Source: a candidate division WOR-3 bacterium
Lineage (GTDB): Bacteria > SDB-A
Direction of reading: 5' to 3'
Length of the DNA stretch: 32,834 nucleotides
NCBI GenBank assembly: GCA_016934535.1
Contig: JAFGSQ010000047.1
Span: 1-32,834 of the forward strand
Below, one piece after another: positions 1 through 32,834 of this stretch (the first letter of the stretch is position 1; each line of letters starts with the position of its first letter). The notes beneath the pieces are model-generated. The model was given only the letters and a program-made list of their open reading frames with translations. It was not told the origin of the DNA and did no database searches. The position numbers and the translations under genes are program-made.

Positions 1-321
1 GCTGACAAGGGCATCCGTTCCCCAGTCAGGTTGAGGAGTGACAATAGGCTCTTTCCACTGGACAACTATCTCCATGATTCCATCGCCCGTCATCTCTCCG
101 AGGACAGGAAACAGACAAATTGAAGCGTCGTATTTGCCTTCATTCCAGAGATTTTCTATCTCTTCCTTCAAGAGAATATCCTCAGGTGTTGCTCCTTCTA
201 CAAGTAAAATTTCTATCATCGAGTTTTCTTTTTCCTGAATGCTCAAGCCTTCAAGTAAAGTCCAGACGGGCTGAGAACAAGTCACAGATCCGTAGACGAG
301 AAAAAACATCAGGGTCAACAT
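1..321 (-). CDS. N-terminal part of an exported protein (cut by left window edge)
   Basis: An open frame runs from an ATG at 321 to the left window edge (107 codons, no stop). A strong Shine-Dalgarno, AAAGGAG, sits six bases upstream. The first ~16 residues are hydrophobic (MLTLMFFLVYGSVTCSQ), which looks like a Sec signal peptide ending at Ser-Gln; the cysteine could alternatively be lipidated, although the -1 position (Thr) is poor for a lipobox. A short stretch near residue 75 (GEMTGDGIMEIVVQW) resembles the Asp-Gly turns of FG-GAP or similar beta-rich surface proteins. The rest of the protein lies outside the window, so no function is assigned. It reads in the same direction as the regulator at 423-3803, about 100 bases downstream of it. 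I see no clear terminator in the gap at 322-422. Confidence 0.6.
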   Translation of the reverse strand, partial: MLTLMFFLVYGSVTCSQPVWTLLEGLSIQEKENSMIEILLVEGATPEDILLKEEIENLWNEGKYDASICLFPVLGEMTGDGIMEIVVQWKEPIVTPQPDWGTDALVS

Positions 322-422
322 AGCTTTCTCCTTTGTTGTATTTTTCTCCGCGTCAATCTTGCCAACCAATACATACAGGAGAATTATAATTTCAAGCGTT
401 AAAAAAACATTAAATGGAAAAA

Positions 423-3400
423 TTAAACCAGTTTACAGTTGGAACAGATGCTTGAATAAAGCTCGAGAGTTTCAGGGCTCGGTTCCACTCCGTACTCTTC
501 GTTCAAATATTTTTTTATGAATTCAAAATGTTTTATGGCGCCTACTCTGTCACCCTGTTCATACAAACACCTCATTATAGTCCTGCCGGCTTGCTCGTCA
601 GATGAGTCCATGGTTGTCATTCTCTGAGCAAATTCGAGAGCCTTTTTCAGCTCAACTCTCTGAAGATTTAATTCAGATAGCCACAATAAAATTCCCCTCA
701 TTTGGGTCTGAAGTTCGCGCTGTTTTTCGACGGCTTTTTCAAAATAAAACTCGGGCAGGAAAACTCCTTCGTAAATATCAGCGGCCAGGAGCGCCGACCT
801 TTCTGCGGCGTGAACAAAACCTTTCCTCTTTTGAGATTTCCAGTCTATGACCGCTTTTTCAAACCTGAGAAAATCCACATTCAATTTCTCTTTGTCTAGT
901 TTTACAGCGTCTCCCTCTCTCAAAACAATCTTTTCACCCACGACATTGATGAGTTGATTGAGTGCAACACGAAAATTATTACTTCCCTTTCTTGAATCAG
1001 CGTCGGGCCACAATTCTGATGTCATCATTTCCCTCGTAAAGTTTCCACCTGAAGACGACGACAACATCAGTATAGCGAGAAGTTCTTTTGATTTTGCCAG
1101 TTTCCACTCTTTTGCGGTGACAAAATTCAACTCGCCCGGTCTTTTCACGTACAATCCGCCAAAAGTGAATATTTCTGTTTTCTGGTCAGTGAATTCAGGC
1201 TTATTTTCAGCCGCTTTTTTCAGCGCGTTTTTAAATCCGGCTTTTTTCATCAAAGGTATAAGGTTTTCTACGGCTTTACTGGCTCCCATATTATAAAGCA
1301 CGCCCATTCCTTCTAAAAATATCTTTTCTCCCTTTTTACCCCCGAGTTCCAATCCAAAATCAATGGACAGATATTTGAAAGCAATTTTTTCTTTATGTCT
1401 CAGGGCTAATTCTCTCGTTTTTTTATAACTTTCCAAGGCTTGTGATTTTTTATTTTTTTTCAGCAAAAACAGATTTTTTATCGCGAGCGCTTTTATATAC
1501 CTCGATTTCAGAGCGAGTTTTTTTGTTGTTTTGAGGGCTTCTTCCAGATATTTTTCAGATAAATCGTAATCGCCTTTTTTCAAACATATTAATCCGTTTA
1601 CTGTTAAATAACCGCAGCGCATTCCTTTATCCAAAGCCCCCTGATTTATTCTCTTTATAATCGCATCAGCGCTTTCGATCTCCCCTTTTTCAGCGAGCAG
1701 AATTGCTTTATGAGTTTGTATCGAGGCGCGCAGTCTTGAATTGTCTATTTTTTCCGCCTTCTGCAGAGCGAATTCGTAATATTTTTTAGCCACATCAAAT
1801 TCGCCTAAAATTTCATAACAGTTGCCAACGTAAAAAAGATCGATACCCATAGACTGATCCAGATCGAGTGATTGCGCCTGTTCCAGCGCGACATTAAGAT
1901 TTGAAAGTGCGGAATCAAGCATTCCGAGAGATATTTCAATGAGACCGAGATTGGAATAACACTCGGTAATACAATCGAGAAAGCGGCTTTCTTTGGCTAT
2001 GTTCAAGGCTTTCGTTATATGTTCGCGTGCGTTTTTGTGTTGACCCTTAAGATACATTACCTGTCCTATGTTTGAGAAAGCTTTGTATAAGGATAACGGC
2101 GCGGCGTTTTCAGGTATTTCAGAAATCAGCTTTTTTGACAATTCTTTCGACTCATTCATAAGTCCCATTCTTCTGAGAAACAGACATTTATCAGCTGACA
2201 GCATCCAATGGACTTCTCTTTTTTCTCCGGCAAACGAGAAAGCTTTGTTCAGACATTCTTCAGCCTCCGTGAAATTCTGATCCGAAAGACTGTTGTGAAA
2301 TCTCATACGGCAGTATTTTACCGCTTGTTCTGTAAATCCGTACTTTTCAAGATCCTGCAGAAGTTTTTCAGTGTCAGTTGATTTCGATTCCGCCTTTCCC
2401 AAAACCCAGGCGATGTAACTGAATTCGAATTCGACGAGTGCTTTTTTTTCATCCGGTACATCGGTCTTCGCTGATATCTCTCTTGCGATTTTAATGTTTT
2501 CCCACGCGAGTTTATAATCGTAGTTATGAAAAAATTCCTTGGAAATCTCGTACAAATAAAGCGCCAGCTCTTTTGTTATTTCGTCCTCGGAAAGGTCTTC
2601 AGTCAAATGACGGGAAATTTCTGCTGATTGAGATTTTCTGCTTTTATGGATAGAGGCAAGTCTTCTGTGCGTTTCCCGCCTCGCAGTAATCTTCATCCTC
2701 TCGTATATCAGTTCCCTTACAAGCGGATGTGAAAAAATACCTGAATTTCCTGAGCACGTCAGCAGGTTGAGACGTTGAAGATTTTCGCATATATCAGTGA
2801 ACTGATCCTGAGACATAGTTTTCTGCAGTTCTCTGAGAATAGAAAGATCAAATTTCTCGCCTATAACGGAAGCGCTTTCCAATATCCGTTTTTCCGGAAT
2901 CGATAGATTCGCCAAATGATTTTCTAAAACGCTTTCGAGTGTTTTAGGTATTTGAAAACCCCTGAAATTGTCAGATATGATCCATTCGTTTTTTTCGTCA
3001 TCGAATGAAATGATATTCCTATTGATCATGAATTCGATTATTTTCTCGACAAAAAGAGGATTGCCTCTGGTCACCGAATAAAGCCAATCATTGAAATTGT
3101 TCAAATATATATTTTTGAATTTTTCGTTCAAAAGATTAAGGAGCGCATCTTCAGGTAAATTTTCAAGATCCAGCGGAACAATCACTCTGTCGCGATACAA
3201 TTCTTTTTCCGAACGTCTCAACGATTCGTTGTTTTCATCGGATCGTTCGGCGGCCAGTATTAAAAACGGTATGTCTGCGGTTCTTTTAACCAGATATACA
3301 AAAAGGTCGAGAGATTCCTCGTTCATCCACTGGATATCGTCAAAAATCATAATTAGGGGTTTAAATCTCGAAAGATTAAGAAAAAAACGATGAAATGAAT

Positions 3401-3803
3401 AGTGTAAAGACTTTCGGCTTTTTGTCCTCTCGGAATTTGTCAGTTTTACCGGATAAAGCTCCCTTATTTTCGGGATTATGTAAGCGAGATATCCGGCAAA
3501 ATCAGGATTCAGCAATCTGGGAAGAGTCTGGCGTGGGAATTCCATGCGTTCTATAAAATCCTCAACTATGCTTATAAAAGGCGAATAATCGCTTTTGTCG
3601 TCTTTTATTATTTTTACGCTTAATAAATTCACATTCCGGCTTCTCACGTTTTCCGAAAAATGCTTCAGAAGAGTGGTCTTACCGACGCCGAGTTCGCCTT
3701 TTATCAGGACTGCTTTGCTGTTGCAATTTATGGCTTCTTCGAGACAATTCTCAAGTATGCCAATTTCCTTTTGCCTTCCGACAAAAGGATTTGATAGAGT
3801 CAT
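423..3803 (-). CDS. Large regulator: AAA-type ATPase, TPR array, C-terminal winged helix and BTAD domain
   Basis: About 1126 residues. Counting from the alternative GTG at 3812, a P-loop lies at 39-46 (GELGVGKT) and a Walker B at 153-162 (LIMIFDDIQW), as in the STAND/AAA ATPases of LuxR-, AfsR- and cyclase-type regulators. Residues ~430-860 are helical repeats of TPR character, with repeated A..Y...AL patterns. Residues ~878-985 match an OmpR/SARP-type winged helix (FGGLYVKR..., TSELWPDADSRKGSNNFRVAL). Residues ~985-1122 match a bacterial transcriptional activation domain, including the closing EYGVEPSPET. It is probably a cytoplasmic transcription factor gated by ATP and a ligand or protein sensed by the TPRs; targets are unknown. 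Classical SARP/AfsR proteins carry winged helix and BTAD at the N terminus, so the order here is inverted. The ATG at 3803 is preferred; a GTG at 3812 is possible. Confidence 0.85.
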   Translation of the reverse strand: MTLSNPFVGRQKEIGILENCLEEAINCNSKAVLIKGELGVGKTTLLKHFSENVRSRNVNLLSVKIIKDDKSDYSPFISIVEDFIERMEFPRQTLPRLLNPDFAGYLAYIIPKIRELYPVKLTNSERTKSRKSLHYSFHRFFLNLSRFKPLIMIFDDIQWMNEESLDLFVYLVKRTADIPFLILAAERSDENNESLRRSEKELYRDRVIVPLDLENLPEDALLNLLNEKFKNIYLNNFNDWLYSVTRGNPLFVEKIIEFMINRNIISFDDEKNEWIISDNFRGFQIPKTLESVLENHLANLSIPEKRILESASVIGEKFDLSILRELQKTMSQDQFTDICENLQRLNLLTCSGNSGIFSHPLVRELIYERMKITARRETHRRLASIHKSRKSQSAEISRHLTEDLSEDEITKELALYLYEISKEFFHNYDYKLAWENIKIAREISAKTDVPDEKKALVEFEFSYIAWVLGKAESKSTDTEKLLQDLEKYGFTEQAVKYCRMRFHNSLSDQNFTEAEECLNKAFSFAGEKREVHWMLSADKCLFLRRMGLMNESKELSKKLISEIPENAAPLSLYKAFSNIGQVMYLKGQHKNAREHITKALNIAKESRFLDCITECYSNLGLIEISLGMLDSALSNLNVALEQAQSLDLDQSMGIDLFYVGNCYEILGEFDVAKKYYEFALQKAEKIDNSRLRASIQTHKAILLAEKGEIESADAIIKRINQGALDKGMRCGYLTVNGLICLKKGDYDLSEKYLEEALKTTKKLALKSRYIKALAIKNLFLLKKNKKSQALESYKKTRELALRHKEKIAFKYLSIDFGLELGGKKGEKIFLEGMGVLYNMGASKAVENLIPLMKKAGFKNALKKAAENKPEFTDQKTEIFTFGGLYVKRPGELNFVTAKEWKLAKSKELLAILMLSSSSGGNFTREMMTSELWPDADSRKGSNNFRVALNQLINVVGEKIVLREGDAVKLDKEKLNVDFLRFEKAVIDWKSQKRKGFVHAAERSALLAADIYEGVFLPEFYFEKAVEKQRELQTQMRGILLWLSELNLQRVELKKALEFAQRMTTMDSSDEQAGRTIMRCLYEQGDRVGAIKHFEFIKKYLNEEYGVEPSPETLELYSSICSNCKLV

Positions 3804-3820
3804 TTGTTCCACAGAATAAA

Positions 3821-3849
3821 ATTATATCTATAAATAACCGGAATGAAAA
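3821..3849 (-). promoter_or_regulatory. Candidate sigma-70 promoter for the BTAD regulator
   Basis: On the minus strand, TTTTCA (3844-3849) is followed after 17 bases by a perfect TATAAT (3821-3826). The expected transcription start, near 3814, is only 2 bases before the GTG at 3812 and 11 before the ATG at 3803. The mRNA would therefore be leaderless or nearly so. This agrees with the absence of a good Shine-Dalgarno. Confidence 0.4.
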
Positions 3850-3958
3850 TTAGAAAGAAAAAAATCAATTGGAACATGAACACATCAATATAAGATTGAC
3901 TCGAACTAATTTTAACAAAGAATCCACTAAATATGGACTGATAAAAATTATTAATGTA

Positions 3959-3990
3959 TTGAAATAATCGGTAAAATACTTTACTGTAAA
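3959..3990 (+). promoter_or_regulatory. Candidate promoter with overlapping GTAAA/TTTAC half-sites
   Basis: TTGAAA (3959-3964), a 17-base spacer and TACTGT (3982-3987) form a plausible sigma-70 promoter for the small gene at 4018. Within it sit GTAAA (3971-3975), TTTAC (3980-3984) and GTAAA (3986-3990). These make an inverted pair with a 4-base centre plus a third half-site over the -10 element. The arrangement could be an operator, but in such AT-rich DNA it could also be chance. Confidence 0.3.
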
Positions 3991-4017
3991 TTATAGCCTT
4001 TTATGAATGGAGGACAA

Positions 4018-4215
4018 ATGGAACAGACATGCGAACTTCTTGAAAAATGCGGTTTTTTCCGAAAGTATCAGGATGTTGAAAATGAAATATGCGAGATGCT
4101 CATCGCCGAATATTGCAAGGGATCAATGATGAATGAATGCAAGAGAAAAGAATACAGACAAAAAAACGGGGTTCCACCATCCGACGACATGTTGCCTGAC
4201 GGCGAAATGCTTTGA
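4018..4215 (+). CDS. Small five-cysteine protein of unknown function
   Basis: Encodes 65 residues. The ATG at 4018 is chosen over the one at 4003 because GGAGG (4009-4013) is correctly placed only for it. Cysteines fall at positions 5, 11, 25, 33 and 41, all in the first two thirds, followed by a basic stretch (CKRKEYRQKNG) and an acidic, proline-containing tail (PPSDDMLPDGEML). No membrane segment or signal peptide is visible, so it should be cytoplasmic. The cysteine spacing is compatible with metal or Fe-S binding, but no named motif is matched. From memory, similar small proteins occur in other anaerobic or sensory-rich bacteria, but I cannot name the family. It stands alone, with its own candidate promoter, divergent from the BTAD regulator. 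Confidence 0.7.
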   Translation: MEQTCELLEKCGFFRKYQDVENEICEMLIAEYCKGSMMNECKRKEYRQKNGVPPSDDMLPDGEML

Positions 4216-4346
4216 TAATATTCTTATTCTGTTAAACTCGCATACTACATAGCACGCTGGTTTTTTTCGATAAATTTAACCAAACCTGTTCTGTTAAGAC
4301 AGAAATTTATTCAGCAAACTCAGATTCCTTCTAAAAGATATTTTTA

Positions 4347-4375
4347 TTGTAAAAAATATAATTCCCTTATATTCT
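4347..4375 (+). promoter_or_regulatory. Weak candidate promoter upstream of wecB
   Basis: TTGTAA (4347-4352), a 17-base spacer and TATTCT (4370-4375). Both boxes match the sigma-70 consensus at four of six positions in a very AT-rich gap, so chance is a real possibility. Confidence 0.2.
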
Positions 4376-4415
4376 TTTTAAAGCTATTTTTCAAGTGATT
4401 AAATCAAAAAAAACA

Positions 4416-5531
4416 ATGGGAAATAAAATTAAAAAAATCGCTATAATTGCAGGCGCTCGTCCAAACTTTATGAAAATTGGACCCGTTTTGAAAGCCTATG
4501 AATCAGCTACGGATAAAATGCTCTTCGTCCACACCGGTCAGCATTACGATTTCTCCATGAGCGACGTTTTTTTCAAGGAACTCGGCCTCAGAAAACCCGA
4601 TGTTTTTCTTGGAGCCGGAAGCGGCAGTCATGCCCTGCAGTCCGCCAAAGTGATGACCGAATTTGAAAAATGGTGTCTGGAAAACAAACCCGGCAGAGTC
4701 GTCGTAGCCGGCGATGTCAATTCGACCATGGCTTGCTCCATAGTCGCATCCAAACTGGGTATTCCTACAGCCCACATAGAATCCGGACTGAGGTCTTTCG
4801 ACAGAACCATGCCCGAAGAGATAAACAGAATAGTAACTGACCAGCTTTCGGAATTTCTGTTTACAACGAGCAAAGACGCCGAAGAAAACCTCAGAAAAGA
4901 AAACGTCTTCGGGAAGATACATTTCGTCGGTAATTCGATGATAGACTCGTTGTTGTATATTTCGGATAAACTCAACGGACAAACTCTTGACAACATGGGC
5001 TTAAAAAAATTCGAATACTGCCTTGTCACTCTTCACAGACCTTCAAACGTAGATAACAAAGATAATTTAAAAATTGTGACTGAAATACTGGCAAATGTTG
5101 CCGAGATAATCAAAATCATTTTTCCCGTTCATCCGAGAACTTTAAAAAACCTGAAAAATTTCGGATACAAAGAGAAACTCCATAAAAAAGATATATCTCT
5201 CACAGAACCTCTCGGTTACAAAAGCTTCGTAGAACTCGAAAAAAACGCGAAATTCGTCTTAACAGACTCTGGAGGCGTTCAGGAAGAGACGACTTATTTT
5301 AAAGTACCATGTTTGACTCTCAGACCTAATACGGAAAGACCGGTAACTGTGACAGAGGGCACAAACGAACTCGTTCCCCCCGACAAGAACATTATCCGTG
5401 AAAAAGCGTCTCAAATCATCTCTGGAAAATGGAAAAAAGGAACAGTTCCTGAACTCTGGGACGGAAAAGCAGGAGAGAGAATAGCGCAGATTCTCAGGGA
5501 TTGGCAATTAACAATTATCAAGAGACAATAA
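4416..5531 (+). CDS. wecB: UDP-N-acetylglucosamine 2-epimerase, non-hydrolysing
   Basis: Encodes 371 residues, the usual size for the family. It interconverts UDP-GlcNAc and UDP-ManNAc in the cytoplasm, supplying ManNAc or ManNAcA for surface polysaccharide. Family landmarks are in order: GARPNFMKIGPV (residues 13-24), HTGQHYD (39-45), HIESGLRSFDRTMPEEINR, TLHRPSNVD, PVHPRT, LTDSGGVQEET and RPNTERPVTVTEGTNELV. Together these cover the two GT-B-like domains and the nucleotide site. The ATG at 4416 places the first beta strand where the family begins. A GTG at 4395 would add seven residues; neither start has a clear Shine-Dalgarno. No other polysaccharide genes are adjacent, so it appears as a single-gene unit and the final sugar product cannot be inferred. 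Confidence 0.93.
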   Translation: MGNKIKKIAIIAGARPNFMKIGPVLKAYESATDKMLFVHTGQHYDFSMSDVFFKELGLRKPDVFLGAGSGSHALQSAKVMTEFEKWCLENKPGRVVVAGDVNSTMACSIVASKLGIPTAHIESGLRSFDRTMPEEINRIVTDQLSEFLFTTSKDAEENLRKENVFGKIHFVGNSMIDSLLYISDKLNGQTLDNMGLKKFEYCLVTLHRPSNVDNKDNLKIVTEILANVAEIIKIIFPVHPRTLKNLKNFGYKEKLHKKDISLTEPLGYKSFVELEKNAKFVLTDSGGVQEETTYFKVPCLTLRPNTERPVTVTEGTNELVPPDKNIIREKASQIISGKWKKGTVPELWDGKAGERIAQILRDWQLTIIKRQ

Positions 5532-5552
5532 CAATTGAGAAAAAGAAAGTAG

Positions 5553-5558
5553 TATAAT
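5553..5558 (+). promoter_or_regulatory. Perfect -10 box placing transcription start at the ATG of the 5566 gene
   Basis: TATAAT lies at 5553-5558, exactly seven bases before the ATG at 5566, and no Shine-Dalgarno is present. Transcription from this box would start at or next to the A of ATG, giving a leaderless mRNA. No good -35 box is seen at 16-18 bases; TTGAGA at 5535-5540 is only 12 bases away. Confidence 0.35.
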
Positions 5559-5565
5559 ATCAGGC

Positions 5566-5784
5566 ATGATACTCGACAAAGAAAAATACAGGCAATATCT
5601 TGAAAATTCTATAAAAAACGACAATCTAATATACGAGAAGAAACTTGAAATTTTTGAAGAGATGTTCATCTTGTCCAAGGATTTGGGTTTACTCAATAAA
5701 ATTGATCCTCTGGAAGGTACGGAAAAGAACATAAGAATAGCCGGAATATTGAATAGATGTTTAAAAAATAACTCCTCAGATTAG
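5566..5784 (+). CDS. Small helical protein of unknown function
   Basis: Encodes 72 residues, rich in Glu, Lys, Leu and Ile with a regular heptad-like pattern, so predicted mostly alpha-helical, soluble and cytoplasmic. There is no signal peptide, one cysteine near the C terminus and a Pro-Leu-Glu-Gly break around residue 50. I do not recognise the family. Support for a real gene is moderate. A perfect TATAAT sits seven bases upstream of the ATG, the reverse frame is less protein-like, and it fills the gap between wecB (35 bases upstream) and the convergent radical SAM gene (14 bases downstream). It could be a partner of either neighbour, but nothing in the sequence shows this. Confidence 0.55.
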   Translation: MILDKEKYRQYLENSIKNDNLIYEKKLEIFEEMFILSKDLGLLNKIDPLEGTEKNIRIAGILNRCLKNNSSD

Positions 5785-5798
5785 TCTATAGTTTTTAG

Positions 5799-6749
5799 TT
5801 ATACATTACAAGAATACCTGCATGAGCCTAAACACGATTGATAATGACCGCAGGAAATGCAATTTTCGGAATAATTGTCATTTCTAAAACATTTAAGTTC
5901 TTCACACTCAACAATGTCCTTGAAATCATCTTTAAGAATGTTTCCGAGTACTGTTGAGCTTTGCTCGCAAGGCCTGACTCTTCCTTCGAAATCAACCGCG
6001 AATTTGACAACACCGCACAGACACAATGACATTTTAATGTTCCTGAAACCGCTGATGTCCGATTTACACCTCTCGAAAGGCAAGCCGAAAATAACTGGCA
6101 AACCGTATTTTCCCGAAAACTCGTCGGCGATTTTTATCAACTCAAGTTTTTCATCCGTACTTAAAATGAGTTCTTTTTTATTTTTCGCTCCCCTTCCTGT
6201 CGGGGAAAAATAATTTATTGTCGCTGAATCCGCCGAAAAAGCGAAGGCGAAGCTTAGCAGATCGCGGATTTCAAAAAAATTTATCTTCATAGCCGTAATC
6301 GAGACATTTATCCTGAATCCGTGTTTTTTTGAAAGCGCAATGTTGGATTTTACAGCTTCCACTCCATCTTTTCCGCAGATTTGTCTGTATTTTTCTTCTC
6401 TCAAAGTCGGAAGCGATATGTCTATAAGGTCAATTATTTTTGAAGAATTTTTAATTAAAAATTCTTCGCTCAGATTTTTTCCGTTCGTCGCCAGGCTTAC
6501 AAACTTTACTTCAGGCCTGCAGAATTCTATTAGTTCACTGAGACCTGTCTCCAAAAGAGGCTCTCCGCCCGTAAAGCAAATTCCGACCGGTTTGATTTTT
6601 GAAATTATACTTCCAAGGATTTTAAAGCTATTTTCCCGATTGCTTGTTCCAAATGTTTTGTTTTCATGATTTTTCCAGACGTTGTAACAATATATACAGT
6701 CATTGTCGCAATCGGGGGTCGCTTCAAAAACGACAAATAAATCATTCAT
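5799..6749 (-). CDS. Radical SAM enzyme with C-terminal SPASM domain
   Basis: Encodes 316 residues from the ATG at 6749, which overlaps the stop of the upstream paralogue by 8 bases; earlier in-frame starts would intrude into that gene. Residues 14-21 hold the radical SAM cluster motif C-x3-C-x2-C (CDNDCIYC), and GGEP at 61-64 is the SAM-binding motif. The C terminus has a SPASM signature: C245, G256 and C261, GNI at 269-271, then C297-x2-C300-x5-C306-x3-C310 and C314. This predicts one or two auxiliary [4Fe-4S] clusters. SPASM enzymes typically modify peptides or proteins (PqqE, AlbA, anSME). It is the last gene of the operon and is coupled to two tandem paralogues, which are candidate substrates or partners. 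No short RiPP-like precursor with a leader is evident. The exact reaction is unknown. Confidence 0.85.
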   Translation of the reverse strand: MNDLFVVFEATPDCDNDCIYCYNVWKNHENKTFGTSNRENSFKILGSIISKIKPVGICFTGGEPLLETGLSELIEFCRPEVKFVSLATNGKNLSEEFLIKNSSKIIDLIDISLPTLREEKYRQICGKDGVEAVKSNIALSKKHGFRINVSITAMKINFFEIRDLLSFAFAFSADSATINYFSPTGRGAKNKKELILSTDEKLELIKIADEFSGKYGLPVIFGLPFERCKSDISGFRNIKMSLCLCGVVKFAVDFEGRVRPCEQSSTVLGNILKDDFKDIVECEELKCFRNDNYSENCISCGHYQSCLGSCRYSCNV

Positions 6750-7602
6750 CCGAGAGCAGGTCTCTGAAAAGCGTGTCCATGAAGGGCAGGATAGTCTCCA
6801 AATAAAGCAAATCGGTTTTCGTCTTTTCATACAGCACATTGTATGAATCAAATACCGAATCACTTATTAAATTTTCATTTCTGAGTGAATCCATTCTTTT
6901 GTATGTCATATCAATGATTTTCAGGACGTCAAAATCTTCGTTTTCAACCCCATAAAGGTCTACCGGAGTTTCCCATCCCCATCTGTTCAATATCTGATGT
7001 GCGGTCTGAATTTTCGAGTATTTTTCAAGTTTTAGAATTATGTTGTCGAGAGCAGAATCAAATTGAGACCCGGAGATTTTTTCTTCGTCAAGGAGTCTGA
7101 AAAGCGTGTCGGTTTTCGCGTCAATGGCTTTAATCAGATTGTCGGAATTTATATCTATGGACGGTACTACCATCCTTGTCATGTATATGTATCCGGACAT
7201 GTATTTTATCCTCGACTCGATCATATTAGACAGCAGTTCAATTTCAAAAGAAGTAATAAGTCCCTCTTTTTCCATATCATTCATTGCATTCAATACTTTG
7301 TCTAAATTTTCTTCATGCGAGGACATATCAATGTATATAAAGCGATCTGCAGCGATTCCTGAATCGGGATGACTGTAATCAATCAGTGCGTCCAATTCCC
7401 TCCACATATTCTTGTATTCATTCCAGCCTTGAGACGACAATATTGAAGCTGCTCGGCTATGGTCATTTCTGTTTTCTCCACGCTTTCCATTACCATCTTC
7501 CGCGCGCTTTAAAGTGCATTTGAAAAGATTTACGGGCGCGGCAACAGCCAAAACAAAAAAACTTGCGAGCATTTCTTTAATAAACTTATTTTTATTCTTC
7601 AA
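6742..7602 (-). CDS. Tandem paralogue B, N-terminally hydrophobic helical protein of unknown function
   Basis: Encodes 286 residues from a TTG at 7602. This start has AGGAG six bases upstream (7608-7612) and makes the N terminus line up with paralogue A: basic, hydrophobic, then Phe-Lys-Cys. Residues ~10-27 are a hydrophobic segment (MLASFFVLAVAAPVNLF) that would export or anchor the protein; Lys before Cys argues against a lipobox. A charged, probably disordered linker follows, then a helical domain. It is clearly homologous to the next gene upstream, sharing GYI(F/Y)(L/M)TR, QFDSAL(E/D)NI, (R/N)WGW and PFMD(S/T)LFR. Three stretches resemble SHOCT-like helical hairpins (pattern L..E..IS...FDS.L). 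No enzyme motif is seen. Its stop overlaps the radical SAM start. Confidence 0.75.
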   Translation of the reverse strand: MKNKNKFIKEMLASFFVLAVAAPVNLFKCTLKRAEDGNGKRGENRNDHSRAASILSSQGWNEYKNMWRELDALIDYSHPDSGIAADRFIYIDMSSHEENLDKVLNAMNDMEKEGLITSFEIELLSNMIESRIKYMSGYIYMTRMVVPSIDINSDNLIKAIDAKTDTLFRLLDEEKISGSQFDSALDNIILKLEKYSKIQTAHQILNRWGWETPVDLYGVENEDFDVLKIIDMTYKRMDSLRNENLISDSVFDSYNVLYEKTKTDLLYLETILPFMDTLFRDLLSDE

Positions 7603-7607
7603 GATAT

Positions 7608-7612
7608 CTCCT
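7608..7612 (-). promoter_or_regulatory. Shine-Dalgarno that fixes a TTG start for paralogue B
   Basis: AGGAG on the minus strand, six bases before TTG at 7602. The longest open frame would start at 7728, inside the upstream gene and without a ribosome site. Using the TTG instead gives 286 residues, against 285 in the neighbouring paralogue. Confidence 0.65.
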
Positions 7613-7637
7613 GCTTTAATTTTCAACGAAACATGTT

Positions 7638-8495
7638 TTATTCTTCGGTGCAAAGATTTCTGAACAAAGAATCCATGAAAGGCGAGATCGAATCGAAAAC
7701 AGCTATTTCGGTCATGGTTTTCCGGCATTTTGCCTGAAAGCTATCATATTCGGCGAGGGTTATCCGGCCTTCATCAAGCATATTTCCGTATTTCAGCATA
7801 GTAATTTGAATTTCCCGTTCGACGTCAATACTGTCATCCTTTTCAAGGTCGGGATCATATCCGAACCTTTCTTTCCATCCCCAGTTGCGGAGAAAATCAT
7901 AAGCTGTCTGCATTCTGGCATAATCATTGAGATGACAGACTATATTTTCGAGAGCAGAATCGAATTGTCCGTCAGAAACAAGATTTTCCCGTTTCAACTC
8001 TTCAAGCTCGTTTATTCTCGCGTTAATAGTTTGTATCTTTTTGCTCATTTTCACATCTATAAGAGCAGGCATACATCTCGTTAGAAAGATATAGCCGGAT
8101 ATATGCTTGATTTTCGCTTCCGCCATATCCGCCAAAAGTTCTTTCTCGAAAGACGAAAGCAGACCGATTTCCTGAAGATATTCAAGAGAACTTAGCGATG
8201 CCATCAGACTGTCGCTCTGTTCTCTTAAATCTATGAACCTGAACTCTTGTATCAAACCCGTATCATCCGACAATCTGAAACGGGCGATTTCGTCCATCTC
8301 TCTCCATGCCTTTTTGAATCTTTTCCATGAATCCGAGGATGCTATTTCATAAAAACGCCCTCTCCGTTCATTGTTTTCATCGCCGCGTGATTCCTGCGCT
8401 TTTTTGCTGTTGAAGGCACATTTGAAAAACGTCAATGGAAACGAGACAGACATTATCAGTAAATGAGGTATATATTTCCTGTCAAGAATCTTCAT
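7638..8495 (-). CDS. Tandem paralogue A, N-terminally hydrophobic helical protein of unknown function
   Basis: Encodes 285 residues. The N terminus is basic then hydrophobic (residues ~8-24) and ends in Phe-Lys-Cys, as in paralogue B; it is probably exported or anchored, with the rest outside the cytoplasm. Residues ~27-50 are charged and low in complexity. The remainder is helical and carries three SHOCT-like repeats near LEYLQEIGLLSSFEKELL, LKRENLVSDGQFDSALENI and MLDEGRITLAEYDSF. A conserved Asn-Trp-Gly-Trp lies between the second and third repeats. It starts 9 bases after the stop of the FlgD-like gene and ends 35 bases before paralogue B, so it belongs to the same transcript. I do not recognise a described family; duplication followed by divergence is clear. 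Confidence 0.75.
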   Translation of the reverse strand: MKILDRKYIPHLLIMSVSFPLTFFKCAFNSKKAQESRGDENNERRGRFYEIASSDSWKRFKKAWREMDEIARFRLSDDTGLIQEFRFIDLREQSDSLMASLSSLEYLQEIGLLSSFEKELLADMAEAKIKHISGYIFLTRCMPALIDVKMSKKIQTINARINELEELKRENLVSDGQFDSALENIVCHLNDYARMQTAYDFLRNWGWKERFGYDPDLEKDDSIDVEREIQITMLKYGNMLDEGRITLAEYDSFQAKCRKTMTEIAVFDSISPFMDSLFRNLCTEE

Positions 8496-8504
8496 GCAGT
8501 TTTC

Positions 8505-9284
8505 TCATTCAATCCAGATGAATGTTTCGCCGACTGAGGTTCCGTTTTTATTCATCCGCACGAAATATTTTCCGGTCGGTAACAACCTGCCGCTATTGTC
8601 CCTGGGCTGCCAATAGAATTTGTGCTGACCGGCTTCGAAAAATCCCATGTCGTAATTGACGACGGTTCTGCCTGTGACATCTATTACTTCAATCGAAACG
8701 ATGCCCTCAACCGGCATGAAAAAAGAAATCTCCGCTGGATTCAAAGATCTGTCAAAAAGCATACCCAAAACATCCGGCACGGGGAAAACCTCCGGGTTTT
8801 CCTCCACTGAAACGCTGACACCTGATCTGTATAATATCTGAGAGGTCGTGTTGTATACGACAAATATTCGCTCTCCCAGGAAATAAGAGGTCCAAGCATA
8901 GTAAAAAGAATCAGAATTGTTGAACTCGAGTTGATTGGTGTTGTAGAAAATGTCCCTCAACACTACATAAGAATGGTCGGTTCCGACCGTATCGTACACC
9001 CAGTAAAGCGCTTCAATTTCCTGATCGTCATCGAAATCGCTCGAAACACCGACGATATCCCATGCGTAAACGTTCGAAGGCAGAGGAAGCGTAAAAGTTC
9101 CGAGAATATTGTAACCTGTGTCCATAATTGCGAAAATCGGAGCCACATTCTGCTGGATCACAATCAGAGGATTGGAAGGGAGACCCGTCGGACCGAAAAC
9201 TTTTCTTGCCTGAGTTACCTGAATCTGAGAAAACAGAGGATTTAACGCCGGCAAAAATGAAATCGCCAAAAACATCTTTTTCAT
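8505..9284 (-). CDS. Secreted protein with C-terminal FlgD-like/sorting-type Ig domain
   Basis: Encodes 259 residues from the ATG at 9284, supported by AGAGGTG just upstream; an earlier in-frame start at 9317 lacks this and would precede the signal peptide. Residues 1-20 form a Sec signal peptide (MKKMFLAISFLPALNPLFSQ) with likely cleavage after Ser-Gln or nearby. The C-terminal ~80 residues match the FlgD-Ig/Por-type sorting fold: an Asn-Pro-Ala start, SIEVIDVTGRTV, G.H.F.W...D.SG..LPTGKYFVRM. In FCB bacteria such domains often direct type IX secretion or surface attachment; whether that system exists here cannot be seen. The middle is beta-rich without a recognised motif. It sits between an Ig-like lipoprotein and the two paralogues, 33 and 9 bases away. 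Confidence 0.75.
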   Translation of the reverse strand: MKKMFLAISFLPALNPLFSQIQVTQARKVFGPTGLPSNPLIVIQQNVAPIFAIMDTGYNILGTFTLPLPSNVYAWDIVGVSSDFDDDQEIEALYWVYDTVGTDHSYVVLRDIFYNTNQLEFNNSDSFYYAWTSYFLGERIFVVYNTTSQILYRSGVSVSVEENPEVFPVPDVLGMLFDRSLNPAEISFFMPVEGIVSIEVIDVTGRTVVNYDMGFFEAGQHKFYWQPRDNSGRLLPTGKYFVRMNKNGTSVGETFIWIE

Positions 9285-9317
9285 TTCACACCTCTCTTTG
9301 AAAACAGCCGAAACCAA

Positions 9318-10214
9318 TTATTGCTGATCAACAGCAAATTTGAGAGTGAAGGTCTGGGCGGCTTTGCCGCCGTTTCCGTCATCGACTTCCACCGTCACGG
9401 CGTGAGATCCTTCGGATGGAATTTCCCATGTTATCAGACCTGTTCCGCTTATTGTCATTCCCGCTGGAGCCTGCGTGAGCGAATATGAAAGGGGATCTCC
9501 ATCGTGATCATTTGACATGATTTGATAGGTATACGCGCCTCCGCCGCTGACAAAAGGAGGCGACGAGACTATTGACGGAATGGCGTTTGTAATTATTACT
9601 GTGTTCGTGCTGTATTCTACGCCGTTCCCGTCAATAAGCCTAAGCATCAGTTCGTCGCCGCGTCTGAATCCCGCCAAAGCGAGGACCGTGTCATTGGCTC
9701 CTGCGACCGGCAAGCCGTTTTTGTACCATTGCGATTCAAATGAAAAATTTGTCCTGTCGCCGATTATTTCAACTCTCATAAGGCGTATTGTTCCCGCAAC
9801 AGTGACAGAATCAGGTCCGATCCTCGCCGCCGCGATTGAAGCTGAAGCAGGAGTACCCAAGGTCACCGAAGGAGAAACAAAAGTCTTATTTTGGCCGTCG
9901 TGAAAAAATACGAAGACAGCGGTTTTTATGGTTGCGCCAAGCGGTAATTGCGACGTTTCAAGCGTTTTTGACCTGACAGCGAGAGTTTCATTTTCGACAA
10001 TCCATAAATTGTACATCGAGTCAACTCCCGGGACGGAATAAGAATAATTCGCCGTAATCGGCTCACCTCGTAAAGGCGAAACTGGAGTCAGTTGGATTTG
10101 CATCACAGGCAGATTATTGTCTTCCTGGGTGCTGTTTTGTTCTGAGGATCCGTTTTCACTTGAACAGGAAAATATAAGCAAGCATATTGAACAGATTGAT
10201 AATAAGCTTTTCAT
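9318..10214 (-). CDS. Lipoprotein with a putative Ig/cadherin-like domain
   Basis: Encodes 298 residues. The N terminus is a lipoprotein signal (MKSLLSICSICLLIFSCSS) with Cys17 as the likely lipidated residue; Phe at -2 is unusual, but Ser at -1 fits. A Ser/Asn/Gln-rich tether follows. Residues ~235-295 match the putative-Ig/cadherin-like family: a D.DGDPLSYSL start, then PAGM, a W near the strand turn, and VEVDDGNGGKAAQTFTL. The middle ~150 residues look like further beta-sandwich domains. It is probably attached to the outer or inner membrane facing away from the cytoplasm, with a binding or structural role. Its ATG overlaps the upstream stop (ATGA) and GGAGGG lies before it, so it is translationally coupled to the hydrolase-like gene. 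Confidence 0.75.
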   Translation of the reverse strand: MKSLLSICSICLLIFSCSSENGSSEQNSTQEDNNLPVMQIQLTPVSPLRGEPITANYSYSVPGVDSMYNLWIVENETLAVRSKTLETSQLPLGATIKTAVFVFFHDGQNKTFVSPSVTLGTPASASIAAARIGPDSVTVAGTIRLMRVEIIGDRTNFSFESQWYKNGLPVAGANDTVLALAGFRRGDELMLRLIDGNGVEYSTNTVIITNAIPSIVSSPPFVSGGGAYTYQIMSNDHDGDPLSYSLTQAPAGMTISGTGLITWEIPSEGSHAVTVEVDDGNGGKAAQTFTLKFAVDQQ

Positions 10215-11992
10215 CTACCCTCCTCTGTCTGAAGCGGATTTGAATTTTCCACTATTCTGTTTATCCACTCTATTACGGTGTCGCTTACCGAAATATCTCT
10301 CGACGCGTCTTCGGGAAGCTTGAAATATTCAGCATATCCGTTTTTACCTTCTATTGTCGGTATGGCAAAATTGGCATCCAGACCGGGATAAATAACAAGT
10401 TTCGACAAGTCTTCAGGCAAGCCTCTCATTTTACAAACCGAGAACAATCTTTCGGCGTTAACCGAAGAAACAAAAGCGTCTTCCGCTCCGTGTATGAACA
10501 GGAAATGACAAGTTGAATTTATAATTTTTTTTACAGGGTCGAAATCCAGCAAAGACCGAGCGTAGGCAAGGTTTTCTCTTTCTCCGGGAAAACCGCTTAT
10601 ATCAGACCAGTAAACATCGGTGTTTCTTAAATTTTCAAGTCCTCTCTTCAGGTCCTCAATCTGCTTGGACAATCTTTCGTCAGACCATTCTCTCTCTTTT
10701 GCCTGCATAATAAGCATTTCTACGTTTCCTGAATCTACAGGATTAAGAGACGTCGCTCCGAGAGATATTACACCGCGAATCCTTCCTGCATAAGCGGGGT
10801 CTGAAGCGAGATCGAACGCGATTAGAGCCCCTTCACCGTGTCCGAGTATAAACACATTCCCCTTATCGATTTTGGGATTCGCATATAAAACATCGAACGC
10901 GGAAGCGGCATCTGATGCTAAAACACCCCAATGTAAAGAATCATAGCTTCCGCCGCTTTTACCCGTTCCGCGCTTGTCATAAACTAAAATCAATGCGCTT
11001 CCGTTTGAAGCCATCCTGTGAGCTAACGAAGAAAACACTCCCATCTGCCTTCTGTCGGACGCGGCATTTGAGTGTAGAAACAGAACACCCGGAACAGTTC
11101 CCTCCTGCGAGGGCGTGTAAAATGATCCAGCGATATTAACTCCGTCAGCGCCCCTGAAACTCACATCTTCCAGCGTGTAATTCTCAGGTTGAGGCGTGTA
11201 AACAGCAGGTTCTGGCAGTGTGAAAGGAGCGTCCGGATCTTCAAAAATACTCACTGTTATTCCCGAAGGCAAAACAAGTCTGGCCTGAAGAAGCGATCCG
11301 GCTCTGCCGTCTCCCCTCATTATTGTCCTTACCACTCCGTAAACGCTGTCGTCGCTCCAATACAGCATTGAGTCTTTCTCGATCTCCTTTCTGTATACTA
11401 TCCGGAATTCGGCGGTGTCATTTTTAGCTCTCATCAGTTCAATGACCGCACTGCCCCACTCTCCAAATGCGGAAGGAATCAGAACAGGAACTTCCTGCAT
11501 TTTTTCATAAAGAGTGTCTTTGAATACAAACCTGTTTACGAGGGCTTCTATGAGAAAAGCCTTGTCCCACTCTATGATAGCCGGGCCGTCCGGATCTTTG
11601 GGATCGTTGTTATAATATCTGGGAGAAGACACGACACTGTTTTGAAGCAATACGATCCAGGGTTTTTCGTATTTCAATCTGAAAGATATTTTCTGGCCGG
11701 GAAGCTGTTCGAAACATCTGTAACTGACTATTTGCATTGAAGAGATACCGGGAACCAGAAACAGTTTTGAATCGTAAACAATAGGTCTGAGCCTGAAAGG
11801 TCTTTCCTGTATGGACGATATAATTACTGTGTCTCCAGACCTTTCTCTTCGGACTGTTTCGTAACCCACCTGATTGTTGTCAACGGCAACATTGTATATT
11901 GTTTGCGGAATAAGAGGCACAACGCGAGAGCGAGAGCCCTGTGAACAGGAAATTAAAAAAAGGACGGGTAAAAACATTGATAATTTTCTCAT
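10211..11992 (-). CDS. Lipoprotein with alpha/beta-hydrolase fold lacking the catalytic Ser and His
   Basis: Encodes 593 residues from the ATG at 11992, which has GGGAGA upstream; an earlier in-frame start would put 11 polar residues before the signal. Cys16 in LFLISC is a good lipobox. Residues ~25-270 are a beta-rich N-terminal region of unknown fold. Residues ~275-585 are an alpha/beta-hydrolase domain: LFLHSNAASDR for the oxyanion region (~304-314), then YDKRGTGKSGG (338-348). The nucleophile elbow is GHGEG (384-388) instead of G-x-S-x-G, so Ser is replaced by Gly386. The acid Asp505 is present in HGAEDAFV, but the motif usually reading PGLxH reads YPGLDANF, with Ala540 for His. It may be a pseudoenzyme with a binding role. 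It follows moaB by 57 bases and overlaps the next lipoprotein gene. Confidence 0.82.
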   Translation of the reverse strand: MRKLSMFLPVLFLISCSQGSRSRVVPLIPQTIYNVAVDNNQVGYETVRRERSGDTVIISSIQERPFRLRPIVYDSKLFLVPGISSMQIVSYRCFEQLPGQKISFRLKYEKPWIVLLQNSVVSSPRYYNNDPKDPDGPAIIEWDKAFLIEALVNRFVFKDTLYEKMQEVPVLIPSAFGEWGSAVIELMRAKNDTAEFRIVYRKEIEKDSMLYWSDDSVYGVVRTIMRGDGRAGSLLQARLVLPSGITVSIFEDPDAPFTLPEPAVYTPQPENYTLEDVSFRGADGVNIAGSFYTPSQEGTVPGVLFLHSNAASDRRQMGVFSSLAHRMASNGSALILVYDKRGTGKSGGSYDSLHWGVLASDAASAFDVLYANPKIDKGNVFILGHGEGALIAFDLASDPAYAGRIRGVISLGATSLNPVDSGNVEMLIMQAKEREWSDERLSKQIEDLKRGLENLRNTDVYWSDISGFPGERENLAYARSLLDFDPVKKIINSTCHFLFIHGAEDAFVSSVNAERLFSVCKMRGLPEDLSKLVIYPGLDANFAIPTIEGKNGYAEYFKLPEDASRDISVSDTVIEWINRIVENSNPLQTEEGR

Positions 11993-12049
11993 GTTCTCTC
12001 CCTTATTTTTATTCGCTTTATCCAATTGAAATACAAAGAAACAAAAATA

Positions 12050-12517
12050 TCAATGCTTTTCTCCTCTGAACATTTTCAGTGCGTGTCCCATAACAGGAGT
12101 CAGTGTTTGGGCGCAGAGTTTAACGGCATTCATTGATCCCGGAAAATTCACTATTATTGTCCGGCTCTTTACTCCGGCATAAATTCTCGACAGCATCGCG
12201 TTGGGTGTTTCTTTATAGCATTCAGCGAGCAAAGCTCCTGACATCCCGGGTAAATCATAATCACAGTAATTTCTTGATACGTCAGGCGTCCTGTCTCTTT
12301 CCGAAATACCTGTTCCGCCTGTGGTCAGAATGAAATCGGAATCCGCGCATTTCTCGAGTGCGGACAATATCTGAGATTCATCATCCGGGACAATCTGCCT
12401 GGAAATATCTGCGGAGGGAAAAGCCTCCCTGACAATCCTTTCTATTTCAGGTCCGGTCAAGTCTTCGTAAACTCCTGTGTGAGCTCTGTCAGATATTGTA
12501 ATAACAGATACTTTCAC
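12050..12517 (-). CDS. moaB: Molybdopterin adenylyltransferase-type protein (MoaB/Mog family)
   Basis: Encodes 155 residues from a GTG at 12517 with GGAGGGG about nine bases upstream. It overlaps the MOSC gene by 29 bases. MoaB/Mog proteins adenylylate molybdopterin, preparing it for metal insertion by MoeA in the cytoplasm. Visible landmarks are VITISDRA at the N terminus, LTTGGTGISERDRTPD for the molybdopterin-binding loop, and LPGMSGALLAE and NFPGSMNAVKLC further on. The size fits a standalone MoaB/Mog; sequence alone does not separate the two names. It is the last molybdenum-cofactor gene of the operon before the lipoprotein genes. Confidence 0.92.
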   Translation of the reverse strand: MKVSVITISDRAHTGVYEDLTGPEIERIVREAFPSADISRQIVPDDESQILSALEKCADSDFILTTGGTGISERDRTPDVSRNYCDYDLPGMSGALLAECYKETPNAMLSRIYAGVKSRTIIVNFPGSMNAVKLCAQTLTPVMGHALKMFRGEKH

Positions 12518-12929
12518 TGCTTATTTCCCCTCCAATGACTACTTTTGCGAATATTCCTTTTTTGGGCATTACACATTGACCAAGTTGTTTTTCAATTTCG
12601 CATCCCGAATGGCATTCTTTTCCAATCTGCGTCACTTCGAGCATAGCGTCTCCCAAGTGGAGTTCAGTCCCCTTGGGCAAACTCGAAAGATCCACACCCT
12701 GAGTAGTAATGTTTTCGGCAAAATCACCGTATGAAATTTTAATTTTTCCTTTGACGGTTTCTTCTATGTCTTCAGCGGCGAGAAGAGAAACCTGCCTGTG
12801 CCAGTTGTCGGCATGAGCGTCTCCCTCGATTCCCCATCCTTCTTTTAAATATGCTTTTGCCACCGAAATTTTTTTTCTGCCTTTTTCATTTGAAATATTC
12901 ACGGACAGTATTTTGAAATTTTTATTCAT
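12489..12929 (-). CDS. Standalone MOSC-domain protein
   Basis: Encodes 146 residues. MOSC domains occur in molybdenum-cofactor sulfurases and in small standalone proteins thought to carry or transfer sulfur or bind the cofactor. Seen here are GIEGDAHADNWHRQVSLL (34-51), YGDFAENITTQGVDLSSLP, the LGDAMLEVTQIGKECHSGC stretch with C106 and C110, and the late MPKKGIFAKVVIGGEI. The conserved cysteine of the family corresponds to one of C106/C110. It lies inside the moaA-moaC-moaB run, with a 4-base overlap with moaC upstream and a 29-base overlap with moaB downstream, which supports a direct role in making or modifying the cofactor used by the formate dehydrogenase. Confidence 0.88.
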   Translation of the reverse strand: MNKNFKILSVNISNEKGRKKISVAKAYLKEGWGIEGDAHADNWHRQVSLLAAEDIEETVKGKIKISYGDFAENITTQGVDLSSLPKGTELHLGDAMLEVTQIGKECHSGCEIEKQLGQCVMPKKGIFAKVVIGGEISSESICYYNI

Positions 12930-13384
12930 CTGTCGTCTTTCCTCTTCTCTACAAGTTTTATACCGGTTATTTTCATTTTTTTATCCACCGCTTTGCACAT
13001 GTCATATACCGTTAATGCGGCAACAGCTACCGCCGTAAGAGCTTCCATTTCGACACCCGTCTTTGATTCTGTCTTAACTTCGGCGGTAATGATTACGGCT
13101 TTTTCTTCCAACTCAAACGACAATTTAACGCTTTCGAGAGGTATTACGTGCGAAAGAGGAATCAATACCTGGGTTTTTTTTGCACCCTGTATTCCAGCAA
13201 TGTTTGCCACGGCGAGTACGTCACCTTTTATAACCGAGTTTTGTTTTATTAAAGTTATCGTGTTTTCCGAAAGTTCAATTCTCCCTTCGGCCTTCGCGTA
13301 TCTTTTTACAGCCTTTTTTTCAGAGACATCGACCATTGATGCTTTTCCCAGATCGTCGGTGTGAGAAAATATTTTGTCGTTCAT
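12926..13384 (-). CDS. moaC: Cyclic pyranopterin monophosphate synthase
   Basis: Encodes 152 residues, normal for MoaC. It acts after MoaA to turn 3',8-cyclo-7,8-dihydro-GTP into cyclic pyranopterin monophosphate in the cytoplasm. The protein opens with the usual H.D..G.A.MVDVSEK..., keeps GDVLAVANIAGIQGAKKT and IPLSH (commonly IPLCH, so Cys to Ser while the His is kept), then the family signature TGVEMEALTAVAVAALTVYDMCKA and the closing DKKMKI. Start and stop overlap neighbouring genes as ATGA on both sides (moaA upstream, MOSC downstream), indicating translational coupling within the molybdenum-cofactor operon. Confidence 0.95.
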   Translation of the reverse strand: MNDKIFSHTDDLGKASMVDVSEKKAVKRYAKAEGRIELSENTITLIKQNSVIKGDVLAVANIAGIQGAKKTQVLIPLSHVIPLESVKLSFELEEKAVIITAEVKTESKTGVEMEALTAVAVAALTVYDMCKAVDKKMKITGIKLVEKRKDDR

Positions 13385-14175
13385 CCGCCTATCTCGTTCA
13401 TCTTTCTATTACGGCACACGCAACCTCTTTCCGGTTTTGAAAGAACGGTCTTGACAAGAGAGTTGTATATGTCTTTGTAATCTACTGTAATCTCGATGTC
13501 GTTGTGCAGACAGGGTTTCAGTTTGCCGTCCGACATAAGCCTAATTCTGTTGCAGTTTTCGCATTTCGGAGGTCTGTCGAACGGGCTTTCAGTCTTGACG
13601 CTGTCGAGAGTGTAAGCGTTAATTAATTGAAGCGATATTTCCAATCGTGAACAAAATTTTTTCATTTTCATTATTTCACCTTCACCGGTGTCTTTGAGGA
13701 CGACCATGTTAATTTTTACGGAGAGGTTTTCTTCGATCGCGCTTTCAATACCCTGAAGTACAGCTTTAATGTCTCCGCCTCTTGTTACGGCTTTGTATCT
13801 TTCTGGATCAAGCGTGTCGAGGGATATGTTCACTCTGTCGAGCCCGTTTTTTCTGAGTGCCGCAGCTTTTTTAGATAACAGTATGCCGTTTGTCGTCATA
13901 CAGACTTCCTCTATACCGTCAATGGCAGATATTTGGGTTACGAGATCTTCAATACCTTTTCTGACAAGCGGTTCGCCTCCTGTCAGTCGTATTTTTTTAA
14001 TTCCAATTCTGACTGAGTCTCTGACGATTTTAACAATGTTTTCGTAAGAAATTATGTCGGAGTGGGCTTTTTTTTCTATTCCCTCTTCGGGCATGCAGTA
14101 AAAGCATCTGAGATTGCACCTGTCGGTAACTGAAACGCGAAGATAAGAGATTTCGCGGTTATATTTGTCTAACAT
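13381..14175 (-). CDS. moaA: GTP 3',8-cyclase, compact form
   Basis: Encodes 264 residues from the ATG at 14175, placed so that the family N terminus (YNREISYLRVSVTDRC) begins correctly; an earlier in-frame ATG at 14217 lies deeper inside moeA. This radical SAM enzyme makes the first molybdopterin intermediate from GTP. It has C20-x3-C24-x2-C27 for the SAM cluster, TGGEP, the second cluster motif C205-x2-C208-x13-C222 including CNRIRL, and the C-terminal Gly-Gly needed for activity in MoaA. It is short: typical MoaA has ~320-340 residues. The loss falls between the barrel strand at LQLI and the CENC motif, where only ~20 residues replace the usual 70-80. The frame is unbroken, so this is a compact variant rather than a frameshift. 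Confidence 0.9.
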   Translation of the reverse strand: MLDKYNREISYLRVSVTDRCNLRCFYCMPEEGIEKKAHSDIISYENIVKIVRDSVRIGIKKIRLTGGEPLVRKGIEDLVTQISAIDGIEEVCMTTNGILLSKKAAALRKNGLDRVNISLDTLDPERYKAVTRGGDIKAVLQGIESAIEENLSVKINMVVLKDTGEGEIMKMKKFCSRLEISLQLINAYTLDSVKTESPFDRPPKCENCNRIRLMSDGKLKPCLHNDIEITVDYKDIYNSLVKTVLSKPERGCVCRNRKMNEIGG

Positions 14176-15325
14176 AAACTTCTTCTTCGGCCGGAACTGT
14201 TTCGATGCCGTCGTCAATTCTCAAAAGAGCGTTTGCTCCGCCGAGAGCCACTATATCGCCGGAACCGTGATATTGTGGAAACGTAATCTGTCCGGTCACG
14301 TGTTTGACAGGAACAAATTCCACTCTCGAAACGTCTTTTCTGCTGAATTTTTCCTCGAGCCGTCCTTTTATAAAAGAAGGTTTATACGGGAATCTCATCA
14401 GATTGTAAATAAAAGGTTTTATCAAGATTTCGAAAATCACCAGAACCGACACCGGGTTTCCCGGCACACCGAAGGCGAACTTAGTGTCTTTTTCTCCGAA
14501 AATAGTCGGTTTGCCGGGTTTTACGGCCAAAGAATCGAATCTTACTGAAATTCCGTTTTTCGAGAACGCTCTTTCAGTCAAATCCTTTTCTCCTACTGAC
14601 GAACCGCCCGTTACCAGAATTACGTCGCATTCTTCCATGGCTCTGGCGATGGAATCGTATATCTCGTACAAATCATCCGAGACCCTGCTGTAAAGCTTCT
14701 TTCTGAAAAGACACGATCCCAGAAGAGCTGAAATCTGAAAAAGGTTGCTGTCGTATATCTTTCCGAATTCAAGCGGCCTGCCGGGCTCTTCCAATTCGTC
14801 TCCCGTAGTTATTACACCTATAAGAGGGCACACCGGCAGAATTATTTCGTTGTAACCGGAGGAAGCGAGGATACCGATTTCTTTTGGGCTCAAAATGCAT
14901 TTTGCGATTAAAAGCTGGTCTTTTCTGACGTATTCCCCGCGCCTTGCTATGTTTTGCGTCTCTTCTGCCTGAATAATACTCATGAATCCCTGTGACTCCG
15001 AAGCGAATTCTTTTCTTATTATTGTATCGGCGCCGTCAGGCAGTATGCCGCCTGTCATAATTTTTGCGCATTCCCCGTTTATGACAGATTTCTCGGGTTT
15101 TTTCCCGGCACCAATGATCTGGGTTATCTTGAATTTTTCCGAAACGTCAAGAAAGTCGTATGCGTATCCGTCCATGGCGGCTTTGTTATAAGGCGGCAGA
15201 TCGGTTTTTGAAAATATATCGTAATTGAGAGGTCTGTTGAGAGCGTTTTCAATCCTCACTGGTTCGGTTTCTGTTTTTATTGAATATTTTAACAAAAATT
15301 CCAAAGCTTTATCCGGATGAAGCAT
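14159..15325 (-). CDS. moeA: Molybdopterin molybdenumtransferase
   Basis: Encodes 388 residues, typical of MoeA. It inserts molybdate into adenylylated molybdopterin. The order of motifs is as expected: PPYNKAAMDGYA near residue 43, the domain with IMTGGILPDGADTIIRKE, the VITTGDELEEPG loop, VTGGSSVGEKD for molybdopterin binding, VKPGKPT and FGVPGNPVSVLVIFE, then a C-terminal beta domain. AAGGAG precedes the ATG at 15325, and a strong promoter lies 35-63 bases upstream (15360-15388). It is the first gene of the long minus-strand operon and its last 17 bases overlap moaA. Confidence 0.95.
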   Translation of the reverse strand: MLHPDKALEFLLKYSIKTETEPVRIENALNRPLNYDIFSKTDLPPYNKAAMDGYAYDFLDVSEKFKITQIIGAGKKPEKSVINGECAKIMTGGILPDGADTIIRKEFASESQGFMSIIQAEETQNIARRGEYVRKDQLLIAKCILSPKEIGILASSGYNEIILPVCPLIGVITTGDELEEPGRPLEFGKIYDSNLFQISALLGSCLFRKKLYSRVSDDLYEIYDSIARAMEECDVILVTGGSSVGEKDLTERAFSKNGISVRFDSLAVKPGKPTIFGEKDTKFAFGVPGNPVSVLVIFEILIKPFIYNLMRFPYKPSFIKGRLEEKFSRKDVSRVEFVPVKHVTGQITFPQYHGSGDIVALGGANALLRIDDGIETVPAEEEVYVRQI

Positions 15326-15359
15326 TCAGTCTCCTTTTTCGTTGTTCGTTAAGTAAATT

Positions 15360-15388
15360 ATTATCGGACAATTAAGTCGATTTGACAA
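15360..15388 (-). promoter_or_regulatory. Promoter of the moeA operon
   Basis: On the minus strand, TTGTCA (15383-15388), a 17-base spacer and GATAAT (15360-15365), each matching five of six consensus positions. Transcription should begin near 15353, giving a leader of about 28 bases before moeA. Confidence 0.6.
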
Positions 15389-15422
15389 TAATTTATGTAT
15401 TTACCGGATGAACGTCTACATC

Positions 15423-15451
15423 TTGACAAAACAAAAACGCTGATTTAAAAT
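15423..15451 (+). promoter_or_regulatory. Promoter of the formate/nitrite channel operon
   Basis: A perfect TTGACA (15423-15428), a 17-base spacer and TAAAAT (15446-15451, five of six). The transcript would have a leader of ~125 bases before the ATG at 15584. I see no named riboswitch or clear terminator in it. It is divergent from the moeA promoter, with 34 bases between the two -35 boxes, so a shared regulator is possible. Confidence 0.65.
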
Positions 15452-15583
15452 TCAATTTCGATTTTCTGAAAGAGGACCGGTTTAATTTACGCCAGGGTCA
15501 GCACCATAAAATGACAGTTTTGAATGAAGAATGGAAATGTCAACGATAGAGAAAAAAACTCTCGCTAATGGCAAGGAGGATTA

Positions 15584-16429
15584 ATGGCTGAGATAGTCAA
15601 TGTCGGATGCAAAACTCCGGCGAATGTCGCGGAAACCCTTTCCAGGACCACTTGCGTCCAGAAAACGACGGCTTCTGACTGGAAACTCATCGTATTGGGT
15701 ATTTTTGCCGGTGTTTATATCGGTTTCGGGGCCTCAATAGCGACACTCGTAGGATCTGATTCAGCAAAATTTCTCGGAGTGGGGCTGAGTAAATTTTTTG
15801 TCGGAGGAGTTTTCAGCGTAGGACTAATGCTCGTTGTAATAGCCGGCGCGGAACTTTTTACGGGCAACAACCTCATGCTCATGGGTGCTCTTGAAAAAAG
15901 AGTTTCAGTAGGTAAAGTACTTTACAAATGGCTCGTAGTTTACTTAGCAAACTTCGCGGGTTCGGTTCTTCTTGCATATCTCATTTATGTCAGCGGCCTT
16001 TGGAAGGGCGGAGAATTTTTAACCGGCGTAGCCGCCATTAAAATTGCCGCGGCAAAAGTCAGTCTTCCATGGGTGGAAGCTTTTGTAAGAGGTATTCTCT
16101 GCAACATACTTGTCTGTCTCGCTGTATGGATGGCAATTGCTTCGAGTAACATCGTAGGAAAGATATTCGCGATTTTCTTTCCAATAATGACATTCGTTGC
16201 AATGGGATTTGAGCACAGTGTAGCCAACATGTATTTTATTCCTCTGGGTCTTTTCCTGAAAGGAACTGCGGCCGCGGCGGCCTCAGGCCTCGATTTGAGC
16301 GGACTGACATGGATATCATTCCTCTGGAACAATCTTCTGCCCGTAACTCTTGGAAACATCATCGGAGGGGCGTTTTTCGTCGGGGCTCTCTACTGGATGG
16401 TTTACGTAAGAAACAGCAAGCAGGCATGA
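15584..16429 (+). CDS. Formate/nitrite transporter family channel (FocA/FdhC-like)
   Basis: Encodes 281 residues, normal for the family, with GGAGG seven bases upstream. These inner-membrane pentameric channels move formate, nitrite or hydrosulfide. Six membrane helices are visible at about 35-55, 70-92, 112-137, 168-188, 194-210 and 250-275. Family signatures are GAELFTGNN (88-96) at the second helix and GFEHSVANMYFIP (208-220), with His211 matching the conserved pore histidine. Formate is the likely substrate, given the overlap with mobA, the fdhD gene next in the operon and the formate dehydrogenase just downstream on the other strand. Direction of transport cannot be inferred, and nitrite or HS- remain possible. 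Confidence 0.9.
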   Translation: MAEIVNVGCKTPANVAETLSRTTCVQKTTASDWKLIVLGIFAGVYIGFGASIATLVGSDSAKFLGVGLSKFFVGGVFSVGLMLVVIAGAELFTGNNLMLMGALEKRVSVGKVLYKWLVVYLANFAGSVLLAYLIYVSGLWKGGEFLTGVAAIKIAAAKVSLPWVEAFVRGILCNILVCLAVWMAIASSNIVGKIFAIFFPIMTFVAMGFEHSVANMYFIPLGLFLKGTAAAAASGLDLSGLTWISFLWNNLLPVTLGNIIGGAFFVGALYWMVYVRNSKQA

Positions 16430-17010
16430 CACAGGCAGTTATCCTCGCCGGCGGCAAAAGCAGCCGTTTCGGCAGAGATAAAGCTTTCGAAAAATTTGGG
16501 GACTCGACTCTGGTCGAGTCCGTTTTTTTTTCTTTAAAAGAAATTTTCTCCGATATCATTATCGTAACCAATTGCCCTGAAAACTTCTCTATATTTGAAG
16601 CCAAAACAGTAAAGGACATAGTTCCAGGCAGAGGTCCTATCGGCGGGATTTACACTGGACTGCTGTCGTCCAGTTCACAGAGAATATTCGCCATAGCCTG
16701 CGACATGCCGTTCCTTGACAAAGATTTTATAAAATACATGATTTCAATAAAAGAAGGGGACGTCATAGTACCGAGAAAAGAAAAAGACCTCTACGAACCT
16801 CTTCACGCAGTCTATTCAAAAAACTGTCTGCCGTACATTCTTGATCAGCTCAACAAAGGAGACAATAAAATTCAGAATTTTTTCAGCTTTGTCAAAACCG
16901 TCTATGTTGAAAAAGACGTAATCCTTCGCTTTGACACCGAAATGAAAATGTTTTTCAACATAAATGAAAAAAACGATCTCAAGAGATTCAAAACGTGTAT
17001 AGAAAAATGA
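16426..17010 (+). CDS. mobA: Molybdenum cofactor guanylyltransferase
   Basis: Encodes 194 residues from the ATG at 16426, which overlaps the channel stop as ATGA; the upstream in-frame extension lies entirely within the channel gene. It attaches GMP to Mo-molybdopterin to form the MGD cofactor of formate dehydrogenases. Visible motifs are AVILAGGKSSRFGRDKAFEKFG (first 20 or so residues, the nucleotide loop), VPGRGPIGGIYTGL, and AIACDMPFLD with the metal-binding Asp. The length matches MobA. Its stop overlaps fdhD as ATGA, so the three genes are translationally chained. Confidence 0.94.
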   Translation: MTQAVILAGGKSSRFGRDKAFEKFGDSTLVESVFFSLKEIFSDIIIVTNCPENFSIFEAKTVKDIVPGRGPIGGIYTGLLSSSSQRIFAIACDMPFLDKDFIKYMISIKEGDVIVPRKEKDLYEPLHAVYSKNCLPYILDQLNKGDNKIQNFFSFVKTVYVEKDVILRFDTEMKMFFNINEKNDLKRFKTCIEK

Positions 17011-17750
17011 GAATCAAGAGGATCGACCTCCGGGACGGCGAGACCTTTTTTGAAGACAAAATAATAAAAGAATCAATGATAAAAATCTTAGTCAACGGCT
17101 CCGAAATGTCAAACATGGTTTGCTCTCCGTCCCAACTCGACGAGCTCGCTGTCGGCCGTCTTTTCTCCGAGGGTTTTATCGAATCGGCCAAGGAGATATC
17201 ATCAATAGAAATTGAAAAAGACAAAATGACAGTAAATGTGGCGCTCAAAAAAAAACCGACTGACGCTGGAATTGAGAAACAATACGTAATGACATCCGGA
17301 TGCGGACAGGCGGCATCGGATCTCAATCTTCTCCAGGGGAAAGGACTTAAACCTCTCGATAAACCGAGAATGTTCGATGCGAAAATAATTCTGGATCTGT
17401 TAAGGGAATTTCAGAAAAGATCTTTGATTTTCGCCGAAACCGGCGGAGTTCACGCGGCGGCATTGTGCAGGACCGACAAAATCATTTCTTTCAAAGAAGA
17501 CATTGGCCGTCACAACGCAGTGGACAAAATAATCGGAGAGGCACTGCTCGGTGGAAAAAACGGAGAAGGTCTGTACATGCTTTTTTCCGGAAGAATATCC
17601 TCTGAAATTCTTGTTAAATCGCTGAAGTTCGGAGTTTATCTCATAGCTTCGAGATCCGCACCGACTGATCGAGCTGTTGAGCTCGCCAGAAAGACAAACA
17701 TCAGACTTATAGGCTTTGCCAGAGGATTCAGATTGAACGTCTACAATTAA
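17007..17750 (+). CDS. fdhD: Formate dehydrogenase sulfurtransferase FdhD
   Basis: Encodes 247 residues from the ATG at 17007, chosen for its ATGA overlap with mobA; an in-frame ATG at 16995 is possible. FdhD passes sulfur from a cysteine desulfurase to the MGD cofactor, which activates formate dehydrogenase. Seen are DELAVGRLFSEGFI, the loop TSGCGQ with Cys99, FAETGGVHAAALC, FKEDIGRHNAVDKIIG and FSGRISSEILVK, all family motifs. E. coli FdhD carries two cysteines in a CxxC loop; here only one is present. The partner dehydrogenase is encoded convergently at 19687-21738. The gene ends 22 bases before a strong terminator hairpin. Confidence 0.94.
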   Translation: MRIKRIDLRDGETFFEDKIIKESMIKILVNGSEMSNMVCSPSQLDELAVGRLFSEGFIESAKEISSIEIEKDKMTVNVALKKKPTDAGIEKQYVMTSGCGQAASDLNLLQGKGLKPLDKPRMFDAKIILDLLREFQKRSLIFAETGGVHAAALCRTDKIISFKEDIGRHNAVDKIIGEALLGGKNGEGLYMLFSGRISSEILVKSLKFGVYLIASRSAPTDRAVELARKTNIRLIGFARGFRLNVYN

Positions 17751-17772
17751 TTTTTTTCGTTCATTAAATTAA

Positions 17773-17798
17773 AAAAAGGCGGAATAATCCGCCTTTTT
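17773..17798. terminator. Bidirectional rho-independent terminator between fdhD and the dehydrogenase operon
   Basis: A perfect 11-base inverted repeat, AAAAAGGCGGA / TCCGCCTTTTT, with a 4-base ATAA loop. The G+C core is flanked by an A run on the left and a T run on the right, so it should terminate transcripts from both strands. It sits between two convergent stop codons. Confidence 0.9.
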
Positions 17799-17815
17799 CT
17801 CAAACCTGTCCTTTA

Positions 17816-18634
17816 TTATTCTACGTCTAATAGTTTCAACTGGGCGTAAGTGAAAACAGGACCGTCAGTACAGCAATATTTGCTTCCTATTATGCAGTGT
17901 CCGCATTTTCCTATTCCGCATTTCATGTGCATTTCCATAGTCGTTATAATGTCTTTGGCTCTCATTTTTTTTTCGGCGAGAGTAATGTTGGTGAATTTTA
18001 TCATTATTGGAGGTCCGCAAAGATATGCTATGGTGCTGTTCGGGTTGAACTCAACGCTTTCAAAGAGCTTGGTGACGACGCCGACACTGCCTTTCCAGCT
18101 CGCGTCCGGACTGTCAACCGTCCTCAGCACTTCAACATCCGGATATTTCGCCCATCTTGCCATTTCGTCGTCGTAAACGCATTCGGCGGGACATTTGGCT
18201 CCGTAAAGGATCCATATCTTGCCGTATTTGCCGCGATTGTTGAAAACAGCATTCATCACGGATCTGAGCGGCAGTAATCCTATTCCACCCGCGACGAAAA
18301 GGATGTCTTTCCCCTCGAATTCTTCCCAGGGAAAAGAATTACCGTATGGTCCGCGGACGAAAAATTCGTCTCCCTCTTTGAGTTCGTGTAAAGCGTCCGT
18401 TAAAACACCAACTTTCCTGACGGCTAATTCGAGATCGTCTCCCCTTTCACACGTTGAAGTGATCGAGATGGGAGCTTCACCCTTTCCGAAAATCGAGACT
18501 TGAACGAATTGCCCCGGTTTCCAAACGAAAGGTTTTTCGTCTTTGAATTTCAGCGTGAAATGCTTTACGTCAAAAACAAGATTCTTTAATTTTTTAATCT
18601 CTACTGCACGCGGCAGATATTCGTTTTTATTCAT
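17816..18634 (-). CDS. FAD/NAD(P)-binding [2Fe-2S] electron-transfer subunit (HydG-of-sulfhydrogenase/PyrK-like)
   Basis: Encodes 272 residues with GGGAG upstream. Layout: a ferredoxin-reductase-type FAD domain (~8-100, with the flavin loop around APISITS at 54-60), an NAD(P)-binding domain beginning VAGGIGLLPLRS (114-125) and ending LCGPPIMIKF, and a C-terminal [2Fe-2S] motif with C239-x4-C244-x2-C247 and C254 or C255, followed by DGPVF. It resembles the gamma subunit of archaeal-type sulfhydrogenase, AsrB and PyrK. It would pass electrons between NAD(P)H and the neighbouring Fe-S subunit in the cytoplasm. Last gene of the dehydrogenase operon, 12 bases after the beta-like subunit. It is unrelated to the radical SAM HydG at 24931. 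Confidence 0.87.
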   Translation of the reverse strand: MNKNEYLPRAVEIKKLKNLVFDVKHFTLKFKDEKPFVWKPGQFVQVSIFGKGEAPISITSTCERGDDLELAVRKVGVLTDALHELKEGDEFFVRGPYGNSFPWEEFEGKDILFVAGGIGLLPLRSVMNAVFNNRGKYGKIWILYGAKCPAECVYDDEMARWAKYPDVEVLRTVDSPDASWKGSVGVVTKLFESVEFNPNSTIAYLCGPPIMIKFTNITLAEKKMRAKDIITTMEMHMKCGIGKCGHCIIGSKYCCTDGPVFTYAQLKLLDVE

Positions 18635-18646
18635 TTTACAGCTCCC

Positions 18647-19687
18647 TCATGATAGTGACAGTATGATTTCTTTGATATCGATATTGACAGGACAGGCGTC
18701 GAGGCATCTGCCGCACCCGACACAGCCGGTATCGCCGAATTTCATCTTGTCCCACAAAAGCTTACAGTAATATCGGTTCCCGGTGCGTTGTTCTTTTTTC
18801 TCCATCGGGTTATGTCCGCCTGCCATCCTGAAATATCCGCTCATCATGCAGGAATCTATTATTCTCTTTCTTATGCCTTTTCCTTCTTTCTGGCTGTCGG
18901 TAACATTGAAACAGGTACACGTCGGACAAACATAGTTGCACGCTCCGCAGGAAATGCATCTGTTCGTAATCTCGGACAAAAGCTTGTCGTCAACCGGATT
19001 GCCTGCCATTTTACCGAGAGCTTTATCTTTGTCGAGGTTTTCAGCGACAGGCAGTCCCGAAGCTTTCAATTTTTTTTCTTCCCATTTTTTCTCATAATCG
19101 GCGTCGGCTACATCAAACAATGCTTTGTCTTTAGTCACTATGACGCGCCCTTTTTCGCTTCCGATGTTTACGAAGAAATAGCCGTCTTCCATGTCGGTAA
19201 GTTGAACATCGAATCCTTTTTCAGCGAAAGGACCCGTCTTCATTGTGGCACAGAAACAACTTTCCGAAGGAGGTGTAAGGCAAGACATGCTTATCAGAGT
19301 CAGTTTGTCGCGCGCGTTTTTGTAGTAGTAATCCTCAAACTCTCTCTGTGCAAAGAAATTGTCAGTATATAGTATGCCTGCAATATCACAGCTCGGTAGT
19401 CCGAATATAACGGTTTCCTCTGAATTGTCTATGCTTTTAATCTTTGTTTCTCTCCCTTTTTTCTCGAATTCGATCATAGGTTCAATCTGACCAAAAAGAG
19501 CTTCACGCACGGAGGGCATAAGGGGTTTGTGCTCTTTCAGCAAGACTTTGCCTGTGTCTTCGACGGGAAGAAAATTTATGTCACCGAATTCGTTTTCTTG
19601 AGGCGCGAGAAGGTTGGAACTTTTTTTAAAATTTTCGAGGAGTTTAAAAATATTTGCCTCGGTAATTTTGAATTTGTCGGTCGACAT
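18647..19687 (-). CDS. Fe-S electron-transfer subunit (sulfhydrogenase beta/AsrA-like)
   Basis: Encodes 346 residues. Two [4Fe-4S] ferredoxin motifs are clear: C244-x2-C247-x2-C250-x3-C254, and C322-x2-C325-x2-C328-x3-C332-P. Extra cysteines at 100, 136, 144 and 146 (GLPSCDI, SMSC, ESCFCATM) lie in the N-terminal domain shared by sulfhydrogenase beta subunits and AsrA. It probably wires the formate dehydrogenase active-site subunit to the flavoprotein encoded next. Its ATG shares one base with the dehydrogenase stop (TGATG), so translation is coupled. Alternative reading as an anaerobic sulfite reductase subunit is less likely, because the partner catalytic subunit is a formate dehydrogenase. 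Confidence 0.87.
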   Translation of the reverse strand: MSTDKFKITEANIFKLLENFKKSSNLLAPQENEFGDINFLPVEDTGKVLLKEHKPLMPSVREALFGQIEPMIEFEKKGRETKIKSIDNSEETVIFGLPSCDIAGILYTDNFFAQREFEDYYYKNARDKLTLISMSCLTPPSESCFCATMKTGPFAEKGFDVQLTDMEDGYFFVNIGSEKGRVIVTKDKALFDVADADYEKKWEEKKLKASGLPVAENLDKDKALGKMAGNPVDDKLLSEITNRCISCGACNYVCPTCTCFNVTDSQKEGKGIRKRIIDSCMMSGYFRMAGGHNPMEKKEQRTGNRYYCKLLWDKMKFGDTGCVGCGRCLDACPVNIDIKEIILSLS

Positions 19688-21738
19688 CAGTTTCCTCCTC
19701 CGATTTTAACAGCACAAACCTTATATTCAGGAATTTTAGCCACCGGATCCAGAGCGTCTATTGTCAGTTTGTTCACCGCCTGATCGGCGAAATGGAACGG
19801 AATAAAAATATTCCCGGGTTTCATAACGTCAGTGACAACCGCTTTGACGCTTATTGTACCTCTTCTCGATGTAACTTTGATTGTGTTGCCGTTTCTTATT
19901 TTGTACTGTTTTGCATCTTCAGGATTTATCTCTACGTAGCATTCCGGCACTTCCCTTTCGAGAGTCGAACTTCTTTTAGTCAGTGTCCTGGTGTGATAGT
20001 GAAAATAAGTTCTCCCTGTCGTCAGTGTGAAAGGATATTCATCGTCGGGAAGTTCAGCCGGTTGTTTGAAATCTATCGCCGTAAAAAGCCCCTTGCCTCT
20101 GGAGAATCTGCCGTCTTTGTGCAAATATGGTGTTCCGGGATGCTCAATTGCAGGGCATGGCCACTGGAGACCAAAATTTTTACCGAGTCTGTCATAATTC
20201 ATGCCGTGGTAACTCGGAGTGACGGAAGCCATTTCGTCAAAAATCTCTTCGGGAGATTTGTAAGGCATGTCGTAACCGCAGGTTTTGGATATCTCGCAGA
20301 TTATTTCCCAGTCCTGTTTAGCTTGTCCGGGCGGATCGACGGCTTTTCTAATTCTTTGAACTCTTCTTTCGGTGTTGGAAAAAGTCCCGTCCTTTTCGGC
20401 ATAACTCGCTCCTGGCAGGACAACATCGGCAAGCTCCGCTGTTTCAGTCATAAAAATATCCTGAACGACGAGAAAGTCTAGTGCTTCGAGACCTTTTTGT
20501 ACATGACTGATGTTGGGATCTGAAACCATCGGATTTTCTCCGAGTACGTAAAGAGCTTTTATTTTACCCTCCATAGCCAGGTTGGGGACTGCTGTCACCG
20601 TCACACCGACTTTATCCGGAAGATTTTTTACATTCCATGCTTGTTCAAATTTCTCTTTGACCTTTGGATCAGTGACGGGCTGGTATCCGCTGTACACATT
20701 CGGAAGACCTCCCATGTCGCAGGCGCCCTGGACATTGTTCTGGCCGCGCAGGGGATTGACTCCCGTTGAAGGTTTCCCTATGTTGCCTGTAAGCATGGCG
20801 AGATTAGCGCACGATTTGACGTTGTCGACTCCGGTCGTGTGCTGGGTTATGCCCATGCAGTATATTATGCTGGACTTTTTACTTCGGGCAAAAGCTCTCG
20901 CCGCTTCAGCCAATTGAATAGCCGGAATACCTGAAATTTTTTCGACGTATTCAGGAGTGTATTTTTCGACGGTCTTTTTCAGTTCTTCGTATCCCTCGGT
21001 AAAATCCGCAATAAACTTACTGTCTTCAAGCCTTTCTCTGATTATGACGTTCATCATTCCGTTAATCCACGCGACGTCAGTACCATATTTGGGCGTCAGG
21101 TGGTATTTCGCATGTTTTGAAAGCTGGATGCCTCTCGGATCCACGAGAATCAACGTAGCTTTTTTATTTCTGACAGCGTTGATTATCCTCGAACCTATAA
21201 GAGGATGCTGTTCGGTCGTGTTGGAGCCTATAATCAGAAAAACGTCTCCGTCTTCGAACTCGTCTATTGAGTTCGTCATCGCCCCTGAGCCCAATGTCGC
21301 AGCGAGACCCGCTACGGTTGAAGAGTGTCAAAGACGGGCACAGTGATCTATATTGTTTGTTTTAAAGACAGCTCTCGCCATCTTCTGCATGAGATAATTC
21401 TCTTCATTTGAACATTTGGCTGAAGTGAAAAATGCCAAACTGTCCGGACCGGATTCTTCGTAATGCTTTTTGAATTTCTTCGCGGTCAGAGACAGAGCTT
21501 CCTTCCATGAAGCTTTCCTGAATTTTCCGTTTTCTTTTATCAATGGATCAGTAAGTCTATCGGGGTGCTGGACAAATTCCGAGGCGTTCCAGCCTTTAAC
21601 GCAAAGACTGCCTTTATTGACCGGATGATTCTTGCTCGGAACAACACCCGTTATCCTGCCGTCTTTGACCTTAAAGTAGAAACCGCATCCGCATCCGCAA
21701 TAGATACACGTTGTCAGTATCTGCTTTTCAGCGGACAA
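19687..21738 (-). CDS. fdhA: Selenocysteine-containing formate dehydrogenase, catalytic subunit
   Basis: One 683-residue gene read through an in-frame TGA at 21328-21330 (residue 137). The frame continues with the family sequence on both sides: DHCARL, TGA, HSSTVAGLAATLGSGAMTN, precisely where formate dehydrogenases have Sec or Cys bound to Mo or W. A bacterial SECIS-like hairpin follows. The start is a TTG at 21738 with AGGAGG five bases upstream. The N-terminal [4Fe-4S] motif is C11-x2-C14-x3-C18-x27-C46. The rest has MGD-binding motifs (GSNTTEQHP, LVDPRG, ENPMVSDPN) and a C-terminal molydopterin-binding domain (LTTGRTYFHYHTRT). It oxidises formate or reduces CO2. There is no twin-arginine signal, so it is cytoplasmic. 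Automated callers would split it into two ORFs. Confidence 0.93.
21299..21330 (-). promoter_or_regulatory. Selenocysteine TGA and bSECIS hairpin
   Basis: On the minus strand, TGA (21328-21330) is followed after 12 bases by the stem GTAGCG (21310-21315), the loop GGTCT (21305-21309) and the closing CGCTGC (21299-21304). This is a six-pair stem with one G-U pair. As I recall it, the E. coli fdhF SECIS has the same GGUCU apical loop, bound by SelB. Position and loop both support UGA decoding as selenocysteine. Confidence 0.85.
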
Positions 21739-21783
21739 AAAATCCTCCTTTTTTTAACATTGGACTGAATCATGAGACATTCC

Positions 21784-21812
21784 ATATTAAAATTCACCAT
21801 CACACCTGTCAA
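21784..21812 (-). promoter_or_regulatory. Promoter of the formate dehydrogenase operon
   Basis: On the minus strand, a perfect TTGACA (21807-21812), a 17-base spacer and TAATAT (21784-21789, four of six). Transcription would begin near 21777, giving a leader of about 40 bases before the TTG at 21738. Confidence 0.5.
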
Positions 21813-21863
21813 GTTTAGATTCGAAATCAAATGTTTCAAAACAACTCATAAAAGCAATTCCAG

Positions 21864-21892
21864 TTGACTTTTTTCCCCTCACGCTTGAAAAT
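21864..21892 (+). promoter_or_regulatory. Promoter of the hydrogenase-maturation operon
   Basis: TTGACT (21864-21869, five of six), a 17-base spacer and GAAAAT (21887-21892, four of six). It would give a leader of ~45 bases before the ATG at 21944. It is divergent from the fdhA promoter, with 51 bases between the two -35 boxes. Confidence 0.45.
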
Positions 21893-21943
21893 AGCATCAA
21901 ATCTGACGGAAGGACCGGAACTGGTCTGACAAAAGGAGAAAAT

Positions 21944-22237
21944 ATGCCTCAAACAGAAAAATCCTGCAGATCTTCAAAACTTGTTAGCCGTCTCGGAGTC
22001 GTCGGTATTTTCATTTATTCCCCGGACAGCGCCAGAGAAGTAAACAATGTGCTTTCAGAGTTTTCCATGTTTATCAAGGGAAGGCTCGGTATACCTTCGG
22101 TCAACAGCAGTCCGAAAATCAACGTCATAGCAGTAGTCTTTGAAGGGACTACTGACGAGTTAGGATCTTTGACCGGAAAACTCGGAAATCTTGAAGGCGT
22201 TGAAACCAAAACTCTTTTATCAAAAAGAGAACTTTAA
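21944..22237 (+). CDS. TM1266-type iron-only hydrogenase system regulator
   Basis: Encodes 97 residues with AAGGAG upstream. The pattern RLGVVGIFIYSPDSAREVN, then a FIKGRLGIP turn, INVIAVVFEGTTDELGSLTGKLG and a final LEGVETKT, matches the small ACT-like proteins (TM1266 family) that accompany [FeFe]-hydrogenase maturation genes and are annotated as their regulators. The ACT-like fold suggests ligand sensing; there is no DNA-binding domain, so any regulatory action must be indirect or through a partner. First gene of the operon, 13 bases before the lyase gene. It is cytoplasmic. Confidence 0.85.
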   Translation: MPQTEKSCRSSKLVSRLGVVGIFIYSPDSAREVNNVLSEFSMFIKGRLGIPSVNSSPKINVIAVVFEGTTDELGSLTGKLGNLEGVETKTLLSKREL

Positions 22238-22250
22238 CCGGAGAAAAAAT

Positions 22251-23645
22251 ATGCGAAAAGAAAAAGATTTCCTCGGAGAAATTGAGCTTCCCGATGACTA
22301 CCCTTTCGGCATTCACACGCGAAGAGCGGAAATAAATTTCAGATTTTCCGACGCCAAGATGAGAGAAGACCTTTTCAGAAGCGTAATAACCGTTAAAAGT
22401 GCATGCGCAGAGGCCAACATGAAAGCGGGGCTTCTTGAAAAAAACAAAGCCAGGGCTATAATAAGCGCATGTGAACAGCTTCTTTCCGGCAATGATTCAC
22501 TGGCACCGTCAATACACCCTTTTCAGGGAGGCGCGGGAACGTCTTCAAACATGTCCGCCAATGAATTAATAGCCAACACGGCGCTTAAAATCTCCGGAAA
22601 AGAATTCGGTGATTACCGGTTCATATCACCACTCGACGATGTAAATCTTTCTCAGTCCACAAACGATGTCTATCCTACGGCTGTGAAAATTTCACTCCTC
22701 AAGTCACTGAGAAAACTACACTCGTCAATTGAAACATTCCTTGCCTCTCTTCAGAAAAAGGAAAAGGAATTTTCAGGCATACTTAAAATCGGCAGGACAG
22801 AACTGCAAGACGCAATGCCCGTTTCGCTGGGGCAGGAATTTTCAGCCTGGGCAGACGCAATTTCGAGGTTCAGATGGAGGATTAACAAAGCGATCGATTG
22901 GATAAGAGAGGTCAATATTTCGGGTACTGCGGTCGGAACCTCCATTAACGCGGACAGAAAATATTCCGTTTTTGTAATTGACGAGCTAAGAAAAATTACA
23001 GAAGAACCTCTTTCACTATCGAGAAACCTCGTGGACGGAACTCAGAACACGGATCAGATAATCGAAGTTTCGGGCATTATAAAGACGGGTGCAGTAACAG
23101 TGAAAAAATTCGCTTCGGACATCAGACTGCTTTCGAGCGGTCCTGATTGCGGATTTGCAGAACTCATATTACCCGCCATGCAGGCGGGATCTTCAATAAT
23201 GCCTGGAAAAATCAATCCGGTAATTTTCGAAGCTGCGGAACAGATATGCCTGCACGTCATTGCCTGCGATCATTCCGTTTCAACCGCAGCTTCCGAGAGC
23301 AATCTCGAACTGCCCCAGTTTCTTCCTTACATCGCTCATGTTTTACTTGAAAATATTGAAATGTTCTCAAACTGCCTCGTCAAAATTTCAGAATCAACAG
23401 AATTATTAACACCTAACAGGGAAAGAATAAAGCGCTACGTCGAAAATTCATTCGCCGTTGCCACTCTGCTCTCTCCAATTGTCGGCCACGAGAAAATGGC
23501 GGAGATAGTTTCACGTGCGAGAAAGGAAGACAGGAATATTGTGGAGATCATTCGCTCTGAAAAGATTTTGGATCCTGAAAAATTAGACAAACTTCTCAAT
23601 CCCGAAATTATGGCTTCTCCAGGAATGCCTTTTTTGGAGGAATAA
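22251..23645 (+). CDS. Aspartate ammonia-lyase-like enzyme of the hydrogenase-maturation cluster
   Basis: Encodes 464 residues from the ATG at 22251 (GGAG seven bases upstream); a longer in-frame start lies inside the previous gene. It belongs to the fumarase/aspartase superfamily: GTSSNMSANELIAN (96-109), STNDVYPTA, the GRTELQDAMPVSLGQEF region (181-197) and the signature GSSIMPGKINPV (313-324), whose serine is the catalytic base. Aspartases make fumarate and ammonia from aspartate. Lyases of this type recur beside hydE/F/G, as I recall, and a supply of ammonia for the H-cluster aminodithiolate bridge is a reasonable inference. Glu184 occupies the position held by His in fumarase C and, I believe, Gln in aspartase, so the substrate could differ. 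One base separates it from hydF. Confidence 0.85.
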   Translation: MRKEKDFLGEIELPDDYPFGIHTRRAEINFRFSDAKMREDLFRSVITVKSACAEANMKAGLLEKNKARAIISACEQLLSGNDSLAPSIHPFQGGAGTSSNMSANELIANTALKISGKEFGDYRFISPLDDVNLSQSTNDVYPTAVKISLLKSLRKLHSSIETFLASLQKKEKEFSGILKIGRTELQDAMPVSLGQEFSAWADAISRFRWRINKAIDWIREVNISGTAVGTSINADRKYSVFVIDELRKITEEPLSLSRNLVDGTQNTDQIIEVSGIIKTGAVTVKKFASDIRLLSSGPDCGFAELILPAMQAGSSIMPGKINPVIFEAAEQICLHVIACDHSVSTAASESNLELPQFLPYIAHVLLENIEMFSNCLVKISESTELLTPNRERIKRYVENSFAVATLLSPIVGHEKMAEIVSRARKEDRNIVEIIRSEKILDPEKLDKLLNPEIMASPGMPFLEE

Positions 23646-23646
23646 G

Positions 23647-24918
23647 ATGAAAAGCAGAACGATTAGAGGAGACAGACTCCACATCGGTATTTTCGGGAAA
23701 AGAAACGCCGGCAAATCATCTCTTATAAACGCTTTGAGCGGTCAAAATACAGCGATAGTCTCGGAAGTACCGGGTACAACAACAGATCCGGTTTTTAAAT
23801 CCATGGAACTTGCCCCACTGGGTCCGGTCGTCATGATAGACACGGCAGGAATTGACGACGCCGATGATGGTTTGGGAAAATTGCGAAAAGACAGAACTGA
23901 AAAAATCCTTGAAAAGACTGATCTCGCTGTCCTTATAATAGACGTCGAAACCGACAATTTTAATTTCGAAAATGAACTTGTCGCAGGTTTCGAAAAAGAA
24001 AACATCCCGTTCATCATCGCCCTTAATAAAACAGATTTGAATACGTCCCGCGAGACCCAGAAATGGCTTTTTGGAAAAGCTTTTGTCAGGATAGTCTCGA
24101 CCGAAGGAAAAGGAATTGAAGACCTTAAAAAAAGAATAATTCAAGTTGCGCCCTCTGAGTGGGAAAGACCGTTTGTGTCCGACCTCATTCACCCCGAAGA
24201 AATGGTACTTCTTGTCACCCCCATAGATTTAGGCGCCCCCAAGGGCAGACTGATCATGCCTCAGGTAAAAGCGCTGAGAGACATTCTCGATTCCGACGCA
24301 ATCCCGGTTATGTGCAAAGAAAGGGAATTGCCGGCAACTCTTGGCAAACTAAGGGAAAAACCGTCTCTTGTGATTACCGATTCCCAGGTTTTTCCTCAAG
24401 TTGCCGCAGACGTACCCGATGACATACTCCTTACTTCGTTCTCGATTCTTTCCATCAGGCAAAAAGGCGATTTGAATCAGATGGTAGAGGGAGTTCAGAC
24501 TGTCAAAAATCTCAAACCCGGCGACAAGGTCCTGATAGCCGAAGCCTGTTCGCACCACCCTCTTGAAGATGACATAGGCAGGATTAAAATCCCGAGATGG
24601 CTCAACGCCTACGTAGGGGGAAGTCTTGAAATATCCACCGTTCCCGGATACGAATATCCCTCGAACCTGAAAGAATACAAACTCGTCGTTCATTGCGGTG
24701 CGTGCACTCTCAACAGGAAAGAGATGCTGAAAAGGCAGGAAAAAGCCCGCGAAGCAGGTGTTCCAATAACAAACTACGGGGTTTTAATATCCTATCTCAA
24801 ATCTGTTTTTCCGAGAGCTCTGAAACCTTTTCCAGAAATATATTCTCTTTTCACAGACAAAGGAAGTCAGGCTGAAAGAAATGCAGCCAAAATAATGGCT
24901 GGGCTCACTGAAATTTGA
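23647..24918 (+). CDS. hydF: [FeFe]-hydrogenase maturation GTPase HydF
   Basis: Encodes 423 residues, normal for HydF, with GGAGG ahead of the ATG. It is the scaffold on which the 2Fe subcluster is assembled before transfer to the hydrogenase. The N-terminal GTPase domain has GKRNAGKSS (17-25), the PGTTTDP switch, DTAGIDD (65-71) and NKTD (127-130). The C-terminal cluster-binding domain has the diagnostic C301-x-H303 followed, 45 residues later, by H349-C350-x2-C353, with HPLEDDIGRIKIPRWL next to the first half. These separate it from Era/TrmE GTPases. It lies between the lyase and hydG. The hydrogenase substrate is outside the window. Confidence 0.97.
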   Translation: MKSRTIRGDRLHIGIFGKRNAGKSSLINALSGQNTAIVSEVPGTTTDPVFKSMELAPLGPVVMIDTAGIDDADDGLGKLRKDRTEKILEKTDLAVLIIDVETDNFNFENELVAGFEKENIPFIIALNKTDLNTSRETQKWLFGKAFVRIVSTEGKGIEDLKKRIIQVAPSEWERPFVSDLIHPEEMVLLVTPIDLGAPKGRLIMPQVKALRDILDSDAIPVMCKERELPATLGKLREKPSLVITDSQVFPQVAADVPDDILLTSFSILSIRQKGDLNQMVEGVQTVKNLKPGDKVLIAEACSHHPLEDDIGRIKIPRWLNAYVGGSLEISTVPGYEYPSNLKEYKLVVHCGACTLNRKEMLKRQEKAREAGVPITNYGVLISYLKSVFPRALKPFPEIYSLFTDKGSQAERNAAKIMAGLTEI

Positions 24919-24930
24919 AAGGAGCATGAT

Positions 24931-26313
24931 ATGGACACGGCATTCATAGATCACGCAAAAATTTTCAGCTACCTCCAAAATACAAAGGAGCCCGATTATA
25001 AAGAAGTTTCGGAGATAACTGATCACGCAAAAGAAATGAAAGGCATTTCGTACGAGGAAGCTGAAAGACTTCTTATGGTCGCCAATCAAGATTCAAGGCA
25101 GTTACTTCTCGACACGGCTAATTACATAAAGAATGAAATCTACGGAAAACGGCTCGTTCTTTTTGCTCCACTCTACGTTTCAAACCTGTGCAACAACGAA
25201 TGTCTTTACTGTGCTTTCAGAAAGAGCAACAAGGAAATTTCGAGAAAAACCCTGACTCATGACGAAATAAGAAAAGAAGTGGAAGCCCTCATCGGTCAAG
25301 GGCATAAAAGAGTCCTTCTTGTTTCCGGTGAAGGGCTCGGAGAAGACGCTCTCGACTACTCCGTCAAGGCCATAGAAACCATATATTCAATCAAAGTGGG
25401 AGACGGTGAAATCAGAAGAATAAACATAAACATAGCGCCCCTGTCAGTTGAAGGATTCAAAAAACTCAAGGCCGCAAAAATAGGAACCTACCAGCTTTTT
25501 CAGGAAACTTACCACTTCGACACTTATAAAAAAATGCACCCCAAGGGTCGCAAATCTGACTACATATTCCACCTGACAGCTATGGACAGAGCCATGGAAG
25601 CCGGAATAGACGACGTCGGAGTCGGTATTCTTTTCGGACTCTACGACTATAAATTCGAAGTGATGGCTCTGCTTCAACACATAAAACACCTCGAAGAAAA
25701 ATTCGGGGTCGGCTGTCACACAATTTCAATACCGCGTCTCGAACCGGCGACGGGATCATACATAGCGTCACATCCGCCTTACGTCCTCAGCGATGATGAC
25801 TTCATGAAAATAATCGCTATTCTGAGAATAACCGTCCCTTACACAGGAATGATTCTGAGTACCAGAGAAAACGCTGAAATGAGGAGGAAGGCGTTCAGTT
25901 TAGGTATATCACAGATAAGCGCCGGATCGAGGACAAATCCCGGAGGATACACAGATCCTTCATCTACGGGTCAGTTTTCTTTGGGTGACCACAGAAATCT
26001 GGAGGAGGTCATCACGGACATGGTCGATTACGGTTACGTGCCTTCATTCTGTACGGGATGCTACAGACTCGGAAGAACTGGAAAGGATTTTATGGATCTC
26101 GCAAAACCCGGCCTTATAAAACTATACTGCCTGCCCAACGCTCTTTCTACTTTTAAAGAATACCTCGTCAATTACGCGTCCTCGCCGCTACGCGAGAAAG
26201 GCGACAAACTAATTGAATCCATGCTGTCCGACATCCCGAAAGAAGACGTGAGGACAAAAACAAAAAACAATCTTGAGTTAATAAGCCAGGGGGCGCAGGA
26301 TCTTTACTTATAA
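24931..26313 (+). CDS. hydG: [FeFe]-hydrogenase maturase HydG (tyrosine lyase)
   Basis: Encodes 460 residues with AAGGAG upstream. This radical SAM enzyme cleaves tyrosine to supply CO and cyanide as an Fe(CO)2CN synthon for the H-cluster. The SAM cluster motif is C87-x3-C91-x2-C94 (CNNECLYC). The C-terminal auxiliary cluster motif is C374-x2-C377-x22-C400, the spacing that distinguishes HydG from the related thiamine enzyme ThiH. Further matches include LFAPLYVSNLC, SGEGLGEDALDY, QETYHFDTYKKMHPKGRKSDY and SAGSRTNPGGY. Last gene of the operon, 12 bases after hydF. hydE, which usually accompanies it, is absent from the window. Confidence 0.97.
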   Translation: MDTAFIDHAKIFSYLQNTKEPDYKEVSEITDHAKEMKGISYEEAERLLMVANQDSRQLLLDTANYIKNEIYGKRLVLFAPLYVSNLCNNECLYCAFRKSNKEISRKTLTHDEIRKEVEALIGQGHKRVLLVSGEGLGEDALDYSVKAIETIYSIKVGDGEIRRININIAPLSVEGFKKLKAAKIGTYQLFQETYHFDTYKKMHPKGRKSDYIFHLTAMDRAMEAGIDDVGVGILFGLYDYKFEVMALLQHIKHLEEKFGVGCHTISIPRLEPATGSYIASHPPYVLSDDDFMKIIAILRITVPYTGMILSTRENAEMRRKAFSLGISQISAGSRTNPGGYTDPSSTGQFSLGDHRNLEEVITDMVDYGYVPSFCTGCYRLGRTGKDFMDLAKPGLIKLYCLPNALSTFKEYLVNYASSPLREKGDKLIESMLSDIPKEDVRTKTKNNLELISQGAQDLYL

Positions 26314-26335
26314 AGCCTAAAAATTAAGCTTTTTT
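26312..26335 (+). terminator. Probable terminator after hydG
   Basis: AAAGC-C-TAA, loop AAA, TTA-A-GCTTT: an eight-pair stem with one C-A mismatch, beginning on the hydG stop codon and running into six T residues. It is weak in G+C but well placed between convergent genes. Confidence 0.4.
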
Positions 26336-26344
26336 CGGGACTTT

Positions 26345-26689
26345 TCAGAGAATAACAATGTCAGCTAATGCCTTGGCTTGTTCGGCGCTTTTTTTCTTCT
26401 CCCTGCAATGTCCTTCGATGAAAACAGATACGTCAGGATTAATGTATTTTAGAACCGAGTTGCCTTCGATCAACAGATATTCGGTTTTTCCCTTTGCAGA
26501 CAAATCCGTAATAAAAGCGAGTCCTTCCATCATATCCGAAAAAAGAATTTCAGGTCTTTCGGGATTACTTTTGCCGTGACCGAATTTAACCGTTACGGCC
26601 TTATTAACAGGGAGTTTTTTGAGCAGAGCTCTCAACGCAGTCGTTTTACCTGCTCCACTACATGAGCCTGAGATTGTAATAATTTTCAT
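26345..26689 (-). CDS. Small P-loop protein, MobB-like
   Basis: Encodes 114 residues. The N terminus is MKIITISGSCSGAGKTT, a phosphate-binding loop (8-17) after a beta strand, followed by a helix and TVKFGHGK, which recalls the strand and His-rich turn of MobB. LLIEGNSVLKYINPDVSVFIEG (from about residue 71) looks like a Walker B-type strand and its continuation. MobB, a GTPase that helps load guanine dinucleotide onto the molybdenum cofactor, is usually ~170 residues, so this is short at the C terminus or belongs to a sister family. It is the last gene of the right-hand minus-strand operon and directly follows the CQLGCF protein. A molybdenum role is inference only. Confidence 0.6.
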   Translation of the reverse strand: MKIITISGSCSGAGKTTALRALLKKLPVNKAVTVKFGHGKSNPERPEILFSDMMEGLAFITDLSAKGKTEYLLIEGNSVLKYINPDVSVFIEGHCREKKKSAEQAKALADIVIL

Positions 26690-26704
26690 CTTTTTTCTCG
26701 TCTA

Positions 26705-26893
26705 TTAATTAAAACAACCGAGCTGGCAGGAGACTATTTTTATCTTCAATCTATTGCAGATTCTTCCGATTTCCGAAGGTTCGATGCCCAGTTCGGATGC
26801 CACATCGAAAGCTTCCGCACACTTAAGACATTCTTTGCCTTCCGAAATGAACAGCTTTTCTCTGATTTTTTTTTCAATCTCTTCCGGTGTCAT
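26705..26893 (-). CDS. Small CQLGCF-motif protein with helix-turn-helix-like region
   Basis: Encodes 62 residues with AAAGGAG upstream. The N-terminal half contains ECLKCAEAFDVASELGIEP, where C-x2-C is followed by a stretch resembling a small helix-turn-helix (ASELGIEPSEIGRICNRL). The protein ends in CQLGCFN. From memory, this tail occurs in proteins or domains linked to molybdenum-cofactor genes in anaerobes, sometimes fused to MobB, but I cannot name the family with certainty. Five cysteines suggest metal or Fe-S binding. It lies 15 bases upstream of the MobB-like gene and 19 bases downstream of the YrdC/phosphatase gene. Confidence 0.65.
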   Translation of the reverse strand: MTPEEIEKKIREKLFISEGKECLKCAEAFDVASELGIEPSEIGRICNRLKIKIVSCQLGCFN

Positions 26894-26912
26894 AACAATC
26901 TCCTTTTTCAGA

Positions 26913-28013
26913 TCATCTGTATTTTCCTGGAGTCAGAAAATAATCCCTGCCTTCGATATATTTTACAAGATTTTCAACGTGCTTTTCTATTTCAACGGCT
27001 GTTTTGCAGTAATCTTCGAAAGCTTTCCCCCACGGATCTGCGACGGCGTTTTTTTCGCACGAGAACTCTGCCAAAAGCTTTGTCTTTCCGGCTCCACCGT
27101 TTATTTCGACTTTTTTCTGTATTTCCGAGTCCATGGTCAATATCAGGTCGGCCCATTCGACATCTTTTTTATTTAATTTTTTGGGTTTTCCCTGAAAATC
27201 TATTTTGTGTCTTTCTTTCAGAGCTTTTCTCGCATTTTCCGAATAATTTGTGCTGATTTTTTTTACCCTTATTCCGACTGATTTCACACATAATTGCAGT
27301 TTCGATTTTTCAGTTTTCTTCCTGAAAAATGCCTCGGCGATAGGACTTCTGCATGTGTTGCCGGTGCAGACAAACATAACTCTGATCGGGTCCGATGCCT
27401 CGTATCTGATTTCCATGCCGGTTATCGCGCTTATTACAAACGGGCTAATCTCTCCTTTTCTCATGACAATTATTTTTCCCACGGTAGGTTCGATCACGGT
27501 CGAAGGAGGTCTGCGGGGAATTCGCCGATTCATATCCAGCGCCAAAATATCTTCTCCCGAAAACATCGATGATATCTCAAAAAGATTTGACGGGCTTTCT
27601 TCCCCGGACAAATTTACCGAAGTGGCCATAACAAAATTCAATGCTTTTATCAGGTCCAGAGGAGCCGGTTTTTTTGGGACTCTGACGGCGATTTTACCTT
27701 TTTCGTCGAGAAGATGAGGCGGCACCTTTTTTGATGCCTTCCCGACGACGGTTAGCGAACCGGGCCAATATTTTTGAGTCAATCCGTAAAGACGCGGATT
27801 GAAATTTTCAAACAGACGGTAAGCGCTTTCAATAGAAGGTGACAATACAGGAATTTTTTTATCCGGTTGCCTTTTTTTCAGATCCAAGACTTTTTTATAG
27901 GCTTTTTTGTTTTCTGGATCGAAAGCGAATCCCCAGACAGTGTCCGTCGGTATCAGAACCGTTTCACCCGACAAAACGGCAAAAAATGCCTCGAGTTTAT
28001 TACATTCGATCAA
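26913..28013 (-). CDS. Fusion: YrdC/Sua5-type threonylcarbamoyl-AMP synthase + low-molecular-weight (arginine?) phosphatase
   Basis: Encodes 366 residues from a TTG at 28013, overlapping purE by 14 bases; no clear Shine-Dalgarno. Residues 1-~200 are a YrdC domain: IPTDTVWGFAFD (21-32), KKRQPDKKIPVL, ATSVNLSGEESPSN (130-143) and STVIEP...VMRKGEI. Such enzymes make threonylcarbamoyl-AMP for the t6A base of tRNAs. Residues ~210-355 are a low-molecular-weight phosphatase: VCTGNTCRSP with Cys216 nucleophile and Arg222, and the general acid Asp326 in ADPWG. Thr220 is the residue that, in Bacillus YwlE, favours phosphoarginine over phosphotyrosine. In Bacillus the separate genes ywlC and ywlE are near neighbours, so the fusion joins an established pair. 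The arginine preference is inference. Confidence 0.88.
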   Translation of the reverse strand: MIECNKLEAFFAVLSGETVLIPTDTVWGFAFDPENKKAYKKVLDLKKRQPDKKIPVLSPSIESAYRLFENFNPRLYGLTQKYWPGSLTVVGKASKKVPPHLLDEKGKIAVRVPKKPAPLDLIKALNFVMATSVNLSGEESPSNLFEISSMFSGEDILALDMNRRIPRRPPSTVIEPTVGKIIVMRKGEISPFVISAITGMEIRYEASDPIRVMFVCTGNTCRSPIAEAFFRKKTEKSKLQLCVKSVGIRVKKISTNYSENARKALKERHKIDFQGKPKKLNKKDVEWADLILTMDSEIQKKVEINGGAGKTKLLAEFSCEKNAVADPWGKAFEDYCKTAVEIEKHVENLVKYIEGRDYFLTPGKYR

Positions 28014-28467
28014 CGGCGTAAAAATTCTCCCTTAATTTTTTTATTTTTTCTTTTAATACATTGTTGCCGAGGGCGAGAATTTCGACAGCGAAAATAGCCG
28101 CATTTTTTGCGCCTGCTTTATCGAGGCTCATAGCCGCTACGGGAACTCCCCCAGGCATTTGAACGATTGATAAAATACTGTCTATGCCCCGCAGCGGTGA
28201 AGAACTGACAGGAACGGAGATCACCGGCAGTATTGTCCAGCTCGCGACAACCCCTCCCAAATGAGCTGCGTAACCCGCAACTGTTATTACCACCTTGAAT
28301 CCTCTGCTTTCCGCGTTTTTTGCCAGTTCGGCAGTTTTCTCCGGAGTTCTGTGAGCTGAAGAAACTTCCAAAACGCTGTCCACTCCGAAGCTGTCAAGAG
28401 TCTCTTTCACGGTGTCGGCAATTTCAGAATCCGATTTGGATCCGGTAATTATAAGCACTTCAGTCAT
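28000..28467 (-). CDS. purE: N5-carboxyaminoimidazole ribonucleotide mutase
   Basis: Encodes 155 residues with GGGGG six bases ahead of the ATG, which overlaps the sigma-factor gene by 8 bases. PurE moves the carboxyl group of N5-CAIR to give CAIR in purine synthesis. Motifs are GSKSDSE (9-15), SSAHRTPEK with the catalytic His, the AGYAAHLGGVVASWTILPV loop, and IDSILSIVQMPGGVPVAA. The last two favour class I (mutase, working with PurK) over the class II AIR carboxylases of Treponema type. The family's usual GGAAHLPG loop reads GYAAHLGG here. No other purine gene is adjacent. Confidence 0.94.
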   Translation of the reverse strand: MTEVLIITGSKSDSEIADTVKETLDSFGVDSVLEVSSAHRTPEKTAELAKNAESRGFKVVITVAGYAAHLGGVVASWTILPVISVPVSSSPLRGIDSILSIVQMPGGVPVAAMSLDKAGAKNAAIFAVEILALGNNVLKEKIKKLRENFYAVDRM

Positions 28468-29404
28468 TATTTACCCCCAAAAGGTCTTGAAGTTTTTTTG
28501 AATCCGGCGACTGCCTGATTTTTTGCAATGCTTTTTCCTTGATTTGTCTGACTCTTTCCCTGGAAACACCTAATTCATTGCCGATTTTTTCGAAAGAAGC
28601 GGGAGAATAATCCTGAAGGCCAAAGTACATTCTCAAAACCAACTGCTCTCTCTCCGTCAGTTCTTTCATCAGTTTATTGACTTCCTGCTGTTCAACTTTC
28701 TTCAGGTAGAATTCTTCAGGAGAAGGATAATACCCCAGTAAATTATCATTGAAATAAGAACTCGCGGAATCGAGAGACAGATCTTTCTGGGCGTACTCAT
28801 AGGCTTCCTCTATGTCCCGGGAATTAACTTTGAGTTTTTCGGCAAGTTCACTAACAGTATATTTGGAATTCTCTGCGTCAAAACCGAATTCCCTGCCTTC
28901 TTTCAGTATTCTTCTCAGCTTTCCCGCTCTGTTGAAAGGTATCGAATACAACCTCTGATGAGTAATTATGTAATGCAAAATGTGCTGTCTTATCCACCAT
29001 ACCGCGTATGATATGAATTTGATGCCACGATCTGAATCGAATTTATTTGCGGCTTTTATAAGACCTATGTTTCCTTCGTTAACAAGATCCGTAATTATTT
29101 TTTTTTCCCTGTCGTAGTGAAGAGCTATTGACACGACAAATCTAAGGTTTGCTTTGACCAGTTTGTTGACGGCCTCACGTTTTTCATTCAAACTGCCATA
29201 TTTGATTTTTCTGCCTACTTCGTTTTCTTCTTCCGGCGAAAGCATTTTTTCTTTCCTTATCTCTTCGAGATATTTTTCAAATGTGTCTTCAGATATTGAA
29301 ATTTTCGCAGGGAGATTTTTTTCAAGAGACGGCGCGGGAAGAAATTTTTCCTGAAAAGCAGAAGGCAAAGAAAGAGAAGCCTTTTTATTGTTTCTCTTTT
29401 TCAT
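28460..29404 (-). CDS. RNA polymerase sigma-70 factor, compact primary-like
   Basis: Encodes 314 residues. After a ~45-residue basic, variable N terminus come region 1.2 (DTFEKYLEEIRKEKMLSPEEE), region 2 (ANLRFVVSIA, DLVNEGNIGLIKAANKFD, KFISYAVWWIRQHIL), region 3 (TVSELAEKLKVNSRDIEEA) and region 4 ending GVSRERVRQIKEKALQKIR, the -35-binding helix-turn-helix. There is no region 1.1. The FISYAVWWIRQ form and compact size resemble the primary sigma of Bacteroidetes. It may be the housekeeping factor or a close group 2 relative; the window cannot tell. Sharp TTGACA/TATAAT-like promoters in the window indicate that a sigma-70-type consensus is used here. It lies between the RecJ-like gene and purE. 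Confidence 0.9.
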   Translation of the reverse strand: MKKRNNKKASLSLPSAFQEKFLPAPSLEKNLPAKISISEDTFEKYLEEIRKEKMLSPEEENEVGRKIKYGSLNEKREAVNKLVKANLRFVVSIALHYDREKKIITDLVNEGNIGLIKAANKFDSDRGIKFISYAVWWIRQHILHYIITHQRLYSIPFNRAGKLRRILKEGREFGFDAENSKYTVSELAEKLKVNSRDIEEAYEYAQKDLSLDSASSYFNDNLLGYYPSPEEFYLKKVEQQEVNKLMKELTEREQLVLRMYFGLQDYSPASFEKIGNELGVSRERVRQIKEKALQKIRQSPDSKKLQDLLGVNND

Positions 29405-29434
29405 TTTCCGCTTCTTTCATTTCTTTTAGTCCGT

Positions 29435-30877
29435 TCAATCATACATCCATATATCGTCAAAGGGTGTAGCTTCTCTGAGTTTAGCTTTCTCGTTAAGCAA
29501 AAAAATGTTTTTGCCTTCAAGGGGATTCGATGAAAGCATATCGGTGATTTCCAGAGAAATCTCGGGAAAATCCTGGCCGAACGGTCTAAACGAGGCGAGG
29601 GTGAGAAGAACCTCATCGTTCAATTCGGATTTATCAGTTATGATATCTATCCTGAAGCGTTTTTCAATTTTTTCATGGTCAGGCGTTCGGCTCAAACTTT
29701 CAAAAAAACCGACAACTTTCTCGCTTTTTATTTTTGCTCCACAGGCTTTTTTATGACCGCCAAAAGAATTAAAAAAATGTCCGTTGTTTTCCAATACAGT
29801 CAGTGCGTCTCCACTGCAGGCTCTCGCTTCCACAGTTTCAAAACCTTCTTCGTCGAGCGCTCCGACGGCGAACACTTTCTTCCCTTCCGCGACAGAAAGC
29901 CTTGAAGCCAGGGAACCGAGTATGCTTCTAGGCACATCCACGTCGTGGAAAAACACATAAGGGCCCGCATATTGCTTTATCTTCAGCGCTTTTGCAAAGT
30001 ATGTTTCGCGAGCGTCCATCCATTCGCGGGATCTTCTCACCATTGCTTCGGCGTCAATTATCTCGGGTTTTTTTGTAAGAAACTCAAAGGAAGATGAGAT
30101 TCCGTTTTCCGAGGAGTCAGATGCAAGAGGCGAAATCACTATCTTTTTTAATTCGTCCGTTGAAGCAGGCAAAGGAGATTCCTGAACCGAACACAAAAGG
30201 TCAATCGATTCAAACCTGAATTTGTCGAGAGCTTCGAAGCCTCTTTTTACGATGGTCCTGTTTTCATCAAGCATGGGCACTCTGTCGCTTATCGTCCCGA
30301 GCGATGAAAGTATCCAAAGATAGGGGTCCTGGGAAAATTTCAATGCTAACTTCAGGGCGGTTCCGCTTCCGGACAATCCGCCGAACGGATAGAGGCTGTC
30401 TTCTCTTCGGCAATTCACTATTGTTCTTCCATCTAAAAAAGACGAAGGTATTTCATGGTGATCCGTAACTACGAGCTCGATTCCTGATTGTCTTAATATA
30501 GAGGCGGCTTCTGTGTCTTTGCTGCAACAGTCAACTGTGATGACCAGGTCGGGCTTATTCCGAAGAATCTCTCTTTTCAGTGATCCGATATTCATTCCGA
30601 TACCCTCTTTTTTCCTGTCGGGTATGTATGTTGTGATGCTGGCGCCTGCGGAAGTCAGCGCTAAATGTAAAAGCGCCGCAGAACTAATTCCGTCACAATC
30701 CTGATCGCCCCACACAAGAATGTTCCCGCCTTTCCTGACCGTTCTCTCTATTGTTTCCAACGCATCGTTGAAAGAAGGTATTTCATCGGGCTCTCGCCAG
30801 ATATCCTGAGACAGAAAATCAGGGGAAAGGCATCTGGCCGAGGTCACTTTCTCAATGAACTTTTCAACCGAAGCCAT
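29435..30877 (-). CDS. RecJ-like DHH-family phosphoesterase/nuclease
   Basis: Encodes 480 residues from the ATG at 30877 (weak GGGA upstream), overlapping scpA by 34 bases; a longer in-frame start lies deeper in scpA. DHH proteins use two metal ions; RecJ is a 5'-3' single-strand exonuclease in repair. The order of motifs is GDQDCDG (57-63), VITVDCC, VVTDHHEIP with DHH at 139-141, and GGLSGSGTALKLA, then the DHHA1 domain with FNSFGGHKKACGAKI, and a C-terminal OB-like stretch (FRPFGQDFPE). All catalytic aspartates and histidines are in place. It is shorter than E. coli RecJ (577), but complete for the core. It could equally be a nanoRNase or other RecJ paralogue. Confidence 0.88.
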   Translation of the reverse strand: MASVEKFIEKVTSARCLSPDFLSQDIWREPDEIPSFNDALETIERTVRKGGNILVWGDQDCDGISSAALLHLALTSAGASITTYIPDRKKEGIGMNIGSLKREILRNKPDLVITVDCCSKDTEAASILRQSGIELVVTDHHEIPSSFLDGRTIVNCRREDSLYPFGGLSGSGTALKLALKFSQDPYLWILSSLGTISDRVPMLDENRTIVKRGFEALDKFRFESIDLLCSVQESPLPASTDELKKIVISPLASDSSENGISSSFEFLTKKPEIIDAEAMVRRSREWMDARETYFAKALKIKQYAGPYVFFHDVDVPRSILGSLASRLSVAEGKKVFAVGALDEEGFETVEARACSGDALTVLENNGHFFNSFGGHKKACGAKIKSEKVVGFFESLSRTPDHEKIEKRFRIDIITDKSELNDEVLLTLASFRPFGQDFPEISLEITDMLSSNPLEGKNIFLLNEKAKLREATPFDDIWMYD

Positions 30878-31563
30878 ATTTTCCCGTTTATTCTGTCCTG
30901 TGACACAGATAAAAATGAATTTCTCACCAGCTCCAAAACAGCCATGAAGCTGACAATTATCCATGGCTTGTCATGTCTTTCGTCGAGCACTTCAGAGAAA
31001 TTCACTTGCCTTGAGGCATTTTCGAGCATGATGTCAGTTATTCTGTCAATTCTCTCTTCAAGTGGTATCAGATCCAGGACAAATCTGAGTGATCTTATTT
31101 TTTTGTATCTTTGAGTCAGTTCTCTTGCAGCGTTTATCAAAAAAATGATGTCCATAAATTTTTCTGCGTCTTCGATGACTGGCCTTGCGGCAGGTTTCAC
31201 CTGATAATGCAACAAGCCTTCCGTCTCAAGGGATCGGATTTTCTTTGCCGCTTCCCTGAACTGCTGATATATAAGGAGTCTCTGAGTGAGTTCATCTTTG
31301 GACAGATCTTGTTCTGTCATGTCTTCGCTCTGTCTGGCTGGAAGGAGTGCTCTCGCTTTCATTCGCATCAATAAAGACGCCATGTCGAGAAAATCAACGG
31401 CGATTTCTATATCGAGCTCTTTCATCACTCCGATATAAGCTAAATACTCATAAGTAATGTGAGATATGGGAATATCATAGATATCGAGTCTGTCTCTCCG
31501 GATAAGATAAAGCAACAACTCCAAGGGGCCTTCAAAAATTTCAAGCTTTACAGAAAATCCCAT
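30844..31563 (-). CDS. scpA: Segregation and condensation protein A (kleisin)
   Basis: Encodes 239 residues, normal for ScpA. It bridges the SMC heads with ScpB in the bacterial condensin complex. Family marks are LEIFEGPLELLLYLIRRDRLDIYDIPI at the start, ITYEYLAYI, VDFLDMASLLMRMKARALLP, and a C-terminal winged-helix region containing VSFMAVLELVRN. No clear Shine-Dalgarno precedes the ATG at 31563. scpB, its usual neighbour, is not downstream here; instead scpA overlaps the RecJ-like gene, and the zinc-ribbon gene lies 46 bases upstream. Confidence 0.93.
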   Translation of the reverse strand: MGFSVKLEIFEGPLELLLYLIRRDRLDIYDIPISHITYEYLAYIGVMKELDIEIAVDFLDMASLLMRMKARALLPARQSEDMTEQDLSKDELTQRLLIYQQFREAAKKIRSLETEGLLHYQVKPAARPVIEDAEKFMDIIFLINAARELTQRYKKIRSLRFVLDLIPLEERIDRITDIMLENASRQVNFSEVLDERHDKPWIIVSFMAVLELVRNSFLSVSQDRINGKIWLRLKSSLRK

Positions 31564-31609
31564 TAATAATCAACACCAAACATCGAGAAAGTTAAAAATC
31601 TTTACAGAC

Positions 31610-32834
31610 TCATCGGAACATGCTCTTTGGATAACACTTGTCACATTCCGAACACCAAAAGTGCTTGCAAGGTTCGCACTTAACGAGCTGTTTTCCGCAA
31701 TCCGGGCAAGCGTTGATTAACGACTTGTCCAATGGCGGTTCTCTGTCATATATCGGCTGAATGTATTCCGAGCAATTTTCGCACCAATACCGTTTGTACT
31801 TCTCAACGTACCTGGGTACACTGCCGCATTTGGGACATGTGAAAACCTGCTCTTTTTCTTCCTGTCCTTTTTCTTTCAGGCTTTCAAACAAATCTGTTGA
31901 AGGAGGCACTACATTTACCTGTTCCAAACCGAAATTCAGAGGCATGTATTTCTCGCAATTATCGCACCAGTATCTCTGATACTGTTCAATGAATCTCACT
32001 TTACCTGAACAGTCTGGGCAAGATAATCTCTCTTTTTGATGAGGAGTCTCTTTAAGCTGTTCTTTGACAGTCCCGATTGAAGTTTTTTGAGGTTCGTCTA
32101 TGACGACCTCATCTTCGAGCTCGGCTATGCTCATTACAGGTTCCTCTGACGTTCCTCCTTTTTTTCCAAAACCGACAGGCATGTATTCTCCGCACGAGTC
32201 GCACCAATATCTGTCATACTGTTCAATGTATCTCGTTTTTTTACTGCACTTTTGGCAAACAAGGACTACTCCTTCTGTTTCTCCGGCCCCGACGACCGAT
32301 ATTTTTTCTTCCTGGTCGAGAGTTTCCACTTTTTCTTTTTCGTCGGCTAGATCTAGATCCGCTTCTTTTGTTTTGTCGAGTGACCCGGTATGTTCCTCTT
32401 CGGGAATATCTTCAATCGGTAATTCTTCTACAGAAAACGGCGATACGGGTTCTTCTTCCATTATAACCGATGTTTTATCATCAAAAACCTGTTCTTTCCT
32501 TACAGGTGATATCTCGTCCACTGAAACAGGAGTCGTTACTTCTTCCTGCTCCTCTTCAGTTACGGCTATTCCGACCCCTTTGAAACCTGGAGGCATGTAT
32601 TCTCCGCAGGAATCACACCAGAATCTGTCGTATTGAACTATATATCTGACTTCTTGACGGCACTTCGGACAAAACACACGAAGTTCGTCTTCCGGTCCCG
32701 TTTCAATTTCGGTGAGGACAGCTTCTTCGATATCCTGTGATTGCTCTTTCTCATATTGATCTGCTGAAGAAGCGCTATCGGTCATTGAAATCTGCTGAGA
32801 GGAGTACTGCGATTCTTCCTGATTAAGATCCGAC
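31610..32834 (-). CDS. Tandem zinc-ribbon protein with acidic linkers (open at right window edge)
   Basis: From the first in-frame ATG at 32785 there are 391 residues, but the frame stays open to the window edge, the extra 16 codons have the same Ser/Gln/Glu-rich character, and no Shine-Dalgarno precedes 32785. The gene therefore probably starts outside the window. Five zinc ribbons with identical spacing C-x2-C-x14-C-x2-C occur at C39, C177, C256, C317 and C360. Ribbons 1-4 share RY-x-(E/V)-(Q/K)-Y-x-R-(F/Y)-WC and EY(M/I)P-like ends. The last has extra cysteines at 370, 373 and 384. Linkers are strongly acidic and shorten from the N to the C terminus. No enzyme, membrane or signal segment is seen. 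It may be a cytoplasmic scaffold or nucleic-acid/protein-binding factor; function unknown. Confidence 0.8.
   Translation of the reverse strand, partial: SDLNQEESQYSSQQISMTDSASSADQYEKEQSQDIEEAVLTEIETGPEDELRVFCPKCRQEVRYIVQYDRFWCDSCGEYMPPGFKGVGIAVTEEEQEEVTTPVSVDEISPVRKEQVFDDKTSVIMEEEPVSPFSVEELPIEDIPEEEHTGSLDKTKEADLDLADEKEKVETLDQEEKISVVGAGETEGVVLVCQKCSKKTRYIEQYDRYWCDSCGEYMPVGFGKKGGTSEEPVMSIAELEDEVVIDEPQKTSIGTVKEQLKETPHQKERLSCPDCSGKVRFIEQYQRYWCDNCEKYMPLNFGLEQVNVVPPSTDLFESLKEKGQEEKEQVFTCPKCGSVPRYVEKYKRYWCENCSEYIQPIYDREPPLDKSLINACPDCGKQLVKCEPCKHFWCSECDKCYPKSMFR
31643..32671 (-). repeat. Five zinc-ribbon coding repeats
   Basis: Cysteine-to-cysteine limits of the modules are 32606-32671, 32192-32257, 31955-32020, 31772-31837 and 31643-31708. 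Each spans 22 codons. Start-to-start distances are 138, 79, 61 and 43 codons. The DNA of modules 1-3 is still visibly similar around the GGCATGTATT(C/T)(T/C)C segments of the plus strand, pointing to internal duplication rather than convergence. Confidence 0.8.

Follow-up and report, generated by a model that had tools for sequence, protein, structure and literature searches.

In a 32,834-nucleotide stretch of DNA from a candidate division WOR-3 bacterium (hereafter, the window), two tandem genes for diverged copies of an unannotated protein (partners A and B) lie directly upstream of a gene for a SPASM-domain radical SAM enzyme. The pairing of partner and enzyme recurs in three phyla and is therefore not due to chance, and we conclude that it is probably a new system for the chemical alteration of a protein before export. 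The genes and their distribution make it fairly probable that A and B are protein substrates of a dedicated SPASM maturase, altered in the cytoplasm before they are exported.

The gene cassette and its surroundings

The open reading frames of the cassette follow one another on the minus strand of the window in the order A, B, radical SAM gene. Partner A (positions 7638 to 8495; 285 aa, ATG start) comprises an N-terminal hydrophobic segment, a charged linker, and a predicted all-helical domain; A and its paralogue B (6742 to 7602, minus strand; 286 aa) are the candidate substrates. B starts with TTG behind a ribosome-binding site, GCAGGAG, located ∼5 bp ahead, and an alternative ATG frame of 328 aa would overlap A. 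The third gene (5799 to 6749, minus strand) encodes the candidate maturase of 316 aa, and its ATG sits in ATGAATGA, which also holds the stop codon of B. The first-pass annotation had described tandem paralogues, the second overlapping the radical SAM gene, and this description stands: an alignment of the adjoining A and B spans 285 columns at 33% identity (E = 3e-56), and B runs 8 bp into the enzyme gene, with the same overlap in two congeners. A and B are the sole two partner copies in the window genome.

Upstream of the pair on the same strand (8505 to 15325) are genes for a FlgD-Ig sorting-type protein, an Ig/PKD lipoprotein, and an alpha/beta-hydrolase lipoprotein, as well as moeA-moaA-moaC-MOSC-mog. 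Their linkage to the pair holds within the genus of the window genome but not in the second phylum described below. Genes for a formate/nitrite transporter, a MobA-like protein, FdhD, an FAD/NAD oxidoreductase, and a molybdopterin oxidoreductase at 15584 to 21294 probably represent a formate dehydrogenase region. Outside the cassette, a 72-aa open reading frame on the plus strand (5566 to 5784) lies behind a UDP-GlcNAc 2-epimerase gene and has a 65% identical counterpart in the same place in congener G002.

The radical SAM enzyme

The enzyme scored above the gathering thresholds of both Pfam Radical_SAM (PF04055; E = 4.5e-16, 59.9 bits, gathering 29.5) and Pfam SPASM (PF13186; E = 7.7e-7, 29.8 bits, gathering 21.5). 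The radical SAM cluster motif, C14-x3-C18-x2-C21 (CX3CX2C), has all three Cys in 31/31 enzymes of the subfamily, and C228, C243, C245, C261, C297, C300, C306, and C310, all in the C-terminal half, are kept in at least 30 of the 31. These include the C297-x2-C300-x5-C306-x3-C310 signature, which is present just as it was first annotated. By definition, the C-terminal half of a SPASM-domain enzyme carries seven or eight conserved Cys that serve auxiliary clusters (PMC10452713), in agreement with the eight observed here. Since no conserved distal Cys follows C310 across the 31 enzymes (the last auxiliary ligand of the canonical full SPASM motif), an auxiliary cluster may be left with an open ligand position or use a different ligand, and the cluster set may differ from that of canonical SPASM enzymes (PMC10452713). 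Judged by Pfam score and Cys number, the protein is a SPASM-domain enzyme outside the canonical full-motif members.

We built a maximum-likelihood tree from 61 radical SAM proteins, in which all 31 enzymes of the subfamily fell on one side of a branch with 99/95 support (99% of bootstrap trees). The nearest rows to this partner-linked clade were G267, followed by G106 and G121, and the larger group had 99/97 support. Among NCBIfam profiles, the best for the window enzyme was NirJ2 (88.7 bits, cutoff 500), then GeoRSP (TIGR04303; 76.5 bits, cutoff 400) and AhbD (72.7 bits, cutoff 500); NirJ reached 52.4 bits (cutoff 515). GeoRSP was also the top profile for the related enzyme of G242 (95.6 bits), but the score of the window enzyme is far under the cutoff, and the cassette reported here consists of partner and enzyme with no other conserved gene. 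The rSAM/lipoprotein-type systems of TIGR04133 are similar in that a SPASM enzyme is named after an associated exported protein; however, the window enzyme scored 44 bits against a cutoff of 425, and the partners matched no NCBIfam model.

The partner family

Neither A nor B matched any Pfam or NCBIfam model above cutoff. A SHOCT domain was considered and rejected, as SHOCT_2 gave 19.2 bits against a gathering threshold of 24, in one paralogue only. Alignment of 27 diverse partners revealed only three invariant residues, W57, W64, and R140 (A numbering), with R128, T139, P143, L167, P272, and L281 kept in at least 90%. The two Trp form W57-x6-W64 on the first long helix of A (8304 to 8327, minus strand), aligned with W60-x6-W67 of B (7402 to 7425, minus strand). 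R140 belongs to a loop with the consensus T-R-M-[MVIA]-P-P, which reads TRCMPA in A (residues 139 to 144; 8064 to 8081, minus strand) and TRMVVP at the equivalent place in B (residues 142 to 147; 7162 to 7179, minus strand). The conserved Trp, Arg, and Pro residues may simply be structural.

Using the deeper 27-row alignment, the mean pLDDT of the AlphaFold2 model of A rose from 69.5 to 80.6. The predicted fold contains helices only, placing W57 and W64 on a helix of residues 55 to 74 and R140 in the loop between helices 135 to 138 and 145 to 169. Foldseek searches with both models found no match at E ≤ 0.001 in either PDB or BFVD, and a PDB sequence search with the partner yielded nothing better than E ≥ 0.007. 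Comparisons using hhalign (0.0003 to 0.04, versus ≥0.07 for reversed controls) give weak support for internal helical repeats, and in sequence QFDSAL looks like a turn of this repeat.

The motifs (N/R)WGW, FKC, and QFDSAL(E/D)NI that had been reported for A and B are found in both. The accompanying suggestion to look for modification at the Trp and Cys positions was not supported by comparison, nor was QFDSAL as a candidate site: WGW, QFDSAL, and the Cys that follows the hydrophobic segment are lost in relatives and confined to the window lineage or part of it, and many partners are Cys-free. Because 15 of 41 partners contain no Cys at all, the common reaction cannot be Cys-thioether chemistry. 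The Cys expected of sactipeptide, ranthipeptide, or QhpC-type thioether substrates is missing from these 15, and a reaction shared by the whole family cannot depend on a cysteine of the substrate. The absence of a short precursor peptide, also noted in the first-pass annotation, extends to related loci. Small-ORF clusters in 28 such loci overlap the coding regions of partner or enzyme, bar one genus-level group upstream of the partner; no short ORF conserved across genera lies outside coding regions, and the partners (∼231 to 329 aa) are unlike the short, leader-bearing precursors of RiPPs.

The hydrophobic segment of A (residues 8 to 26; 8418 to 8474, minus strand), a putative export or anchor signal, ends in Lys-Cys. 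In 37/41 partners, the best hydrophobic 15-mer precedes the first conserved Trp. Second-phylum partners have classical-looking signal peptides, as judged by eye (e.g., L094, ...SPAATA|QTT). Partners from the window's genus lack a clear cleavage site in this segment, which makes the export of A and B less certain than that of the second-phylum partners. We rejected a lipoprotein reading of A and B based on the Lys at position −1 of the Cys in all six lineage sequences, where a canonical lipobox has a small residue, and on the lack of Cys at this place in nearly all second-phylum partners. The lipoproteins upstream in the window operon carry FSC or ISC, unlike the Lys-Cys of A.

Distribution and linkage of the pair

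Among the genomes compared, the relatives of the window genome below the domain level are two congeners and one family relative only, and profile searches detected the partner in all four genomes of this phylum-level lineage. Congener G001 keeps A, B, and the enzyme gene in order, and G002 has a single, B-type partner copy with the enzyme gene. In the family relative, G003, a single partner and a single enzyme (36% identity) are encoded on different contigs, and the 217 bp available ahead of the enzyme gene contain no partner. This record (LKUE01, L030) is named Desulfuromonas sp. SDB, groups with the WOR-3-labeled window lineage, and is placed by GTDB in phylum SDB-A; the NCBI name is therefore probably wrong.

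An early pattern scan with a six-row alignment reached the two nearest relatives only, and the wider family needed profile searches. A profile of four enzymes searched against 386 bacterial genomes returned G370, G242, G267, and G272 as the top group outside the lineage (162 to 209 bits), and the proteins directly upstream of the G242 and G370 enzymes proved homologous to A and B (hhalign E values of 2e-14 and 8e-8, respectively). In the second phylum, to which G242 and G370 belong, the partner was counted in 30/42 genomes, 18/24 good genomes, and 8/9 genera, often in two to three tandem copies, at an E value of ≤1e-5, which may miss diverged copies (the partner of G389 was found by adjacency only). 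Subfamily enzymes in this phylum gave full-length hits of 158 to 297 bits, versus ≤121 bits for the next class, and each one with upstream sequence is preceded directly by a partner or, at a contig edge, by the 3′ end of a partner. In a third phylum, the partner occurs in one of two genomes, G272, as a partner followed by the enzyme gene at a contig edge.

Overall, a partner lies directly upstream of the subfamily enzyme in 34/35 assessable cases (three in G000 to G002; 28 in L098 to L123, L035, and L036; two in G405 and G390; and one in G272), counts that are nonindependent because many genomes are congeners and that reduce to three phyla and roughly a dozen genera as independent units. The lone exception is G003. 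Within the 386-genome sample, the partner was present in exactly seven genomes, all with a subfamily enzyme (≥155 bits), and seven of the eight genomes with the enzyme also carry the partner (Fisher test, 3e-14, not corrected for phylogeny). The genetic link between the paralogues and a single SPASM subfamily, first proposed from the window, is deeper than was claimed, recurring as it does in three phyla. Widespread occurrence of the paralogues without the enzyme, named at the outset as evidence against such coupling, was not seen; orphan partner copies exist in trans, but most of them are in genomes that possess the cassette as well.

Distances between partners and between enzymes co-vary across 28 pairs (Mantel r = 0.93; 0 of 2,000 permutations as high), a co-divergence that alone can also stem from shared descent. 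The partner evolves faster, with a mean identity of 30%, versus 43% for the enzyme, yet W57, W64, and R140 are constant in the 27 aligned partners. Across the genera of the second phylum, the pair has no further conserved companion gene. Searches by tblastn of one family member against plasmids and of another against phages gave no match to mobile elements.

Sister cassettes with unrelated exported proteins

The sister enzymes of the partner-linked clade adjoin a different, Cys-rich family of exported proteins. In these cassettes, two to four tandem exported paralogues with an invariant AMCY motif and two CxxC pairs immediately precede a SPASM radical SAM gene (L065:5868-9427 in G106; L043:80-1456 plus the enzyme gene in G121; and L150 in G370). 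AMCY-type proteins occur in 22/42 second-phylum genomes, and a radical SAM gene lies just downstream in 22/27 groups checked, including those of G106 and G121. The proteins match no NCBIfam or Pfam family above cutoff, and homology to A and B was ruled out by sequence (hhalign E = 0.58). The AMCY cassettes of G106, G121, G370, and others thus resemble that of the window in that the gene for a related SPASM enzyme directly follows tandem exported paralogues but differ in their Cys-rich partner.

The G267 enzyme, near the partner-linked clade, has a different upstream protein. At this locus (L063:2861-4705), the gene lies behind one for a Trp/Ser/Pro-repeat protein (WSSPWSSPYSS...) with the ending KIMCYFMGPP, which resembles AMCY..M..PP in the G121 proteins, and a second radical SAM-like open reading frame is located upstream.

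Proposed function and alternatives

We propose that the radical SAM enzyme would bind the freshly made partner in the cytoplasm, aided by translational coupling through the overlapping genes, and, using its CX3CX2C cluster and auxiliary Fe-S clusters, would generate a SAM-derived radical that modifies the partner. The modification would most likely lie within or beside the T-R-M-x-P-P loop (R140), and perhaps on the W57/W64 helix, after which the modified partner would leave the cytoplasm for the envelope or periplasm. On this view, a single enzyme would serve several substrates, namely the tandem and orphan partners. The data fit a maturase acting on proteins better than a cofactor enzyme or scaffold because only the pair is conserved across phyla, the two proteins co-diverge (r = 0.93), it is the partner and not the enzyme that is multiplied, orphan copies exist, and sister enzymes adjoin an unrelated tandem exported family. 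Against the substrate reading, partner and enzyme are not adjacent in G003, and typical SPASM substrates are peptides, whereas the partner is a folded protein of 230 to 330 aa.

A rather unlikely alternative is that the partner is a helper. As a scaffold, chaperone, or membrane tether, it would hold the enzyme in place or deliver to it a different peptide, protein, or lipid. An all-helical predicted fold with weak internal repeats would suit a scaffold, the pairing is obligate in the second phylum, and the hydrophobic segment looks uncleaved in the window's genus. However, the second-phylum signal peptides, recognized by eye, would put the mature partner and the cytoplasmic enzyme in separate compartments, and there is no other conserved neighbor to serve as the real substrate. 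Two to three diverged tandem copies plus orphans would be unexpected for a stoichiometric helper, as would replacement by an unrelated exported family in the sister cassettes. We consider it improbable that the operon has an ordinary envelope function, with the invariant residues purely structural and the enzyme serving something else in the same regulon. The neighboring hydrolase lipoprotein, PKD lipoprotein, and sorting-domain protein are all envelope proteins, and the modified residue is not deducible from sequence, but these neighbors accompany the pair within the genus only, while the pair alone persists across phyla. Very unlikely, and rejected here, is a role of the enzyme in making or altering a cofactor (heme d1, as for NirJ2, or AhbD-like, or the molybdenum cofactor of the adjoining operon) with the partner a mere neighbor: NirJ2, GeoRSP, and AhbD are the best profiles and the operon in the window's genus starts with moeA-moaA-moaC-MOSC-mog, but the scores are far below each equivalog cutoff (88.7 versus 500 for NirJ2), and no molybdenum genes were observed beside the pair in second-phylum genomes, in contrast to the near-perfect partner linkage across phyla.

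The substrate role proposed for A and B, with cytoplasmic modification before export, has a precedent in QhpD, a radical SAM enzyme that, in the cytoplasm, introduces thioether bonds into QhpC, a protein from the same operon that ends in the periplasm (PMC7876137). As we propose here from the genes, an operon-encoded enzyme acts in that case on one dedicated protein substrate before it reaches the periplasm (PMC7876137). In contrast, QhpD makes Cys-to-Asp/Glu thioethers, and QhpC is small and mostly coil with a 28-residue leader, whereas our partners are larger, helical, often tandem, and in 15/41 cases without Cys. Anaerobic sulfatase maturases (anSMEs) are SPASM enzymes that likewise act on a whole protein, at the Cys or Ser of the sulfatase motif; unlike in those systems, there is no sulfatase here, and TIGR03942 is absent from the 25 best profiles for the window enzyme.

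To our knowledge, most characterized SPASM enzymes target short peptides or cofactors, and few dedicated pairs with whole-protein substrates are known. A search of open-license papers found no described system of this kind. Tentatively, the pair could represent a new maturation class in which a SPASM clade installs a Cys-independent modification, such as a Trp- or Arg-centered cross-link or a protein-derived cofactor, at the T-R-M-x-P-P loop of folded exported helical proteins, with the sister branch acting analogously on AMCY-type proteins. The findings link one enzyme clade to an unannotated exported family in three uncultured phyla and its sister clade to a second unannotated family. These pairs are concrete, expressible candidate enzyme-substrate sets with short candidate sites, and their chemistry would fall outside the usual Cys thioether.
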